From Chroogloeocystis siderophila 5.2 s.c.1 (GTDB taxonomy: Bacteria; Cyanobacteriota; Cyanobacteriia; Cyanobacteriales; Chroococcidiopsidaceae), in assembly GCF_001904655.1 (NCBI RefSeq), contig NZ_MRCC01000009.1:124001-188000 (forward strand): DNA of 64,000 bases. Direction: 5' to 3'. The position numbers were made by a program, and so were the translations under genes. How positions within the stretch are numbered: position 1 is the first letter of the stretch; the number at the start of each line of letters is the position of its first letter. Of this stretch, positions 1-64,000 are shown piece by piece. Under the pieces are notes generated by a model that saw only the letters and a program-made list of their open reading frames with translations, was not told where the DNA came from and searched no databases.

Positions 1-105
1 CTTTAATTTATAGCCAAAGTGTAGGTTGGTACATTACAGAAGCTCAGAGCTATTGTCTTAACCAGCTTTTAACACTGAACTCTGATCACTGATCCCTGAC
101 CCCTA

Positions 106-738
106 CTATAGAATCTGCGCTTGTAATTTTCGCACTTCTGCTTGCACGCTGCTGCTAATTTGCAACAGAGCATTTACAATTGGCGCGTACTCCTGAGTTT
201 GAATATTCGTTAGTTTTGGCGGTGAAAGTAAGTTTGGTGTGTCGATTGGTTGTGATTGTCTTAAGCTTCTTTCGATTTGTAAAGCTTGCACTAAATCGGA
301 TCTTAAGTGTTGTAAAGCTTGTAAAAGTGCGTTGCGATCGCTTTGATCGGTATTCGCTTTAGCTTCATCGAGCATAGCGATATCATAAATGACGCAATGG
401 TAGCGATCAACGTTATTTAAGAGGTTCTTTAGCGGTTGCGGGTAAATTTTTTGCCGCCAAATCCAGCGTCCTAGGGTGATGAGAATGAATGTAATAATAA
501 AAAGTGCGATCGCTGCGGCAATTGATGTACCGATTATTGTTCTAATAACAAGCGTATAAAGTAGACCAACAATGATAACGGTTGGCACAAAAACTTTGAC
601 GAACTCGTTTGATAAAAAGCTGAATCGTTTTTCTCGATTTTGCCAAATTGACCTGCGCAATACACTATCTGGATTGACTCCAGTTAATCGCTTCAATTCT
701 CCCTTTGTAAATTCTAAGCCTATCAAGTCAGGCTGCAC
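106..738 (-). CDS. Conserved cyanobacterial membrane protein, function unknown
   Basis: I do not recognise a function. The 210-aa product has a soluble N-terminus of about 50 residues. Two hydrophobic segments follow, at roughly residues 51-68 and 72-92, and they form a membrane hairpin. The C-terminal half is a cytoplasm-like helical region rich in Gln, Leu and charged residues. The start is a GTG at 738; no in-frame ATG lies close upstream. The gene stands alone, read in the same direction as the sugar transferase at 889 but separated from it by about 150 bp that hold a palindromic repeat. That it is a real gene is likely from its length and composition. Confidence 0.6.
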   Translation of the reverse strand: MQPDLIGLEFTKGELKRLTGVNPDSVLRRSIWQNREKRFSFLSNEFVKVFVPTVIIVGLLYTLVIRTIIGTSIAAAIALFIITFILITLGRWIWRQKIYPQPLKNLLNNVDRYHCVIYDIAMLDEAKANTDQSDRNALLQALQHLRSDLVQALQIERSLRQSQPIDTPNLLSPPKLTNIQTQEYAPIVNALLQISSSVQAEVRKLQAQIL

Positions 739-828
739 TGCACATTGTTTGTATCTACTGAGTCTATATTAGGATATTTTGGACTGGGTGCATGAATCGG
801 ATGTTACCCCCAGAATTGGAAGAGCCTG

Positions 829-875
829 GCGACTAAAGTCGCGGCTTGAAAGACGAAGTCCACGTAGGTAGAGTT
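829..875. repeat. Palindromic intergenic repeat, copy 1
   Basis: An imperfect dyad with arms GCGAC/GTCGC and loop TAAA (829-842) is followed by the tail GGCTTGAAAGACGAAGTCC. The layout resembles the dispersed palindromic elements found in many cyanobacterial genomes, in which a GACTxAAGTC hairpin precedes a GAAGTCC...GGAC hairpin. A related copy lies on the other side of the sugar transferase, near 1735. The assignment to that repeat class is from memory. Confidence 0.5.
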
Positions 876-888
876 TATGATTGAAGAT

Positions 889-1539
889 TTAGTAAGCGCC
901 TTTGCCTGTAATGACCACAATCAAGGTTTGCCAGATAATTCGGAGGTCGAGCCATAAAGACCAGTGATCGCGATAAATGGCATCGAGATGCAGCATATAG
1001 TCAAAGCTTACCTCACTACGTCCACTGATTTGCCACAAACCTGTTACACCAGGTAAGAGTTCTAAACGTTTAGTAAAAGCATTTTGATACTCTTTGAGTG
1101 CTAAAGTACAGTCGCGCAGTTGTAGGGGACGCGGACCTACTAAGCTCATATGACCTTGAATAATGTTAAATAATTGTGGTAACTCATCTAAACTCGTACG
1201 TCGCAAGAATTTACCAACGTGAGTGACACGGGGATCGTCTTTCATTTTAAAGAGGATTCCGCCGTCGGATTCGTTCAAGTGTTCGAGATCTTGCAGAAGT
1301 TGCTCGGCATCGACTACCATAGTACGAAACTTCCAAATCAAAAAAGGTTTTCCACCACGCCCTAAACGTTCTTGACGAAAAAAGATGGGTCCTTTTGAGT
1401 CTAGAGAAATCGCCAACGCGATCGCCAGCATCAGAGGGCTAAGCAGAAGTATCCCTACACCAGCGCCTAAAATGTCAATAATGCGTTTACCGACAAATTG
1501 CAGCATGTAACGTGGTTGACTGACAAAACTAAGTTGCAT
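889..1539 (-). CDS. Polyprenyl-phosphate sugar-1-phosphate transferase (priming glycosyltransferase)
   Basis: This enzyme transfers a sugar-1-phosphate from a nucleotide sugar to undecaprenyl phosphate, the first membrane step of exopolysaccharide repeat-unit assembly. The 216-aa product is the short catalytic-core form. It has one hydrophobic segment (about residues 20-45) followed by the family motifs KFRTM, DELPQLFNI, VGPRP and PGVTGLWQ. It lacks the four extra N-terminal membrane helices of WbaP/WcaJ-type enzymes. No other priming transferase is visible in the window, so it may serve the Wzx/Wzy-type cluster at 35670-44291, which lacks one. It is flanked by two palindromic repeats. Confidence 0.9.
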   Translation of the reverse strand: MQLSFVSQPRYMLQFVGKRIIDILGAGVGILLLSPLMLAIALAISLDSKGPIFFRQERLGRGGKPFLIWKFRTMVVDAEQLLQDLEHLNESDGGILFKMKDDPRVTHVGKFLRRTSLDELPQLFNIIQGHMSLVGPRPLQLRDCTLALKEYQNAFTKRLELLPGVTGLWQISGRSEVSFDYMLHLDAIYRDHWSLWLDLRIIWQTLIVVITGKGAY

Positions 1540-1859
1540 AGCAGAGGTCAGGGGTCAGGGTTAGACTAGGTTTAAAACCTTTGACAGTCCAATTAACAAA
1601 GCTTGTGCCAAACAGTGTGTCAGCACTTAGTTATATTTTTAGAGAGCCATTCTAAAAATTTGCGTATTTTGTACCTACGTAGTTCAATCAAATCAATCAC
1701 AAGTCAATAGACTTCTTGTATGAATCACAAACACCCTCTGACTGAAGTCAGGGGCTACCCAAGCAAAGTGTACTTTCGCACACTTAAACAAGATTTTTAT
1801 CAGTAAGTTCACAGTGGTAGATTTTCTTGTGTTTGGCTGCAAATTTATTTGTCAATCAT
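1540..1859. other. Intergenic region between P450 and sugar transferase
   Basis: No gene is visible. The stretch begins with an AGGTCAGGGGTCAGGGTTAG run of the type common in cyanobacterial gaps. It also holds the second palindromic repeat (about 1735-1785). Confidence 0.6.
1735..1785. repeat. Palindromic intergenic repeat, copy 2
   Basis: Arms CTGAC/GTCAG around TGAA (1738-1751) are followed by GGGGCTACCCAAGCAAAGTG and a second dyad, AAGTGT...ACACTT. It has the same two-hairpin plan as the copy at 829, on the other side of the sugar transferase gene. Confidence 0.5.
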
Positions 1860-3215
1860 TCATGCAGGAGGTTTAATATATGCTTGGAGACTATCTTGAA
1901 ACTGAGAAGGCTGACGCACTGGGAAAGCGGTACTTGGTTCAGGAGATATACTCCAGTCGTAGCGCAATAGCTTGGAGAGGATAATTTTCATTTCCATTTG
2001 GGCAAATTGCCAGCCTAAGCAACTGTGCGGACCACTACCAAAGCCGACTAAGGCAAAAGCGTGCTTTTTATCTTCTTCGCGCGGTGGTGCAAAGCGGTCA
2101 GGATCGAAGCGATCGGGATCGGTGTAGATTTCTGGAAGACGATGCGTTAGCAGTGGGGAAATATCGACATACCAGCCGGCGGGGATACAGTAGCCTGCGT
2201 AATGAATATCTTTGACAACGCCACGCGAGATATTTTGTACAGGAGGATATAGGCGTTCTACCTCTTTCAGCGCGTAACCCATTTGCGAAAGTTGTTTGAG
2301 ATGCGATAAGTTTAGGGGTTCATTTCCGACGACTTGGGCGTATTCGTTGCGTAGGCGATCGCGCCACTCTGGATGTGCCACTAATTCAAACATTAACCAC
2401 GAAAGAAGTACTGCCGGATTTTCATGCCCTGCAAACAGTACCATTAGCAGTTGGTCAACAATGTCCGATTCACTCAATGAGTTGCCATTTTCATCAACAG
2501 CCGCGAGTAATAATCCGAGGAAGTCGCGTGATTCTTGTAATGAGCCTTGTTGTTTGCGTTTGGCAATTTTGCGCCGTAAAAAAGCTTGTAAATTTCGTCT
2601 TGCTTGCTGCGATCGCCCATACAAAGTTTGAGGAATATCAATTTTTAACTTGGCGCGCCTTCCAGAAAGCATTTCGAGAAAATACTGCGTTGCTTCAGCA
2701 AATTCGCTATCGGTTTCAGTTCCCAAAATCAAGCGAATTGCAATTGTTGTTGAAAGATGAGTAAACTCTTCAATAAGGGAAATTGTCTTTCCTGGTCTCC
2801 AATCTTCAAAAAATTTGTCTACAATTTCTTGGATTGTGTCGAAGTAATTTGTTAGCGATCGCCCGTGCATTGCAGGATACATTAAGCGGCGCGTTGCTTG
2901 ATGTTCGGCACCATCTTGTAAGAGTAAACCTTTGCCAAAAATAGGTTCTAAAAAAATCCAACCTAACCGCGCGGAAAGATGATCCGCTTTTTCTCCTAAT
3001 ACTAAGCGGTTAGCATCTGGACCAATTAAAAAAGCAAAATTTTTACCAAAGATCCGCGATTTGAATATTGAACCGTAACGCTGAAAGTGTTCCCAGTAAA
3101 AAAGTTCTTCGTCTCGAAATAGCTCTTTTGTCTCACCTCCAAATAGCTTACCAAAGCTACCAGGCATCTCCTCTGCCGATTGAAATTGTGATGCTGGTTT
3201 TGTTTGAACAACCAT
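1860..3215 (-). CDS. Cytochrome P450 (CYP120-like)
   Basis: This is a haem-thiolate monooxygenase of 451 aa, full length for the family. The I-helix motif is AGHEN at 262-266, the ExxR pair is E318/R321, and the haem loop FGSGPHSCLG carries the ligand Cys399. There is no membrane anchor, as expected for bacterial P450s. The oxygen-activating Thr that normally follows the acidic I-helix residue is replaced by Asn266. The gene is the last of a minus-strand run: it starts 18 bp after the methyltransferase at 3234, behind a clear GGAG ribosome site. In this context it probably oxidises the product modified by the neighbouring methyltransferases. The substrate is unknown. The CYP120 resemblance is judged from overall sequence and not from an alignment. 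Confidence 0.93.
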   Translation of the reverse strand: MVVQTKPASQFQSAEEMPGSFGKLFGGETKELFRDEELFYWEHFQRYGSIFKSRIFGKNFAFLIGPDANRLVLGEKADHLSARLGWIFLEPIFGKGLLLQDGAEHQATRRLMYPAMHGRSLTNYFDTIQEIVDKFFEDWRPGKTISLIEEFTHLSTTIAIRLILGTETDSEFAEATQYFLEMLSGRRAKLKIDIPQTLYGRSQQARRNLQAFLRRKIAKRKQQGSLQESRDFLGLLLAAVDENGNSLSESDIVDQLLMVLFAGHENPAVLLSWLMFELVAHPEWRDRLRNEYAQVVGNEPLNLSHLKQLSQMGYALKEVERLYPPVQNISRGVVKDIHYAGYCIPAGWYVDISPLLTHRLPEIYTDPDRFDPDRFAPPREEDKKHAFALVGFGSGPHSCLGWQFAQMEMKIILSKLLRYDWSISPEPSTAFPVRQPSQFQDSLQAYIKPPA

Positions 3216-3233
3216 TAAAAATAGCTCCTTGAT

Positions 3234-4274
3234 TTAAGCGCGTACAGCTTCGATGATGCTATTGGCAGTTTGTGTAGGGATAAGGCGTGTTACTTTAAAT
3301 CCAGCGGCTTCTAAGAGCGATCGGTATTGTGCTTCAGTACGTTCGTAACCGCCAGGAGTTGTGAGTAACGATTCTAAGTCGATTAACTTACCAACAAACG
3401 GCGCATTACCAGGAGGCATAATCATTTCTACGATTAAAAGTTTGCCGTCGGCTGTCATCGCCTCGCGACAGTTTTTTAGCAGTTTCACTGCGCGCTCATC
3501 GTCCCAGTTGTGAACAACAAACATCAAAATGTACGCATCACCATCACTAGGTACTGAATCTAGACAATTACCTGCAACAAGTCGAGCGCGATCGCCAATT
3601 TGGGCGGATTCAATTGCTGGAGTCGCCGCTGCGATCGCCGAGGGAAAATCAAAAAGTACCCCTTGCAGTGTGGGGTTTGCTTGCAAAAGTGCAACAATTG
3701 TGCTAGCACTTGCATAAATTCCGATGTCAACAACCTTGGTCATTGACGAAAAGTCATAATTTGCGAGGAGTGACTGCGCTGCACGCTGCGAAATACTCGC
3801 CTTAGACTCGCTAGAAACTCGCGCAACTTCAGGGTCTTGGTAATATTCAAATAATCCCTGCCCGTAGAGATGCTCAAACGCGGGTTTTCCAGTTTTAACA
3901 CTGTAGTACAAATTTTCCCAAACATTCCAGTGCCAATCTTGTCCAAAAAACTTGACCGCAGCGCGGACAGAATCAGGTGTATCACTTTGCAGGAACTCAG
4001 CGAGGGGCGTTAAGCTAAAATAACGCTCGTACTCAGAAAAAATGCCTACACTGGCGAGCGATCGCATGAGTCGATACAATGACGGTGCATGAGTGTCAGT
4101 TGCTTGCGCTAACTCATCAATGCTTTTTGAACCATCGGCTAACAAGTCTGCAATTCCCAATTCAGCAGCAGCGTAGATTAATCGCGCTACCCGCAAACCC
4201 CCTAGCATTTGCATCATTGCCACTTGTGGAGGTAGATCTGGTGGCATACTGGTATTTGGTTTAGTCGTTGTCAT
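3234..4274 (-). CDS. O-methyltransferase homologue with degenerate SAM motif
   Basis: The 346-aa product has the two-part build of small-molecule O-methyltransferases. An N-terminal winged-helix dimerisation domain (about 15-100) is followed by a Rossmann methyltransferase domain. The normal glycine-rich SAM loop (DIGGGxG) is replaced by DIGIYASAS at 183-191. The segment that usually holds the catalytic His is kept as VVHNWDDERA, with H255. Related proteins without methyl transfer exist: the anthracycline enzyme RdmB is a hydroxylase on this fold. It could therefore be a methyltransferase with an unusual SAM site or a repurposed enzyme. It sits 15 bp downstream of its paralogue at 4290. Confidence 0.85.
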   Translation of the reverse strand: MTTTKPNTSMPPDLPPQVAMMQMLGGLRVARLIYAAAELGIADLLADGSKSIDELAQATDTHAPSLYRLMRSLASVGIFSEYERYFSLTPLAEFLQSDTPDSVRAAVKFFGQDWHWNVWENLYYSVKTGKPAFEHLYGQGLFEYYQDPEVARVSSESKASISQRAAQSLLANYDFSSMTKVVDIGIYASASTIVALLQANPTLQGVLFDFPSAIAAATPAIESAQIGDRARLVAGNCLDSVPSDGDAYILMFVVHNWDDERAVKLLKNCREAMTADGKLLIVEMIMPPGNAPFVGKLIDLESLLTTPGGYERTEAQYRSLLEAAGFKVTRLIPTQTANSIIEAVRA

Positions 4275-4289
4275 TGTTTTATTTCCTAA

Positions 4290-5399
4290 CTAACAGCCAA
4301 CGCCTTCAATAACTTTCCAAGGAGAGGCTGTAGCAAAAACTTTTGTGAGTTTGAAACCTGCGGCGTCAAAAAGTGTGCGATACTCTGCTTCGGTGCGTTC
4401 GCGACCACCAGAGGTCGTGAGCATTTCTAGGTCAAGAAGTTTGCCGAAATAAGGCGTATTTCCTGGGGGAATAACGGCTTCAACTAGCAATAGCTTGCTG
4501 TGTTCTGCCATCGCACGGCGACAGTTTTTGAGAATTGCGATCGCTTGGGGTTCGTCCCAGTCGTGGATCACGGTTTTAAGGAGGTAAGCATCACCGCCAG
4601 ATGGTACAGATTGGAAAAAGTCACCAGCAACTAATTCACAACGATCTGCTAGTCCATTGACTTCGATGAACTCTTGCGCACCTGTAATCACGGATGGTTG
4701 ATCGAATAAAACGCCTTTGATTGCAGGATAGGCTTTGAGAATTGTTGACAAATGACTGCCATAACCACCGCCAATATCAACTAATGTAGAGATACCTGAA
4801 AAATCGTAACCTGTGGCGATCGCGCTGTTGTTCATTGAGGCTAAATTGGTCATTGCCTCATCGAAGTTATTGCCTGCTTGCGGATTCTGAACAAAATACT
4901 CAAAGATATTCGGTTTGCCAAAGGTATATTCAACGGCTGTTTTACCTGTCTTGACACTCTCAATTAAGTTTCCCCACAAGTCCCAGTGCCACTTTTCACC
5001 AGACATAATCGCCCATGCACGTACTGAGTCGGGAGTATCAGTTTGTAATGTTGCGGCTAGTGGTGTTAAGCTGAAGCGCCCATCTTCGTTTTCAGCAAAT
5101 ATGCCGAAACTTGCGAGCGATCGCAACAGTCGATAAAGTGACTGTTCGTGCATTCCAGTTAGCTGTGCTAGTTCTTTGCTGCTTTTGGCTTGATTTCTCA
5201 GTAAATCAGCAATTCCCAGCTTTGCTGCGACATAGATTGCCTGTGACACTTGGTAAGCGTTGATCATTTCTACCATTGCCACTTGCGGTGGCATTATTTT
5301 GGCTCTGAAATTCTGCAATGAACTGGTGATGTTCATCATTGCTTGAATCAGGGCTACAGGAGGCTTTTTTGGTTTTGTTTTGAGATTAGCTTGAGACAT
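4290..5399 (-). CDS. SAM-dependent O-methyltransferase
   Basis: The 369-aa paralogue of the flanking methyltransferases is the most canonical of the three. It has an N-terminal dimerisation winged helix (about 40-120), SAM loop DIGGGYGS at 208-215 and VIHDWDEPQA with candidate catalytic base H279. A GERTEAEYRTL segment near the C-terminus is typical of the family. It is expected to methylate a phenolic hydroxyl of a small aromatic compound. The first 35 residues form a Lys/Pro-rich extension absent from the other two copies. A roughly 95-bp gap separates it from the monooxygenase upstream. Confidence 0.92.
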   Translation of the reverse strand: MSQANLKTKPKKPPVALIQAMMNITSSLQNFRAKIMPPQVAMVEMINAYQVSQAIYVAAKLGIADLLRNQAKSSKELAQLTGMHEQSLYRLLRSLASFGIFAENEDGRFSLTPLAATLQTDTPDSVRAWAIMSGEKWHWDLWGNLIESVKTGKTAVEYTFGKPNIFEYFVQNPQAGNNFDEAMTNLASMNNSAIATGYDFSGISTLVDIGGGYGSHLSTILKAYPAIKGVLFDQPSVITGAQEFIEVNGLADRCELVAGDFFQSVPSGGDAYLLKTVIHDWDEPQAIAILKNCRRAMAEHSKLLLVEAVIPPGNTPYFGKLLDLEMLTTSGGRERTEAEYRTLFDAAGFKLTKVFATASPWKVIEGVGC

Positions 5400-5493
5400 C
5401 GCATTGCGCTTTACTAATAATGTGGAAGTTTGCTCCCTAAATTTTCCATAAATGAAATAGGGACTTTCATTTCAACTTTAAGATTGCCTAGCA

Positions 5494-5841
5494 CTAAGAC
5501 TTTTTGATGTAGCAAATTTCGTAAAGCGTGGGATCTGATTGCGCGATTTTGCCGATTGCAGGCATATGTGCTACGGCTTCGGGATTATTGAAAATGCCGC
5601 GAAAGTCTTCAACGCTGCGCCATTGCGCGTAGTTTGTGACTCGTTTACCGTCTAAGCTTTTGTGGATGTTGGCTGAGATGAAACCAGGAAGTTTACACAT
5701 GACTTCCTCTGTCGCTTTGATTAATAAGTCGACGAGTAGTTGCTGGTTTTCTGGTTCGACGATGAAGACGTTGATCAGGGTGACAAGATCGGCGTCTTGG
5801 GAAATTGTTGTTTGTTTTTCGTTGTTGATGAGTGTAGTCAT
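5494..5841 (-). CDS. Antibiotic biosynthesis monooxygenase (ABM) family protein
   Basis: This is a small 115-aa protein of the dimeric alpha/beta-barrel ABM fold. The central VEPENQQLLVDLL and ANIHKSLDGKRVTNYAQWR segments match the family pattern of helix, strand and conserved Trp. Characterised members such as ActVA-Orf6 and TcmH oxidise anthrone-type aromatic polyketides to quinones without metal or flavin; others degrade haem. Its position between two O-methyltransferases and near a P450 favours a role on an aromatic metabolite. The catalytic residues cannot be assigned with certainty from sequence alone. Confidence 0.85.
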   Translation of the reverse strand: MTTLINNEKQTTISQDADLVTLINVFIVEPENQQLLVDLLIKATEEVMCKLPGFISANIHKSLDGKRVTNYAQWRSVEDFRGIFNNPEAVAHMPAIGKIAQSDPTLYEICYIKKS

Positions 5842-5902
5842 GTTAATTTTTTTGGTAGTTTTTAGATTGTGGTGAAGAGTGAACGGACCACTCCAGACAA
5901 GG

Positions 5903-6976
5903 CTATGCTGGTATAGACTCGATGATGCTCATTGGGGAGCGTGAAGAGATAATGTTGGTGAGTTGAAAACCAGCGGCAGCGAGAAGTTGTTGATATTGTT
6001 CTTGGGTGCGTTCGACCGCGCCTGCACTCATTATGAGTGCTTCTACGTCTAAAATTTTGCCTAGGGATGGCTCGTTGCCTGGAGGAATGACCATCTCGAT
6101 GAGTAGTAATTTGCCATGCGCGGCGATCGCTTGGCGGCAGTTTTTAAGAATTGTGATCGCGCGATCATCGTCGTAGTCGTGAATGAGGTTTTTGATGATA
6201 TAGATATCACCATTGGGGGGGAATGATTCAAAGATATCTCCGGTGACAAGTTCGCAGCGATCGCTTAATCCTGTGACTTCAATGAGTCTCTTTACTTGTT
6301 CGATGCGTGTTGAAGTGTCGAAGTAAACTCCTTGTTGTGCTGAGTTGTTTTTCAATATCGAAGCAATGAGTTTGCCATCTCCTTGCCCTCCTGTGCCAAT
6401 ATCAATGACGCGATAAAATGATGTGAAGTCATAATTAGCTAAAATTGCGACATCGGTCATTGCTAACGCGCTGACCATCGCTCCATCAAAGTTTTTGGCA
6501 ACTTCAGGATTTTGCTGGTAGTATTCTTGAAACTCCATCCCGAAAATCTGGTCAAACGCAGGTTCGCCGGTTTTAATACTGTGTAGGATACCTCCCCACA
6601 TCCGCCAGTGCCACATTTCACCAACGACGATCGCGTAGTCTCGTAATGAATTAGAAACGTTAGTTTGCAGTAATGTGCCTCTGGGAGTCAGGTGAAATAA
6701 ACCATTTTCGTCTTCGGTAAAGATATCAAAACTAACAAGTACTCTTAACAATCGATATAGTGACTGTTCGTGAGTTGCGGTTGTTTGGGCTAGGGCTGTA
6801 ACACTTTGCGGTTGTGTTAATAAGTCTGCAATACCTAGCTTCGCCGCCACAGAAATCGACTGCGCAAGTCGATAAGCATTCATCATTTGCAGAATTTTGA
6901 CCTGTGGTGGTACGCCTTGAGCAACTGGCGGACGAGGTATTGTCACATCTGAAGTTTTGTGTTGCGATGAAACCAT
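5903..6976 (-). CDS. SAM-dependent O-methyltransferase
   Basis: The 357-aa third member of the methyltransferase set is most similar to the copy at 4290. It has an N-terminal dimerisation domain, SAM motif VIDIGTGGQGDG with an inserted Gly/Gln stretch, NLIHDYDDDRA with the candidate base His, and ERTQEQYQQLL near the end. It is predicted to be cytoplasmic and to methylate a phenol or related acceptor. It lies 14 bp downstream of the type ISP-domain gene at 6991, which suggests co-transcription, and 61 bp upstream of the ABM monooxygenase. Confidence 0.92.
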   Translation of the reverse strand: MVSSQHKTSDVTIPRPPVAQGVPPQVKILQMMNAYRLAQSISVAAKLGIADLLTQPQSVTALAQTTATHEQSLYRLLRVLVSFDIFTEDENGLFHLTPRGTLLQTNVSNSLRDYAIVVGEMWHWRMWGGILHSIKTGEPAFDQIFGMEFQEYYQQNPEVAKNFDGAMVSALAMTDVAILANYDFTSFYRVIDIGTGGQGDGKLIASILKNNSAQQGVYFDTSTRIEQVKRLIEVTGLSDRCELVTGDIFESFPPNGDIYIIKNLIHDYDDDRAITILKNCRQAIAAHGKLLLIEMVIPPGNEPSLGKILDVEALIMSAGAVERTQEQYQQLLAAAGFQLTNIISSRSPMSIIESIPA

Positions 6977-6990
6977 GCTTTAGCCTTGCC

Positions 6991-7527
6991 TTATTGATGA
7001 GCGGCGATAAATAATTGTTCTTTGCTAGAGCCAAGCTGAAATACTGCCTCAATTCCTGCCATTAGCTCGATCATCTCGTTTAATGCGGTTATAATCCGTT
7101 GATATTGTCGAATATCTTTCTGGCTGAGATAACAACCTTCACGATCTTTGATCCATTTTTGACAAATTTGATAGTTGCCAACACTGTAGTTCCAAACTTG
7201 TGGAGGTACGTTTTTGAAATATTGTTTTTGATTAATCCAAACTCGTCCTTTGTCGTCACTTTGCTGTGGCTGGGCATAGCGCACTGCTTCAACAACGTTA
7301 CTACCTATAACAGGGTAATCAGCAAGGATTGGTGTTAGCTGTTCGTCGTTTCGTTTTTGTGAATATATACGCAAAATTCCCCGAATTTGAACATCTGCTA
7401 CTAATCTTCCTTGGCGCTGTGAATGAACTTCATGCCAAGCTGATTTTCGTAGTGTGGGATAAAGCTTACTATCTTGTTTGTTAGGTAAGTGACGATGCCG
7501 AGGATGTTCTATTAAGACTGTATTCAT
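6991..7527 (-). CDS. Stand-alone type ISP restriction-enzyme C-terminal domain protein
   Basis: The 178-aa product splits into an unrecognised basic N-terminus (1-67) and a region at about 68-161. That region matches the C-terminal specificity domain of type ISP restriction-modification enzymes: YPVIGSNVVEAVRY, VWINQKQYFKNVPPQVWNY, GNYQICQKWIKDR, LSQKDIRQYQRIITAL. In those large enzymes this domain follows helicase, methylase and target-recognition parts, none of which are present here. The ORF is intact, starts with ATG and appears to be the first gene of the methyltransferase operon. It may be a relic that kept its frame, a DNA-binding regulator, or an unrelated use of the fold. The family match is from remembered motifs. 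Confidence 0.7.
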   Translation of the reverse strand: MNTVLIEHPRHRHLPNKQDSKLYPTLRKSAWHEVHSQRQGRLVADVQIRGILRIYSQKRNDEQLTPILADYPVIGSNVVEAVRYAQPQQSDDKGRVWINQKQYFKNVPPQVWNYSVGNYQICQKWIKDREGCYLSQKDIRQYQRIITALNEMIELMAGIEAVFQLGSSKEQLFIAAHQ

Positions 7528-8101
7528 GACTTTTAAATTTGTAAAGATTACAGAGTATTGAGAAAAAGTAAAATAGCTGCTTGCAAATAATGCTAAATAA
7601 GAAGTTATTCTTAAGTGGTTGATATTTACGAAATCCGCGAGTATTTTTATTCCTGGTTTAAATAGTGAAATGATTTTAAATTTGCTATTGAGATGTTTCT
7701 CAAAAAAAAACTGTATTAAATGCTGCGAAATTAGGATTTTCTAAGGTTTGAAGTGAAAATGTGGATAAACGCCTTTAACAGGTAAGTAAAAGGGTAAAAA
7801 TAAACGTAATGTAAGGGCTGGTAATTTGTAACTGGTCATTGGCAAGAGTCTCTATTACCCATTAACCATTACCTGTTACCTGACAAACGTTATGTGTGAT
7901 ATTTAATTATGTCCGCCTACTTAGTAGCTTTTCAAATCTTTGTAGATAGTTTCTCACATAAATACAAAGAACAAGTTTTTAAAAAGGGTAATTAGTGTAT
8001 ATGTTATGTGTAACTTCTTGGTAGTTGTAGCGGTGAGTATAATTGCGGATCGCACTTTTTTAGATGAATGAACGTTTAGCTGAAGAAGGAGACTTTTGTC
8101 T
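7528..8101. other. Long intergenic region upstream of the tailoring operon
   Basis: The 574 bp hold no convincing ORF on either strand. The sequence is AT-rich and contains a heptamer repeat (7854-7881). It separates devA from the type ISP-domain gene, so the promoter of the operon read from 7527 downward should lie here. I could not single out a promoter. Confidence 0.6.
7854..7881. repeat. Short tandem heptamer repeat
   Basis: Four consecutive heptamers read ATTACCC, ATTAACC, ATTACCT and GTTACCT. This is the degenerate short tandem repeat class common in cyanobacterial gaps. Related arrays lie near 33461 and 46254. Confidence 0.7.
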
Positions 8102-8827
8102 TTATGAATCAAAATGAATTAATTGTTGCGTATTTTGTGTGAAGCGATGATCGTCACTTAAGCGACCATCTTCCATATGAATAATGCGCTCTGCAACGTC
8201 TAAAATACGATTATCGTGTGTCACCATGACAATTGTGCAGCTTTGTTCTTGAGCAAGATGCTGCATCAATTCAACAACAGCACGACCAGATTTGCTATCT
8301 AAAGATGCTGTTGGTTCGTCAGCTAAGACAAGTTTAGGTTGATTAACTAAAGCCCTAGCGATCGCAACGCGCTGTTTTTGTCCGCCAGAGAGATTTTCGG
8401 GGTAGTAATTGAGGCGATCGCCTAAACCAACGGCTTGGAGAATTGTTTGCGATTGCGATCGCGCAGCTTGCAGCGAAATGTTATTGTTGACTTGCGCTGC
8501 CATTTGCACATTTTGCTGTGCTGTGAGAAATCCTAGTAGGTTGTGTGATTGAAAAATATAACCGATTTGACGTCGCAGTTTGGTTAGCTTTTGTTGACTA
8601 GCACCAGCTAATTCTTGACCGAGAAGCTGAATACTTCCAGATTGTACAGAACGCAAACCACCAATCAAACTTAGTAAAGTTGTTTTTCCCGATCCTGATT
8701 GTCCTGTAATAATAACAAACTCTCCTGCACCTATTTCTAAATTAATATTGAGTAAAGTTTGCTTTTGCAAAACGCCTTTACCGTAGTAGTGATTGAGAGA
8801 TTGGATTTTAAGTGCTGGGTGTTGCAT
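8102..8827 (-). CDS. devA: DevA-type ABC exporter ATP-binding subunit
   Basis: This is the ATPase of a DevBCA exporter. The 241-aa protein carries Walker A GQSGSGKT (42-49), ABC signature LSGGQ (146-150) and Walker B LVLADE (166-171), in the layout of the MacB/LolD-like family. It follows the FtsX-type permease by 10 bp and ends the devBCA operon. In Anabaena, DevBCA with a TolC-like outer-membrane channel exports heterocyst glycolipids; paralogues exist in non-heterocystous species. The substrate here is unknown. The next genes downstream are the methyltransferase/P450 set, so export of its product is conceivable. Confidence 0.93.
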   Translation of the reverse strand: MQHPALKIQSLNHYYGKGVLQKQTLLNINLEIGAGEFVIITGQSGSGKTTLLSLIGGLRSVQSGSIQLLGQELAGASQQKLTKLRRQIGYIFQSHNLLGFLTAQQNVQMAAQVNNNISLQAARSQSQTILQAVGLGDRLNYYPENLSGGQKQRVAIARALVNQPKLVLADEPTASLDSKSGRAVVELMQHLAQEQSCTIVMVTHDNRILDVAERIIHMEDGRLSDDHRFTQNTQQLIHFDS

Positions 8828-8837
8828 AGATTACTGA

Positions 8838-10004
8838 TTAACTAAAAATATCTGCTGGATCAGCCGCCCGCAGTTTACGGATAGCGATCGCACCTGATAC
8901 GCAGCACATCACAACTGTCAAGAGTAGGACTAACAAAGCGCGGCTGATTGTCATTGCAATTGGTAAGAGCGTTTCTTTTTGCACTATATTATACTGAAAT
9001 AGCGCAAAGGCAAATCCAGGCAGATAACCTAAAGCAGCTAAGATTAAAGCTTGTTGAAAAACAACAATTAATAAGTAAAGTTGAGTATATCCTATTGCTT
9101 TGAGTGTTGCGTATTCTGGCAAATGATCGGCAATTTCACTGTACAATATTTGATAAACAATCACAGTCCCGACGACAAATGCCATGATTGTTCCTAAAGT
9201 AAAGATAAAACCGATTGCTGTACTACTTGCCCAATAATATTTTTCAAAATCAATAAATTCTTGCTTAGAGAGAAGTCTGATATCTTTTTGCGTTATAGAA
9301 TTCCGCAGCTTTTCAAGAACAGCTTCGGTATTTGCTCCTGGTTTGAGCTTTACTAAGCCTAAATCAATAAGTCCAAGTTTGCGTCCGTCTTGATTAAATA
9401 GCCGGAAAAAATTCAAATCGCTTGTGATTAAATTACCATCAGCACCGAATGACGTTCCTAACTGAAATAATCCACCGATTCTGATGGTGCGTCCTCCTAC
9501 TTCTGTTGCGATCGCCTTTCCTTGTAAAAAGTCAGCAGCAACTGTACCAAATTCCTGGCGCGAACCTTGGTCGAACAAAAACACATCTGGTTGCTTAATT
9601 TTATCGAGGTTTTGTTGGACTCCTGGTAAGTTGACGATAGAAGAATCGGGGTCAAATCCAATGACTTGAATACTACGCAGCTTGCGTGTTTGAGGGTTTC
9701 TCCATGAAGTAAAACCTATATAAATAGGATGAACGGATTCCACTTCCTCAAGTGCTAAAACTTGGTATAAACGCCGCTGCGAAAAAGTTTTCAGAGAAAG
9801 TAATGCATCCGATTGAGGATTGATGACAACAATTTCGCCATTCAAGCTTTGGTGAAACTGAACATTACCATCAAACAATGCTTCTCGAAAACCTAATTGC
9901 ATAAACATTAAAATATTGGCAAAAGCAATTCCAGCTAATGCCACAATTAGCCGTGTTTTTTCACGCGTGAGTTGTAACCATGCCAAAGGAATTTTACGAA
10001 TCAT
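8838..10004 (-). CDS. devC: DevC-type ABC exporter permease (FtsX family)
   Basis: This is the 388-aa permease of the DevBCA complex. It has one N-terminal membrane helix (about 16-35), a large periplasmic domain (about 40-255), and three C-terminal helices (about 263-290, 310-335, 350-375). That arrangement is the FtsX/MacB-like permease topology. The C-terminal RKLRAADPADIF tail is typical of cyanobacterial DevC. It lies between devB and devA with short spacers, so the three genes probably form one transcript. It works with DevA for energy and with DevB for coupling to an outer-membrane channel. Confidence 0.92.
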   Translation of the reverse strand: MIRKIPLAWLQLTREKTRLIVALAGIAFANILMFMQLGFREALFDGNVQFHQSLNGEIVVINPQSDALLSLKTFSQRRLYQVLALEEVESVHPIYIGFTSWRNPQTRKLRSIQVIGFDPDSSIVNLPGVQQNLDKIKQPDVFLFDQGSRQEFGTVAADFLQGKAIATEVGGRTIRIGGLFQLGTSFGADGNLITSDLNFFRLFNQDGRKLGLIDLGLVKLKPGANTEAVLEKLRNSITQKDIRLLSKQEFIDFEKYYWASSTAIGFIFTLGTIMAFVVGTVIVYQILYSEIADHLPEYATLKAIGYTQLYLLIVVFQQALILAALGYLPGFAFALFQYNIVQKETLLPIAMTISRALLVLLLTVVMCCVSGAIAIRKLRAADPADIFS

Positions 10005-10038
10005 TTTCTTGGCATTAATTTAGTATGGTTTATCAAAG

Positions 10039-11238
10039 TTAAACACTAATTTCTACAACCACTTTGGCATAAGTGAAACCAGAAACTAACTCGCTAGCTG
10101 CTGCGGGTAAACTAATTCTGACTTCAACGACTCTCGCATCAACATCCGCAGCGGGATCGCTATCTAAAACATTTTGTTTACCGATTTGTCTACCAACTTG
10201 TGTCACAGTTCCTTGAATTTTTTCAGAAAAAGCTCGGTTTTCGCTAGTGATACTCGCGGTTTGACCAGTACGCACTTTGCTAACATCTTCTTCAAGAACT
10301 TCTGCAACGACAACCATTTGATTGGTACGCGCGAGTTCCGCTATTCCGTTCGAGCTAATTGTTTCTCCAGAACGCGTGTGAATTTTAATGATTTCCCCAT
10401 CAATGGGAGCTTTAATGTAGCTTAATGCTAAATCGGCTTGAGTTAATTTAACAGCCGCTAGCATCCGATTTACTTGAGCTTGGGCTTCGCGCACGTCGGT
10501 TGGGCGGATTTCGGTAATGCGGTTGAGATTGGCTCGCGCTTCCTCAATTTGGCGTTGTAGAGTTGCGATTGTTTCGTTACGAGTTGCTTGGCTTTCATTA
10601 AGTTGTTGTTGTGCGATTTCTGCATTCAAGCGTTTTGTTTCCAGTTCTTGAACAGAGATAGCACCCTCTTGATACAACCGTTGATAACGTTCGTAGTCAC
10701 TTTGAGTGTTACGCTGCGCTGCTACTTGACGCGCAACGGTTGCTTGGAGCGTCTCTTGTTGTCCTGTAAGTTCGGCTTCCAGACGGGCGATCGCGGCTTT
10801 TTGCGCTTCGATTTCTCCGGTTTGCGCTCCTGCTTGGATTTTTGCGAGTGCAGCACGTGCAACTTGTACATCGGCTTGAGCGCTTTCTAGCGCGGCTTGT
10901 AAACGAGTATGCGTATCTAAAATCGCAACGGTTTCACCTGCTTTCACCCAATCGCCTTCTTTTACCAAGATTTGCTCAACTCTCGCGCCTTGTGCTGAAC
11001 TTGGGGGAGATAATGCTACGACTTCTCCTTGTGGTTCTAAGCGTCCTAAAGCAACAACATTGCGAGTCACTGGCGTTGGGTTGGTGACTACTGTAGGCGT
11101 TGGCTGATTTGTTTGGTGAGATCGAATGAAAGCAACAGTACCAACAACAACAGTCGTAGCAAGGATAAACGGAATGCGCCACTTATTTGGCTTGAAGCGT
11201 GACTGTTTTGACCCTGGCTTCTCTGTAACAATTGACAT
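10039..11238 (-). CDS. devB: DevB-type periplasmic adaptor (HlyD family)
   Basis: This is the 399-aa membrane-fusion protein of the DevBCA exporter. One membrane anchor (about residues 23-42) is followed by a first lipoyl half-domain (VEQILVKEGDWVKAGETVA). A long alpha-helical hairpin rich in Gln/Ala/Glu spans about 115-265. The second lipoyl half (IKAPIDGEIIKIHTRSGE) and a beta-barrel come next. It would bridge the DevC/DevA complex and a TolC-type channel. It is the promoter-proximal gene of devBCA. An inverted repeat lies about 30-70 bp upstream of its ATG. Confidence 0.93.
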   Translation of the reverse strand: MSIVTEKPGSKQSRFKPNKWRIPFILATTVVVGTVAFIRSHQTNQPTPTVVTNPTPVTRNVVALGRLEPQGEVVALSPPSSAQGARVEQILVKEGDWVKAGETVAILDTHTRLQAALESAQADVQVARAALAKIQAGAQTGEIEAQKAAIARLEAELTGQQETLQATVARQVAAQRNTQSDYERYQRLYQEGAISVQELETKRLNAEIAQQQLNESQATRNETIATLQRQIEEARANLNRITEIRPTDVREAQAQVNRMLAAVKLTQADLALSYIKAPIDGEIIKIHTRSGETISSNGIAELARTNQMVVVAEVLEEDVSKVRTGQTASITSENRAFSEKIQGTVTQVGRQIGKQNVLDSDPAADVDARVVEVRISLPAAASELVSGFTYAKVVVEISV

Positions 11239-11683
11239 AGTAGCTGGTTTGTAGATCTGAATGTTACTGCTGTGGTGTAAAGTCGTAGTTTATGTTTGAC
11301 ACCACAGTTTGGTATGACGCTAACTGAGGAGAAGTAGGTCCTAAATCCACGCCATGTGTGGGAAACTTCAAATGTAGGGCGCTCTCAAATGGGAAGTTTA
11401 TTCTTTTTTAGATGTCCTTTGAGAGTTGATTTTATGTTTGGCACCTATGCTAAGAGTTGCAAACTCTTAAGCTGCTCGTTGCAATGATTCCGATAACTGA
11501 GATGTAAGAATTTATCAACCTGCCAAAAATGTTCCTATTTGATTTACTATGACACGTTGTACCTTTAATCTAGTTGCGATAAAGGTGTAAAAGTGTGGAA
11601 CTTGTGTTTCTTTTATGTTCACAAGATAAGATGCGCGCAAGTTTGGGGTTTTCTATTTCTGCGATTAGCGGCGAGGATATTAA
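11239..11683. other. Regulatory gap upstream of devBCA
   Basis: No gene is visible in this 445-bp gap. It contains the inverted repeat at 11270-11307 and two near-identical 13-mers TATGTTTGRCACC at 11291-11303 and 11433-11445. These make it a likely control region for devBCA. Confidence 0.5.
11270..11307. promoter_or_regulatory. Inverted repeat upstream of devB, possible operator
   Basis: Perfect 9-bp arms CTGTGGTGT (11270-11278) and ACACCACAG (11299-11307) are separated by 20 bp. The right arm overlaps the first of two direct 13-mers TATGTTTGRCACC. The position, 32-69 bp upstream of the devB ATG, fits an operator or a 5' leader hairpin. No regulator can be named. Confidence 0.4.
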
Positions 11684-11821
11684 TTACTGAGTAGGTGCAA
11701 CTAAATCAGAATCAATGCTTGGCTTGACTGGATGTCTTTGGATGTAAGCGAATAAAGCTGATGTCAGTACGAGGACAACAGAGACAAACACGACTACTTC
11801 AATCATGATGTTGAAACGCAT
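11684..11821 (-). CDS. Small single-pass membrane protein, 45 aa
   Basis: This short ORF encodes 45 residues: a start MRFNIMIE, one strongly hydrophobic helix (about 6-26, VVVFVSVVLVLTSALFAY) and a polar tail ending VAPTQ. Its ATG lies 21 bp after the stop codon of the flavocytochrome gene at 11843. A GGAGGT motif stands 14 nt upstream, a little far for an ideal ribosome site. It could be a small accessory subunit of the reductase encoded just upstream. I do not recognise a family, and the evidence is coding-like composition, hydrophobic pattern and operon position. Confidence 0.55.
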   Translation of the reverse strand: MRFNIMIEVVVFVSVVLVLTSALFAYIQRHPVKPSIDSDLVAPTQ

Positions 11822-11842
11822 AATTCTTAGTGGTTACCTCCA

Positions 11843-13171
11843 TCAAACAAGATTGAAGTGTTCTATATGGATGTATTTGGCGGGAACTTCTAACTCGTGT
11901 AAGGCTTTTTCGACTTCAGCTAAAAAGCGGGGCGAACCACAAAGAAAATAGCGCCAGCCTTCGCGATCGCGCGGAATATGTCGTGCTAGTAGATCCTGAT
12001 TGATATAGCCTGATTCCCCTACCCAATTTTCAGGAGGCTTTTTGATTACATGAGTTACACTCAAGCTCTCTAATTGCTTGTTGAGATATTCTAATTCTTC
12101 GCGGAAAGCCACATTTTCCCAGGAAGCATTGGCGTAAATTAAGTGAATTGGTCGGCGATCGCCGCGTTGAGCAAAGGTAACGAGAATGCTAAACATTGGT
12201 GTAACACCTACACCGTTGGCGATGAGAACTAAGCCACTGAAGCTGAAATGATCTGGAGTAAAAGCACCGTGGGGACCATCAAGAAAAGCTTTTGTCCCTG
12301 GTTGAATGTGTTTGATTTTGTTTGTAAAATCACCAACAGCTTTGATTGTGAGTGCGACTTGATCGGTGCGATCGCCGTTAGAAGAAAACGAAAACGGATG
12401 CTGTTGAATGTGATAAGGAGAGCGATCAAGCGTTAACCAAGCAAATTGTCCTGGAGAAAAACGAATACCTTCATGTCCCTGCGGACGCAGTACGAGTGTC
12501 CAAGCGTTACCTCGTTGTGGAACCACAGTTTCTACCCGATAGGGTTTTTGCATCATCAACCACGGCTTGAGCAAACGGACATAAATCAATGAACCAAACG
12601 CCACAAGCGCTAATAGCGTCCACAGTAAAGCTTTCCAAGGAAGGACAAGATAGTAGTTCACGCCAAAAGCGTGAGCTAGCCCTAGCCCTACCGCAGTTAC
12701 AGCAAAAATTCCGTGACTCACCCGCCACACTTCATAGTTGAGCTTGAGTTTCTGTCGCCATACCGAAGTGACAACAAGTAGTATTAAAGCGATCGTCGAA
12801 ATAATAGCGAATTTTGCTCGCCAAGGAGTCGCAAAAAAGTTGAGCGCTTGTAGGTATTGACGATCGTGAAAAAATAAAATGATCGGATGAGCAAGGATTA
12901 AAGCAAATGCGACTTGGGTGATATAGCGATGGTATTGCAGAACAATATCAATACCGTAAGGAGCCGCGATCGCATCAAAACGCGCTGTCAGTGCAAATTG
13001 CAGCATCATCATTGCCAAGCCTACATATCCAAAAGCCGCAGAAAACTCAATCCAAAAGCCCCTCCCGCTTGGCGCTGGCTGAATCAACAGAATCAACAAC
13101 GGAGAAAGGGTTAACAAAAGATGTAAAGCTATCCAAAATATTCCTACAACCCAGATTTTCTTTTGAAACAT
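11843..13171 (-). CDS. Ferric-reductase-like transmembrane flavocytochrome
   Basis: The 442-aa protein resembles NADPH oxidase/ferric reductase enzymes that pass electrons from NAD(P)H through FAD and haem across the membrane. About six hydrophobic segments fill residues 1-215, with candidate haem-ligand His in AHPIILFFHD and in SHGIFAVTAVGLGLAHAF. A FAD-binding barrel with the HPFSFSS motif follows. The NAD(P)-binding domain has GVGVTPMFSIL and the C-terminal CGSPRFL motif. Possible roles are reduction of extracellular iron or copper, or superoxide production. It is probably co-transcribed with the 45-aa membrane protein downstream. Confidence 0.85.
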   Translation of the reverse strand: MFQKKIWVVGIFWIALHLLLTLSPLLILLIQPAPSGRGFWIEFSAAFGYVGLAMMMLQFALTARFDAIAAPYGIDIVLQYHRYITQVAFALILAHPIILFFHDRQYLQALNFFATPWRAKFAIISTIALILLVVTSVWRQKLKLNYEVWRVSHGIFAVTAVGLGLAHAFGVNYYLVLPWKALLWTLLALVAFGSLIYVRLLKPWLMMQKPYRVETVVPQRGNAWTLVLRPQGHEGIRFSPGQFAWLTLDRSPYHIQQHPFSFSSNGDRTDQVALTIKAVGDFTNKIKHIQPGTKAFLDGPHGAFTPDHFSFSGLVLIANGVGVTPMFSILVTFAQRGDRRPIHLIYANASWENVAFREELEYLNKQLESLSVTHVIKKPPENWVGESGYINQDLLARHIPRDREGWRYFLCGSPRFLAEVEKALHELEVPAKYIHIEHFNLV

Positions 13172-13573
13172 CTTTCTCTTTCCACTTATTTTGAGGGTGG
13201 TGCGATCAAGTTGTTGTTAGACATTTCAACCAAAATCGTAGTGATTAAAATCATCTAACAATTGGGTTAGGCATTTTTTGAGATTTAGAAAAACATATTG
13301 TCTTTCTAGCCGAACGCTTAATTTTTAAACTTAGATGTTCCGTTCAATCCTCTGAGTTTTTCTCTTATCTATCTCATTTGATTCAGGTAGATACTCCAGT
13401 TTGGAGAGTATTTCTTAATGCCAAATAGCTGTAATAACTTTTTGAACTTGAAAAATGTCTTCCAAGTGCATGGGCTAAGACTTGTTTTGTCAAGTATTTA
13501 TTGCTAATTTAACTCTTTCATCGAGGTCAATTCTTGACGCTGTTTTTTGTTTCAGCGCCTTCGTTTAATAACC
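13172..13573. other. Intergenic region without visible features
   Basis: The 402 bp are AT-rich and I see no ORF, RNA gene or clear repeat. They should contain the promoter of the flavocytochrome operon, read from 13171 downward. Confidence 0.5.
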
Positions 13574-14716
13574 CTATCTATTTCGCCTACGCCAGCATAA
13601 ACCTAATATAGCAAACATACTTAAAGCCAATACTGAAACACCCCCAACATTAGCATTAGAGACAGGATCGGCGCGAAAAACTGCGGTTTGACCATTTTCT
13701 AGAAGGGCTTCAAACGTAACTTGACCAGTATTATTTAATCCGCGTCCATCAATCACCAGATCCACGACTTTAGAATTAGCAAGAGGATCGCCAACAGCAA
13801 TAACTTTGTTGGTTACAGGGTTTTTCCCTGTATAAATGCCACTACCACCTCCTGCATGAAGATAAGCTAAAAAGGCAATCTGACCTTGATCGTTAAGTGC
13901 AGGAATTGATTGAAAAAAGCTAAAAGGACCACTATCGTCAATATACGTTTCTATTTCTTGATCTCGTCTCTTTTTAAAGATACCGTGCTTACCATTATTT
14001 AACTGAGCTAAGAAGGCAACCGTGCCATTATTATTGATAACTGGTGAACTGAAAGATCTAAATCTACCAGTACTGTCAGCAACTTTAACAGTTCCTTTAC
14101 CTCTACCAAGAAAGATTCCAGTTGCTCCTGTATCTAAAGTAGCGTGAAACGCAACCGTGCCAGCGTCATTAATAGATGGTACACTAAAAGCACTAGCAGG
14201 ACCATCAGTTCCTACGGTTCTAAAGCCAACGTTAAAGTTACTAAAGCGATCGCGGCTAGAAGCAATCTTTGTTGTTTTACCATTTTGATTAACAAAAATT
14301 CCTGCTTCTGTTGTATCTAAAAGCGCATTAAAAACTATTGCGCCTTGATTGTTTAACTTGGCATGGCTAAAGTAACCAAATTCACGATTACTATCAACAA
14401 TAGTAGTAATTTTTCCATTTTTCTCAGTAAAAACACCTGTATAAGATTGAGCGTAATCTGGACTATAAAAAACGCCAATAAATGACTTGGTGTTGTTGTT
14501 ATTGATAGTAGAACTGAAGAAAATGTGATTAATAGGGCTACCATCAACAACTTTTGTATTTCCGCCTCCTGAACCTGTGAAGATTCCGCTTGGTGGAAGA
14601 TTTTGATCGACAAAACCTTCAAAAATTACGGTTCCTTTATCATTGATAGCAGAACCTCTAAATACGCTATGGGAAGTACTAATTTGACTGATTTGGGTAA
14701 ACTTGTACCGAGACAT
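13574..14716 (-). CDS. Beta-propeller-like repeat protein with C-terminal membrane anchor
   Basis: The 380-aa protein consists of about seven degenerate repeats of roughly 45-50 residues. Their core reads INxxGTVAFxAxLxxGxxGIF, a pattern seen in cyanobacterial and planctomycete surface proteins with sorting tails (DUF7453-like, from memory). The C-terminus is a hydrophobic helix (GGVSVLALSMFAILGL) followed by CWRRRNR. This resembles a PEP-CTERM-type anchor, but a clear PEP box is missing. No signal peptide is visible at the N-terminus, which starts directly with the first repeat; this is odd for an exported protein. The function is unknown. Confidence 0.7.
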   Translation of the reverse strand: MSRYKFTQISQISTSHSVFRGSAINDKGTVIFEGFVDQNLPPSGIFTGSGGGNTKVVDGSPINHIFFSSTINNNNTKSFIGVFYSPDYAQSYTGVFTEKNGKITTIVDSNREFGYFSHAKLNNQGAIVFNALLDTTEAGIFVNQNGKTTKIASSRDRFSNFNVGFRTVGTDGPASAFSVPSINDAGTVAFHATLDTGATGIFLGRGKGTVKVADSTGRFRSFSSPVINNNGTVAFLAQLNNGKHGIFKKRRDQEIETYIDDSGPFSFFQSIPALNDQGQIAFLAYLHAGGGSGIYTGKNPVTNKVIAVGDPLANSKVVDLVIDGRGLNNTGQVTFEALLENGQTAVFRADPVSNANVGGVSVLALSMFAILGLCWRRRNR

Positions 14717-14978
14717 TGTATTGCTTGTGTAGTTAAAAGTTTAAAAGCGTTACGCTGCGAATGAAATCGGAGTTACTTGAAACGAATGTGACAGAAGTAC
14801 AATTTAAGCAGTTGCGATCGCAATGTTTACAAATTAGCTGCGTAAAGATGAATCGTGACTGAGTAGCTGCACCCAAAAGCTACTTGGCTAGCTTCTCAAA
14901 TTTTTCCACAGATTCACGACAAGTGCATTCAAATAACTGAGTAGATGTGTAGATTTTACGTGTGATATGCGTGTAACT

Positions 14979-16103
14979 TTAATGGCGAATTGGTTTTAAT
15001 CCAAGTGCTTGCATGATTTCTGCATCATACACATCTAACTCAAACCATTGTCCCCAGCCAATTCCCAACGATTCTAAAACTTGTCGCACATCTTTGAGGT
15101 AGCGTAGTAGCGAACCACGCGGAACTGTCCAAGGAATTGCACCAAATTCATTGCATAAAACTGCGACGTTGTGAGTTCTTGCCCAATTGGCAACTGGAAA
15201 TAGAAGCGTTATCAGTTTATCTCGATTCCATTGTTGTTGAGCGTAATGCTCCACTGCTTTTTTCGCCTCAGTGTCTTGAATTGCATGGAGTAGAGGAGTC
15301 ACTGTAGTAAGATTTGCAGGATAGGGGATATTTTTCATAAATTGTGTAGCACGCCATCCCCAGGAAGCACCTTGGTGGGTAAAAACAAATGGTTCGTAGA
15401 AGTGGAAGTTATAGACTACATTTTTATCTGCAACAATGCGAGTCAGAGGAAGTGATCGCGCGTTGTTCCAATCGTTTGCAGTCGCACTCACATTGGAACT
15501 GGCAATAATTGTGTGGTGGGGTGCGCCTGTGCGCATAGCTTTAATTAACTCAACTTGTACCCGATCCCAAGCTTGAGGTGTTTCTGCATTCGGTTCGTTC
15601 ATCACTTCCAAAAACACCTTTTCGGGATCGGTATTGCGCAGATGAGTTGCAAAAGCTTTAAAGAATGCAACAAACTTAGCAAGTACAGCAGAATCAGAAT
15701 ACAGCGATTTGGGATGATTAAATGGCGATAAGATGATTCCTAACCCTACTTGAGCGTGGAGACGCACAATCGCATCGAGAGTCACTAGCGAATCAGTCTT
15801 TAAAACACCAGGATTCTTGTTATCGAAAAATGTTGATAAAACAACAGGTAGGCGCGTGTAAGTTAGTCCTAAGCGCTTGTACTGCTGCAATGTTGCTAAT
15901 GTATAGTATCCATCAGCGAGGTTGTGTCGTTGCCAGTGTCCGAGGTTAAAACCTTTAGATAAAGTCTGTAATCGGCTTGGTTGAACTGCGGTAGGTGATG
16001 CAGCATGGAGGCGATCGCGCGCAATCCCTGTTAGCCCAGAAGCCATTGCGAGTAGACCAAACCGGATAAAATGAGAGCGAGAGCAAGAACGAGTATATTG
16101 CAT
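14979..16103 (-). CDS. Secreted glycoside hydrolase family 5 (cellulase-like)
   Basis: The 374-aa product has an N-terminal export signal (about 1-35) ending near LHAASPTA. A TIM-barrel glycosidase domain follows. The acid/base Glu is in EVMNEPN and the nucleophile Glu in VLCNEFGAI, the two classic GH5 motifs. It probably cleaves a beta-linked glucan or mannan in the periplasm or sheath. It ends a minus-strand run with two glycosyltransferases, 9 bp downstream of the first, so it likely trims or remodels a polysaccharide made by that locus. Confidence 0.88.
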   Translation of the reverse strand: MQYTRSCSRSHFIRFGLLAMASGLTGIARDRLHAASPTAVQPSRLQTLSKGFNLGHWQRHNLADGYYTLATLQQYKRLGLTYTRLPVVLSTFFDNKNPGVLKTDSLVTLDAIVRLHAQVGLGIILSPFNHPKSLYSDSAVLAKFVAFFKAFATHLRNTDPEKVFLEVMNEPNAETPQAWDRVQVELIKAMRTGAPHHTIIASSNVSATANDWNNARSLPLTRIVADKNVVYNFHFYEPFVFTHQGASWGWRATQFMKNIPYPANLTTVTPLLHAIQDTEAKKAVEHYAQQQWNRDKLITLLFPVANWARTHNVAVLCNEFGAIPWTVPRGSLLRYLKDVRQVLESLGIGWGQWFELDVYDAEIMQALGLKPIRH

Positions 16104-16112
16104 AAAATTTAT

Positions 16113-17111
16113 TTATATAGATGGTCTCGCGTGTCGAATGCGGTATTTTTGCACAGTTCCGATCATGCGTTGCGCAATAGTTTCAATCTGGTGATAAAAA
16201 GATTGCGGTAGAAACCACAACAAATACGCAGCAACTAAAGTCATCAGCGTACGACGAGGTTCTTTCCAAATACTCCAATGAGTAACCAAAGCTTGATGCA
16301 TCAAATTTACCGCGACTGTTCCCGAGTGCATCCGAATCGCACTTCGCGCCAGCGATTTGAGTTGATAAGCCTTCGCGGGGCGATCGCACTGTGCAACGAG
16401 TTCAGGGGCATAAGTACGAGTTTTTGCGAGAACCTTTTCTAATGACTCAAACTGCTTAAATAAATTTTGCGAAGCCCCTTGAGGATGCACGCGATATAAT
16501 GTGAGCGCTTCAGGAATTCCCTCGATTTGCCAAGACGTTTGAATCGCAATGCGCAGCCAATATTCTAAATCCTCAGCATGATGCAATTGCTCGTCAAAAT
16601 AACAACCCTGCATTGCACTATCTTCTATCACTTCTCGCCGCATGACAGCTGCCGAACCATTCCCAACGACACTATCGATTAAAAGATACGACGGTGTAAT
16701 ATTTTTGAGTTTGGGCATCATAAATGTACCGAGGAAATTGCCCGATTCATCAATAAAAGCCGAGCGACAAAAGCTCACACCCACACTGGGGGATGATTCC
16801 AGATGCGCCAGATGTTTTTCTAGCTTTTGTGGTAGCCACACGTCATCGCCATCTAAAAACGCGATAATCTCACCTTGCGCATGACGAATTCCAGTGTTGC
16901 GTGCTGCGGATACGCCACGATTTGCTTGGTGAATAATCTGAATTCTCGGATCGTTAAACTGCTGACAAATCGCCACACTCGCATCCGGTGAACCATCATC
17001 GACTATTAACAATTCCCAGTTTTGATATGTTTGTGCTACCACCGATGCTACTGCTGTAGCGATATACTTCTCGACTTTGTACACCGGTACGATCACTGTT
17101 ACTTTTTTCAT
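16113..17111 (-). CDS. Glycosyltransferase family 2, tandem copy A
   Basis: This is a 332-aa GT-A transferase. It has the N-terminal VTVIVPVYKVEKYI, the metal-binding FLDGDD motif and a C-terminal region with a hydrophobic helix near AYLLWFLPQSFY. A TTG six bases further upstream is also in frame, but ATG 17111 matches the start of the sister gene exactly and was chosen. The first 371 bp are identical to those of copy B except for one base (16833), while the C-terminal halves have diverged. This points to recent gene conversion. The ATG lies 9 bp past the stop of copy B. The sugar donor and acceptor are unknown. Confidence 0.92.
   Translation of the reverse strand: MKKVTVIVPVYKVEKYIATAVASVVAQTYQNWELLIVDDGSPDASVAICQQFNDPRIQIIHQANRGVSAARNTGIRHAQGEIIAFLDGDDVWLPQKLEKHLAHLESSPSVGVSFCRSAFIDESGNFLGTFMMPKLKNITPSYLLIDSVVGNGSAAVMRREVIEDSAMQGCYFDEQLHHAEDLEYWLRIAIQTSWQIEGIPEALTLYRVHPQGASQNLFKQFESLEKVLAKTRTYAPELVAQCDRPAKAYQLKSLARSAIRMHSGTVAVNLMHQALVTHWSIWKEPRRTLMTLVAAYLLWFLPQSFYHQIETIAQRMIGTVQKYRIRHARPSI
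16741..17111. repeat. Direct repeat A: 5' part of glycosyltransferase copy A
   Basis: This 371-bp segment matches 17770-18140 at 370 positions when read by eye. The single difference is T at 16833 against C at 17862. The identity stops abruptly at the codon after the shared DESG, and the two genes differ from there on. Confidence 0.92.
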
Positions 17112-17120
17112 CTTCAAATA

Positions 17121-18140
17121 CTATGCCAATTGTCTAGATTGCTCTTGATGAATGCGACGCTTTTGACTGTTTGCTGTCATTCTTAAAGCAATAGCTTCGA
17201 TTTTTTTGTGGATTGAGTCAGGGAGAAACCACAGCGAGTAAGCTGCTGCTAAGGTTAAAAGTGTCCGACGTGGTTCTTCAAATAAGATTCGCCAATGAGT
17301 CGCGATCGCTTGATGCACAAGTCGTACAGCTTTTGATGTAGCTTGTACGCGGATTGCTCTACGAGCTAAAAACCTCAACTGATAAGCCTTCGCAGGACGC
17401 TCCCACTGTGCAATAAATTCTGGGGCGTAGCTTCGCGTCTTTGCTAGTACCTTTTCTAACGACTTTAGTTGTTCCAATTCATTGGTAGAAGCTCCTGTTG
17501 AATTGACGCGATATAATGTGAGCGCTTCGGGAATTCCTTCAATTTGCCAAGACGTTTGAAGTGCAATGCGCAGCCAACATTCAATATCCTCAATATGATG
17601 CAGTTGCTCGTCAAAATAACAGTCATGTTGAGCATCTGAATATTTAATCGCTTCTAAAACTTCACGCCGAATTACCGGAGCCGAGCCGTTACCGATGGGA
17701 TTGCGATAAAGTATGTACGATGGTGCGATCGCTTTTAGCTGCGATAACTGATAAATTCCTAATAATCCTCCCGATTCATCAATAAAAGCCGAGCGACAAA
17801 AGCTCACACCCACACTGGGGGATGATTCCAGATGCGCCAGATGTTTTTCTAGCTTTTGTGGCAGCCACACGTCATCGCCATCTAAAAACGCGATAATCTC
17901 ACCTTGCGCATGACGAATTCCAGTGTTGCGTGCTGCGGATACGCCACGATTTGCTTGGTGAATAATCTGAATTCTCGGATCGTTAAACTGCTGACAAATC
18001 GCCACACTCGCATCCGGTGAACCATCATCGACTATTAACAATTCCCAGTTTTGATATGTTTGTGCTACCACCGATGCTACTGCTGTAGCGATATACTTCT
18101 CGACTTTGTACACCGGTACGATCACTGTTACTTTTTTCAT
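17121..18140 (-). CDS. Glycosyltransferase family 2, tandem copy B
   Basis: This is the 339-aa paralogue of copy A. It shares VTVIVPVYKVEKYI, DDGSPDASVAICQQF and FLDGDDVWLPQKLEKH in the catalytic half, then diverges in the acceptor-binding half while keeping conserved stretches such as GIPEALTLYRV. It is the first gene of the run copy B, copy A, GH5 on the minus strand. The spacer to copy A is 9 bp. The pair probably adds similar sugars from the same donor to different acceptors in a surface polysaccharide. Confidence 0.92.
   Translation of the reverse strand: MKKVTVIVPVYKVEKYIATAVASVVAQTYQNWELLIVDDGSPDASVAICQQFNDPRIQIIHQANRGVSAARNTGIRHAQGEIIAFLDGDDVWLPQKLEKHLAHLESSPSVGVSFCRSAFIDESGGLLGIYQLSQLKAIAPSYILYRNPIGNGSAPVIRREVLEAIKYSDAQHDCYFDEQLHHIEDIECWLRIALQTSWQIEGIPEALTLYRVNSTGASTNELEQLKSLEKVLAKTRSYAPEFIAQWERPAKAYQLRFLARRAIRVQATSKAVRLVHQAIATHWRILFEEPRRTLLTLAAAYSLWFLPDSIHKKIEAIALRMTANSQKRRIHQEQSRQLA
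17770..18140. repeat. Direct repeat B: 5' part of glycosyltransferase copy B
   Basis: This is the partner of 16741-17111. The two copies lie 1029 bp apart in direct orientation, so recombination between them would delete or fuse the genes. Confidence 0.92.
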
Positions 18141-18469
18141 TTTGAGATGTATTTTTTAGAAATATATAAATTCTTCTTTGGGTAATGTTTCAGGATTAAT
18201 AAAAATGCTGCAAATAGCCCCCATAATTCTCATGTTTGAGGAAATTACAACGCTAAAATCTTCTAGGGTGGGGGAAATAGAAACTGCTATTATTCTTCTA
18301 GTAAATATCAAACTAGATTCTCCCAATTTCAAAAAATTATATGATCGAAAACCAAAAAGTATGTCTTATTTAGGTCTATATTATGGTGTATTTATGTGTA
18401 AGAATTGTCTCTATTTAGGAATTTAGATAAAGTAGAAGTGTTTGCATTAATATAGAGTTCTATTAGGTA

Positions 18470-18483
18470 TTCAGATATCTGAA
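18470..18483. promoter_or_regulatory. Perfect 14-bp palindrome upstream of yjdF
   Basis: TTCAGATATCTGAA is self-complementary over all 14 bases. It lies 80 bp upstream of the yjdF start and 12 bp from a second, longer palindrome. It is a candidate operator or half of a paired site. Confidence 0.4.
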
Positions 18484-18495
18484 AGTTTGGTATAT

Positions 18496-18515
18496 ATTCT
18501 ATATGCATATAGAAT
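18496..18515. promoter_or_regulatory. Perfect 20-bp palindrome upstream of yjdF
   Basis: ATTCTATATGCATATAGAAT is self-complementary over all 20 bases. It lies 48 bp upstream of the yjdF start, a position typical for a dimeric repressor site. No regulator gene is adjacent. Confidence 0.5.
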
Positions 18516-18563
18516 TATTTCGCTTCAGGCAACGCAGAATTTTTATGATGATTGGAGTTGGAA

Positions 18564-18974
18564 TTGAAGCTGACAATTTTATTTAACGGTCAATTTTGGG
18601 AAGGCGTAGTTGAAATAAACTACGAAGGTTGTTTTAAAGCCGGAAGACATATATTTGGTTCAGAACCTAAAGATCCTGAAGTTTTGAACTTTGTAATCCA
18701 TTCCGCACTGAGAATTTTAGAAAATACCACTTCTTCAATAGAATTAAATGTATGTGAAGAAAAGAAAGTTAATCCTAAGCGTCTTGCAAGAGAAGTTGCC
18801 AAAGAGTCTGTCAGAGGCGTGTCTACAATGGCACAGGAGGTAATTCAACGCGAGTTAGAAACTCGAAAAAAGGAAAAGAAAGTGGTTTCTAAAGCTCAGA
18901 AAGAAGCCGAAAAAGAGCAAAAACGTTTACTTGCGCAGCAAAAAGCAAAAGCAAGACATCGTGGTAAAGGTTAA
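18564..18974 (+). CDS. yjdF: YjdF family protein (DUF2992)
   Basis: The 136-aa protein starts KLTILFNGQFWEGVVE and ends in a Lys/Glu/Gln-rich coiled tail with KAKARHRGKG. Both are hallmarks of the YjdF family, known mainly from Firmicutes. There, yjdF genes are often controlled by an RNA that senses azaaromatic compounds; the protein's role is unknown. I chose the TTG at 18564 because GGAG stands 6 nt before it and because family members begin with MKLT. A TTG four codons upstream is also in frame. The gene stands alone behind two palindromes, with a pseudogene convergent to it. Presence in a cyanobacterium suggests horizontal transfer. Confidence 0.82.
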   Translation: MKLTILFNGQFWEGVVEINYEGCFKAGRHIFGSEPKDPEVLNFVIHSALRILENTTSSIELNVCEEKKVNPKRLAREVAKESVRGVSTMAQEVIQRELETRKKEKKVVSKAQKEAEKEQKRLLAQQKAKARHRGKG

Positions 18975-18984
18975 GCAATCTACC

Positions 18985-19755
18985 TTAATAAGATAATAAG
19001 ATCATTCCTGCTACTTGAGGATTAAAATGACTAAGAAAGATAGTAGGGCAAGAATGACTTAGAAAATATTTTTGACAAAATTCAGGTGTTGTATTATTGT
19101 CTGTATATTTTGCTCTTTGTAAATTATCTATTTGCAGATTTACTTGATACAAATTAGTTCCAATTAACACTGATTTCTGTAAGTTGACTTCTGCCAATTC
19201 AGCGTTTTGTAGATTAGCTCCTATCAAATTAGCATTTTGTAAGTTAGCTTATTCCAAAATATATTCTTGGAGATTGGCTTTTAATAAAGTAGCATTTTAT
19301 AAGTTAGCTCTTGCCAGAATAGCTTCCTGTAAATTGGCGTTAATTAAAATTGCATTAGAAAGTTAAATATTAACCAAACAAGCTTTCTGGGACGCTAAAC
19401 CTGCTAAACTTTGTTGTTCCCACTCTAGCCAAAACCAAGGAATTCTTCTAGGTGTACTATTTAAAAACTCAAGGGCTTGGCTCCGCCTACCACTTCCAGG
19501 TTGATCGTATGCTGCGGTAATTACTTGCCATACTTGATAAATTTCTGTATTGCGCTGTTGGTGTTCGTTAAAAATAACGAAAATTGCAGTAGAAAGAATT
19601 GATAAATTACTAACGAGTTGAATAATTTCTAACCGTCTCTCCAATGAGGCAAATGTTGCTAAAATCTTAGCTTGCTTCATTGGTAAAATATGATTCCTGC
19701 AACGCTTGCGATGTTCTCGTTCTACTTGAGATACTTGCTTAATTAGGTTTTTCAT
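18985..19755 (-). pseudogene. Pentapeptide-repeat protein with three in-frame stop codons
   Basis: One continuous reading frame runs from the ATG at 19755 to 18985 but is cut by TAA codons at 19363-19365, 19297-19299 and 19249-19251. The N-terminal part has a hydrophobic helix (SNLSILSTAIFVIF) and a segment WQVITAAYDQPGSGRRSQAL that typically precedes pentapeptide repeats in cyanobacterial proteins. The repeats A(N/D)LxX then run through all three stops without a frameshift, and a non-repeat tail ends at 18985. The repeats themselves remain recognisable. The gene is therefore recently or slowly decaying, and the first 130 residues could still be translated. Confidence 0.8.
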
Positions 19756-19834
19756 GAGAATCTAGCAGCCTAAATAATCAATCTCCTGCATAAATTTCAG
19801 ATTTGCACCTGAAATCGGGAGTATGTTTCGCAAG

Positions 19835-20731
19835 CTAAATTAATAATGCATCGATTAATCGTCTCCACGCTACGAGATCGCCATTTTTAAATGTAAGAAG
19901 ATCAGTCAAATCATCAAAATCTCGATGAATTCCATCCTTATACTTTTTAACTTTATCTTCGAAAGAATTTACTTTTACATTATCTGTCTTACCCTGAAGC
20001 AAAAAATTGCAATAATAGTCAAATAAATCTATCAGTATTTGGAAGGGAAGGACTAAGTCTTCATAGTTTAGGTTTTGACAATACTCGTTGTATTCCTCTA
20101 GCATTCCTCGAATGATCAGATATTCTAAATAGTTGAGTTTGACAAAAGGATTGTTAGGAAATTTCTGTAATGCATCTTGCATAAGCTGCATCGACCGAGT
20201 AGGTTCATTTTGCTTTAATAAGAAAACTGCGTACCGTTTCACTGCCCAAGTGTAAGCAGGATTTTTAGTCAAAACCTCATTGTAAACTTGTTCTGCTACT
20301 TCTATACGGTTGTACTTTTCTAAGAAATAAGCATAATGCGAGAGTGTCCACAAGTCCTCACCATAACCATTCTGTAAAGCTTTTTGATACCACTCATAAG
20401 CGCGATCCATCAGAAAGTTTCGCTCTAAAACGTAAGCGTAGTAGTTGGCTCCTTCACTTCGATTTGTGGTAAATGCTTGTTCAAGATGATGCAGCGAGGT
20501 TGCGTAGTCGTAAGTTTTACCATAGCATTGACCAATTCCGTAATGAAAGTCTGCTGTTTGTTGGTGCTTCAGCAAGTGTTGATAGAGTTTGGTTGCTACT
20601 TTGTAGACATCTTCTGTACGTAAAAAATCTGCAACTTCAGCAATTGATGCGATCGCATATTCTTGATATTGGTTAAGAATCTTTTCATACTCATGATTTC
20701 GAGCAAGATTCATCAACTCGTTTTCTATCAT
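19835..20731 (-). CDS. TPR-repeat protein beside NACHT ATPase
   Basis: The 298-aa soluble protein is made of about six tetratricopeptide-like helical pairs (residues 40-215; for example ATKLYQHLLKHQQTADFHYG and ANYYAYVLERNFLMDRAYEW). A non-repeat C-terminal domain ends in AWRRLIDALLI. TPRs mediate protein contacts, and no catalytic motif is visible. The gene starts 23 bp after the stop of the HTH-NACHT gene and is read with it, so the pair probably forms a small operon. It may be a partner or sensor for the STAND ATPase. I do not recognise a closer family. Confidence 0.7.
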   Translation of the reverse strand: MIENELMNLARNHEYEKILNQYQEYAIASIAEVADFLRTEDVYKVATKLYQHLLKHQQTADFHYGIGQCYGKTYDYATSLHHLEQAFTTNRSEGANYYAYVLERNFLMDRAYEWYQKALQNGYGEDLWTLSHYAYFLEKYNRIEVAEQVYNEVLTKNPAYTWAVKRYAVFLLKQNEPTRSMQLMQDALQKFPNNPFVKLNYLEYLIIRGMLEEYNEYCQNLNYEDLVLPFQILIDLFDYYCNFLLQGKTDNVKVNSFEDKVKKYKDGIHRDFDDLTDLLTFKNGDLVAWRRLIDALLI

Positions 20732-20754
20732 TATTTGTACCTATTCAATATTGT

Positions 20755-23118
20755 TTAACTTGCTTGAAAAGCAGTTTTGTGCCAAAGTGACAATGCTTTA
20801 ATTTCGGTAAGTGGTAGTAACAAATTGTCTTGAATTTCTTGCCGCACTCGATTGCTGAGATAACAGCTATCGTTCAGACAATCTATCAATAATTGGTTGG
20901 CATCGTAGTATTGTTTAAGTATTTCCATCTGCTGACGGCTAAACTGCCAATCGTAACCAAAATCGCGGTAGGAAATAGAGATGACCTTTAATTGTTCTAT
21001 CCAAGAATTACCGTTAGCTTCCCACCACAGGTCAAATTCACTCTCGTTAAGTGAGCCGAATACTTGTGATTTGAGTTGTTCCAATTCTTGCTCAAGCTTA
21101 GGATCGACAATACTAGCACGGTTGATTGCTCGTTCAAGAACACGCTTGAAAGTCAGGATGCGCTTGGGAGTATCTTTAATGACATGATTAAGCGCCAGTG
21201 TCCGATCAAGCGCCAGGTCAAGTGCAAGCTCGTCATTTATTTTACGAGTCATTGTCGGCTCAAGCGCACGCGATAAATCTAAAGTACTACTGAATAGATT
21301 AGAAGTTCGTGATACGTCAAGGTCAAAATAGAAAGCTCGTGCGAGTACCAACTTTTGTAAACACATACTACGAGCTTTTTGGCTAACCCAAGTGAGAAAC
21401 GCTTGTAATTGATCATCTGTTGCTAGGAGTTGATCGACATGTTGCTTCATTAACAGCAGCAGATAGTCAGCATTTCGTAGCATACTAGCGCTAAACAAAA
21501 ATACTTCTCGCCAGCGCTTCTGTGTGCTATGACTAACCAGTTGTCGTAACCCTCGCTCTAAAGCATCAGGATTGGGATTGTCAACAATTTTCTGCGCTGT
21601 GAAATACTCATGAAATGTCAAGTGTGAAAACGAATAAATTCCCCTAGCGCGTTCCACTAACAACCCATGTTGAGCTTCGATTGATTTGAGAATGACTTCG
21701 CTATCGAGTTGGAATGCTTGAGTTGCCGTGACGCTAGTCGGTAAGCTACGAATATAATCAGCAATGTACTGTTCTAACTCTTGCTGACGGAAGAAGTATT
21801 CACCTTGTTCAAACGTCTGAAAAGCGATTTGGCTAAGTAGATCTTCCTTGTGTTTCACTGACAAGTTTTTGTAGACTTGCTCGCGTTCAATGTTACGCTT
21901 AGCATCCCATTTTTTGAGCAGTAGATTAATTCCTTCTTTGTAGAACTGCGTGCGATTAGTAGGAAAACTCGATGTTTCTGCAAATACTAGACATGTTAGC
22001 GTTAGTAATAACGGATTAGTCGCGATTTCGCGGATTGTAGCGTTTTGTTGGAGCTTTTGTAGAAAATTTGTACTTTCCTCGTGCGAAGCAAACCAGTTGT
22101 AAGCAAAACTGGCGATTTGCTCTGCATCAAAGTCAGCAATTTCTACCTCAGTAAACTCTTCAAAGGTATATTCGCGGGTTGCAATTCGACAAGTCAAGAC
22201 AAAATGGCAATGAAGAAACTTCGCTACAAAATTTCGGATTTCTTGAACAACGCGATAGCAATCTTTCTCCTGGACCTCGTCAAGTCCATCGAGTAAGACG
22301 AGCGCCCTACCATTAATTAATATTTGAGTTGTGATCGCGCTATCTATAATTCCACAGGTGGTAAACTGCTCGGCTATGTACTCAAGCAAGCTTGGCTGTT
22401 CGGGTGTTTCTGCAAAGTCTTTGAGCGCGATTAGGATGGGGACTCGATTGGCTTGTAGCTTTCCGTTGATGCATTGTAAAGCAATGTGCTTCAAAAAAGT
22501 CGTTTTACCTGCACCTGGTTTACCCAATATGACTAACTTGGTATGCTCTTGGAGTGCTTCTAAACCTGATATTGAGCTTTGAGTCACTTCCCCTAAGTTT
22601 GGACGCTCAAATTCCTCTGGAACGCAAACTTTGAGTAAATCGGCGAGTTCTAGTCGGCGTCGCCCCGTAATTTTTTTGAGTAGGTTAATTTTGGTATAAA
22701 TGTTGTTTAATTCAACGGGCTGAGACATATCTAGTACTCGCATTAGCCCGTACCTTTGTTCAATTGCGGTACGTAGTTTGTTGCGTACCTCTTGTACTGC
22801 TATATCTATGTCACACCGGCTACTGAAGTTAGTTAACGCTATCTGAGCAAATTCAACTTCCTCTCTTAAGTCCGCAGTTTCTTCCTCCCAGGTTTCTAGT
22901 TCAGCAACATCTTGCCAAGGTAATTCCAACCTTTGACAGATTTTATGAAAGTTTTCTCGCCCTACTGGTTTGCCAGCAAAGAACTTTTGCACTGTCGAGC
23001 GCGAGACTTCTAACTCATCTGCCAAGTCAAGTTTGGTTGCAAACATCAACATAGCCCGATTGGCGCGGTTAAGTCCTTCCGGTGATGCTCTTAGCGATCG
23101 CCCTGCCTGTACTTTCAT
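20755..23118 (-). CDS. HTH-NACHT STAND ATPase, putative signalling or defence protein
   Basis: The 787-aa protein begins with an XRE-like helix-turn-helix (about 22-72, DELEVSRSTVQKFFAGKPVG). After a linker it has a NACHT module: Walker A GKPGAGKT at 199-206, Walker B LVLLDGLDEV at 273-282, sensor-like HFVLTCR, and winged-helix elements such as FLSHLT-like FSHLTFHEYFTAQ. A long helical C-terminal region (about 530-787) replaces the WD40 or LRR sensors of other STAND proteins. NACHT proteins include bacterial antiphage factors (bNACHT), and this architecture is widespread in cyanobacteria. The biological role here is inferred only. It heads a possible operon with the TPR gene. Confidence 0.85.
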   Translation of the reverse strand: MKVQAGRSLRASPEGLNRANRAMLMFATKLDLADELEVSRSTVQKFFAGKPVGRENFHKICQRLELPWQDVAELETWEEETADLREEVEFAQIALTNFSSRCDIDIAVQEVRNKLRTAIEQRYGLMRVLDMSQPVELNNIYTKINLLKKITGRRRLELADLLKVCVPEEFERPNLGEVTQSSISGLEALQEHTKLVILGKPGAGKTTFLKHIALQCINGKLQANRVPILIALKDFAETPEQPSLLEYIAEQFTTCGIIDSAITTQILINGRALVLLDGLDEVQEKDCYRVVQEIRNFVAKFLHCHFVLTCRIATREYTFEEFTEVEIADFDAEQIASFAYNWFASHEESTNFLQKLQQNATIREIATNPLLLTLTCLVFAETSSFPTNRTQFYKEGINLLLKKWDAKRNIEREQVYKNLSVKHKEDLLSQIAFQTFEQGEYFFRQQELEQYIADYIRSLPTSVTATQAFQLDSEVILKSIEAQHGLLVERARGIYSFSHLTFHEYFTAQKIVDNPNPDALERGLRQLVSHSTQKRWREVFLFSASMLRNADYLLLLMKQHVDQLLATDDQLQAFLTWVSQKARSMCLQKLVLARAFYFDLDVSRTSNLFSSTLDLSRALEPTMTRKINDELALDLALDRTLALNHVIKDTPKRILTFKRVLERAINRASIVDPKLEQELEQLKSQVFGSLNESEFDLWWEANGNSWIEQLKVISISYRDFGYDWQFSRQQMEILKQYYDANQLLIDCLNDSCYLSNRVRQEIQDNLLLPLTEIKALSLWHKTAFQAS

Positions 23119-24148
23119 ATTTACAATGAGTAAAACCCTACTGATGGTATTTAGAGTTAATTTAAAAAGTTGGAAAACTAGCCTGGAAGAACACTCAAAT
23201 TAGCTAATTTTTCTTAATTATATACTTACAGACTTATTCAGTCTGTATTCGCCACAACAATCAATATTTTCTAGTCCTTATCTAGCTTGCCACTTTTACC
23301 AAAATATATCTGAGGTAAGCCCACCTAATTAACCAAGTTCTTTGTGACCTATAATTTCAATGACCCTGGTATTTTTTTACACTAGATATATGTCATTGCT
23401 TATCCCTTAAAACTGCTAATAGTAATAAATGACTAATTATTGTTTGCATCAGAGTAAAAATCAAAACTATAATAATCCTTCCTACTTTAGCGTTGTTTTT
23501 CTTCTTCCTTAAGAGAGATTAGAATGTAAATGGTACATATAACAGAAGAAACAGTTTATCAATATTAAAAAAAACTTAAGTTGTATTAAAAGCAACAAAC
23601 TATTAGAAAAAACTTACCAAATTGATTATATACAAAAAAAACACATAAAATACACATCTTTAAACCCTGATAAGGCTTGATTAATTTATGAGATATGCAA
23701 AACTATAAAGCAACTTGTAAATGATGCGCCTTGCATCAAACTTGATAGAGGAAGCACTGGTGACTCTCCTTTGCCTAGTTCTAATGACAAATCGCTAGAG
23801 AGCCGATCGAATATTTGTTTTGGAGCTAGAGCTTTTATTGTTTATCAGTCAACTCTATGTTTTAGGATGCTTGTGAAAAATTGATTATATGTTTTCTAGT
23901 AATTCACATTTCTTTTTAGCATCATTAACTGAATTTCTGGTAGCTTTTACAATTAGTCAACAGGAGTAATCAACGTAATTTGCTTAAATTATCATTTGAG
24001 GAGATGATAATCAGCATTGCTTTTATTAATGACTGGAACGCGGAGTGATTTAAGTCATCAAAGTAATAGCCAAACTGAAAATAAATTAGGTATTGAACAG
24101 ACGAATAACTATCGTGGCATATTGATATCTAAGCATTAAATTTAACCA
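23119..24148. other. One-kilobase AT-rich gap
   Basis: The gap lies between divergent genes. I see no ORF with coding character, no tRNA and no clear repeat. Long A and T runs occur around 23560-23660. It probably holds the promoters of the NACHT gene and of the folate-reductase homologue. Confidence 0.5.
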
Positions 24149-25057
24149 ATGATTGCTGTAAATAGGTTAAAAACATTGTTAAATGCTGGTTATTTTGTTG
24201 TGTCAGCTGAGTTAACACCACCGCGACATTACAAAATAAAGCCATTAATTAGCAAAGCAGAAAAAATTGCTGATTATGTAGATGTAGTGCATTTAAATGA
24301 CAACGCGCTGTCACAAGCACGGTTATCTAATGTTGTAGCCGCACATTTAATTCAGCAAATAGGAATTGAACCTGTTGTGCAGCTTACACTACGTCATAAA
24401 AATCGAATTGCTTTGCAGAGTGACTTATTAGGGCTAGCGGCACTGGGAATTCGCAACGTGATGATTTTAGGAGGCTATCCCTGTTCAATTGGTAGCGATC
24501 CAGAAGCAAAGGAGGCAAATGATATATCTGCAATTGATGCGATCGCCGCAATCCACAACTTAACAACCTATGGAAAAATGTTTAATGGAGACGCGATCGC
24601 GCCCGCACCTGACTTTTATATCGGAACCATCGCCCTTCCCTATGCCACGCCGGATAAATTGGATGAGAGTATGGCGCTTTTGGAGGCAAAAATTGCTCGC
24701 GGCGCACGTTACATTCAACTACAAGCAACTTTCGATCTAACTGCAATGCAGCAATGGATGGCAGAAGTTGTGAAACGAGGGTTGCATCAGCGAGTTCATT
24801 TTATTGGAGCAGTCTTTCCTTTTAGTAGCTGGAAAGGACTTGAGTTTTTACAGAAAATGCCAGGCTTCTACATTCCTAATGAAGTTGTCGAGCGCATCCG
24901 CAGGGGTGATTGTAAGTCAGAAAGCCTAAAAATTACTTTAGAGCTAATTGAAGGTATGCAAGCAATCGAAGGCATTCGCGGCATTCATTTACGATTGATT
25001 GGTTCGAGTGATTGTTCTCAAATTGTCCAGTTAGCAGGGTTACGGCAATTCGCTTAG
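24149..25057 (+). CDS. Methylenetetrahydrofolate reductase family protein
   Basis: The 302-aa product belongs to the MTHFR (PF02219) TIM-barrel family, which reduces 5,10-methylene-THF to 5-methyl-THF with FAD. Supporting segments are FVVSAELTPPRH at the first strand, HLNDNALSQARLSN, VVQLTLRHKNRIALQSDLLG, VMILGGYPCSIGSDPEA and ARYIQLQATFD. It lacks a C-terminal extension. It is transcribed toward the polyketide genes and ends about 200 bp before KS-alpha. It could supply methyl groups or be an F420/other-cofactor homologue. Whether it belongs to the biosynthetic locus is uncertain. Confidence 0.85.
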   Translation: MIAVNRLKTLLNAGYFVVSAELTPPRHYKIKPLISKAEKIADYVDVVHLNDNALSQARLSNVVAAHLIQQIGIEPVVQLTLRHKNRIALQSDLLGLAALGIRNVMILGGYPCSIGSDPEAKEANDISAIDAIAAIHNLTTYGKMFNGDAIAPAPDFYIGTIALPYATPDKLDESMALLEAKIARGARYIQLQATFDLTAMQQWMAEVVKRGLHQRVHFIGAVFPFSSWKGLEFLQKMPGFYIPNEVVERIRRGDCKSESLKITLELIEGMQAIEGIRGIHLRLIGSSDCSQIVQLAGLRQFA

Positions 25058-25076
25058 AAACAAACCACATTGGCGA

Positions 25077-25092
25077 AGCCTTCTTGAAGGCT
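25077..25092. terminator. Hairpin after the folate-reductase gene
   Basis: AGCCTTC and GAAGGCT form a perfect 7-bp stem around TT, 20 bp past the stop codon. No T-run follows, so intrinsic termination is doubtful. It may be a repeat element instead. Confidence 0.3.
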
Positions 25093-25260
25093 AGAACACA
25101 GGGAATGTTTCTGCACAATTAAAGATTGCTATATCTACACGGTGAAAGTGACTATCGATATTTGTAGTTAATCTGATTGCCTCATATCTGCATTGTCATT
25201 CAGATCACAATTAGCTCGATGGAAGCTATATTAAACAGTTTTCTTACTAAAAATTAAAGA

Positions 25261-26535
25261 ATGAAACGAGTAGTAATTACAGGTATTGGTGTTGTGGCTC
25301 CTTTAGGAATCGGTAAGGAGCAGTTTTGGAAAAATGCAATTCGCGGACAATCGTATTTACAAGCCGATCCAGAAATGGAGGCGATGGGGATTAAAAGTAA
25401 AGTGGTTTGTCGAGTTGCTGATTTCGATCTTTCCGATTACTGTTCGGGAGTGGAGTTTGACCACTTAGTTGAGCAAGATCGAGTTGTGCAATTTGGGGTT
25501 GTTTCTGGTACGGCGGCGATCGCGGATTCAGGTTTAGATTTGAGTCAAGAAGATCCTGAATCTTTAGGAATTATCTTTTCATCGGCGATCGGTGGTACGC
25601 CCACAATCCAAAAAATCTTTGAGCGGTGCAGCGAAAAAGGTAGCCAGCCGTTAAGACACGTCGCCACGGGTGAGAATTTCTACAACGCAGGAATGTTTAA
25701 TTATCCTGCGGCATTACTCGCACGGAAATACGAATTTCAAGGACCGTGTACCTCGCTATCAACAGGTTGCACGGCGGGGTTAGATGCATTGGGCTTGAGT
25801 TTTGAACTAATTCGTTCTGGTGAATGCAAGGTAATGCTGGCTGGAGCATCAGAAGCGCCGCTCACAAGCTTGACATATGCAACACTTGATGTCATAGGAT
25901 CGCTTTCAGTAGCAGATTGCGAACCAGAAAAGGCATCGCGTCCATTTGATGCCAAGCGTGGTGGATTCGTGATTAGCGAAGCTGCTGCGGTACTCGTACT
26001 AGAGGAACTCGAACACGCGTTGAATCGTAACGCGCATATTTATGCCGAAGTTGTGAGTTACTACAGCGTCAGTAATGCCTTTCACATGACGGATCTGCCC
26101 GATCATGGAGTTCCAATGGCAGCAGTGATGGAACGGACGCTCCATCTAGGTAATGTTGAACCAGAGGAACTTGATTATATCAATGCGCACGGTAGTTCCA
26201 CACCGCAAAACGATTTATTTGAGACGAATGCTTATAAGCAAGTACTAGGCGATAAAGCATACCGCTTGCCAATTAGCTCAACCAAGTCGATGATTGGTCA
26301 TTCGCTCTCTTCTGCAAGTTTAGTAGGAGTTGTAGCAACTTTGGGGGCAATTGAACTTTCGGTTATTCATCCGACTGCCAATTACGAGTTTCCCGATCCC
26401 AATTGTGACCTTGATTACGTACCTAATGAAGCGCGTTCCACAGAGGTCAACACCGCGCTGCTGACAGCGAGTGGTTTCGGTGGTATCCATTCGGCAGCAA
26501 TTTTTAAAAAGTATCAGGAGTCGTTAGGTGAGTAA
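25261..26535 (+). CDS. Type II polyketide synthase ketosynthase alpha (KS-alpha)
   Basis: The 424-aa enzyme condenses malonyl-ACP units in an iterative type II PKS. The active-site loop GPCTSLSTGCTAGLDALG carries the nucleophile Cys170. The catalytic His residues are H310 in INAHGSSTPQND and H347 in TKSMIGH, with conserved Lys342. The stretch AHGSSTPQNDLFETNAYKQVLG follows the signature of actinomycete aromatic KS-alpha proteins (AHGSGTxQNDxxET) more closely than that of fatty-acid FabF. It overlaps the KS-beta gene by 8 bp, the translational coupling usual for KS-alpha/KS-beta pairs. Such pairs are rare in cyanobacteria as far as I know. Confidence 0.93.
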   Translation: MKRVVITGIGVVAPLGIGKEQFWKNAIRGQSYLQADPEMEAMGIKSKVVCRVADFDLSDYCSGVEFDHLVEQDRVVQFGVVSGTAAIADSGLDLSQEDPESLGIIFSSAIGGTPTIQKIFERCSEKGSQPLRHVATGENFYNAGMFNYPAALLARKYEFQGPCTSLSTGCTAGLDALGLSFELIRSGECKVMLAGASEAPLTSLTYATLDVIGSLSVADCEPEKASRPFDAKRGGFVISEAAAVLVLEELEHALNRNAHIYAEVVSYYSVSNAFHMTDLPDHGVPMAAVMERTLHLGNVEPEELDYINAHGSSTPQNDLFETNAYKQVLGDKAYRLPISSTKSMIGHSLSSASLVGVVATLGAIELSVIHPTANYEFPDPNCDLDYVPNEARSTEVNTALLTASGFGGIHSAAIFKKYQESLGE

Positions 26536-27736
26536 ACACGATGTGGTAGTTACTGGTATTGGTATTATCAACCCTGCTGGTATTGGTAAAGATGAATTTT
26601 GGCACAATATTAGTACAGGTAAGTCGGCAATTCGCGAGATTAGCCGCTTTGATTCGACAGACTTTCCCACTAAAGTTGCGGGTGAAATTGCGGAGTTTGA
26701 GCCAGCCGATTATATCCCGCGTCGCTTTATTGTTAAAACAGATCGATTTACGCATTATGCTCTAGCCGCAACCGAATTAGCGCTGCAAGATGCCACACTT
26801 GATTTAACTCAAGAAGATTCGTATCGCGTTGGTGTTTGGTTTGGTAACAATGCAGGCGGTTGGGATATCTGCGAACGTGGATTTTACGAACTGTATAACG
26901 ACGGCGCAACAATGGTCAATCCTTGGCAAGCAACCGCGTGGTTTCCAACAGCCGCCCAAGGATATGTGACGATTCGCTATGGAATTCGCGGGTATAGTAA
27001 GAGTTTTGTTTGCGATCGCGCCAGTGGTGCCAGTGGATTGTACTTTGGCATCAAGTCAATCCAAGAAGGATTCAATGATGTCGTTATCGCTGGCGGTTCA
27101 GAAGCACCGATCACGCGGTTTGGGATGACGTGCTACTACGAAACCGGAGAAGTCAGCGCCGCGACTGACCCAGAAAAAGCTTATTTACCCTTCGACCGCA
27201 ATCGCACAGGCTTAGTATTAGGTGAAGGAAGTACGGTGTTAGTGCTAGAGTCTGAAGAACATGCCCGTAATCGGGGTGCGAAAATTTACGGTAAAGTCGT
27301 CTCAGGTTGCATGACGACAGATACCGATCCTACCAGTGGCGTTCACTTTGAGCGCTGCATGTCACGCGCAATTCAATCCGCACAACTTCAACCCAAAGAT
27401 ATTGATGTTGTTTTAGCCGAAGGCTGCGGAACACAACAAAGCGATCGCATCGAAGGCGAAGCTATTTCTACGGTTTTTGCGCAAGCGCCAAACGTTGCAG
27501 TTTCTGTTCCAAAAGCACTTTACGGACATCTTTATGGTGCAAGTTGCGTTACTGAGGTCGCTTGCAGCCTCTTAGCAATGGAAACCGAACAATTACCGAC
27601 AATGAGTCAAACCGAGCCAGATGCAGACTGTCGGCTCAACTTTGTGACGCAACCGCAGAGTCATCCGGTACGCCACGCACTCGTCAATTCCCGCGCCCGC
27701 GAGGGAGTGAATGCATCGTTTGTGATTGCTAAGTGA
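26528..27736 (+). CDS. Type II polyketide synthase KS-beta / chain-length factor
   Basis: The 402-aa KS homologue would form a heterodimer with KS-alpha and set chain length. It starts at a GTG inside the end of the KS-alpha gene. The catalytic Cys is absent: the aligned loop reads CDRASGASGL (162-171), with Gly167 at the Cys position, where actinomycete factors usually have Gln. The first catalytic His is replaced by Glu297 in LAEGCGTQQSD, as in chain-length factors (AxG). The GH of the second His motif is kept in YGHLYGAS. These changes show a non-condensing partner. Confidence 0.9.
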   Translation: MSKHDVVVTGIGIINPAGIGKDEFWHNISTGKSAIREISRFDSTDFPTKVAGEIAEFEPADYIPRRFIVKTDRFTHYALAATELALQDATLDLTQEDSYRVGVWFGNNAGGWDICERGFYELYNDGATMVNPWQATAWFPTAAQGYVTIRYGIRGYSKSFVCDRASGASGLYFGIKSIQEGFNDVVIAGGSEAPITRFGMTCYYETGEVSAATDPEKAYLPFDRNRTGLVLGEGSTVLVLESEEHARNRGAKIYGKVVSGCMTTDTDPTSGVHFERCMSRAIQSAQLQPKDIDVVLAEGCGTQQSDRIEGEAISTVFAQAPNVAVSVPKALYGHLYGASCVTEVACSLLAMETEQLPTMSQTEPDADCRLNFVTQPQSHPVRHALVNSRAREGVNASFVIAK

Positions 27737-27803
27737 CGCGATCGCGCATGGCAGCAATTACCAATTACTACTAAAGTTACGTTTTTGATTGAGGTATCTA
27801 CCT

Positions 27804-28046
27804 ATGGTCATGGATGCGCTAAAAGACATCTTAGTTGATTTAGGAATTCCCGAACACGAGATTACAGAAGCAGCACTGCTGCGCAAAGACTTGCAACTCG
27901 ACTCGACAGAAACCGTCGATATTTCCCTTGGACTCAAACGCCGCTTTGGTGTCAATGTCAAACTAGAATCCCGCAAGGACATGACATTAAAAGATGTTTG
28001 CGAGATGGTTAACAGCGCGATCGCGGCTACCGCTACGGCGACATGA
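27804..28046 (+). CDS. Acyl carrier protein
   Basis: The 80-aa carrier has a phosphopantetheine attachment serine at S34 in LQLDSTETVDI and the usual four-helix pattern. The ATG at 27804 follows GAGG by 9 nt and is preferred to a TTG five codons upstream. Its stop codon overlaps the AcpS start as ATGA. It is the dedicated carrier of the type II PKS, placed straight after KS-alpha/KS-beta as in classic minimal PKS operons. An Ala/Thr-rich tail follows the last helix. Confidence 0.92.
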   Translation: MVMDALKDILVDLGIPEHEITEAALLRKDLQLDSTETVDISLGLKRRFGVNVKLESRKDMTLKDVCEMVNSAIAATATAT

Positions 28047-28489
28047 GACCCTCCGGGAAAGGAATACAAAGTTTCATGTATCTACAACTTGCCCAACCAA
28101 GACAAGCCGAAATTAAAGGCATCGGAATTGATATCGCACCCGTTAGCAAAATTGCCTCTCTAGTCAGTCGCTACAACAGCGAAACGCTGACTTTGCTATT
28201 TACTCCTCGCGAAATTGAACAATGTCAATCTGCACCGCATCCTAGTCGGTATTATGCTGTATGTTTTTCAGCGAAAGAAGCTGTAGGAAAAGCCCTAGGA
28301 ACTGGATTAGTTGATATCAACTGGAACGAGATTGAATCGACAATATCGCAGTCAGGACTAACAATCAAGCTACGCGGCGCAGCAAAACAGAAAGCATTGC
28401 AGTGTGGAGTGAAAGCATGGCTCGCAACTTGGTGCTACTGGGATGATTATGTGATGGTTCACGTTCTTTCAAAGGGCGAACAAGCATGA
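28043..28489 (+). CDS. Holo-ACP synthase (AcpS-type phosphopantetheinyl transferase)
   Basis: The product transfers 4'-phosphopantetheine from CoA to the ACP serine. The AcpS hallmarks are GIGIDIAPV with the Mg-binding Asp, FTPREIEQC and FSAKEAVGKALGTG with the catalytic Glu/Lys. The gene overlaps the ACP stop (ATGA) and the next gene's ATG. The 148-aa form starts at that overlap; an internal ATG at 28076 would give 137 aa, closer to typical AcpS length. An extra AcpS inside a biosynthetic operon implies that the PKS carrier has its own activating enzyme. Confidence 0.9.
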   Translation: MRPSGKGIQSFMYLQLAQPRQAEIKGIGIDIAPVSKIASLVSRYNSETLTLLFTPREIEQCQSAPHPSRYYAVCFSAKEAVGKALGTGLVDINWNEIESTISQSGLTIKLRGAAKQKALQCGVKAWLATWCYWDDYVMVHVLSKGEQA

Positions 28490-30033
28490 ATCAGTACGAA
28501 CAACTACCTGACATTTTCAATGTTGCAGCCTACTTTATTAAAGGTAATTTGCATAAAGGCTATGGCGAACGAATTGCTTTGTATCATCAGGACGACACAT
28601 ACACGTATCGCAAAGTCAGTAACGAAGTTTGTGCTGCTGCTGGATTACTTGCGGAGTTAGGTTTAGAACGCGAAAATCGATTCGCGATTCTCTTACCTGA
28701 TAGTCCAGATTTTGTCTTTGCGTTTTGGGGGGCGATTTGGTTAGGTGCTGTCCCAGTGCCAATCAATACTGCATGTAGCCTTGATGATATCAAGTACATT
28801 CTGCAAGATTGTCGCGCTAAAATCTTACTCACAACTCAAGAGTGGCAAGAAAAACTTTCGCCAATTCAATCTCCGTTCTTACGGAATATTCTCTTGACGG
28901 ATGGAGATAACTCCTTTAGGACACTTGCAAGCTCATTTCCTCAAGAACGACCACCCGCACAAACATCTCCCGACGAACCAGCGTTTTGGCTTTATACTTC
29001 CGGTAGCACAGGTAGACCCAAGGGCGCGATTCATCTTCATCGTAGTATGGTCTTCTGTGCAGAACAGTACGGTAAAGCAACGCTTGGTTTGCATCAAGAC
29101 GACATCACGTATTCGATCGCCAAGATGCCGTTTGCCTACGGTTTAGGAAACACCTTGTATATGCCGATGGCGGTTGGGGCAGCATCAATTTTGTCGGATG
29201 CGAATAATGCGTTTGACATCATTGCCGATATTCATCGCTATCGACCGACAATTTTGTTTGCGATTCCTGCGACCTATGCTAGTATTCTGGCAGTGCAAGA
29301 TATTGCGCCTTTAGATGCTTCCACATTACGCTTGTGTGTATCGGCGGCAGAGCAATTACCGAAAAGTATTTGGCAAAGATGGCGTACTACCTACGATATA
29401 GAAATCTGCGAAGGTATTGGTACAACTGAGTTTTTACACATCTTTCTTTCCAATCGTTTAGGCGAGTGTCGTCCTGGTAGTTCCGGTAAACCTGTTGTTG
29501 GCTACGATGTCCGCATCATTGATGAAAATAGCGTACCGATGCCTACCGGCGAAATTGGTAACTTGCAAGTCGGTGGCGATAGTTTAATGCTGTGTTATTG
29601 GAACCGTCATCAAGAAACGCGCCAAGTCATTCACGGTAATACGATGCGTACTGGAGATAAGTATCTTTGTGACGCAGATGGCTATTTCTGGTTTATGGGA
29701 CGCAAAGATGACCTGTTTAAGGTTAACGGACAATGGGTGTCGCCATTTGAAATCGAAGATGTGTTGCTGCAACACGAAAGTGTTCTTGATGTTGCAGTCG
29801 TACCAGAATCTGAAAGTGGTGAAAATTTAACACAAGTTGTGGCGTACATCAGCCTCAAAGCTGGCTTCTCCGAGTCGGCTGAACTCGAAGAAAGTATTCG
29901 TAGATTTGCCAAAATGCAACTACCGCGATTTAAAGCTCCGAAAAAAATTCAATTTCTAGAACGCTTACCGCGTACCTCAACCGGAAAAATTCACCGCAAA
30001 GCATTACTCAAAGCCAGTCAACTGGTTCAATAA
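28486..30033 (+). CDS. Benzoate-CoA ligase family AMP-forming ligase
   Basis: The 515-aa adenylating enzyme has ATP motif TSGSTGRPKG (171-180), GIGTTEFLHIF at the acyl pocket, the TGD-like RTGDKY motif and catalytic Lys501 in TGKIHRK. Its overall build and length match benzoate/4-hydroxybenzoate-CoA ligases. With a salicylate synthase in the same operon, salicylate is the best guess for the substrate. The product would be a salicyl-CoA or a directly loaded ACP. It overlaps AcpS by 4 bp, so it is part of the same transcript. Confidence 0.92.
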   Translation: MNQYEQLPDIFNVAAYFIKGNLHKGYGERIALYHQDDTYTYRKVSNEVCAAAGLLAELGLERENRFAILLPDSPDFVFAFWGAIWLGAVPVPINTACSLDDIKYILQDCRAKILLTTQEWQEKLSPIQSPFLRNILLTDGDNSFRTLASSFPQERPPAQTSPDEPAFWLYTSGSTGRPKGAIHLHRSMVFCAEQYGKATLGLHQDDITYSIAKMPFAYGLGNTLYMPMAVGAASILSDANNAFDIIADIHRYRPTILFAIPATYASILAVQDIAPLDASTLRLCVSAAEQLPKSIWQRWRTTYDIEICEGIGTTEFLHIFLSNRLGECRPGSSGKPVVGYDVRIIDENSVPMPTGEIGNLQVGGDSLMLCYWNRHQETRQVIHGNTMRTGDKYLCDADGYFWFMGRKDDLFKVNGQWVSPFEIEDVLLQHESVLDVAVVPESESGENLTQVVAYISLKAGFSESAELEESIRRFAKMQLPRFKAPKKIQFLERLPRTSTGKIHRKALLKASQLVQ

Positions 30034-30048
30034 CAAAGGATAACTTTA

Positions 30049-30447
30049 ATGGTAACGCAGCAAAAAAGACGCTTGGTAATGGGACCAAGTGACGTACCGA
30101 CGATTGATGACCGAGGTGGTGAGATTCATGTCTTGATTTCTCCCACCAGCGTACAGTCCACTAAGTTGATTATGGGGACAGCAACTGTACCAGTGGGTGG
30201 CAGAGTATTATGTCACGCGCATCCGCATGGTGAGGAGTGCTTTTATGTATTGCAAGGGCAAGGCGAAATCGAAATTGCAGATGTGGGTGTTGTTCCGTTT
30301 CAAGCTGGACAAGCAGTGCTGACTCCCCAAGGTGCAGCGCATTCGATTGTCAATGTTGGCAATGAAGAAATTCGCGTTGTTTTCGCCTCAGCCCCTTTAG
30401 CACCTTCCCCCAAAGACGGACACATTATTCTTGAAGGAGAACATTAA
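30049..30447 (+). CDS. Cupin-fold protein, possible polyketide cyclase
   Basis: The 132-aa single-domain cupin has metal motif 1 CHAHPHGEECFYVLQG (HxHxxxxE type) and motif 2 with His in PQGAAHSIVN. Several cupins in type II PKS clusters help cyclise or oxidise poly-beta-ketone intermediates. Others are isomerases or dioxygenases. It sits 15 bp after the ligase gene, between priming and cyclase genes, behind an AAGGA ribosome site. A role in ring formation is an inference from context. Confidence 0.82.
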   Translation: MVTQQKRRLVMGPSDVPTIDDRGGEIHVLISPTSVQSTKLIMGTATVPVGGRVLCHAHPHGEECFYVLQGQGEIEIADVGVVPFQAGQAVLTPQGAAHSIVNVGNEEIRVVFASAPLAPSPKDGHIILEGEH

Positions 30448-30448
30448 A

Positions 30449-30778
30449 ATGAAGAACATGATGCAAGAAGCACCGGATGTTGCCCAGAGTTTCTTTGATC
30501 TGGCAAAGTCGGTGAAGCAGTATTCTCCGCTTGATGAAAAGGTCAATGAATTAATTATTATCGGTATCTTCAGCGCGCATCGGGGTTTACGAGGCATTAA
30601 TACTCATGTAGAGCGCGCTATCGCAGCGGGTGCGACTAAAGAAGAAGTGATCGCCGCAATTCTTTTGGCATTACCGATTGTAGGCATTACCGATGTCAAT
30701 ATGGCGTTGGATCAGGCAATGGAGACGATCGCAATGACAGCCGATAAGAAGGAGGTTGCAGGTGCGGCGGCTGGTTGA
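30449..30778 (+). CDS. Carboxymuconolactone decarboxylase (CMD) family protein
   Basis: The 109-aa helical protein has the CMD/AhpD core (FFDLAKSVKQYSPLDEKVNELI, HVERAIAAGATKEEVIAAILL). The redox CxxC of AhpD is missing: the equivalent stretch reads SAHRGLRGINTHVE. A peroxidase role is therefore unlikely, and a lyase or cyclase-like role is possible. The ATG at 30449 follows AAGGAG well; a TTG at 30431 has no ribosome site. The gene starts one base after the cupin stop and overlaps the PF04199 cyclase by 17 bp, so expression is coupled. Confidence 0.82.
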   Translation: MKNMMQEAPDVAQSFFDLAKSVKQYSPLDEKVNELIIIGIFSAHRGLRGINTHVERAIAAGATKEEVIAAILLALPIVGITDVNMALDQAMETIAMTADKKEVAGAAAG

Positions 30779-31556
30779 TTTGAGCGTATTGGTCGAAAAC
30801 TCGGCGTCAGAACCGATGGAAATTCGCGTCGAGCGACTCGATCATATTGCTGGTGCTAAGCATTTTTGTGCGGAAGTAGCGACACGGAATGCTGCGAAAT
30901 CTGATTCGCGTCGTCTTGAACCGGAAGATTTTCCTGATGGTGCGTTTATTACTTTAGATACTGTCACTTTACCCACACACATGGGAACGCACATTGACGC
31001 ACCGATTCATTACGGATCAGATTGTGAAGGTTCACCAGCGCGTTCGGTCGATCAATTGCCGCTAGAGTGGTTCTATAATGATGGTGTACGCCTCGACTTA
31101 CGCCACAAACAGCCTCAAGAGTTTATTACGATCGCAGATATCAAAATCGCCCTAGACGCGACAAAACACGCACTCAAGCCGCTTGATATTGTTCTAATTT
31201 GGACGGGAACCGATAAACTCTGGGGGAAACGCGAGTATTTTTCCCATGCACCAGGGATGAGTCGCGAAGCTACCGAATGGTTGGTAGAACAAGGAATCAA
31301 AGTTATTGGAATTGACACTTATGGTTTTGACCGTCCGTTTGTGACGATGCTAGAAGACTTTTGGCGGACAGGCGATCGCAGTTATCTTTGGCCGGCACAC
31401 TTCTACGGTCGCGAACGCGAATATATTCAAATCGAACGTCTTGCTAATCTCGATCAGCTACCCGACACAGGATTTCAAGTTGCTTGTTTTCCCCTGCGTG
31501 TTAAAGGTTTAGATGCTAGTTGGGTACGGGCAGTAGGGATAGTTAATGAGTTTTGA
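30762..31556 (+). CDS. PF04199 cyclase family protein
   Basis: The 264-aa metal-dependent protein has the family motif THMGTHIDAPIHY (HxGTHxDxPxH), which binds Zn or Mn. The family includes kynurenine formamidase and the late-ring cyclases DpsY and OxyN of aromatic polyketide pathways. I chose GTG 30762 because AAGGAGG lies 6 nt upstream. The in-frame TTG two codons earlier abuts that site and cannot be used. In this operon a ring-closing role on the polyketide chain is the best reading; hydrolysis of an activated intermediate is the alternative. Confidence 0.88.
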   Translation: MRRLVDLSVLVENSASEPMEIRVERLDHIAGAKHFCAEVATRNAAKSDSRRLEPEDFPDGAFITLDTVTLPTHMGTHIDAPIHYGSDCEGSPARSVDQLPLEWFYNDGVRLDLRHKQPQEFITIADIKIALDATKHALKPLDIVLIWTGTDKLWGKREYFSHAPGMSREATEWLVEQGIKVIGIDTYGFDRPFVTMLEDFWRTGDRSYLWPAHFYGREREYIQIERLANLDQLPDTGFQVACFPLRVKGLDASWVRAVGIVNEF

Positions 31557-31611
31557 ATTAACTATCCAACAACTTTACAACAGTAATTTATAGCTTTCAA
31601 GGAGTGCTAAT

Positions 31612-32094
31612 ATGACAGGTTATACCGAAAACAATATTGTTATCTTGCGAGATTTTGATACTGTCTTTGAGCTAACAAACGATATTGAACTTTGGCCACA
31701 ATTATTTACTGAGTACGAAAAAGCCGAAGTGCTAGAGCGTAATGGTAACGAAGTTTTGTTTAGCTTGACGACTTACCCTGAAGGCGATCGCCCTTCGCGG
31801 ACTTGGGTTTCGCGCCGACTCATTGACAAGCCTGGAAAACAAGCTACCGCTGAACGTGTCGAAAAAGCCTTTCCGTTCAAGGATATGAAAATCCATTGGA
31901 CGTATGAAGAGTTACCGCAAGGCGTGGGTGTGGTGATGACTTGGATGCAAAAGTTTGAAATCCACGATGATTGCAAGTGGACAACCGAGCAAATGGAATC
32001 TTTTCTCAACCGCAATACCCGCGTTCAAATGCGAGCAATTAAAGAAAAAGTTGAAGCTTGGTCTGTGAAGTCTCTGACAACAAACGCTGTTTAA
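31612..32094 (+). CDS. SRPBCC aromatase/cyclase
   Basis: The 160-aa START-like protein resembles polyketide aromatase/cyclases such as TcmN-ARO and WhiE-VI. It begins with a hydrophobic beta strand and a helix ELTNDIELWPQLFTEYEKAEV. The family WVSRR-type strand is seen as TWVSRRLID, and the long C-terminal helix is NRNTRVQMRAIKEKVEAW. Proteins of this type enclose the poly-beta-ketone chain and direct the first ring closure and aromatisation. It sits 55 bp after the PF04199 gene with a good AAGGAG site. Confidence 0.9.
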   Translation: MTGYTENNIVILRDFDTVFELTNDIELWPQLFTEYEKAEVLERNGNEVLFSLTTYPEGDRPSRTWVSRRLIDKPGKQATAERVEKAFPFKDMKIHWTYEELPQGVGVVMTWMQKFEIHDDCKWTTEQMESFLNRNTRVQMRAIKEKVEAWSVKSLTTNAV

Positions 32095-32127
32095 TTCTTA
32101 CCGCAACAACCCTAAGGAGTCATATCA

Positions 32128-33450
32128 ATGTACCAGCTAGCAACTGATTTTTTAACCTATCACGAAATGTTTGTTCCAGGTCAGAAAGACCCACTTGTTA
32201 TTTTGCAAACACTATTGCAAACGGGGATTTTTTCTGAATATGTGATGTACGAAAGTGAAAGTGAGGTACGGATTGCGGGTAATGCTTTAGCTGAGGTTAC
32301 AGTCAGTGCTGAAACTGTTTCTAGTCGATTTATGAGCCAGAAGCACTCAGAAAGTTGTACCGATCCGCTTAAGCAAGTTGAGGCAATTTTTGCGTCTTTA
32401 CCAGTAGAAAACTGGACGGCTTATGGTTACGTTGGCTTTGATATTGCGCGCTTTTATTACTCGTATTCTAAAGCAATTGATCAGCCATTACTATACTTTT
32501 TAGTTCCTGAAACCGAACTTTATATCACTACCAAAGGTGTACATATTAGAAGTATCAAATCGCCTGCTAAAGTTTTAGAAGTCTTATCCGTTGATAGCAA
32601 ATTAGCAGAATACGTGCCGACTCCTCCGACGGTGGCTGCAACGGAAAATCAACAATATGAAAAACAAGTTGCAACTTTAATCGATGCAATTCAAAATGGT
32701 GAGTTGCATAAAGCAATTATCTCGCGATCGGTGAAAGTAAAAGGGAATATGGATGTTCTTGGTACTTATGTATTAGGAGCCAAGAGCAACAACGCGGCGC
32801 GATCGTATTGTATGAACGTGGGAGATGTGTCCGCTGTCGGCTTTAGTCCTGAGATTTTGATGGAAGTTAGCACCGATGGGTTTGTTGTTACCAATCCGCT
32901 AGCAGGAACGCGTCCGCGTAGTTCTAATTCAGAAGAAGACACGCGCCTAAGTGATGAATTATTTATTGATGCTAAAGAAGTCAAAGAACACGCGCTTTCA
33001 GTTTGGTTAGCACAAAGCGAGATTAGTACAGTTTGTTCGCCCGAAACTGTGCAGATTTTTGACTTTATGCAAGTTAAGCAATATCGTTGCGTGCAACATT
33101 TATCGTCGCGGGTTGGGGGACAACTCAAACCAGGGAAAACGCTGTGGGATGCATTGAAAGTATTATTTCCTGGAATTACAGTATCTGGAATTAACAAGCA
33201 TGAAGCTTTAGCATGGATTGACCGCTTGGAAGCAGAACCACGAGGCATTTATGCAGGTGGTATTGGGTGGATCGATAGCAGCGGTACAGCAGATTTAGCG
33301 ATCGCAATTCGTTCAGTTTATCAATACGGTGACTCGGTTTATCTCAATGCCGGTGCAGGTATCGTTGCTGAATCAGTTCCACAAAACGAATTTGTTGAAT
33401 CAGTTAACAAGATGAATACGATGCTTACCAATCTAGTAATGGAGTCCTAA
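32128..33450 (+). CDS. Salicylate synthase (chorismate-utilising, MbtI/Irp9 type)
   Basis: The 440-aa enzyme converts chorismate to isochorismate and then to salicylate plus pyruvate. Family motifs are GELHKAIISR with base Lys195, LAGTRPR, DAKEVKEHALSV, the Ser/Gly loop TVSGINKHEALAWI, RGIYAGGIGW and NAGAGIVAESVPQNEF. Length and motif set fit MbtI, Irp9 and YbtS better than anthranilate synthase. Siderophore genes (NRPS, ferric receptor) are absent nearby, so salicylate here most likely feeds the aryl-CoA ligase and the type II PKS. Confidence 0.9.
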   Translation: MYQLATDFLTYHEMFVPGQKDPLVILQTLLQTGIFSEYVMYESESEVRIAGNALAEVTVSAETVSSRFMSQKHSESCTDPLKQVEAIFASLPVENWTAYGYVGFDIARFYYSYSKAIDQPLLYFLVPETELYITTKGVHIRSIKSPAKVLEVLSVDSKLAEYVPTPPTVAATENQQYEKQVATLIDAIQNGELHKAIISRSVKVKGNMDVLGTYVLGAKSNNAARSYCMNVGDVSAVGFSPEILMEVSTDGFVVTNPLAGTRPRSSNSEEDTRLSDELFIDAKEVKEHALSVWLAQSEISTVCSPETVQIFDFMQVKQYRCVQHLSSRVGGQLKPGKTLWDALKVLFPGITVSGINKHEALAWIDRLEAEPRGIYAGGIGWIDSSGTADLAIAIRSVYQYGDSVYLNAGAGIVAESVPQNEFVESVNKMNTMLTNLVMES

Positions 33451-33460
33451 TTAGTCATCC

Positions 33461-33488
33461 AATTACCAATTACACATTACCCATTGCA
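33461..33488. repeat. Short tandem heptamer repeat
   Basis: Four degenerate heptamers, AATTACC, AATTACA, CATTACC and CATTGCA, fill the 41-bp gap between salicylate synthase and the hydrolase. They belong to the same class as the array at 7854. Confidence 0.6.
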
Positions 33489-33491
33489 AGT

Positions 33492-34292
33492 ATGTCTTTT
33501 ATTCAGGTTGCAAATCGCAAAGTTCATTACCATGCGCCTTTGGGGTTGCCGTCACTGGGCGATCGCATGATGTTGCTAGTACACGGTGCGGGAGGAAGCT
33601 GCCGTCATTGGGAACCAGTACTTGCTCAACTCGATGCGGCAGAATGCTTTCCTGTCGCGATTGATTTACCAGGACATGGGGCTTCAGATGGGTATGTCCC
33701 TGAGTCGATCGACGCTGTGGCTGAGTTCCTCAATGCCTTTTTGGATAGCTTAGGAATTGAGCATCCGATTTGTTACGTGGGACAATCTATGGGCGGCTTG
33801 ATCGGATTGCAATTTGCGCTGACTTACCCAGATCGCGTTGCGCAGTTGGTTTTGATGGCAACATCCGCACGCATTCAACTTCATCCTGATTTTCTTCAGC
33901 AGGCGATAACTGGGCAATGGAATCGCGAAACTCTCTGGCAAAGCTTTGCGCCTGAAGTCCCCGAAAATCTCAAAGAACTTGTTTTAGGTGAGTTTCAACA
34001 TACTCGCTTAAAAGCCAATGCCTCAGATTTTATGGGCGTGAGTTCTGTCGATCTGAGTAGCGCGGTGTCAGCTTTACGGCTTCCGACTTTGATTCTCACC
34101 GGAGATGATGACGTGATTATCTCGCCGCGCAAATCTAAGATGTTACACTCGCAAATTGACAACTCTCATTTAGTCACTATAACTGGCGCGGGTCACTATT
34201 TGCACGTCGAACAACCCGTGAAAGTGGCATCAGAAATCTTGCAATTTGTCAAGGGCGATCGCTTGCTGTCAGGTTTACAAATTCGTAACTAA
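33492..34292 (+). CDS. Alpha/beta hydrolase, possible polyketide release enzyme
   Basis: The 266-aa hydrolase has the oxyanion motif HGAGGSCRHW, nucleophile elbow GQSMGG with Ser99, the acidic residue in LTGDDDVI and catalytic His in GAGHYLHVEQP. The triad is complete. It is the last gene of the polyketide run, 41 bp after salicylate synthase. A thioesterase-like role in freeing the finished chain from ACP is likely from context. A methyl-ester or lactone hydrolase remains possible. Confidence 0.88.
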   Translation: MSFIQVANRKVHYHAPLGLPSLGDRMMLLVHGAGGSCRHWEPVLAQLDAAECFPVAIDLPGHGASDGYVPESIDAVAEFLNAFLDSLGIEHPICYVGQSMGGLIGLQFALTYPDRVAQLVLMATSARIQLHPDFLQQAITGQWNRETLWQSFAPEVPENLKELVLGEFQHTRLKANASDFMGVSSVDLSSAVSALRLPTLILTGDDDVIISPRKSKMLHSQIDNSHLVTITGAGHYLHVEQPVKVASEILQFVKGDRLLSGLQIRN

Positions 34293-34315
34293 TCTTCTTT
34301 CCTGATCTTTGATTG

Positions 34316-34327
34316 CTGCTATAGCAG
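34316..34327. other. Small palindrome after the polyketide genes
   Basis: CTGCTATAGCAG is a perfect 12-bp palindrome 24 bp past the hydrolase stop, followed by TCTCTTT. It may act as a weak terminator. Similar CTGCTATA motifs recur in other gaps of the window, so a repeat origin is equally likely. Confidence 0.3.
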
Positions 34328-34448
34328 TCTCTTTGGGGTAGTTAGGACATTGAAGGTACGAATAACCATTACCCTAACTCATTTTAAACCCTGACCTCTG
34401 CTATATATTTTTTGCGTTTTTACTCAAGATCTTCAGTGAGGGTTGAAT

Positions 34449-35465
34449 ATGGAAGTACGATTTGACTCTAATTTCAATTCTTCGGCTAGGCGATCGCTGA
34501 GCGAAAACCGCAGCTATGCAATTCTTGGTACTGGCGCATTAGGTGGCTTCTATGGTGCGCGACTACAACAAGCTGGAATTGATGTTCACTTTTTGCTCCG
34601 CAGCGATTACGAGTACGTCAAGAAACATGGTTTATTTATCGAATCTCCGGATGGTACTTTCCGCCTCCCGCAGGTGAACGCCTACCGTAATGTACATGAT
34701 ATGCCATGTTGTGATGTCATCGTTGTTGCCTTAAAAACAACGCAAAACAATTTACTGCGACAAATGCTACCGTGTTTGGTCAAAGATAATAGTGTTGTCT
34801 TGGTGTTGCAAAATGGTTTGGGTGTAGAGGAGGAAGTTGCTGGGATTGTCGGATCAAATCGCGTGATGGGTGGGCTGTGCTTCACGTGTAACGATAAAGT
34901 TGCTCCAGGTCACTTCCGACATCTCCATTATGGTGTGATTACGCTCGCCGAATACGCTTATGACTATCTAGCTTGTGGAATTACCAAACGAATGCTTCAG
35001 GTCAAAACTGACTTTGAACGTGCTGGTATTCTCATTCAATTAGCGGAAGATCTGCTTTTAGCACGTTGGAAAAAACTTATCTGCAATATTCCCTTTAATG
35101 GTCTTACTGTCGTACTTAATGCAACTATCAAAGACTTGATAAGTGACGTGCATACGCGGGCTTTGGTCGAGGAGATGATGCAAGAAATGGTAACAGTTGC
35201 AGCAGCTTATCATCGAGCGATCGCAGATGACTATATCGAGAAACGACTCAAATATATCGCCAAAATGGGACCTTACCGCACAAGTACAAAAATTGACTTT
35301 GACTACAGGCGATCACTAGAAGTCGAGGCAATTTTCGGCAACCCGTTACGTGCGGCGCAACAAGCTGGTATCGATACTCCACAACTTGCCATGCTTTACC
35401 GACAGCTAAAGTTTTTAGATACCTATTACTGTACAGATAGAGCGATCGCGGTTTTAGCTCACTAA
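34449..35465 (+). CDS. Ketopantoate reductase (PanE/ApbA) family protein
   Basis: The 338-aa NAD(P)-dependent enzyme has the N-terminal dinucleotide fold AILGTGALGGFYGARL (about 25-40). The PanE-type VLQNGLGVEEEV and the C-terminal helical domain with KLICNIPFNGLTVVL carry the conserved Lys and Asn. Homologues annotated as putative 2-dehydropantoate 2-reductase are common in cyanobacteria. ATG 34449 has GAGGG at a good distance; an in-frame TTG at 34443 does not. It lies 156 bp after the polyketide operon and may be a housekeeping gene or a ketoreductase used there. Confidence 0.85.
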   Translation: MEVRFDSNFNSSARRSLSENRSYAILGTGALGGFYGARLQQAGIDVHFLLRSDYEYVKKHGLFIESPDGTFRLPQVNAYRNVHDMPCCDVIVVALKTTQNNLLRQMLPCLVKDNSVVLVLQNGLGVEEEVAGIVGSNRVMGGLCFTCNDKVAPGHFRHLHYGVITLAEYAYDYLACGITKRMLQVKTDFERAGILIQLAEDLLLARWKKLICNIPFNGLTVVLNATIKDLISDVHTRALVEEMMQEMVTVAAAYHRAIADDYIEKRLKYIAKMGPYRTSTKIDFDYRRSLEVEAIFGNPLRAAQQAGIDTPQLAMLYRQLKFLDTYYCTDRAIAVLAH

Positions 35466-35669
35466 GTTTCAATAATTCCAGCACGGCACTAAGCATTAGG
35501 GCATTGGGGCTAAATGTTTACGCAATGTATTCAAGTAAGAACTGTTGTCTAAAAAAAACTGTGCTATGGCAATTCTCTGTACTGAATACACACAAATGAA
35601 TACTCACAATTATTCAAAGTCTTAAAGCAATAAGCATAAAAGGTTTGAATAATAGCTCGGAGGGATAAA

Positions 35670-36638
35670 ATGAAAAAGGTAAATTTATTGAATGTTGAAA
35701 TTGACAATTTACCCAAATTAGAACTATTAGAAAAACTAAATAGCGGAGTTGTTTTCACAACTAATGTAGACCACCTTGTCAAGTTACAAAAGGATAGAGA
35801 TTTTGTCGAAGCTTATAATATAGCTGATTATAAAGTTTGTGATAGCCAGATTCTCATGTATGCTGCTAAGTTCTTAGGAACTCCCATCAAAGAGAAAATA
35901 TCGGGTTCAGATTTTTTTCCTAACTTCTACAATTATCATAAAAACAATGAAAATATTAAGATATTTCTCTTAGGCGCAAGTCAGGGTATAGCTAACAAAG
36001 CGCAAGAAAATATTAACAGCAAAATAGCAAGAAATATCATTGTAGGCGCACATTCTCCATCATTTGGCTTTGAAACTAATGAACAAGAATGTCAAGAAAT
36101 TATCGATAAAATTAATCAAACAGATGCAACTGTTTTAGCAGTAGGATTAGGCGCGCCAAAACAGGAAAAGTGGATTTATAAACATAAAAACAAACTATCA
36201 AATATCAAAATATTTTTGGCTTTGGGGGCTACGATTGATTTTGAAGCAGGTAAATTAAAAAGATCTCCAAAATGGATGAGTAATCTTGGTCTAGAATGGT
36301 TTCATCGATTATTATGTGAACCACAAAGACTTTGGCAAAGATACTTGATAGATGATTTACCTTTTTTCTGGTTACTTTTGAAGCAAAAGGTTTTTGGTAA
36401 TCAAGCTAATCAGAAGTTAAACGTCAAAAAGCAAGCAGAAATTAATAACTTTTCTAGTGATTCTCATCAAGAAAGATTGCAAAGCATTAACAATTTAAAG
36501 CGAACTGAAGTAAAACGTTCTGCAACTTGGCTCAAGCCAACTTCAGCAATTAGCTTAGGAATAAATTTCAGACGATCGCCACAATACAAAATAGAGAAAA
36601 ATCAACCTCAATTCACTCATAGATTCTCTTACCGCTAG
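35670..36638 (+). CDS. WecB/TagA/CpsF family glycosyltransferase
   Basis: The 322-aa transferase adds N-acetylmannosamine-type or related sugars to lipid-linked intermediates. The N-terminal family core VVFTTNVDHLVKLQKD, GSDFFPNFY, IKIFLLGASQGIANKA and the signature VGLGAPKQEKW are all present, and WFHRLLCEPQRLWQRYL ends the domain near residue 235. The last 80 residues form a basic, low-complexity extension without a family match. A GGAGGG ribosome site precedes the ATG. It opens the exopolysaccharide operon. Confidence 0.93.
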   Translation: MKKVNLLNVEIDNLPKLELLEKLNSGVVFTTNVDHLVKLQKDRDFVEAYNIADYKVCDSQILMYAAKFLGTPIKEKISGSDFFPNFYNYHKNNENIKIFLLGASQGIANKAQENINSKIARNIIVGAHSPSFGFETNEQECQEIIDKINQTDATVLAVGLGAPKQEKWIYKHKNKLSNIKIFLALGATIDFEAGKLKRSPKWMSNLGLEWFHRLLCEPQRLWQRYLIDDLPFFWLLLKQKVFGNQANQKLNVKKQAEINNFSSDSHQERLQSINNLKRTEVKRSATWLKPTSAISLGINFRRSPQYKIEKNQPQFTHRFSYR

Positions 36639-36688
36639 GAGAAATCTGGATCGAGTAGTTTAATATCTTACAGAGCAGAGGATTTCTC

Positions 36689-38116
36689 ATGGCTGGTTCT
36701 GTCATCATCCCTAAATCTTTTCCTAAATCATCCCTAAAGCAAAGCTATTGGCTACGTTATTTACTATTAGGACTATTAGCTAACGCAGCATTTGGAACTT
36801 TAGCTTTGCTTTATTTAAAGCTCGTACCACCAACTTACACAAGCCACTCTGCGATTACTTTACCAGAAGCAGGCTCGGCAGCAAATGTCAACTTACCAAA
36901 TATTGGACAAGCTTCTTACGAAAATTCATCACCCTACGCAAGTTCAACGCAAGATCCAAGAGAGAATTACAAATTTATTGCCCAAAGTGAACCTGTCTTA
37001 AGTGCAGCAGCAAGTCAGCTAAATATACCTTTAGCAAAGTTTGGCACACCGCGAATTAGAATTATTGATGGCACTACCATAATGACAGTCGATTTTAGAG
37101 GTGCAACCCCCGAAGAAGCGCGGAATAAATCTTTAGCTTTTTATCGCGCCTTTGAAGTCAAACTCAACGAGTTAAGGGGTGAAGAAGCGATTCGCCGAGA
37201 AGCAGGTTTTCAAACAGCGTTGAGTGACTCGTGGAAGAAGTTAGAAACTGCGCAGCAGCGACTTTCTAGTTACAAAGCTGATTCAGGTTTAAACTCTAAC
37301 GATCAACTCAAAGACCTTTCTAATAATATCGAACAATTGCGTAAGCAGAGAGTAGAAATTCTAGCTCAACAGCAGCAAGCCAATGCTCGTTTAAGTCAAC
37401 TTTCAGCAAGTTTAAACTTATCAGATCTAGAAGCTGTCGATGCCTTCACGTTACAAACAGATCAAATCTTTCAGCAGAACTTAAAAGACTATAGCGAAGC
37501 TAGTGCTAGCTTAAGCGTTTTGGAATCAAAATTTCTACCTGATAACCCACAGTTAGTTACAGAAAAGGCTAAACAAGACGCCGCACAAACAGCACTATTG
37601 AACCGCAGTCGCTATCTTTTAGGAAAACCTGTTAGCCAAGCAGTTTTACATCAATTAAGTCTTAATAGTACTAATTCTGATTCAGCCCGCGAGAGCCTTT
37701 TTCAACAATTAGTCACAACTCAAGCAGAACAAAAAGGATTTCAAGCACAAGCACAAGCAATAGATCAACAAATTGCTCAACTTCAAGATAGACTCAATAA
37801 ATTAGCACAAAAAGAATCAGTTTTAGATGCTCTAAAGCGGGATTTACAAGTTACTGAAGCTGTGTTTTCCTCTACGCTAACTCGCCTAGACATAGGTAAG
37901 TCAAATGCTTTCGGTTCTTATCCACTCGTTCAATTTATTACACCACCTAATTTACCGCAAACCGCAAGCTGGCCTAAAAAGGAGTTTGTTGTACTCGGTG
38001 CAACCTTAGGAGCTTTTTTTGCAACTACAGGAATAGCATTACTTGGACTAAACCAATATTATCAGAAATTAGCGAGTATCCAACCTACTTCAAAAGCTAA
38101 AAAATCAGAGGTCTAA
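36689..38116 (+). CDS. Wzz/GumC-type polysaccharide co-polymerase without kinase domain
   Basis: The 475-aa inner-membrane protein controls chain length or export of polysaccharide. It has two membrane helices (about 22-45 and 434-457) flanking a large periplasmic domain. That domain has long coiled-coil segments rich in Gln (about 165-240 and 345-390). A Wzz motif resides in the N-terminal region, SHSAITLPEAGSAANVN. No BY-kinase domain follows, so a separate kinase or none is used. It lies 50 bp after the WecB-type gene. Confidence 0.88.
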   Translation: MAGSVIIPKSFPKSSLKQSYWLRYLLLGLLANAAFGTLALLYLKLVPPTYTSHSAITLPEAGSAANVNLPNIGQASYENSSPYASSTQDPRENYKFIAQSEPVLSAAASQLNIPLAKFGTPRIRIIDGTTIMTVDFRGATPEEARNKSLAFYRAFEVKLNELRGEEAIRREAGFQTALSDSWKKLETAQQRLSSYKADSGLNSNDQLKDLSNNIEQLRKQRVEILAQQQQANARLSQLSASLNLSDLEAVDAFTLQTDQIFQQNLKDYSEASASLSVLESKFLPDNPQLVTEKAKQDAAQTALLNRSRYLLGKPVSQAVLHQLSLNSTNSDSARESLFQQLVTTQAEQKGFQAQAQAIDQQIAQLQDRLNKLAQKESVLDALKRDLQVTEAVFSSTLTRLDIGKSNAFGSYPLVQFITPPNLPQTASWPKKEFVVLGATLGAFFATTGIALLGLNQYYQKLASIQPTSKAKKSEV

Positions 38117-38120
38117 GCTA

Positions 38121-39377
38121 TTGATTTCATCAAAGTTTAGTATGAAACCACAAAATTTTGCAGAAAAAGTAGTTTGGTATTCTGCAATAGGAACTTATGG
38201 GCTTTATTTCCTGGGCGCACAATATATCTTTATTCCGGCGATCGCTTGGCTCTTGACACTCTATCTGTGCAAGCAAATTTGGCAACAAACACAAAAATCG
38301 TCGGCTAATAAAATAACAATTCCGTGGTCAATCTGGGTATGGATTGTATCTATGTTGATCTTAGAGCTTGCTTTAATTATGGGTCATATAGACTTTGATT
38401 TAGGATTGACAAAAACTATTTTTTCATCAATTAACAATTGGGCTAGACAATATGCGCTTCTAGCATTGTTTCCCTTAATTGGCTATCTCAATATCCGACC
38501 TCAAATTCTTTATCGTGCTGCTTGTATTATTTGTTTACAAAGTTTGATATTGGCTGCAATTTCTTGTTTGATTTTTGCACTTCATTTACCTCATATTGAA
38601 TACGTTTCTCCTTTGGCAATTCTAGGAGGTGGCTCGGATGAGCTATACTCTGTAGACTTTTATGAAATTGAATATGGAACTAATCTGTTGCGGTTAAAAT
38701 TGTTTGCGCCTTGGTGTCCTGAGTTGGGAATGATAGCCAATATCTACTTTTTCCTTGCGTTTCAGGAACACAATTATAAATGGAGAATTATTGGTGTAGT
38801 TGGTGCGATCACGATGATTATCGGCTCCTTCTCACGCGCAGCTATATTATGTTTACCGCTTGTTATTACGCTCGTTTGGGTTATAGGGAAGCTGGCTCAA
38901 CCTATTACGTATATTACTCTAGCGATCGCAAGTTTCATAACGAGTATTTTTACTCCTCAACTCATTAATTTTATCCAAACTTCTCGCGAACAATTTGATA
39001 GTTTTCGCAGCAGTTCTTCAGAGGTAAGAGGTCTTTTAGTTAATTTAGCACTAGACCGCTGGTATGAAGCCCCTATTTGGGGTCATGGCGTTGTTACTCC
39101 TTGGTTAAATACTCCAGGAATTGGCACTCATCATACGTGGGTAGGTCTTTTATTTATTCGTGGAATAGTTGGTTTCTTTGCTTTTGCAACTCCTTTATTT
39201 TGTAGTTTTATAGATTTACTTTTTAAGGTTCAAAAAAGTATAACTGCAAAAGTTGGCATGAGCATAATCTTAATTTTATTTATTTTTAGTTCTGTTATTG
39301 ATATTTCCTACATAGTTCACCTTTATTGGTTGGGACTAGTAATGCTTGGTATTTCTCTCAAAGAACAATATATTTGA
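38121..39377 (+). CDS. O-antigen polymerase/ligase-like membrane protein (Wzy candidate)
   Basis: The 418-aa protein has about 10-12 predicted membrane helices and a large loop around residues 280-340 with SSSEVRGLLVNLALDRWYEAPIWG-like features, split by HTWVGLLF. This is the Wzy_C/O-antigen ligase pattern, which polymerises repeat units in the periplasm. The TTG start has GAGG 9 nt upstream; an ATG eight codons in is an alternative. It follows the co-polymerase by 4 bp, as usual for a Wzy and Wzz pair. Confidence 0.8.
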   Translation: MISSKFSMKPQNFAEKVVWYSAIGTYGLYFLGAQYIFIPAIAWLLTLYLCKQIWQQTQKSSANKITIPWSIWVWIVSMLILELALIMGHIDFDLGLTKTIFSSINNWARQYALLALFPLIGYLNIRPQILYRAACIICLQSLILAAISCLIFALHLPHIEYVSPLAILGGGSDELYSVDFYEIEYGTNLLRLKLFAPWCPELGMIANIYFFLAFQEHNYKWRIIGVVGAITMIIGSFSRAAILCLPLVITLVWVIGKLAQPITYITLAIASFITSIFTPQLINFIQTSREQFDSFRSSSSEVRGLLVNLALDRWYEAPIWGHGVVTPWLNTPGIGTHHTWVGLLFIRGIVGFFAFATPLFCSFIDLLFKVQKSITAKVGMSIILILFIFSSVIDISYIVHLYWLGLVMLGISLKEQYI

Positions 39378-39461
39378 CCATTTTAAAAGTACATATTGAC
39401 TTTATAAAAGTTAATTTAACCAAAGCACTTCAGCACAAGTAACATAATTGAGGCTCACTGT

Positions 39462-40601
39462 ATGCACATTATCGTTTTGGAAAATCAACCCTCTTCACAA
39501 CGCGGTGGACAAGAGTTAATTTTATTAGATGTTTGCCGAGGTTTGGCTGCGCGTGGACATGAAATTAGCTTACTGTATTTAGAAGAAGGCAATTTGATTA
39601 AGCAGTACCAAGAATTTTGCAGCCACTTAATTAAAATTAATAGCTTTCTACTTGACCGCAGTACGATTAAACACAGTTTGAAGTTTTTTAATGATATTTG
39701 GAAAGTACCTATATGTAGAAACACCGTAGTCTACAGCAATCGCTATCATGATGTTGTTTTTGGTTATTTATTGTCTTTGATCAAACAAGTTCCTTTTGTT
39801 TGTTATTTGCAATTACCACCGCATACCAAAAGCTTTGGTCGTCCCCATACGCTTGGCTTAAAAGGTGTAAATAAGTTTATTGCGCTTTCACAGCAAACAA
39901 AGCTAGATTGGCTAGATACTGGTTTGCAAGAAGAAAAAATTGATATTGTTCATGTGGGCATTAATCGCGAAACATATCAACCTTCTGAAAATTTTTCTGC
40001 GACTAGACAACAGTGGAGTATTCCTGAAGATACTAGAGTTATTTCCTATGTAGGTAGACTTGATACAGAAAAGGGAATAGAAATATTGATCAAGGCTTTT
40101 GCTTTACTTGTGAAAAGCGGAGTGAAATCTAAACTATTAATTGCCGGAAAACCTGTAGCTCACGCTAGTATTGAAGCGGGTGAAGAGTATCAACAATCTT
40201 TAGAACAGTTATCAATCGACTTAGGTGTAGCAAGCGATGTGAAGTTTCTAGGTCATGTAACGAATACTACTGCTGTATATCAAGTGAGTGATGTTACAGT
40301 TGTGCCTAGTTTATGGTCTGAACCGTTTGGAAGAGTCATAATCGAGTCGATGGCTTGCGGAACTCCTGTTGTTGCTAGCCGCACTGGAGGAATCCCTGAA
40401 ATTTTAACAGCGGAGTTTCAGAAAGAACTTTTTCAGCCTGGAAATGAACAAGCTTTATTAGAAACTCTAAGCCAAATAATTGATTGGCGCGATCGCGATC
40501 CTGCATTCGGTAAAAGGTGTCGTCAACACATTTTATCTAATTTTAGTTTAGACAACATGATTAATGGAATTGAGAAGTCGTTATTGAGTGTTGCTAATTA
40601 A
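39462..40601 (+). CDS. Glycosyltransferase family 4
   Basis: The 379-aa GT-B transferase uses a nucleotide sugar donor. The N-terminal acceptor lobe begins HIIVLENQPSSQRGGQELIL. The C-terminal donor lobe carries ISYVGRLDTEKGIEILIKAF, the donor-binding PSLWSEPFGRVIIESMACG (E-x7-E) and GGIPEIL. It probably acts on the lipid-linked oligosaccharide. An 84-bp spacer follows the Wzy gene. Confidence 0.93.
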   Translation: MHIIVLENQPSSQRGGQELILLDVCRGLAARGHEISLLYLEEGNLIKQYQEFCSHLIKINSFLLDRSTIKHSLKFFNDIWKVPICRNTVVYSNRYHDVVFGYLLSLIKQVPFVCYLQLPPHTKSFGRPHTLGLKGVNKFIALSQQTKLDWLDTGLQEEKIDIVHVGINRETYQPSENFSATRQQWSIPEDTRVISYVGRLDTEKGIEILIKAFALLVKSGVKSKLLIAGKPVAHASIEAGEEYQQSLEQLSIDLGVASDVKFLGHVTNTTAVYQVSDVTVVPSLWSEPFGRVIIESMACGTPVVASRTGGIPEILTAEFQKELFQPGNEQALLETLSQIIDWRDRDPAFGKRCRQHILSNFSLDNMINGIEKSLLSVAN

Positions 40602-40681
40602 AAATGACTTCCGTAATTAGCTTTGATTAAAAGCTTGTTTAAGGCATTAGCTCCAGTACTCTACAATTTATAAAAGTTACA

Positions 40682-41650
40682 ATGCCAAAAGTAACAGTAA
40701 TCATACCAGCATACAACGCTGAGCAAACGATCATTGCAGCGATCGCGAGCGTCCAACAACAAACATATCGCGATTGGGAAGTGATTGTCATCGATGATGG
40801 ATCATGCGATCGCACGTGTGAATTACTCAATCGCATCCAAGAACCACGAATGCAAGTGCATCGTTACACCAATTCAGGAGTATCATTAGCACGCAATCGC
40901 GGGATCGCACGTGCCAAAGGCGAACTGATTGCGTTTTTAGATGCTGATGACTTGTGGAGTCCGGACAAACTAGAGTGTCAAGTTGCAGCGTTAGAACAAC
41001 ACCCCAGCGCCGCAGTCGCGTACAGTTGGACGTACTTTATGAATGATACTGCGACGATAGTTCATGCTGCACCACCTGTGTGGTGTCAAGGAGATGTGTA
41101 TGCACAGTTGTTAGTGCGCAATTTCCTTTATAGCGGTTCTAATGCGTTGGTACGTCGTGATGCACTCGCAGTTGTTGGAGGCTTTGACGCGACACTGACG
41201 CATGGTGAAGATTGGGAGTTGTTTGTACGTTTAGCCGCAATTTTTGAGTTTGTCGTTGTACCGAAAGCACAGGTTTTCTATCGTCACTCACCAACTTCAG
41301 CGTCAGCACAGGTTGAATTGATGGAACCGCGTCTTCAACAAGTCATTGATCAAGTCTTTGCGGCTGCACCTCCTGAGTTGCAATCTTTAAAAAACGAGAA
41401 CTTGGCCACTCTTTATCAGTATTTAACACAATTACTTTTAAAGCACATTTCTAATCCTAATAGTGTTAAACAAGCGCACCAAATGTTATGGAAAGGAATT
41501 TGTATATATCCACGAACTTTATTAGATAATCAGACCCAAATTTTGTTAATCAAAATCATCTTTTTCAGAATTTTTTCATATAAGCTTGCAATTTATTTTT
41601 TAGGATTTGTTAGTAAAAAGCGCGCCACCGCAGTCTTTTTTAACTACTAG
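40682..41650 (+). CDS. Glycosyltransferase family 2
   Basis: The 322-aa GT-A transferase has VTVIIPAYNAEQTI at the start, the DDGS nucleotide motif and FLDADDLW metal site. A C-terminal hydrophobic tail (about 280-310) is present. The first 110 residues resemble the paired glycosyltransferases at 16113 and 17121, with GVSLARNRGIARAKGELIAF, so all three derive from one family. It lies in the exopolysaccharide operon. Confidence 0.92.
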   Translation: MPKVTVIIPAYNAEQTIIAAIASVQQQTYRDWEVIVIDDGSCDRTCELLNRIQEPRMQVHRYTNSGVSLARNRGIARAKGELIAFLDADDLWSPDKLECQVAALEQHPSAAVAYSWTYFMNDTATIVHAAPPVWCQGDVYAQLLVRNFLYSGSNALVRRDALAVVGGFDATLTHGEDWELFVRLAAIFEFVVVPKAQVFYRHSPTSASAQVELMEPRLQQVIDQVFAAAPPELQSLKNENLATLYQYLTQLLLKHISNPNSVKQAHQMLWKGICIYPRTLLDNQTQILLIKIIFFRIFSYKLAIYFLGFVSKKRATAVFFNY

Positions 41651-41687
41651 GTAATACTTTTAACTGCATATAAAAAGGAATTTAAAG

Positions 41688-42917
41688 GTGATAATTTTTA
41701 TCTCGTTTCAAACACAAATAGATAAGTTTACAAATCGGCTGAGAATGCTTTATCGAGTTCAGTTAAAGTCTTGGCTTCGTAAACCATTTTTTTATTTTTG
41801 CAAAAAGCTAGGTTTAACTACTATAACACGAGAGACATTAGTAAACAATGCAGAGCAATATCGCCTTTTGCACTTTAAGTGTGAAGAATTGGTGATTGCT
41901 AATGAACCAAAAACATTAGAAAAAGTAGTAGATATTAAAAATAGAATTCATCCTTTTGTTATTAAAATTGAGTCACCTTTTGTTTGTGAAATTAATAATA
42001 CCTACTTGGCAGGGCCAGCAGCCGTTGGCTTTGATGTAAATCAGAATATCATCTTAGAAACAACAACGCCGTACCATTGCCAGGAAAACCATTTAGAAGG
42101 AAGTGTAGCTATACGGGCTTTAGCCTTGAAAAGTTTATTAGCTGATAACACTCCTCAAATCGATACAGCTTTTTCATTAATAAATGCTTGGAGCCAAAAT
42201 TATTGGCACTGGATTATAGATTGTTTAACACGATTAGAAGGAATTGAATTTTATCAACAACAAACAGGGATAAAACCTAAGTTGATTATTGATGCTAACC
42301 CTACTTCATGGCAAATAGACTCTCTCAGACTTCTAGGATATCAACCACAAGACTGCATTCGATGGAATAAATCAAGGCTGCGAGTAGAAAAATTAATCAT
42401 CTCGTCATTTCGACGGCATTATGATGAGGTATATAGCGTAGAATCCCCTTTAGCAAGTCGTTGGATTCGCAAACGAATGCTTAGTAACCTTTCTCAGACA
42501 GAAAATAAGCATTTTTCATCTAAAATATTTATTTCTCGTCGTCAGGCAGAAGGAAGAAGAATTATTAATGAAAATGATGTCATTGCAACATTGGCAAATT
42601 TTGGTTTTGTTGCTTACATTCTTGAAGACATGAACTTCGAGGATGAAGTGAGATTGTTTTCACAAGCAACAATGGTGGTTGCTCCGCATGGTGCAGGTTT
42701 AACTAATATCATTTTTGCACAAAATCTTACTTTAATTGAACTATTTGGTGTATCTATATCACCGTGTTTCGCTAACTTAGCACGGGGTTTAGGTTTTCAA
42801 TATGGATATCTTCAATGTCACTCGCCTTATACCGCACTTCGTTATCATGATAGCGACATGGTAGTTGACACAACGCAGTTGAAAAGACTTTTAGTTCAAA
42901 TGCTTGCTTCTAGCTAG
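41688..42917 (+). CDS. Glycosyltransferase family 61
   Basis: The 409-aa transferase has the GT61 signature VAPHGAGLTNIIFA near residue 330, HWIIDCLTRLEG, and FISRRQAEGRRIINE ahead of it. GT61 enzymes include xylosyl- and GlcNAc-transferases. The GTG start follows AAAAAGGAA by 8 nt. It stands between the GT2 and the flippase genes, so it should complete the lipid-linked repeat unit. Confidence 0.9.
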   Translation: MIIFISFQTQIDKFTNRLRMLYRVQLKSWLRKPFFYFCKKLGLTTITRETLVNNAEQYRLLHFKCEELVIANEPKTLEKVVDIKNRIHPFVIKIESPFVCEINNTYLAGPAAVGFDVNQNIILETTTPYHCQENHLEGSVAIRALALKSLLADNTPQIDTAFSLINAWSQNYWHWIIDCLTRLEGIEFYQQQTGIKPKLIIDANPTSWQIDSLRLLGYQPQDCIRWNKSRLRVEKLIISSFRRHYDEVYSVESPLASRWIRKRMLSNLSQTENKHFSSKIFISRRQAEGRRIINENDVIATLANFGFVAYILEDMNFEDEVRLFSQATMVVAPHGAGLTNIIFAQNLTLIELFGVSISPCFANLARGLGFQYGYLQCHSPYTALRYHDSDMVVDTTQLKRLLVQMLASS

Positions 42918-43013
42918 ACTTATACGCGATCGCACGACTCAATATGCCAAAAGAAACAGTAACTGTTATTAGTTTATTTATTCGATTCAAGAGTGTAAGA
43001 ATTTCTGGAGGTT

Positions 43014-44291
43014 GTGAATATAGTGAGTTTTATTGAACAACCGATTAATAAGCTAAGAAAAAAGTTATCTAACCAGTTTATTTCTAATCTAGGCTGGTTA
43101 AGTAGTGCAGAAATTATTACACGAGTTTTTCGTATAGGTATTACTGCGATCGCTGCTCGTTTTTTAACACCTTATGATTACGGCTTAATAGCCATTATTA
43201 CAACAATTAATGAGTTGGCACGCATACTCATGGAAGTAGGAATTGGTGCGAAAATTATTCAATCTGATAGAGATGTCAATCAGTTGTGTAACTCGGCGTA
43301 TTGGTTAAATTGGATTATTTATGTAGGTATATTTATTATCCAGTGTCTTGCTGCTTTTCCTATTGCTTGGTTCTACAAAGAGACTCGCTTAATTTTTCCA
43401 ATTTGTGTAGCAGCAATTCCCTATTTGATATGGCCTACAGCCGCAATTCAATGTATTATGATCCAAAAAGAAAATAAGCTTAAAGTTTGCGCTATTAGCA
43501 ATACACTCAAAAACTTTACTAGCTATAGCCTGCTGGGAATCTTCGCAGCTTTAGGGATGGGAGTGTGGTCATTTGTCTTATCTTGGGTTTTGGTGGCTCC
43601 GATTGATGTTTTTGTCTATTACCATTATCATTCATGGCGTCCAACGAAAAATATTACAACAAAGTATTGGAAAGAGTTCTTTGTTTTTGGTAAAAATATT
43701 TTTGGCACGCATCTCCTAAAAACACTCAGAAATAATCTGGATTATTTAATAGTCGGTCGCTTTTTAGGAATTAAAGAATTAGGGTTATATTTCTTTGGTT
43801 TCAATGCAGGATTAGGAATTAGTTTGAGCTTTATCAATGTTCTGAATACAGCGTTATTTCCGCATTTATGCGCTGCAAGAGTAAATCAGCTAGAACTTAG
43901 AAAACACTATGCGCACAGCCGCAAAGCGATCACTACAATTATTATCCCTTTAGTCATTCTACAAACAAGCTTAGCTCCTTTATACGTGCCAATTGTTTTT
44001 GGTCAGCAATGGGTAGTGGCAATTCCAATTTTAATGTTAATTTGTTTATCTGCAATTCCACGCGCGTTTGCTGATGCTGCTTCGCTATTACTCGTCGCGA
44101 TAGGCAAGCCTAATTTAGATTTATACTGGAATATCTTATTTACAACTATCTTTAGCGTAGCATTGCTGATTGGAATTCGTGGGCAAGCTTTAGGAGTAGC
44201 TACGAGTGTTTTGTTAGTTCACGTTGTCACTATCCCCTTATTTATCTATTGGACAACAAGTTATGTTTTTCGTAAACGACAGAATGCCTAG
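43014..44291 (+). CDS. Oligosaccharide flippase (Wzx, MOP superfamily)
   Basis: The 425-aa membrane protein has about 11-12 helices and the N-terminal family segment GWLSSAEIITRVFRIGITAI and RFLTPYDYGLIAI. Such proteins flip lipid-linked repeat units across the inner membrane. The GTG at 43014 is only 2 nt from GGAGG, and a GTG at 43023 is better spaced, so the true start is uncertain by three codons. It closes the operon and is convergent with the gene at 44299, which lies 7 bp away. Confidence 0.9.
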   Translation: MNIVSFIEQPINKLRKKLSNQFISNLGWLSSAEIITRVFRIGITAIAARFLTPYDYGLIAIITTINELARILMEVGIGAKIIQSDRDVNQLCNSAYWLNWIIYVGIFIIQCLAAFPIAWFYKETRLIFPICVAAIPYLIWPTAAIQCIMIQKENKLKVCAISNTLKNFTSYSLLGIFAALGMGVWSFVLSWVLVAPIDVFVYYHYHSWRPTKNITTKYWKEFFVFGKNIFGTHLLKTLRNNLDYLIVGRFLGIKELGLYFFGFNAGLGISLSFINVLNTALFPHLCAARVNQLELRKHYAHSRKAITTIIIPLVILQTSLAPLYVPIVFGQQWVVAIPILMLICLSAIPRAFADAASLLLVAIGKPNLDLYWNILFTTIFSVALLIGIRGQALGVATSVLLVHVVTIPLFIYWTTSYVFRKRQNA

Positions 44292-44298
44292 CAATGCA

Positions 44299-44796
44299 TC
44301 ATATTTGCCATGCTTTAAGACAGCGATCGACTAAGGAATTCACAGATTGTTTGATTTGGCGGCTACGATACCAACGACGATAAGCTTTTTCGTATTCTTC
44401 GCCTTGAGTTTGGAAAGTGTTCCAGGTATTCAAAGCAAGCCCTACACCCCAAAATAAAGCAATATATAATGACCAAGAAAGTTCACCTGCACTGATAAAA
44501 TTGAGGAGCAGGAAAAAAGAGTTAACAATCGCATAATTACCGAAACTCTTTTGTAAGTTGCGGCGACGATGCATATTGAAAGCTTCGCGTTTGTGCAAAT
44601 CAGCTTGTTGCAATTGCCATTCTCTTTCAGCAGCTTGCAAGCACTCAGGGGTAATTTCTAACTCAGCAGCAATTTCTACTAACTGTTCCCGCGTAAATTC
44701 GCCTTCATGCGCTTGGCGAGAAATCGCGATTTGCAAAATTTGCTGAATATCTTCTTGATGATATACGCAAGTCATTTTGTTGTCTGATATGTTCAT
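44299..44796 (-). CDS. 2TM-domain protein
   Basis: The 165-aa protein has a helical N-terminus (about 10-70) with an IxxxEFTREQLVEIAAELEI stretch. A 2TM domain (about 78-140) follows, with two membrane helices around NYAIVNSFFLLLNFI and WSLYIALFWGVGLALNTWNTF and conserved flanking RRxxQKSFGNY. Such domains occur in bacterial sensor kinases and as small membrane proteins of unknown function. The gene is 34 bp downstream of the creatininase gene and may be part of its transcript. Confidence 0.75.
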   Translation of the reverse strand: MNISDNKMTCVYHQEDIQQILQIAISRQAHEGEFTREQLVEIAAELEITPECLQAAEREWQLQQADLHKREAFNMHRRRNLQKSFGNYAIVNSFFLLLNFISAGELSWSLYIALFWGVGLALNTWNTFQTQGEEYEKAYRRWYRSRQIKQSVNSLVDRCLKAWQI

Positions 44797-44830
44797 TTGG
44801 GAAGTTTTGATAAAGATATAACAAACAACC

Positions 44831-45655
44831 CTAAAGGGTACTGTCTCTATTATGCCAAGCCTGGGGCTGACGAAACTTATAGATGTCTGTGATCGCTTTT
44901 ACCCAACCATCCGAGACAGATTCCAAAATGCGATCGCCCTTTTCTTTCGTCGCAATGGTAGGATCTCCCAAAACACCACTCCGACTCAAATCGCGAGTTG
45001 TCCACGCAAAAGGTAACTTACCTTCGATTGAAAGTAAACTATCTTCTGGTAATTCTGGGTACTCAGCGATCGCGGCTTGCATTTTCACCTGTTCGGGCAA
45101 AATCGATAGCATCAAACTCGTTTCTGCATCGCCTGCATGAATTCCTAACTGCTGTTCTTTGAGTGAAAGTAATTCATTAACAGCGTGCGGAACGCGCCAG
45201 GTAAATAACGGAAACACCAGAAAATCTTCATACTTGACGTGCAAATCGCGCGCTGCAATTTCCATTACCTGTGGTTGTCCGCCGTGCGAGTTCATCAATA
45301 CAAGTTTACGAAATCCTGCGCGGTAAAGGCTTTCGGCAATTTCAATTAATGTTGTTAGTAATGTTTGGGCGCTAAGAGCGATCGTGCCAGGGAAATGCCA
45401 ATGTTCGTGTGATTTGCCGTAGTACAATGTTGGTAACGCATATGCAGGAATACTTGCATCAAGTTTTTCTAATGCTTTTCCCAAAACTGCCGCACCAATT
45501 GCAGCATCGACGATCAAAGGTAAATGCGGACCATGTTGTTCAATAGCGCCGACAGGCTGAACTAAGACGACATCCTGTTTATTTGGCATTGCTTGAATGT
45601 CAGTCCAAGTCAGATAAGGAAAAAATCGTTGTGGTGGAATGAAACTGTGCATCAT
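44831..45655 (-). CDS. Creatininase family amidohydrolase
   Basis: The 274-aa metal-dependent hydrolase has the family motifs VGAIEQHGPHLPLIVDA, NSHGGQPQVMEIAARDL and HAGDAETSLML, which supply the metal-binding Glu, His and Asp. Relatives hydrolyse cyclic amides and formamides, including FAPy intermediates of flavin and F420 synthesis. It lies 9 bp after the 2'-5' RNA ligase-like gene, in the same direction as an FAD oxidoreductase and an ABC importer. Breakdown of an imported amide is a plausible role. The exact substrate is unknown. Confidence 0.88.
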   Translation of the reverse strand: MMHSFIPPQRFFPYLTWTDIQAMPNKQDVVLVQPVGAIEQHGPHLPLIVDAAIGAAVLGKALEKLDASIPAYALPTLYYGKSHEHWHFPGTIALSAQTLLTTLIEIAESLYRAGFRKLVLMNSHGGQPQVMEIAARDLHVKYEDFLVFPLFTWRVPHAVNELLSLKEQQLGIHAGDAETSLMLSILPEQVKMQAAIAEYPELPEDSLLSIEGKLPFAWTTRDLSRSGVLGDPTIATKEKGDRILESVSDGWVKAITDIYKFRQPQAWHNRDSTL

Positions 45656-45664
45656 TTCTATAAT

Positions 45665-46180
45665 TTAAGCCCCACCGTACTCAAAGTTAAATTCACCCGC
45701 CAACTCCCAAGGTCCACCTTTGTAATACCAGAGTAACAGCCCTTCGCCATATCCGTTAATAAAGTCCCAATTACTAACAAGCTGGTTATAAAGTTGACGC
45801 GCTTCCTCAGATGTCACTTTATTTTGAATTGTGACGTGCGGTTGATATCGCTGCTGATCTTGCTGACTTAACCACATATTCCAAGTTGCCGCAAGCTGTT
45901 GACGCAGTTGAACCAATTCAGAACATTTTACTTCTATGGCGACACCCTTACCCAAAAAGCGCGGCTTTGAGAAAAGTAGTGGTAAGGATGCAGTGTCTGT
46001 AGAAAGGCTTTGTAAAGTTTGCTGAATTGATAGTTCTTCTTCGCCTGGTAGTGCATGAAAAAGAGTAATATGTGCGGGAAGAAAGTTTCTTTCCGGTGGA
46101 AAGTGCTGCTGACGCAATTCATTGAAAACTTCAAAGGTTATGCGATCAAGCTTGAGTGTCAAAATAAGCGGTGATGACAT
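45665..46180 (-). CDS. 2'-5' RNA ligase / cyclic phosphodiesterase family protein
   Basis: The 171-aa protein has the two HxT motifs of the 2H superfamily, HITL in FLPAHITLFHALPG and HVTI in YQPHVTIQNK. It also has the N-terminal LTLKLDRITFEVFNELRQ strand-helix unit. Members act on 2',3'-cyclic phosphates or 2'-5' bonds in RNA and small nucleotides. A remnant of an RNA 3'-phosphate cyclase lies just upstream, so the locus may once have handled RNA ends. Confidence 0.82.
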   Translation of the reverse strand: MSSPLILTLKLDRITFEVFNELRQQHFPPERNFLPAHITLFHALPGEEELSIQQTLQSLSTDTASLPLLFSKPRFLGKGVAIEVKCSELVQLRQQLAATWNMWLSQQDQQRYQPHVTIQNKVTSEEARQLYNQLVSNWDFINGYGEGLLLWYYKGGPWELAGEFNFEYGGA

Positions 46181-46253
46181 ATGGTTGGTAACAGGTAATT
46201 AAATAACGATTAGTGATTAGCGGTTGTTTGATTGCTAAATGCTTTTCGCGTTC

Positions 46254-46270
46254 CCCATTACCCATTACCT
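46254..46270. repeat. Short tandem heptamer repeat
   Basis: CCCATTA occurs twice in tandem, followed by CCT. It is the same repeat class as at 7854 and 33461, in the gap ahead of the RNA ligase-like gene. Confidence 0.55.
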
Positions 46271-46305
46271 AATCTAAAAAATATATTTTCATTCTCCAGC
46301 TAAGC

Positions 46306-46691
46306 TTAAAATTTGGGCTGAGGTAGAGGTGCGATCGCAACTGCCTTCTCGCTTGCATTAATATTCACTCGCGCTACACCGAATTGCTCAATTACCCACG
46401 CATTCGTTGTTAAATGAGGGCTAATTCCTGCAACTCGATATTGACTCGGTTGCATAGCTAACGCTGCAATAGTAACTGATCTGCTAAGTGAACATCAACA
46501 GGTGCACTTGTGTCGTGGAAATTTAACAACTCTACACACGCCATTTCTGCGACTTTCTCTGCGGCTAAACCTATACGCCCCAAAGCACCAAATCCAGTCC
46601 GATTGTGTGCATATTCAGCAGTGAGAAAAATCCCTGCACCAGTAGCAATTCCCTTTTCGCGTGACGATTTTCTTGTCGCTTTAAGACGCGC
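46306..46691 (-). pseudogene. Remnant of RNA 3'-terminal phosphate cyclase (rtcA)
   Basis: The minus strand encodes two adjoining out-of-frame pieces of the RtcA C-terminus. The first (46691 to 46458) reads GAGIFLTAEYAHNRTGFGAL, then GLAAEKVAEMACVELL and APVDVHLADQLLL before a stop. The second (about 46467 to 46306) continues ALAMQPSQYRVAGISPHL and TNAWVIEQFGV to a TAA. A frameshift near 46462-46470 separates them, and the N-terminal two thirds (about 220 residues) are missing. The HLADQLLL...ALA and LTTNAWVIEQF blocks are typical of RtcA. Confidence 0.8.
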
Positions 46692-46733
46692 TTAACGTAA
46701 CAAATTTTCAATGTTGTTGCGTACGCAAGTTAC

Positions 46734-48086
46734 CTAACTCGCCATCAAAGCTTTGATCTTACCAGGATTCATTAGTCCATAGGGATCGACCATTTGTTTA
46801 AACTTTAGCTGTTCGGGATCCATTTGTTTACGTCCGCCGTCTTCAATAATGTATGTATGCGGATTGGCAATAAACACTCCGTTAGCTTCGTGATAGCGAA
46901 TAATCTCATTTAAACGTTCTTCGGTTGTATAGCGCACAAGTTGCAACGCCGCCGGAATGACTGCACCATTAACTCGAATAAATTCTAAATGCATCATCAC
47001 CTCATCGCCGAAATAATGATACATCTGCTCGACAGTTTGTAATGATTTATCGAGAGGAAACAAACTTTGTAAATAGGTAATCGACGAATCAACGCTACGC
47101 GCGTGGAGTGTTGTGTGATTCCACGTAAATTCCCATAAATTCACTCCTTTATTTGCATCCTGCGCTGACTTTTGATAAGTTAGCTTTCCACCATACTCTT
47201 GAATCAACCCTGGCAGTACTTCTAAACTCGATTCAGCAACGATCAAAAAAGCTGCGTGAGATTCTTCAGGAAGATACTGACGCAACGCCGCAAAATAAGT
47301 TGGAATTGGCGCGGCAAAAACTGTTATCAATTTTTTAACGATACCATCCGCATCACCCAAAGCTTGCCCAAAACTCGCAGCGGTCATAAAATCATCAAAC
47401 GTGACAATTAATTCCACCCAAGGATAAGCAGGCGCAAGTGGAATTTCTAACTCAGTAATAATTCCATTCACACCCCAGGCGTGATTCACCTTCTGCACGT
47501 CATCACCGCGTAACTCAATCGCACGCGGTTCATCTTCTAGCGTCACCACTTTTAGTGCCAAAAGATTACCGCGATCGCGTAATTGTCCATACGTAATTGA
47601 ACCGATTCCCCCACTACCACCTGCAACGAATCCGCCAAGGGTTGCTGTACGATACGTAGAAGGCGCCATGCGAATTTCCCACCCGCTTTCCCGTGCCTTT
47701 TTATCCAACGCCGCCAACTTCACCCCCGCTTCTAAGCGCGCCACACCCTTCTCAATCCACCCAATTCGCTGCATCCGCGACATATCCAAAATCACACCAC
47801 CATGCAACGGTACGCATTGCCCATAATTACCCGTTCCTGCACCTCGTACCGTCACAGGAATACGATACCACGCACACACCGCCGCCACCCGCAAAACTTC
47901 TGCTTCTGTCGCAGGGCGTACAACAATATCCCCCACCTTCCCCGCCAAATCGCGTTGCAAAATCGGACTAAAAGTATGATAATCCTGCGATAACTTTGCC
48001 ACCTGCGCCGCATCAGTAATCACCTCTACCCCCGCCAACGCAGCGACAAAAACCTCCCAATTAACCTCAACCTCCATACTCGTCAT
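46734..48086 (-). CDS. FAD-binding oxidoreductase (glycolate oxidase subunit GlcD-like)
   Basis: The 450-aa flavoprotein has a PCMH-type FAD domain with VRPATEAEVLRVAAVC, VTVRGAGTGNYGQCVPLHGG and GGFVAGGSGGIGSITYGQLRDRG split over 110-180. It ends with VDPYGLMNPGKIK, the usual FAD-oxidase tail. The enzyme should oxidise a 2-hydroxy acid or related small molecule. It starts 44 bp after the ABC permease gene and is probably the catabolic partner of that importer. Substrate unknown. Confidence 0.88.
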   Translation of the reverse strand: MTSMEVEVNWEVFVAALAGVEVITDAAQVAKLSQDYHTFSPILQRDLAGKVGDIVVRPATEAEVLRVAAVCAWYRIPVTVRGAGTGNYGQCVPLHGGVILDMSRMQRIGWIEKGVARLEAGVKLAALDKKARESGWEIRMAPSTYRTATLGGFVAGGSGGIGSITYGQLRDRGNLLALKVVTLEDEPRAIELRGDDVQKVNHAWGVNGIITELEIPLAPAYPWVELIVTFDDFMTAASFGQALGDADGIVKKLITVFAAPIPTYFAALRQYLPEESHAAFLIVAESSLEVLPGLIQEYGGKLTYQKSAQDANKGVNLWEFTWNHTTLHARSVDSSITYLQSLFPLDKSLQTVEQMYHYFGDEVMMHLEFIRVNGAVIPAALQLVRYTTEERLNEIIRYHEANGVFIANPHTYIIEDGGRKQMDPEQLKFKQMVDPYGLMNPGKIKALMAS

Positions 48087-48129
48087 TTCTACTTACCTCT
48101 CTCCTCTGTGCGCCTCTGTGGTTCATCAA

Positions 48130-48960
48130 TCAATTCTCATGCTTCACCGCACTTTCATGCCATTTCCCTAACACCCAATTTGACAACACCGTCAACCCCA
48201 CAAAAATCACTACTCCCAACCCCGTCGTCAACAACAACGCCGCAAACATGCGCGGAATTTGCAAATTGTAACTCGATATCAAAATGCGATACGCAATCCC
48301 TGATCGCGCCCCACCTGTTCCCGCAACAAACTCCGCCACCACCGCACCAATCAACGCCAAACCGCCACTGATACGTAACCCTCCCAAAAAATACGGCATA
48401 GCACTCGGTAAACGCAAATACAGCAAAGTTTGCCACTTTGAAGATTTATACAGTTGAAACAAATTGACCAAATTGCGATCAACACTGTTCAACCCTAGTG
48501 TTGTATTAGAAACAATTGGGAAAAACGCCACAATCCAAGCACAAACAACCAATGCCGCAAACGTGTTGTTTTTTAACCAAATAATAATCAACGGTGCGAT
48601 CGCTACGATCGGAGTTGTTTGCAAAATCACCGCATACGGAAATAAACTTTTCTCAATCCACTTACTCTGCGTAAACAAAATCGAAATCAACAACCCTGAC
48701 ACCGCTGCGGCGACAAACGCAACGACAGTAATTTGCAGCGTGACTAACAACGAAGCAAACAGTTCATTCCAATCATTAATTAATGTTTGCAATACTAATA
48801 GAGGTCCAGGCAGTAAATACGGTGGTAAACCTGTTACCCGCACAAAAATTTCCCACGCCACCAACGCCAGAATTCCTACTACAATCGGTGCGATAACATC
48901 AATCGATACGCGCTGATTTGCGTTAACTGAAGAGGATTTGTGGCGACGGAGAATAGTCAT
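48130..48960 (-). CDS. ABC importer permease (SsuC/TauC/ThiX type)
   Basis: The 276-aa permease has six hydrophobic segments and the EAA-like coupling loop VDRNLVNLFQLYKSSKWQTL followed by LPSAMPYFLGGLRI. This is the BPD_transp_1 family used for sulfonate, taurine, nitrate or pyrimidine precursors. Its start overlaps the ATPase stop codon by 4 bp (ATGA). It works with the adjacent ATPase and lipoprotein. Confidence 0.92.
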   Translation of the reverse strand: MTILRRHKSSSVNANQRVSIDVIAPIVVGILALVAWEIFVRVTGLPPYLLPGPLLVLQTLINDWNELFASLLVTLQITVVAFVAAAVSGLLISILFTQSKWIEKSLFPYAVILQTTPIVAIAPLIIIWLKNNTFAALVVCAWIVAFFPIVSNTTLGLNSVDRNLVNLFQLYKSSKWQTLLYLRLPSAMPYFLGGLRISGGLALIGAVVAEFVAGTGGARSGIAYRILISSYNLQIPRMFAALLLTTGLGVVIFVGLTVLSNWVLGKWHESAVKHEN

Positions 48961-49751
48961 GATGTGCTCGTTTGGGCGATCGCAGTGCGATTAAGTTGTA
49001 ACGGCGATGCATTCATAGCTGCTTCAAGGCATTGCGAAACTTCGCGGCAATATTCGTTATACAGCAAAGAAGTGCGAAATTCTTCACTACGCGGATACGG
49101 TGCATTGATAGCTATATCTGCAACAACGCGTCCTGGATGCGCCGCCATCACAATGACGCGATTAGAAAGATAAACCGCTTCATAAATATTGTGCGTTACA
49201 AACACTACTGTCCATCGGTGCTGACTCCACAAATCAAGCACGTCGCGATTCAGCTTACTCCGCGTAATTTCATCAAGCGCACCGAAAGGTTCATCCATTA
49301 ATAATACGTTTGGTTTTGTAACTAAAGCACGTGCGATCGACACTCGCATTTTCATCCCGCCAGATAACTCGCGGGGATAGCTGCGTTCAAATCCACTCAA
49401 CCCAACCCTTTGAATTGCTTGCTGTACTAAGACTTCCGCATACTTTTTCGATGTCCCAGCTAATTTTAACGGTAGACGCACGTTTTCTTGCACCGTTGCC
49501 CAAGGCATTAATGCAGCTTCTTGAAAGACATACGCCAGTTGGCGATCGCTAATTCCCCACTCGATACTGCCAGAATTTATTTGTCCCAAGCCAGCAATCA
49601 TCTGCAATACGGTACTTTTACCACAACCAGATGGACCTACTAAACTCACAAATTCAGCATCCTGAATTGCTAAATTCATATTTTGTAAAGCTACAGTTCC
49701 GTTACTGTAAACCTTACTGATCTGATTTAGCCGAATTGCGGGAAGAGTCAT
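48957..49751 (-). CDS. ABC importer ATPase (SsuB/TauB/NrtD type)
   Basis: The 264-aa ATPase has Walker A GPSGCGKS, Q-loop YVFQEAALMPW, signature LSGGMKMRVSIARAL and Walker B VLLMDEPFGALDE. The MPWATVQENV stretch is typical of nitrate/sulfonate/taurine importers. It is followed directly by the permease, and the substrate-binding lipoprotein gene lies 127 bp upstream. Confidence 0.93.
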   Translation of the reverse strand: MTLPAIRLNQISKVYSNGTVALQNMNLAIQDAEFVSLVGPSGCGKSTVLQMIAGLGQINSGSIEWGISDRQLAYVFQEAALMPWATVQENVRLPLKLAGTSKKYAEVLVQQAIQRVGLSGFERSYPRELSGGMKMRVSIARALVTKPNVLLMDEPFGALDEITRSKLNRDVLDLWSQHRWTVVFVTHNIYEAVYLSNRVIVMAAHPGRVVADIAINAPYPRSEEFRTSLLYNEYCREVSQCLEAAMNASPLQLNRTAIAQTSTS

Positions 49752-49878
49752 TCGCTATCAACTGATCGATAATTACTTACCATATTCTATTCAGCGTAAC
49801 TCTACCGTAAGCAGGAATACTGAATCATCTTTAGGAGTTGATATTTGACAGTTGAACATCTTCGCTGTCCACTGTCCA

Positions 49879-50943
49879 CTAACCGCGATACGCCTGTGCG
49901 CCTTTATTGACAAATTGCAAGGTAAATGCTTGTTTGTACTCGATATTCGGTTTAAAAACTCCTGCTTGAGTCATAGTATTAAAAAAGGATTGCCATCGTT
50001 CCTCACTCATCGCCCCAATTCCGAGTTGTTCGACTTCACCAGAATTGATAATCCCGTATTCTTGGAGTTTATCAAGTCCATAGGCGATTTGTTCGTCGGT
50101 CATTTCTGGGTTAGCTTGTTTAATCAATTCGTTTCCTGGCGCTGGGTTTTCTAAATAACTATACCAACCTTTAATCGATGCATCGACAAAGCGTTGAACT
50201 AAATCAGGATTATTTTTGACTAATTCGCGCCTGGTTTCGATCGTTGTTGAATAAGGAATATAACCATAATCTGCTAATAAAAAGACAACGGGTGTAAATC
50301 CTCCTTGTCGCTCGATCGCGAAAGGTTCAGACGTGATATATCCTTGCTGTGCCGATTGCTTATCCGCAAGAAATGGACCTGGATTAAAATTATAAGGACG
50401 CTTTTGATCGTCGGTAAACCCAAATTTTGCGGCTAACAAAGGCCAATACGTTACATTCGCCGCCGAAGATATATAAATCGGTCTACCTCTGAGATCTTCT
50501 ATTGAATCAACTCCTGTGTTTGGATGCGCAATAAGACACTGGGGATCTTTTTGAAAAATTGCCGCTACAGTAATTTTTGGTATTCCTTCTGCAACCGCGT
50601 TAACTGCATCAACACCATATCCCATAAAGAAATCAACCGCATTTCCCATTAACAATTGCGTACCTGTTGGAACTTGCGGTCCACCCATTTGAATTGTGAC
50701 ATCTAAGCCGTGTTCTTTGTAGATGCCTGTCGCGATCGCTTGATAAAAGCCTCCGTGTTCGGCTTGGGCTACCCAGTTTGTCCCAAACGTTACGCGATCA
50801 AGGTCGTTGGATTGCGAAGTATCAACTTGAGACTGATTATTTGTACAAGCGGCAACTACACTACTACCAATAAACAACAAACCATATTGCAAAAATTTTC
50901 GACGATTTACCTTATCATTTTTTAGCTGAGTTGTGCAGTACAT
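49879..50943 (-). CDS. NMT1/ThiY-like substrate-binding lipoprotein
   Basis: The 354-aa periplasmic binding protein has a twin-arginine segment NRRKFLQYGLLFIG and a lipobox ending VVAAC, so it is probably exported by Tat and lipidated at Cys33. The mature part matches NMT1/THI5-like proteins: FGTNWVAQAEHGGFYQAIATG, GYGVDAVNAVAEGIPKI. Such proteins bind pyrimidines, formylaminopyrimidine, riboflavin-like compounds or sulfonates. Its start overlaps the preceding TPR gene by 22 bp. Confidence 0.92.
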   Translation of the reverse strand: MYCTTQLKNDKVNRRKFLQYGLLFIGSSVVAACTNNQSQVDTSQSNDLDRVTFGTNWVAQAEHGGFYQAIATGIYKEHGLDVTIQMGGPQVPTGTQLLMGNAVDFFMGYGVDAVNAVAEGIPKITVAAIFQKDPQCLIAHPNTGVDSIEDLRGRPIYISSAANVTYWPLLAAKFGFTDDQKRPYNFNPGPFLADKQSAQQGYITSEPFAIERQGGFTPVVFLLADYGYIPYSTTIETRRELVKNNPDLVQRFVDASIKGWYSYLENPAPGNELIKQANPEMTDEQIAYGLDKLQEYGIINSGEVEQLGIGAMSEERWQSFFNTMTQAGVFKPNIEYKQAFTLQFVNKGAQAYRG

Positions 50944-51395
50944 TCTAGAATTAACCTTTGGTTTTCTATTGCATACGGTTGAATTTCTAAAGCACGACGC
51001 AAAGCCCGAATCGCCTCACCATAATTTCCCAAAGCAATGTAGCATAAACCCATACCATGAAGCGCCCCAAAATGAACCGGATTGAGTTTAACTACCATTT
51101 CGCAATCTGTTAGTGATTTTTGATATTGACCGTTGATGTAATACAATACAGCACGTCGGTTCCACGCTTCAGCAAAATCAGGTTGAGCTTCAATAACTTC
51201 TGATAATAACGCTTCGGCTTGTTCGGTTTTACCCGCTTGAACAAGTGCTTGACTTTGTTCTAACAGCTGCAACCCGTAAACGCCCTTTTGTCCAAACCAA
51301 TGCTTCCATAACTCCTGAGTCGCCCAGTTGCGCACCTTCTCGTCAGGATTTTTTAAAGCTTCTAGTAGTGGATCAATAATAGATGCGTCATCCAT
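50922..51395 (-). CDS. HEAT/TPR-repeat protein
   Basis: The 157-aa soluble protein begins with one HEAT-like unit (IDPLLEALKNPDEKVRNWA). Three TPR units follow from about residue 55, for example ALLSEVIEAQPDFAEAWNRR and AIRALRRALEIQPYAIENQ. TPR units serve protein contacts, and no active site is visible. It overlaps the binding-protein gene by 22 bp, so it is probably co-expressed with the importer. Its role is unknown. Confidence 0.75.
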   Translation of the reverse strand: MDDASIIDPLLEALKNPDEKVRNWATQELWKHWFGQKGVYGLQLLEQSQALVQAGKTEQAEALLSEVIEAQPDFAEAWNRRAVLYYINGQYQKSLTDCEMVVKLNPVHFGALHGMGLCYIALGNYGEAIRALRRALEIQPYAIENQRLILECTAQLS

Positions 51396-51723
51396 AATTC
51401 CTGCTTGAACTTATTGAGTTGTCTTACTATGCCATATGAGTCTTAAAGATAATGATATGATATTTACCCCCTAAATCCCCCACAGTTGAGAAGTAGGAAG
51501 GTCTTGAATTAATACTATCCTCTTTCGGATACCCTATAAACAAGCCAACTGAATTTTGCTTAGAAATTAACAACTAACTATATAAGAATTAAGCAAATAG
51601 ATATATGTTTGTTGTATTTCAATATACCATTTCTCAAAAACAAAAGAACAGAGCTGTTCGTACTCCTCTGCAACCTTTGTGATGAGGAGAAATTCACTCT
51701 AGTTCAAACCATTGCTAAACAAA
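51396..51723. other. Intergenic gap upstream of the importer operon
   Basis: The 328 bp are AT-rich and hold no ORF. They should carry the promoter of the operon that begins with the TPR gene. No clear element stands out. Confidence 0.5.
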
Positions 51724-51897
51724 CTAACTCTTTTTACTAGGCTCACCAAAAAGCAGCGTTCTTAGTATCCTCCAGACGATGCCCGCAAAAGCTGAAATTA
51801 ATAGAAAGAACATTAACAAAGCTAAAGCAGAAAAAGGTGAGGAAATAGTAACAAGTAGTAAAGCTAAAACAAGCATTGCAATTAATATATTGTTCAT
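51724..51897 (-). CDS. Small two-helix membrane protein, 57 aa
   Basis: The 57-residue product has two hydrophobic stretches, ILIAMLVLALLLVTISS and LALLMFFLLISAFAGIVW, and a basic-polar tail ending GEPSKKS. Positive charges sit in the C-terminal tail. The ATG has only a weak ribosome site. The hydrophobic, hairpin-like composition over a full ATG-to-TAG frame supports a small membrane protein. I do not recognise a family. Confidence 0.45.
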   Translation of the reverse strand: MNNILIAMLVLALLLVTISSPFSALALLMFFLLISAFAGIVWRILRTLLFGEPSKKS

Positions 51898-51922
51898 TTC
51901 TATAGTCTCATATGATATAGCA

Positions 51923-51943
51923 GTTAGCTGTTAGCTGTTAGCT
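51923..51943. repeat. Perfect heptamer triplet
   Basis: GTTAGCT occurs three times in tandem without mismatch, followed by a T run. It is a short tandem repeat of the kind found in cyanobacterial gaps. Confidence 0.85.
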
Positions 51944-52159
51944 TTTTTAAAAGCTTTATCGAGTAATACACTTACTCAATATACTTGTCCTAAGATGAAT
52001 GCGTTTTGCTATGGTATATAGCAATTGAGAGATTAATTAGGACATTATAGAAGCAGAAAACTATCACTATAGGTAGCTTTTATTCCTGACTTCTGCTATT
52101 AATAGCTAAAGTTAAGATTAATAGCCGTTCTGATTTTTCGACATCTAACCGCAGTAACA

Positions 52160-53851
52160 TTAGCGGAGAAATTGTTCTAGAGCGGTATTTGAGAGTGATC
52201 GCACTAAACTCAGCGGTAACGAATTCTCACTAATTGCTTGCGCATACGCTGAACTAAGATACGGGCGATACTGCTGCGAATTGTTGATGTATAATTGAAA
52301 AAACGGTACGCTCAAAGTACTCATATATAACCGTGCAACTTCTGGAGTAGGACCAATAACTTGTGGTGGTACGACGATAGGTTCAGAACCAGGCGTAGCT
52401 TCGCCAATGGTTGAGAAGTGCGTAGCACCGACAATCACAGCTAGATACTTATCAGGAGTCGTCAGCCAACTAAAAGGACGAATTTGTTCAGCTAATGTAG
52501 GTGCAATCGTATCTGCACTACCACTGACAATCATCACAGGGACAGCAATTTGACGAATACTCGCTTCACCGAAAATACTACTTGTAATCGGGTTGATAGC
52601 GATCGCAGCTTTGACACGCGGATCGCGTAAAACATAGCCTGTCTTTGGTAACTCCAACGCGCGACATTGCAGTAATAACGAAACATTCCACAAAGGCGAA
52701 TCGCTTAACCCTGTACAGTCTTTTTGTAATTGTTCAAAGTTTAATTCTGCGCCTGCGAGTGCTAATGCAGTATAACCGCCAAAAGATTGCCCAATCACGC
52801 CAACGTGCTGAACATCGATATTTCTAAAACGGGCGTCAGAGATGCGCAAACGTTCCAACTCATTAAGTAAATACCTGATATCCAACGGACGGTTGATAAA
52901 TTCGTTTGGTTGCGCGACTTCCGCAGCGACTCCTGACAAAAGCGATCGCAGCTGTTCTGCATTACTTCCAGGATGTTCGGGAACCGCCACCGCAAAGCCA
53001 TAGGATGCGAGTTGAGTTGCTAAATAAATAAAACTCGTTCGATCCGAACCCAAACCATGCGAAATCACAATCACTGGTGTTGGCTTTGCCAAATTCAGTG
53101 GTAGATACATATCCACCAGAAATTGGCGATTGCGTCTTGGATCGGATAATGTGAGTGTTTGCTGATTCCAACTCAATGAACCTCGTTCGCGCAAATCAGG
53201 TAATTGCCAAACATCCAGTGGTTGCGCGAACGCAGCATTCATGGCGTCTTTTTGCACAAGTGCGATCGCTTGTGCAGTTTGACTGACTAATCTGTCTAAT
53301 TGTTCTGCTATTTGTAAACTGCGTGTTAAATTGATACGAATACTACGTGTGGGAAACTGACGTAATACATTAAGTAGAGTTAAACCATCCGGCGTTGCAG
53401 CAGCTAAAATCAACGCCGAGCGAATTGCATAAAAACCTGGTTGACGCGCTTCGGTTTGAATAATTTGCCCCAATCGCTCTAATAAAATGATTCCTTGCGG
53501 TGTGTAAAGAAACTGTGCCACTGCTACCGGAGTTAACTCAATTCGTGTCAGCAGTACCCGTCGTAATTGTTCTAGCTGTTGTGGATTGATGTATTGCGCG
53601 TAAACCGCAAGTTCGTCATCTAAAATCCCCTCACGTGCATACCTTTCTAGCGCTGCTACCGAAATTGACCGCTCGACAACCGAGTAAGACGCATAAATTC
53701 GCTCTGCTGTCAAGGATGGTCGCATGATTCCTAGAGTAGAGATGAGGCAAAACCCCAAGGAAGATGCAACCAGCCCAATTTGCCAAAATACGCGCTGATA
53801 CGCATATGAATTTTGTCTGTGAGGTTTGGATATCAAAGCTACCAATTCCAA
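52160..53851 (-). CDS. DUF1400 alpha/beta hydrolase
   Basis: The 563-aa protein has an N-terminal membrane segment or signal (about 24-43). The cyanobacterial DUF1400 domain (about 50-190; SVVERSISVAALERYAREG, FLYTPQGIILLERL) and a dienelactone-hydrolase-like alpha/beta domain follow. Nucleophile elbow GQSFGGYTAL and the FGEASI, GATHFSTIG His region complete the triad. These proteins are probably envelope or periplasmic esterases of unknown substrate. Confidence 0.85.
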   Translation of the reverse strand: MELVALISKPHRQNSYAYQRVFWQIGLVASSLGFCLISTLGIMRPSLTAERIYASYSVVERSISVAALERYAREGILDDELAVYAQYINPQQLEQLRRVLLTRIELTPVAVAQFLYTPQGIILLERLGQIIQTEARQPGFYAIRSALILAAATPDGLTLLNVLRQFPTRSIRINLTRSLQIAEQLDRLVSQTAQAIALVQKDAMNAAFAQPLDVWQLPDLRERGSLSWNQQTLTLSDPRRNRQFLVDMYLPLNLAKPTPVIVISHGLGSDRTSFIYLATQLASYGFAVAVPEHPGSNAEQLRSLLSGVAAEVAQPNEFINRPLDIRYLLNELERLRISDARFRNIDVQHVGVIGQSFGGYTALALAGAELNFEQLQKDCTGLSDSPLWNVSLLLQCRALELPKTGYVLRDPRVKAAIAINPITSSIFGEASIRQIAVPVMIVSGSADTIAPTLAEQIRPFSWLTTPDKYLAVIVGATHFSTIGEATPGSEPIVVPPQVIGPTPEVARLYMSTLSVPFFQLYINNSQQYRPYLSSAYAQAISENSLPLSLVRSLSNTALEQFLR

Positions 53852-53911
53852 AAATCCAGCTACTTATAAACTAGCAACTTTGAGAAAGTTAAAAGTGTAG
53901 CAAACAGTAGC

Positions 53912-54802
53912 TTAGGGTAATTTATCTAACCACTCAACAATCACAGGATTGACTTTATCGGGAACTTCATCATGCGGACAATGACCTGCGTTTGGAATTG
54001 GGACAACTTCAACAAATTCACCGCGATCGCGCATCGTTTCATAAATTTTTGCGCCACTAATCGGCGTCCAAGGATCGTCCGCACCCCATACCACGAGTAA
54101 AGGACGCTTCACCTTCGGTAATAACTCGGCTGGGCTAGGACCTGGAGGCGCGGTAATAATCGAAGCAAATACTTGTTGCGCGCCAGGATCGCACGCTGGT
54201 TCGTACAGCATATCTACGAGTTCATCGGTGACAGCATCAGAATTGCGGTATACTTGCAGCAACGTGCGGCGGATTTGCGATTTTTGGCGAATGCGGTTAA
54301 AGATCGTTTTTCCTGTAATTCGCGATCGCACAAGCCGATTAAACCCCGCCATGAAGATGCGTAACGGCGGATTCAGTTCATTTGGACGATGGCTTAAACC
54401 ACCCGCGCTGTTAATCAAAACCGCACCTGCGGCGATTTCGGGATGATTTGCGACTACCATTAGACTCAATAGCGCGCCGATCGAGTTACCAATAAATATT
54501 GCAGGTTCCTGAATATGTGCTTCCGAAAAATCTTTGAGCAAAAGTTCCCAAACGTCTAAAGTGTAATTCAGCGGCGGTTTACTCGATCCACCAAAACCAA
54601 GCAAGTCTAAAGCAAACACACGATAGCCCGCATCGGCTAGTACAGAAATATTCTTGCGCCAGTGTCCGATACAAGCACCAAATCCATGCACCAAAACTAA
54701 AGGACGTCCCTCGCCTTGAACGGTGTACTGAATATCGTATCCTTGCCAGTTCCAAACGTACTTTTCTAAGCTAGAAGTATAAGGTATTTGCTGTGTAGTC
54801 AC
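53912..54802 (-). CDS. Alpha/beta fold hydrolase
   Basis: The 296-aa hydrolase has oxyanion segment LVHGFGACIGHW, nucleophile elbow GNSIGA, acidic VWGADDPWTPI and catalytic His in IPNAGHCPHDEVP. Complete triad; length and motifs match cyanobacterial and plastid hydrolases of the pheophytinase-like or chlorophyllase-like group. The substrate cannot be told. It is 60 bp downstream of the position where the DUF1400 gene starts, and it is read the same way but has its own upstream region. Confidence 0.88.
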   Translation of the reverse strand: MTTQQIPYTSSLEKYVWNWQGYDIQYTVQGEGRPLVLVHGFGACIGHWRKNISVLADAGYRVFALDLLGFGGSSKPPLNYTLDVWELLLKDFSEAHIQEPAIFIGNSIGALLSLMVVANHPEIAAGAVLINSAGGLSHRPNELNPPLRIFMAGFNRLVRSRITGKTIFNRIRQKSQIRRTLLQVYRNSDAVTDELVDMLYEPACDPGAQQVFASIITAPPGPSPAELLPKVKRPLLVVWGADDPWTPISGAKIYETMRDRGEFVEVVPIPNAGHCPHDEVPDKVNPVIVEWLDKLP

Positions 54803-55115
54803 AGGTCTTTATTAAAATTTGTTAATCACCACTCTTTTATTAAATAACATTTTTGCTGAGAGGCAGCTTCAGGTGCAGAGGAGAAATGATTTGTAGTTTT
54901 TATGTGGTGAAATGGTATAAGTTCAAGCTTTTGAGTAGTGGTCTCAGTCAAGTTCTTTTATCAGTAAAGGTTTTTAGTGTAGGTAGAAAATCGCTATTTG
55001 AGCAAAACCAGTTTGCCTGAAGGTGCTAGTCTAGACGCGGCGAGTGCACTACCTACGCTCTTGTAAGCACAAGCAACTTGGGGTAGTGCAAACTTCCTAA
55101 CGAAGCAACTGCTGC
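54803..55115. other. Intergenic gap between CP12 and hydrolase
   Basis: The 313 bp contain no ORF or RNA gene that I can see. A GC-richer patch at about 55020-55090 contains GTAGTGCA...TGCACTAC-like matches (for example GTGCACTACC near 55045 and GGTAGTGCA near 55083). This could be a terminator hairpin of the CP12 gene. Confidence 0.4.
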
Positions 55116-55391
55116 TTAAACATCATAAAAGCGACATTCTGGCGCGTCTGGATGCAAGTTGCAGTAGTGTTCAAACGCAGAAAGAGACCTTTTTGGCTGG
55201 CGAACCAACGCAGTTATCAATTCTTCGACTGTATCCCAAGCTACAGCAACCTCAGTTGATCCAATGCCATACATTTGAGTGAGGCGACGAGCGTGTTCTA
55301 AAGCGGCTTGGAAAGATGTCTCCAAACTTTTGCTTTGAGCATGAGAAATTGCAGTTTTTGTGACTAATTGTTTTTCAGGTGTGTAAACCAT
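55116..55391 (-). CDS. CP12-type Calvin-cycle regulator lacking the N-terminal cysteine pair
   Basis: CP12 is a disordered linker that joins GAPDH and phosphoribulokinase in the dark. The 91-aa product has the core AVAWDTVEELI and the C-terminal redox pair in HYCNLHPDAPECRFYDV. No Cys occurs in the N-terminal half, so only the GAPDH-binding disulfide can form. The ATG at 55391 follows GGAGA by 7 nt; a longer TTG-started frame from 55442 is less likely. N-terminal Cys loss is known in some cyanobacterial CP12 variants. Confidence 0.9.
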   Translation of the reverse strand: MVYTPEKQLVTKTAISHAQSKSLETSFQAALEHARRLTQMYGIGSTEVAVAWDTVEELITALVRQPKRSLSAFEHYCNLHPDAPECRFYDV

Positions 55392-55801
55392 TGAACTTCT
55401 CCAGTATGTTGTTGGTTTCGCAAACCGATCCGAGTTTAGCAATAACTAAATTCAATAACAATATAAAAAACATATAAGTTTTTACTATCCCTGATAGGAT
55501 TTACTTAACTGCGACGTCCTCAGGTGCGCATTGCGAACTTCTCAAATGGTTTAGAGTCAAAAGATCGCTAAACCAATAATTACACTCCGCGTATCACACC
55601 AAAGCAAAAACGCGCTTCTCTCTTAGGAGAGATTTTGTAAAATAAGCAATGAAGATAACCTGCAAACAGAAACTCTTGAAACTCAAAAGCTTATGGCTTT
55701 ATAGTCTATCAGACTTCAAACACGCGTTCAGTTTAATTGCTTACATCACATTTCTCAGTACTACCTCTATATTCACTCTTACTGCATTATTCTAAAAACC
55801 T
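55392..55801. other. Divergent gap between CP12 and the oxidase operon
   Basis: The 410 bp separate divergent genes, so promoters for both should be here. The stretch is AT-rich and I see no ORF, RNA gene or repeat. No known regulator box was found by eye. Confidence 0.5.
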
Positions 55802-56299
55802 GTGTTTAAGTATCTTCCACCGCTCAACGAGCATAACCTTCCTTATCCTGATACGATTCACCCAATTGTGGTGCATTTCGTGATTGCGATGGTGCTATTT
55901 GCAGTGTTTTGCGATATCCTTGCGTATTTTACAAAAAATGCCAAGTTGTATGAAGTTAGTTGGTGGAATCTAGCCTTTGCTACGGTTTCAATATTTATTG
56001 CGATTATTTTTGGACAGATTGAAGCAGGTTTAGCAGAACCTTACGCTGCATCGGTTTCAACTCTCAATGCTCATACAATTTTGGGCTGGTCGCTTTCGGG
56101 AATTCTGGCGATCATCACCGCCTGGCGCTATGTAATTCGGTTACAAGAAAGACCACAGCTACCCATTCCTTATTTGGCGGTGAGTGTGTTGCTAGCTGGG
56201 CTAGTTTGCGTTCAGTCATACCTCGGTAGCTTACTTGTGTGGGTTTATGGCTTGCATACAATTCCTGTAGTAGAAGCAATTCGAGGAGGTCTGTCATGA
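55802..56299 (+). CDS. DUF2231 membrane protein, first copy
   Basis: The 165-aa protein has four predicted helices and the DUF2231 pattern PIVVHFVIAMVLFAVFCDIL with a conserved His facing the membrane. NAHTILGWSL contributes a second His. Such proteins often stand next to terminal oxidase genes in cyanobacteria and may bind haem. The GTG start has no strong ribosome site. It is the first gene of the oxidase operon and overlaps the second DUF2231 gene (ATGA). Confidence 0.8.
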   Translation: MFKYLPPLNEHNLPYPDTIHPIVVHFVIAMVLFAVFCDILAYFTKNAKLYEVSWWNLAFATVSIFIAIIFGQIEAGLAEPYAASVSTLNAHTILGWSLSGILAIITAWRYVIRLQERPQLPIPYLAVSVLLAGLVCVQSYLGSLLVWVYGLHTIPVVEAIRGGLS

Positions 56300-56892
56300 A
56301 TCCAGACCTGCTGAAACAGTGGGATAGTTTGGGAGTTAATGGATTGCCTTACATCATTCCTATTCATCCCAATTTAGTGCATCTCACTTTGGGGTTATTT
56401 ATTGTTGCGATCGCCTTTGATATTGTCGGGGCGTTGTTTCCCGTCGAGAAAGCAATTTTTAAGTTTCTGGCGATCCCCGTTACCCGCTCATCACTGTTTG
56501 ATGTCGGTTGGTACAATCTTTTGGCATCAGCCGTCATTACCTTTTTTACGGTCATGGCTGGTTTATTTGAAGTTTCATTAGCTGTACCGCTTGCAGATGT
56601 CAAGAGTGCGTGGGGGCTTCATGCCTTGGAAACGATGATTCTCCACAGCGTCGGGGGAGTCCTCATTTTGACCTTGATCGTAGGAATGACTGTTTGGCGT
56701 GGCTTTCAACGCTATCAATGGCGCAAAGACATGGCAAGACAAGTACAGTGGAGTTATCTTGCAGCTGGTTTATTTGTTTTTGCTCTGATGTTTGTACAAG
56801 GAACACTGGGCGCGCATCTGGGTGCTGAGTTCGGCATTCATGTGACAGCGGCTCAAATGCTGCACTTAGGCGAAAATCCGAATCAATTATGA
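56296..56892 (+). CDS. DUF2231 membrane protein, second copy
   Basis: The 198-aa product is a paralogue of the preceding protein, with PIHPNLVHLTLGLFIVAIAFDI, split by the membrane, LHALETMILHSVGG and FVQGTLGAHLGAEFGIH. Conserved His residues recur at the same helical positions. The ATG at 56296 follows GAGGAGGT and overlaps the first copy's stop codon, so the two are translationally coupled. Together they may form a haem-binding or quinol-docking unit for the oxidase. Confidence 0.82.
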   Translation: MNPDLLKQWDSLGVNGLPYIIPIHPNLVHLTLGLFIVAIAFDIVGALFPVEKAIFKFLAIPVTRSSLFDVGWYNLLASAVITFFTVMAGLFEVSLAVPLADVKSAWGLHALETMILHSVGGVLILTLIVGMTVWRGFQRYQWRKDMARQVQWSYLAAGLFVFALMFVQGTLGAHLGAEFGIHVTAAQMLHLGENPNQL

Positions 56893-56974
56893 GGCAGTAG
56901 TAAGCATTGCGTTTGTCTGCCACTTGTACAAAATTATCGTATTTGCAGTTCTCATTTATGGTGCGATCGCTGTC

Positions 56975-57961
56975 ATGATGAAACTCCGTGCAATTATAGT
57001 TATAAGTATCTATGCCATCCTGGTGGCGCTGGCTAGCTTTTGGATGGCGAAACAATCATATTCTTGGTTTCCGCCAGAAGCAGCAGCCGAAGCAAAGTTA
57101 CTTGATGATTTATTCAGTCTCTTCACTGGATTAGGCACGTTCATTTACTTAGGTGTAATTGGACCTTTTCTGTACTCATTGGTCTTTCATCGAGCCGGTA
57201 AGTATGATCTCAGCGATGGTCCCCCCATAGAAGGTAATACCTGGCTGGAGATTGTCTGGACGGCTGTCCCCTTAGTTTTGGTATTAACGCTTTCCTTCGT
57301 TAGCTATCGGACTTACGAGAAAATGGCGGTGCGCGGCCCAATGGAACTAGTACACTTACATATGCCGCAGATGATGCAACCTGCTTACGCTGAACCTTTT
57401 GATAGCACGCCGCAGCAGGAGATTCAAAAAGCAGTAGAAACGGCTCCGATTGAGCAAATTAACGTAATTGCTAAACAATGGGCATGGATTTTCCACTATC
57501 CACAACAGGATATCACTAGCACCGAGTTACATTTACCTGTTGATCGCCGCGTACGGTTCACATTACGCTCCGAGGATGTGTTGCATGGTTTTTATATACC
57601 AGCTTTTCGCCTCAAGCAAGATGTCGTTCCCAATCACGAAATCGATTTTGAACTGACTCCGGTGAAAACTGGAACCTATCGCCTGCGCGATTCGATGTTT
57701 AGCGGTACTTACTTTGCGGCAAATCAAGCTGATGTCGTTGTTCAACCATTCAACGAGTATCAACAATGGCTTGCCGATGCTGCTACTGCGTCGCCTAGCC
57801 CTGCGTTTAATCAGGCTGCTTTTGAATACAGCAAAGCTAATGACCGCGAAGGTGCAACAAAAGATAAAGTAGCCGTTCGCGGTTGGGAGACAATCCCACC
57901 AGCAGCACCACCTGTAGTGAATTATGCTCCCAAGCATGAACCTGATAGCCCGCCTGCTTAA
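56975..57961 (+). CDS. Cytochrome oxidase subunit II without CuA ligands (ARTO type)
   Basis: The 328-aa protein has two N-terminal membrane helices (about 6-25 and 55-80, with WLEIVWTAVPLVLVLTLSF after it) and a periplasmic cupredoxin domain. WAWIFHYPQQD, FRLKQDVVPNHEIDF and DSMFSGTYFAANQADVVV align with the copper domain. The CxxxC and His/Met ligands of CuA are absent from that last segment, so cytochrome c cannot be the donor in the usual way. This fits the alternative respiratory terminal oxidase of cyanobacteria, thought to use quinol. ATG 56975 or 56978 is the likely start; an in-frame TTG at 56924 adds 17 residues. Confidence 0.88.
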   Translation: MMKLRAIIVISIYAILVALASFWMAKQSYSWFPPEAAAEAKLLDDLFSLFTGLGTFIYLGVIGPFLYSLVFHRAGKYDLSDGPPIEGNTWLEIVWTAVPLVLVLTLSFVSYRTYEKMAVRGPMELVHLHMPQMMQPAYAEPFDSTPQQEIQKAVETAPIEQINVIAKQWAWIFHYPQQDITSTELHLPVDRRVRFTLRSEDVLHGFYIPAFRLKQDVVPNHEIDFELTPVKTGTYRLRDSMFSGTYFAANQADVVVQPFNEYQQWLADAATASPSPAFNQAAFEYSKANDREGATKDKVAVRGWETIPPAAPPVVNYAPKHEPDSPPA

Positions 57962-57992
57962 AGTGGCTTGCTTTGATTAAGAGCGATCAAGG

Positions 57993-59714
57993 ATGAGTAA
58001 TTTTATGACAAACATTTCGCTTGAGGCTCCAGAAGTCGTTCGCGGACAGCCCTACCCTGGTGCGCCCGATAACTGGAAGCGATTTTTTACCTTCAGCACC
58101 GATCACAAAGTCATCGGCATTCAATATATCGTCACATCGTTCTTCTTTTTCTTGATCGGTGGTACGTTTTCGATGATTATGCGAGGCGAACTGATTACCC
58201 CCGATGCAGATTTAGTCGATCGCACTGTTTATAATGCGCTGTTCACAATGCATGGCTCAATCATGCTGTTTATGTGGACATTTCCCGTTTTGGTCGGACT
58301 CGGAAATTATTTAGTACCGCTGATGATCGGGGCGCGCGATATGGCATTTCCCCGACTTAACGCGGTTTCTTTCTGGATGATTCCTGTAGTAGGCATTCTC
58401 ATGCTATCCAGTTTTCTCGTCCCAGGAGGTCCATCGCAGTCAGGATGGTGGGCTTATCCGCCAGTAAGTTTGCAAAACCCGACAGGAAATCTCATCAACG
58501 GACAGGTGTTATGGATTTTGGCAGTCGCAATTTCCGGCGTATCTTCGATCATGGGCGCGGTGAATTTTGTCACCACCATCTTTCGGATGCGTGCACCAGG
58601 AATGACCTGGTTTAGAACACCTGCGTTTGTATGGTCGGTACTAGCGGCGCAGTTGATTCAACTGTACGGGCTACCAGCGCTGACAGGCGGTGCGGTGATG
58701 CTGTTGCTCGATCTTACGATCGGTACGAGTTTTTTTGCTCCAGAGCGGGGGGGTAATCCTATATTGTATCAACATTTTTTCTGGTTTTACTCGCATCCGG
58801 CAGTTTATGTCATGATTCTGCCAGTATTTGGGATGTATTCTGAAATTTTGCCCGTTCATGCGCGTAAACCGTTATTCGGCTATCGCGTGATCGCAGCGTC
58901 ATCAATTCTCATCACAATCATTAGTGGCTTTGTGTGGGTGCATCATATGTTTGCTAGTGCGACTCCTGGCTGGATGCGGATGTTTTTCATGGTGACGACG
59001 ATGCTAGTCGCAATTCCCTCTGGTATCAAAGTTTTTGGTTGGGTAGCAACGATTTGGGGCGGCAAAATTCGCTTCACGACACCAATGTTATTTGCACTTG
59101 GTGGCATTAGTAACTGGGTATTTGCCGGAATCACAGGAATTTTTCTTGGATCAGTGCCGATTGATATTCATGTCAATAACACTTACTTTGTCGTGGGACA
59201 TTTCCATTACGTGCTGTATGGCGCGATCGTCATGGGGATCTATGCCGGAATTTATCACTGGTTTCCTAAGATGACTGGACGTATGTATTACGAAGGTTTG
59301 GGCAAGCTGCACTTTGCGCTAACTTACCTAGGAACCGCGTTAACCTTCGTGCCGATGCATCCCCTAGGATTAATGGGAATGCCACGTCGCGTCGCCTCCT
59401 ATGACTTAGAATTTGCCTACTGGAACGTCATCGCGAGTATTGGCGGTTTTCTGTTAGGACTGTCTACACTACCATTTATTCTCAACATGGTGAGTTCCTG
59501 GATTCGCGGCGAGAAAGTGGGTAACAATCCTTGGCGAGCCTACGGCTTAGAGTGGCTTACCTCATCACCCCCAACGGTGGAAAACTTTGAAGAACTGCCA
59601 ATTGTGGTTTCGGGTCCCTACGGCTACGGTAGAAATCAACCACTCGTAGGAAATACTCCTAATCCAGAGTTGACTGAATTTCCTGAATCTCTCACACAGC
59701 AGCAAACATCATGA
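57993..59714 (+). CDS. Haem-copper oxidase subunit I (A2 type)
   Basis: The 573-aa catalytic subunit has 12 predicted helices. Low-spin haem ligands are H87 in TMHGSIMLFMW and H405 in VGHFHYV; H403 binds the active-site haem. CuB ligands are H268 and HH317-318, and Y272 is the crosslinked Tyr. The helix VI motif reads YSHPAVY (266-272): the D-channel Glu of GHPEVY is absent and a Tyr-Ser pair takes its place, which defines the A2 subfamily. It is co-transcribed with subunits II and III. Confidence 0.95.
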   Translation: MSNFMTNISLEAPEVVRGQPYPGAPDNWKRFFTFSTDHKVIGIQYIVTSFFFFLIGGTFSMIMRGELITPDADLVDRTVYNALFTMHGSIMLFMWTFPVLVGLGNYLVPLMIGARDMAFPRLNAVSFWMIPVVGILMLSSFLVPGGPSQSGWWAYPPVSLQNPTGNLINGQVLWILAVAISGVSSIMGAVNFVTTIFRMRAPGMTWFRTPAFVWSVLAAQLIQLYGLPALTGGAVMLLLDLTIGTSFFAPERGGNPILYQHFFWFYSHPAVYVMILPVFGMYSEILPVHARKPLFGYRVIAASSILITIISGFVWVHHMFASATPGWMRMFFMVTTMLVAIPSGIKVFGWVATIWGGKIRFTTPMLFALGGISNWVFAGITGIFLGSVPIDIHVNNTYFVVGHFHYVLYGAIVMGIYAGIYHWFPKMTGRMYYEGLGKLHFALTYLGTALTFVPMHPLGLMGMPRRVASYDLEFAYWNVIASIGGFLLGLSTLPFILNMVSSWIRGEKVGNNPWRAYGLEWLTSSPPTVENFEELPIVVSGPYGYGRNQPLVGNTPNPELTEFPESLTQQQTS

Positions 59715-60340
59715 CAGTAGAAAGAGCGAACCCCTCCGGGGAGCTACGCAACGCACAAAACGTTGAAGCTAACGTTCGACAGCACCAGGAACATGACGCA
59801 GCAGGTAATAGTAAGTTCGGCTTTATCGTGTTTCTGCTGTCGGAAAGCGTTATTTTTCTGAGCTTCTTTGCAGGTTACATTGTCTACAAAACCACGACTC
59901 CTGATTGGTATCCACCAGGGGTAACAGGGTTGGAAACAAAAGAACCACTGATTAATACGCTCGTACTGGTATCGAGTAGTTTTGTGATCTACGTCGCTGA
60001 GCGTTATTTACACGATAAAAAACTGTGGGGCTTTCGCCTCTTTCTCTTAGCCACTATGGCAATGGGCAGCTATTTTCTATTCGGACAAGCTGTGGAATGG
60101 CAGGGTTTACCCTTTAGCTACCAGTCAGGTGTGTTCGGCGGTACATTCTTTTTATTAACAGGATTTCATGGCTTGCACGTTCTCACTGGAATTCTCCTGC
60201 AAGCATTGATGTTGGTGCGATCATTTATCCCTGGTAATTACGACAACGGTTTTTTTGGTGTTGAAGCAACGTCTTTATTCTGGCACTTTGTTGATGTCAT
60301 TTGGATTGTGTTGTACACGCTAATTTATGTTTGGCAGTAG
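59711..60340 (+). CDS. Cytochrome oxidase subunit III
   Basis: The 209-aa protein has five predicted helices and the subunit III motifs FLLSESVIFLSFFAGYIVYK, GFHGLHVLTGI and FWHFVDVIWIVLYTLIYVW. Its ATG overlaps the subunit I stop codon. Subunit III stabilises subunit I in haem-copper oxidases. It is followed 10 bp later by the GMC oxidoreductase gene. Confidence 0.95.
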   Translation: MTVERANPSGELRNAQNVEANVRQHQEHDAAGNSKFGFIVFLLSESVIFLSFFAGYIVYKTTTPDWYPPGVTGLETKEPLINTLVLVSSSFVIYVAERYLHDKKLWGFRLFLLATMAMGSYFLFGQAVEWQGLPFSYQSGVFGGTFFLLTGFHGLHVLTGILLQALMLVRSFIPGNYDNGFFGVEATSLFWHFVDVIWIVLYTLIYVWQ

Positions 60341-60349
60341 GAGAATCCC

Positions 60350-61852
60350 ATGATCGTTGACGACCAATACTATGACGTTATTATTGTTGGTACGGGCGCA
60401 GGTGGTGGAACATTAGCACGCAAGCTAGCACCCACAGGGAAAAAGATCTTGCTGCTTGATCGCGGAGAATTGATCTATCGCGAAAGCTCAGAATTAGTCG
60501 ATACAGAAATTTTCAAAAAAGAGCAATTTCACGCGCCTGAATCTTGGTATGACAATACAGGAGAGCCATTTTATCCGCAAACGTACTACGCCGTTGGTGG
60601 AAATACAAAGATCTGGAGTGGCGTTTTGCAGCGAATGCGCGAACGTGACTTTGAGGAAGTAAAGCATCAAGGCGGAATTTCTCCTGCATGGGCACTGCAA
60701 TATCAAGACTTTGAGCCTTACTACACTGAAGCCGAGAAGTTATATCAAGTACACGGTAAACTTGAAGATGACCCCACCGAACCGCCGCATAGCGAACCTT
60801 ATCCTTTTGCAGAAGTGGCGCACGAGCCAATGGTGCAACGCATTGGTGAAACGCTCACTGATCAAGGGTTGCATCCTTTTTATTTACCGCTAGGATTAGG
60901 CGATCGCGGTAGAACTGATGCGGAAGATACCGGAGTTAGCCCCGTTCTCAAGAACGAAAACGTGACGCTCAAAACCTCTGCACAGGTTGTTTGTCTACAT
61001 ACCAACCCATCAGGTTCGGAGATCAAAGCTGTTCAAGCAAAAATTGGCGAACAGTCCTATTTATTTTTGGGTGATATTATCGTGCTTGCCTGTGGTGCAG
61101 TGAACTCGGCGGCATTGCTGCTACGGTCTGCTAATGAAAAACACCCGAACGGAATTGCCAATGGTTCTGGTTTGGTAGGACGAAATTTGATGAAACAACT
61201 GCTATCGGTTGTAGTGCAGTTAACCGCTACCTCTAATTCTGGTACATTTTCCCGCACGCTGGGGCTAAATGATTTTTATTGGGGTGATAAAGATTTTCCG
61301 TATCCGATGGGTCACGTGCAAAACTCTGGGGGCATTTTTCAAGATGTCATTTTCGCCGAAGCACCACCGATTTTGTCTGTATTGTCGAGGCTGATGCCAG
61401 ATTTTGGCTTGCGACAGTTAGCAACGCATTCAATCGGTTGGTGGCTGAAAACCGAAGATTTACCCCATCCCGACAATCGCGTTCATTATGTGGGAGATAA
61501 ATTACGAATTGACTATACTGCAAACAATGTAGAAGCGCACGATCGCTTAGTCTATCGTTGGGTTGATGTGTTGAAAAGCGTTGAACAGTCGCAACCTAAT
61601 GTATTCAATCGCACAACACATCCGCGCAGTGATATGCCGATCCAGGTTGTTGCACATCAGTGCGGTACGTGTCGCTTTGGCGAAGATCCAGCCACTTCGG
61701 TATTGGATCTTAACTGTCGCGCCCACGAAGTCCACAATCTTTATGTTGTCGATAGCAGCTTTTTCCCGTCTCATGCTAGCGTGAGTCCTGGTTTAACCGT
61801 CATCGCTAATGCTTTGCGAGTGGGCGATCGCTTAATCGAGCAGTTGAAGTAA
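60350..61852 (+). CDS. GMC-family FAD oxidoreductase
   Basis: The 500-aa flavoprotein has the N-terminal FAD-binding motif VGTGAGGGTLARKLAPTG (about 13-30), GNTKIWSGVLQRM in the middle and the C-terminal GMC block HQCGTCRFGEDPATSVLD, then PGLTVIANALR. GMC enzymes oxidise alcohols, sugars or sterols and pass electrons to oxygen or quinones. Its 10-bp distance from subunit III and its good AGGAG site show that it belongs to the oxidase operon. It may feed electrons to quinone for the adjacent oxidase. Confidence 0.9.
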   Translation: MIVDDQYYDVIIVGTGAGGGTLARKLAPTGKKILLLDRGELIYRESSELVDTEIFKKEQFHAPESWYDNTGEPFYPQTYYAVGGNTKIWSGVLQRMRERDFEEVKHQGGISPAWALQYQDFEPYYTEAEKLYQVHGKLEDDPTEPPHSEPYPFAEVAHEPMVQRIGETLTDQGLHPFYLPLGLGDRGRTDAEDTGVSPVLKNENVTLKTSAQVVCLHTNPSGSEIKAVQAKIGEQSYLFLGDIIVLACGAVNSAALLLRSANEKHPNGIANGSGLVGRNLMKQLLSVVVQLTATSNSGTFSRTLGLNDFYWGDKDFPYPMGHVQNSGGIFQDVIFAEAPPILSVLSRLMPDFGLRQLATHSIGWWLKTEDLPHPDNRVHYVGDKLRIDYTANNVEAHDRLVYRWVDVLKSVEQSQPNVFNRTTHPRSDMPIQVVAHQCGTCRFGEDPATSVLDLNCRAHEVHNLYVVDSSFFPSHASVSPGLTVIANALRVGDRLIEQLK

Positions 61853-61854
61853 TG

Positions 61855-62061
61855 CGTTAATTGCATCAACTCATCGCTTAACCCCGCTTGGCGTTCAAAT
61901 ACATTCTTAAATAATTGCCGTAAAAACGGCTGAACTTCGGGTAATTGTTGCCAAGCCGATTCCCGAAAAAAGGTTTCTTTCGTTCTTTTTCGTTTGTTTC
62001 TAACGAATTTAAATACTCTTGCTGTAAACAGTGCATAAGCAATAGTCTGAGCATAGTATAT
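61855..62061 (-). pseudogene. Fragment of type ISP / adenine-methylase restriction gene
   Basis: Between a stop at 62062 and the end of the GMC gene the minus strand is open in one frame and reads YYAQTIAYALFTARVF, then AWQQLPEVQPFLRQLF and LSDELMQL. These blocks resemble the N-terminal part of large restriction-modification enzymes, with YAQTIAYGLFAAR and NPFLRRLFE patterns. Only about 65 residues survive, with no start codon and no methylase or helicase motifs. It is a decayed piece of a larger gene. Confidence 0.5.
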
Positions 62062-62071
62062 CTACAAAGCT

Positions 62072-62441
62072 CTAATTTTTGTTATCTGCGGTCAGTTGTA
62101 GTGTAAGCAGTAGTTCTGTTGTAGAACTTTTTAGCAGTTTATGCAAATCTTCATCTGTCTTTTCAGCTACATAAACTTGAGTCATTGCTTGTTTGATCTG
62201 TCGCGCGGCTTCTATATGGCGGTTAGCGATTTCTTCTGCGATATCAGCAGTCAATATCTTTTCTATGATTGCTAAGATTTTGTTGCAAAGCCACAATTTG
62301 TATTGCTAACGGTGAAGGTTGATATTGAATAGTAGGAAACATCCAATTAGCAAATTGCGATTGTGTCTGCCTTAACTTTAAAGCCAGTTCGCGCATCATG
62401 CCAATACATAGTTGATTTACAATTAATGTCTTGAATAGCAT
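62072..62441 (-). pseudogene. Frameshifted ORF of unknown origin
   Basis: Two overlapping minus-strand frames, 62441-62244 and 62296-62072, together look like one broken coding region. The first ends in PSPLAIQIVALQQNL, and the second continues EKILTADIAEEIANRHIEAA and KSSTTELLLTLQLT. The shift lies somewhere in 62244-62296. I do not recognise a family. It borders the restriction-gene fragment at 61855 and may be part of the same decayed locus. Confidence 0.3.
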
Positions 62442-62751
62442 CTTCTTGCACCTGAAAACACAAGATTTGATATAGCAAATGACCTCAGTATAGCCACGGA
62501 GAGGTGTAAAAACTAGAAGAATTGCACAGGGATCGTGAAACCTTTAAAATATCACCGAGGTAAAAGTAAAAAATCTGCTGAAAGTGAGTCGGTAGTGAAT
62601 AGAAAATTATCAATTGTTAATTTTTTAGTGCTGTGCCAAGTAATGAATAACTCTGTACTTGGTTTAAAGCACGCAAAATAAAAGTTTTGCGCGAAAGACA
62701 AAATTCAAACCTCAACAAATACGGGTAAGATACCCCTTACTCAAAACTCAA
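62442..62751. other. Intergenic gap before the EamA transporter gene
   Basis: The 310 bp hold no ORF or RNA gene that I can see. The stretch is AT-rich and should contain the promoter of the transporter gene at 62752. Confidence 0.5.
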
Positions 62752-63660
62752 ATGTCATTTTTATCTTTAGACTTGAGCTTAACAGGTGAATTAGCCGCTT
62801 TATCTGCTGCTTGCTTGTGGGCGGTGGCTTCAGTTATCTATAGTCGCGTTGGACAAACGATTCATCCTCTCGAACTCAACTTGTTCAAAGGTGCGATCGC
62901 AGTTGTTCTTTTGCTATTCACTATATTCATTAGTGGCGATGTTCTCCCTCCATTGGCATTTAACGATTATTTATTCTTCATACTAAGTGGAATGCTGGGC
63001 ATCGGTTTAGGCGATTCTGCGTTCCTGACTGCCTTAAAATACCTCGGTGCGCGGCGAACCTTGCTCATGGAAACCTTAGCACCGCCAATGACTGCAATTT
63101 TGGCGTTGCTCTTTCTTCAAGAACAGTTGAGTTTTGCTGCTTGGTGTGGTATTATACTCACTATTGTGGGAATAGCGTGGGTATTAAGCGAAAGAACTCC
63201 TAATATTGGCACGCACCACCCAACTCATTTACTACGCGGTATCAGTTTCGGCATTTTAGCCGCGATCGCTTTAGCAACAGGTGCAGTACTTTCTCGCGCT
63301 GTGTTTGCCACAACAACTGTTAGCTCATTGTGGGCGGCACTTTTGCGCTTGAGTGGTGGTTTATGCATACTCATACCATGGGTAGCGCTGAAAACACGTA
63401 GTTCTGGGCTAAAATTGCCCTCACGACGCGCGATCGCTGCAATTTTCATCGCATCTTTTACCGGAACTTATCTCGGAATTTGGCTGCAACAAACTGCTAT
63501 TAAATTGACAGCGGCAGGAATTGCGCTAACACTGACTAATACAAGTCCTTTATTTGTCTTACCACTTGCAGCAGCGATGGGCGAACGAATTAGCTTCCGA
63601 GCGATCGCCGGTGTAGCAATTGCGATCGCGGGAATTGCTGTCTTATTTTATTTGCAATAG
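62752..63660 (+). CDS. EamA/DMT-family transporter
   Basis: The 302-aa membrane protein has ten predicted helices in two five-helix EamA repeats (about 13-145 and 160-300). Typical segments are GELAALSAACLWAVASVIYS and RRTLLMETLAPPMTAILALL in the first, and TNTSPLFVLPLAAAMGERIS in the second. The family exports metabolites or takes up amino acids, and the substrate cannot be inferred. It stands alone after decayed DNA. Confidence 0.9.
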   Translation: MSFLSLDLSLTGELAALSAACLWAVASVIYSRVGQTIHPLELNLFKGAIAVVLLLFTIFISGDVLPPLAFNDYLFFILSGMLGIGLGDSAFLTALKYLGARRTLLMETLAPPMTAILALLFLQEQLSFAAWCGIILTIVGIAWVLSERTPNIGTHHPTHLLRGISFGILAAIALATGAVLSRAVFATTTVSSLWAALLRLSGGLCILIPWVALKTRSSGLKLPSRRAIAAIFIASFTGTYLGIWLQQTAIKLTAAGIALTLTNTSPLFVLPLAAAMGERISFRAIAGVAIAIAGIAVLFYLQ

Positions 63661-64000
63661 CTGAGTGCATGACTTAGCGGTTAGTTACTACTGACTAGTC
63701 ACTAGCCACCATTTTGCCACCATTTTTATCATCACTCAGCAACGGATTGCAAATCATGGGAAGTGGATACAGTTTGCGGAACCGCGAATAAATTCGCGAT
63801 GCTATCAAGCAAATTTCCTCAAAAATAACGATGTTTTAAGGTTCATGAGGATTTTCTTATCATTTTTACGCTTTACTTACAAAAGCGCTTGATTTACCAA
63901 TTTTCTTCAAAGATTTCGTTAAAGATATGGCATTTTAAGAAGAATTACTTAGGCTAAACAACGTAAGTATTTTTTCTAAAAATATGTTTTTGATAAATCA
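63661..64000. other. Terminal gap
   Basis: No gene is visible in the last 340 bp. A 10-bp palindrome TGACTAGTCA (63692-63701) sits in a stretch of short repeats ending with CACTAGCCACC. The remainder is AT-rich. Confidence 0.45.

Follow-up and report, generated by a model that had tools for sequence, protein, structure and literature searches.

Does the nine-kilobase operon at 25261-34292 of the window (the whole analysed stretch of 64,000 nucleotides from Chroogloeocystis siderophila 5.2 s.c.1) encode a type II polyketide synthase (PKS) that starts its chain with salicylate, and do further genes belong to the same pathway? The gene content agrees with such a system. A KS-alpha with the catalytic residues Cys-His-His is paired with a chain length factor (CLF) that has an Arg where the Cys is expected, and these are accompanied by a discrete ACP with its phosphopantetheinyl transferase (PPTase) and by cyclase/aromatase genes, which is the constitution of type II aromatic PKSs; salicylate synthase (SalS) and an aryl ligase lie within the operon, and the 11-gene core is colinear, as in the salicyl-primed group. 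All gene families named in the original prediction were found, and only the CMD-family gene, which is kept in all ten other complete loci, had been missed (Table 1). The close junctions are real, with overlaps of 8 bp between KS-alpha and CLF and of 4 bp each between ACP and AcpS and between AcpS and the ligase, as judged from the ORF coordinates.

Table 1. Features of the locus in window coordinates; percentages are sequence identities, and f19 is the second cyanobacterial family that carries the PKS (including genomes G036, G062 and G230).
Feature	Position	Strand	Evidence and homologs
Cytochrome P450	1860..3215	-	PF00067; 67% in three f19 loci
O-methyltransferase 1 (OMT1)	3234..4274	-	PF00891; 64-68% in f19 loci
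O-methyltransferase 2 (OMT2)	4290..5399	-	PF00891
ABM-family monooxygenase	5494..5841	-	PF03992; 72-74% in f19 loci, 62% in G008
O-methyltransferase 3 (OMT3)	5903..6976	-	PF00891; 59-61% in f19 loci
DevA	8102-8827	-	ABC exporter; homolog adjoins yjdF in f19
DevC	8838-10004	-	ABC exporter; homolog adjoins yjdF in f19
DevB	10039-11238	-	ABC exporter; homolog adjoins yjdF in f19
Ferric-reductase-like flavoprotein	11843..13171	-	PF01794, PF00175; 56% homolog in G036, none seen in G062 or G230
NxxGxxAF-repeat / DUF7453 protein	13574..14716	-	35-39% homologs near yjdF in f19
yjdF / DUF2992	18552..18974	+	PF11208, 142 bits vs 23.8
298-aa protein, presumably TPR-like	19835..20731	-	Homologs (55-58%) close to the PKS locus in f19 and in Stenomitos
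MTHFR paralog, 5' edge	24149..25057	+	Close relatives in 8 of 388 genomes
KS-alpha, elongating ketosynthase	25261..26535	+	ORF, Pfam, Cys-His-His, tree, PDB match
KS-beta / CLF, Arg replacing catalytic Cys	26528..27736	+	ORF, Pfam, residues, tree
ACP	27789..28046	+	Sub-cut-off NCBIfam ACP matches; motif LQLDSTETV
AcpS-type PPTase	28043..28489	+	PF01648
Salicylate:CoA/ACP ligase (SCL)	28486..30033	+	TIGR02262; ortholog gloSCL
Cupin, cyclase-type	30049..30447	+	PF07883
CMD-family protein	30431..30778	+	PF02627
PF04199 putative cyclase	30756..31556	+	Pfam
SRPBCC aromatase/cyclase, TcmN N-domain type	31612..32094	+	PDB matches; Polyketide_cyc
SalS	32128..33450	+	TIGR03494; Chorismate_bind; PDB
Alpha/beta hydrolase	33492..34292	+	ORF; Laceyella homolog 47%
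PanE-like reductase, 3' edge	34443..35465	+	Strong ApbA match, with one other in the genome

The core genes matched the Pfam families of KS domains, ACPS, AMP-binding, Cupin_2, CMD, Cyclase, Polyketide_cyc and Chorismate_bind, and NCBIfam scores exceeded the cut-offs for salicylate synthase (347 vs 325 bits) and for the benzoate-CoA ligase family (489 vs 375 bits). AcpS is one of three PF01648 matches in the genome. Among PDB sequences, SalS is closest to MbtI/Irp9-type enzymes and the SRPBCC protein to 3tl1 (E 6e-30) and tcmN (E 4.5e-29), the relatives of the PF04199 protein are isatin hydrolases and kynurenine formamidases, and the cupin has weak matches to oxalate-decarboxylase cupins and, at E 0.003, to tetracenomycin-synthesis cupins. 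The best match of KS-alpha is 6smo_B (E 3e-97), which we take to be from the Photorhabdus Ant type II PKS; this system nevertheless lies outside the closest clade, and the Ant cluster probably has an otherwise different gene content. The ACP has no Pfam match, and NCBIfam ACP models match it below their cut-offs only, but it has the pattern Q31/S34/T35 of gloACP, the carrier protein of the published ortholog system gloPKS from Gloeocapsa sp. PCC 7428 (PMC11744666). The true start of the window ACP may be the ATG at 27804, with which the numbering fits that of gloACP.

KS-alpha does not branch within FabF, which would have spoken against a PKS: in a quick tree it clusters with actKS and AntD (SH-aLRT 99), in a group that contains no FabF row (0/9); the FabF rows do not form one group themselves. 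It also stays under the NCBIfam fabF cut-off (392 vs 494 bits), and both KS-alpha and CLF sit in type II PKS groups of the tree, with Laceyella as the sole non-cyanobacterial row of their starred 12-row groups. That type II PKS pairs are rare in cyanobacteria, as had been stated, was borne out: of 388 genomes from the host order, 10 have a CLF ortholog, as do 3 of 386 in a phylum sample that overlaps the order set; the nearest genome by CLF is G002 (98% identity). The same 11 genes are found in the same order in ten other loci, including those of Laceyella, Stenomitos, LEGE 10410 and G062, and this arrangement therefore is not due to chance. In Laceyella sacchari DSM 43356, all 11 core genes are colinear with those of the window at 44-68% identity, and it is this species that is named for the thermorubin PKS (PMC11744666).

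Gene content and this colinearity thus support the predicted salicylate starter, together with in vitro data on the ortholog: gloSCL loaded salicyl onto engineered gloACP, and C29 products were then formed from 11 malonyl units (PMC11744666). It was with the engineered ACP that priming was seen, and gloACP was not activated by its cognate PPTase in vitro (PMC11744666). The window shares with gloPKS the minimal PKS, the PPTase, the salicylate:CoA ligase and the mentioned ACP residues. As salicyl priming and the comparison with thermorubin have already been published for gloPKS (PMC11744666), the PKS is not a new discovery; the salicyl-primed reading is right, yet already known. What the present comparison contributes is that gloPKS belongs to a family that spans several cyanobacterial families and is common to Laceyella too. 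Tailoring genes, yjdF and the MTHFR paralog are not discussed in the Results and Discussion of the gloPKS paper's main text (PMC11744666). According to the same paper, PCC 7428 can be cultured (PMC11744666), and the system is therefore open to experimental test.

Could the PKS instead be primed by acetate or malonate, with the salicylate genes serving a siderophore that is assembled elsewhere? The same genome does harbor, on contig C4, a salicylate-using NRPS/PKS cluster, cyanobacterial siderophore enzymes are relatives of the window SalS and ligase (67% identity), and gloPKS also formed malonate-only products in vitro (PMC11744666). However, the C4 cluster has its own ACP, ligase and SalS, and its SalS and ligase are separate paralogs that group elsewhere in the trees, with other siderophore-type copies and with starred support, which speaks against the objection of shared siderophore enzymes. 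The type II copies each fall together, with weak support (SalS 26/0, SCL 65/92). Cyanobacterial anachelin-type siderophore clusters (PMC4247773) likewise contain a cassette of ACP, ligase and SalS, often with AcpS, but they supply an NRPS/type I PKS assembly line that includes a KSIII-ACP protein, and CLF has no match at these loci except for one 23% hit. Since the type II operon includes SalS and SCL in the window as well as in all ten other complete loci, Laceyella among them, and since the ortholog ligase loads salicylate onto the engineered PKS ACP (PMC11744666), acetate-only priming was rejected, and so was, in view of the separate copies on C4, a siderophore-only role of the salicylate genes; altogether we regard this alternative as very improbable.

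As to the extent of the locus, the core lies where it had been placed, but its border looks too narrow, as recurrent companions of the PKS are found outside (1860-18974, 19835-20731, 24149-25057 and 34443-35465). The MTHFR paralog was seen only together with the PKS locus or its remnant: its close relatives occur in 8 of 388 genomes, namely seven CLF-positive ones and one with a remnant locus. A better-scoring MetF is encoded elsewhere in the genome, on contig C7. In two cyanobacterial families, the PanE-like reductase lies at the 3' edge of the locus; it has no match in the Laceyella, Stenomitos or G008 loci.

The upstream block 1860-18974 might be a separate cluster that merely adjoins the PKS. 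It is mostly on the opposite strand, with genes in between that we take to be glycosyltransferase- and glycoside-hydrolase-like, and it was not found in the 21 kb searched at the Stenomitos locus. Nevertheless, this seems unlikely to us, as the P450, OMT1, OMT3, ABM and Dev genes and yjdF accompany the PKS also in f19, where their order has changed. In G230 and G062, block and PKS share a single contig, over about 33 kb and about 40 kb, respectively; in G036 they are on different contigs. OMT2 has no clear ortholog outside close relatives, as its best matches there reach 45-51%, and with a DevB identity of 34-35% across families, the orthology of both DevB and OMT2 is weak.

Taken as one unit, the locus of about 34 kb (1860-35465) very probably makes a thermorubin-type, salicyl-primed aromatic polyketide. 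SalS would convert chorismate to salicylate, which the ligase would activate and load onto the phosphopantetheinylated ACP; KS-alpha/CLF would then add about 11 malonyl units, the figure published for the ortholog, and the resulting C29 chain would be folded and aromatised by the SRPBCC, PF04199 and cupin proteins. Going beyond the observed gene content, residues, colinearity, phylogeny and co-occurrence, we infer that the P450, the ABM monooxygenase and the three O-methyltransferases decorate this scaffold and that DevBCA exports the product. If the block is part of the pathway, methylated and oxidised products are to be expected in addition to the C29 compounds formed in vitro. As the tailoring block of the window was not found at the Laceyella locus, whose methyltransferases belong to other families, the final product should be other than thermorubin; it may be new, as had been predicted. 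The 21-kb Laceyella locus has no match to the window P450, OMTs, ABM, DevB, DevC, MTHFR or PanE, and DevA finds only an ABC ATPase there (26%). Conversely, none of the four tailoring genes of Laceyella (LCM-type and class I methyltransferases, an ARD-like cupin and a weak DUF455 match) matches the window at E 1e-6, and a search of the whole genome of the window strain, carried out without a positive control, found no LCM-type methyltransferase. We know of no metabolite from this strain.

The gene yjdF may offer a view on what the product does to its host; to our knowledge, neither YjdF nor the yjdF riboswitch has an assigned function or natural ligand, respectively, and the association with the PKS may help to reveal the job of this gene. 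It occurs in 9 of 359 genomes of the order, and all nine are CLF-positive. Six of them carry the gene on the PKS contig (G000, G001, G002, G010, G062, G230), and the other three carry it on a different contig (G004, G008, G036); in G004, the ends of the two contigs may well adjoin. The Laceyella locus also contains yjdF, in the order efflux pump (an EmrB-family MFS), yjdF riboswitch, yjdF, and an MFS gene adjoins yjdF in three f19 genomes as well; the window yjdF has no adjacent MFS. RF01764 riboswitches precede two of the ten yjdF genes covered by Rfam searches, one at the Laceyella locus (L041:4684-4794, 67.6 bits) and one in a cyanobacterium (L225:3205-3312, 70.9 bits), whereas the window yjdF has no riboswitch match, and Rfam finds nothing in the window at the gathering score. 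Among 120 other KS/CLF or SalS loci, several of them short, only L041 has a yjdF nearby.

The restriction of yjdF to PKS-positive genomes, the efflux pump and riboswitch context in Laceyella and the riboswitch on one cyanobacterial copy suggest self-protection against a polyaromatic product. The association is correlative and concerns few lineages. We infer a probable protective role of YjdF in the producer, which could consist in binding of the planar product or in protection of the ribosome, and the riboswitch before two of these genes may sense the product. Tentatively, YjdF could even be a dedicated self-protection factor for thermorubin-type salicyl-primed polyketides, and such planar polyketides the natural ligands of yjdF riboswitches, a link that would span Bacillota and Cyanobacteria. 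Ribosome protection is a speculative form of this idea; YjdF is small and basic, and thermorubin acts on the ribosome. The predicted YjdF structure (pLDDT 74.8, pTM 0.39) had no Foldseek match at E < 0.1; the weak rows include Rv1738, Rv2632c, dsRNA-binding domains and HPF/YfiA. In VIA-align the best Z was 4.8, and ribosome chains, probably S5 judging from their names, scored near Z 4, no better than coiled coils and folds without relation to them. No conclusion was drawn from these comparisons.

It is somewhat doubtful, but a serious possibility, that yjdF is a mere passenger of the cluster with no role in the biology of the product. The cyanobacterial hosts belong to four genera only, which implies few independent yjdF-PKS events, and yjdF is widespread, as seen from the 1826 coding regions examined (PMC4793209) and from its match in the B. 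subtilis control genome. Against protection by YjdF, loss of yjdF did not make B. subtilis more sensitive to the azaaromatics tested (PMC4793209). What speaks against a passenger is that yjdF is kept over the deep divergence of two cyanobacterial families (about 35% YjdF identity), with six of the nine copies on the PKS contig and three on another one, and that it has an MFS neighbor in three f19 genomes and in Laceyella; moreover, CLF-negative G014, a congener of G004 and G010, has no yjdF.

Two further candidates were dropped. Gloeocapsin, a dark Gloeocapsa pigment described as possibly anthraquinone-like, or a coumarin or flavonoid (PMC10359912), came into view as a product since the gloPKS reaction turns orange/brown in vitro (PMC11744666), but nothing here ties the pigment to the PKS, and Phormidesmis nigrescens, its reported producer, does not appear in the best 80 of 216 matches. 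The NACHT gene at 20755-23118 was not counted as a cluster member because genes of this kind recur in the neighborhood (two matches in L039); in G008 and Stenomitos, too, a NACHT gene lies upstream of the PKS.

The type II PKS of the window belongs to a family already described in the literature. Its ortholog in Gloeocapsa sp. PCC 7428, gloPKS, comprises KS-CLF, ACP, PPTase and a salicylate:CoA ligase (SCL) and has been compared with the thermorubin system of Laceyella sacchari; salicylate was loaded on the engineered gloPKS ACP, and C29 products containing 11 malonyl units were obtained (PMC11744666). Thermorubin is salicylate-primed (PMC12664062), and Cyanobacteria are among the KS-CLF-bearing phyla (PMC10132072). 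The nearest relative of the window CLF, with 98% identity, is found in genome G002. What is new here is the wider boundary of the locus and the correlative association with yjdF.

The core frames are genuine and had been named correctly, as judged by ORF check, Pfam and NCBIfam; the original gene list is right for the genes it contains and only overlooked a CMD-family protein. The overlap is 8 bp between KS-alpha and CLF, and 4 bp both between ACP and AcpS and between AcpS and ligase; a 52-bp gap separates CLF from ACP. The alignment shows that KS-alpha retains Cys-His-His, and that Arg replaces Cys in the CLF of all 11 aligned cyanobacterial pairs and of Laceyella. The window ACP has the residues Q31, S34 and T35, provided that it starts at ATG 27804. 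The best PDB sequence match of KS-alpha is 6smo_B, which we take to be Photorhabdus AntD, while the SRPBCC protein matches TcmN and related cyclases, and the salicylate synthase (SalS) matches MbtI/Irp9-type enzymes. The original reading as a type II PKS primed by salicylate is upheld.

Features of the window and of the loci compared
Sequence	Position	Feature
Window	1860-18974	putative tailoring and export gene set
Window	20755-23118	NACHT-domain protein
Window	25261-34292	type II PKS core
Window	30431-30778	CMD-family protein, absent from the original list
L125 (contig C4, same genome)	2659-18452	siderophore-type cluster: ACP, SCL, SalS, MFS, KSIII-ACP, NRPS (C-A-PCP), type I PKS, luciferase-like protein
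L127	15324-16277	FabD-like gene
L199 (G183)	7185-12445	remnant type II locus
L199 (G183)	12470-13381	FabD-like gene
L225 (G008)	3205-3312	RF01764 riboswitch, 70.9 bits
L228 (G230)	7532-8782	FAD-dependent halogenase/monooxygenase-like gene

In a 58-row tree, KS-alpha groups with actKS and AntD, and CLF with actCLF, both in starred groups that contain none of the nine FabF rows; this tree was calculated by a quick method with SH-aLRT as the only support, several branches (actCLF, actKS, AntD) are long, and no branch has the FabF rows by themselves on one side.

Could the salicylate enzymes simply be siderophore enzymes? SalS relatives (E 1e-80 or better) occur at 57 places in 50 of 388 genomes of the order, namely at nine type II loci, the G183 remnant, contig C4 of the same genome and 46 others. 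At 29 of the 39 other places examined for neighboring genes, a KSIII-ACP protein resembling the C4 one is encoded, in most cases accompanied by matches to ACP, SCL, NRPS and type I PKS and frequently to AcpS; such genes have been described as providing the salicylate starter of anachelin (PMC4247773). The remaining ten lack KSIII-ACP, and seven of these have no SCL match. On C4, a second, siderophore-type salicylate cluster was noticed, whose SalS and SCL share 67% identity with the window copies, the SalS scoring 323 and thus just under the TIGR03494 cut-off of 325. In trees, both C4 enzymes are placed among other siderophore-type copies (starred), and the type II copies cluster together weakly (SalS 26/0, SCL 65/92). 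The type II operon is therefore equipped with a salicylate cassette of its own, and the genome contains a related cassette that serves another type of assembly line. Neither of the two outcomes that would have refuted the original prediction was observed: KS-alpha does not fall inside FabF in the tree, and the salicylate enzymes do not clearly group with siderophore enzymes of an assembly line encoded elsewhere.

All 11 core genes are colinear in G001, G002, G004, G010, G008 and G036, and the same order is found in Stenomitos frigidus ULC18, LEGE 10410 (G230), G062 and Laceyella sacchari DSM 43356, with identities of the window core to the latter ranging from 44% (AcpS) to 68% (PF04199 cyclase). 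A 5.6-kb contig of Rhizonema (G360) ends after KS-alpha, CLF, ACP and AcpS. CLF was detected at E 1e-110 or better in 10/388 genomes. In the G183 remnant, one frame joins parts of an MTHFR-like gene and of KS-alpha, followed by a transposase-like frame (presumably IS630-like), a shortened SalS, a hydrolase and a PanE-like gene. In two Dehalococcoidia loci (L042, L043), KS-alpha/CLF pairs (40-45% identity) are accompanied by homologs of the PF04199 and SRPBCC cyclases, and no SalS match was found within these loci. At loci L127 and L199, from genomes of a second family (f19), a gene that we take to be FabD-like from a sequence motif immediately precedes the type II locus; a FabD-like enzyme is required for malonyl transfer.

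An MTHFR paralog marks the 5' edge of the window PKS, and a better-scoring MetF is encoded on contig C7. Close relatives of the paralog (E 1e-70 or better) occur in 8/388 genomes, which are seven CLF-positive genomes and the G183 remnant; at this threshold, none was found in the CLF-positive G008, G062 and G360. Taking the remnant as CLF-negative, the association with CLF gives a Fisher p of about 4e-12, which is descriptive because related genomes are not independent. Stenomitos also carries the paralog (60% identity).

The PKS locus appears to extend past the boundary originally given. In the f19 genomes G036, G062 and G230, genes close to yjdF encode O-methyltransferase, NxxGxxAF-repeat protein, MFS and DevBCA, and this region also includes P450 and ABM. 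The window has a similar set without adjoining MFS, and the gene order in f19 is unlike that of the window. PKS and putative tailoring block share one contig in G230 (about 2.7 to 36 kb) and G062 (about 1332 to 1372 kb) and are split over two contigs in G036. Identities between window and f19 are 67% for P450, 64-68% for OMT1, 59-61% for OMT3, 72-74% for ABM, 60-62% for DevA and 56-57% for DevC, with DevB reaching only 34-35%. G008 has an OMT-like gene (48-51%) near the PKS, and ABM and yjdF on another contig. The block was not found in the 21-kb locus of Stenomitos, apart from a 31% DevA-like match. In G230, the halogenase/monooxygenase-like gene adjoins yjdF and had no match in the 10 other gene sets compared. 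NACHT-domain genes lie upstream of the PKS in the window, Stenomitos and G008, and recur repeatedly in these genomes.

The YjdF family PF11208 was matched in 9/359 genomes of the order (G000, the window's own, and G001, G002, G004, G008, G010, G036, G062 and G230), all nine being CLF-positive. They represent four genera and hence few independent events. The CLF-positive G360 does not appear in this set and may lie outside the 359 scanned; G014, from the genus of G004 and G010, has neither CLF nor yjdF. YjdF proteins of the two families share about 35% identity. At the Laceyella locus, the order along one strand is EmrB-family MFS gene, RF01764 riboswitch (67.6 bits against a gathering score of 45), yjdF, and yjdF precedes KS-alpha by about 4 kb. 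The association of yjdF with the PKS is a correlation across few lineages and Laceyella. In G008, an RF01764 riboswitch immediately precedes yjdF; none reached the gathering score in the window or in loci L216, L217, L218, L224, L226, L227 and L228. The riboswitch has been reported from Firmicutes, Actinobacteria, Fusobacteria, Spirochaetes and Synergistetes, Cyanobacteria, to which the G008 MAG belongs, not being named there, and the main text contains none of the terms 'cyanobacteri', 'polyketide' and 'Laceyella' (PMC4793209). An open-access literature search in which at least three of the themes yjdF, thermorubin, polyketide, gene cluster and azaaromatic riboswitch had to coincide, and which would miss papers pairing yjdF with a single other theme, gave two papers, neither of which contains yjdF. 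A role of yjdF against toxic multi-ring compounds has been suggested, and a B. subtilis knockout did not raise sensitivity to the tested azaaromatics (PMC4793209); ligand and function are still called unknown (PMC10987639). Thermorubin acts at the ribosome (PMC12340950).
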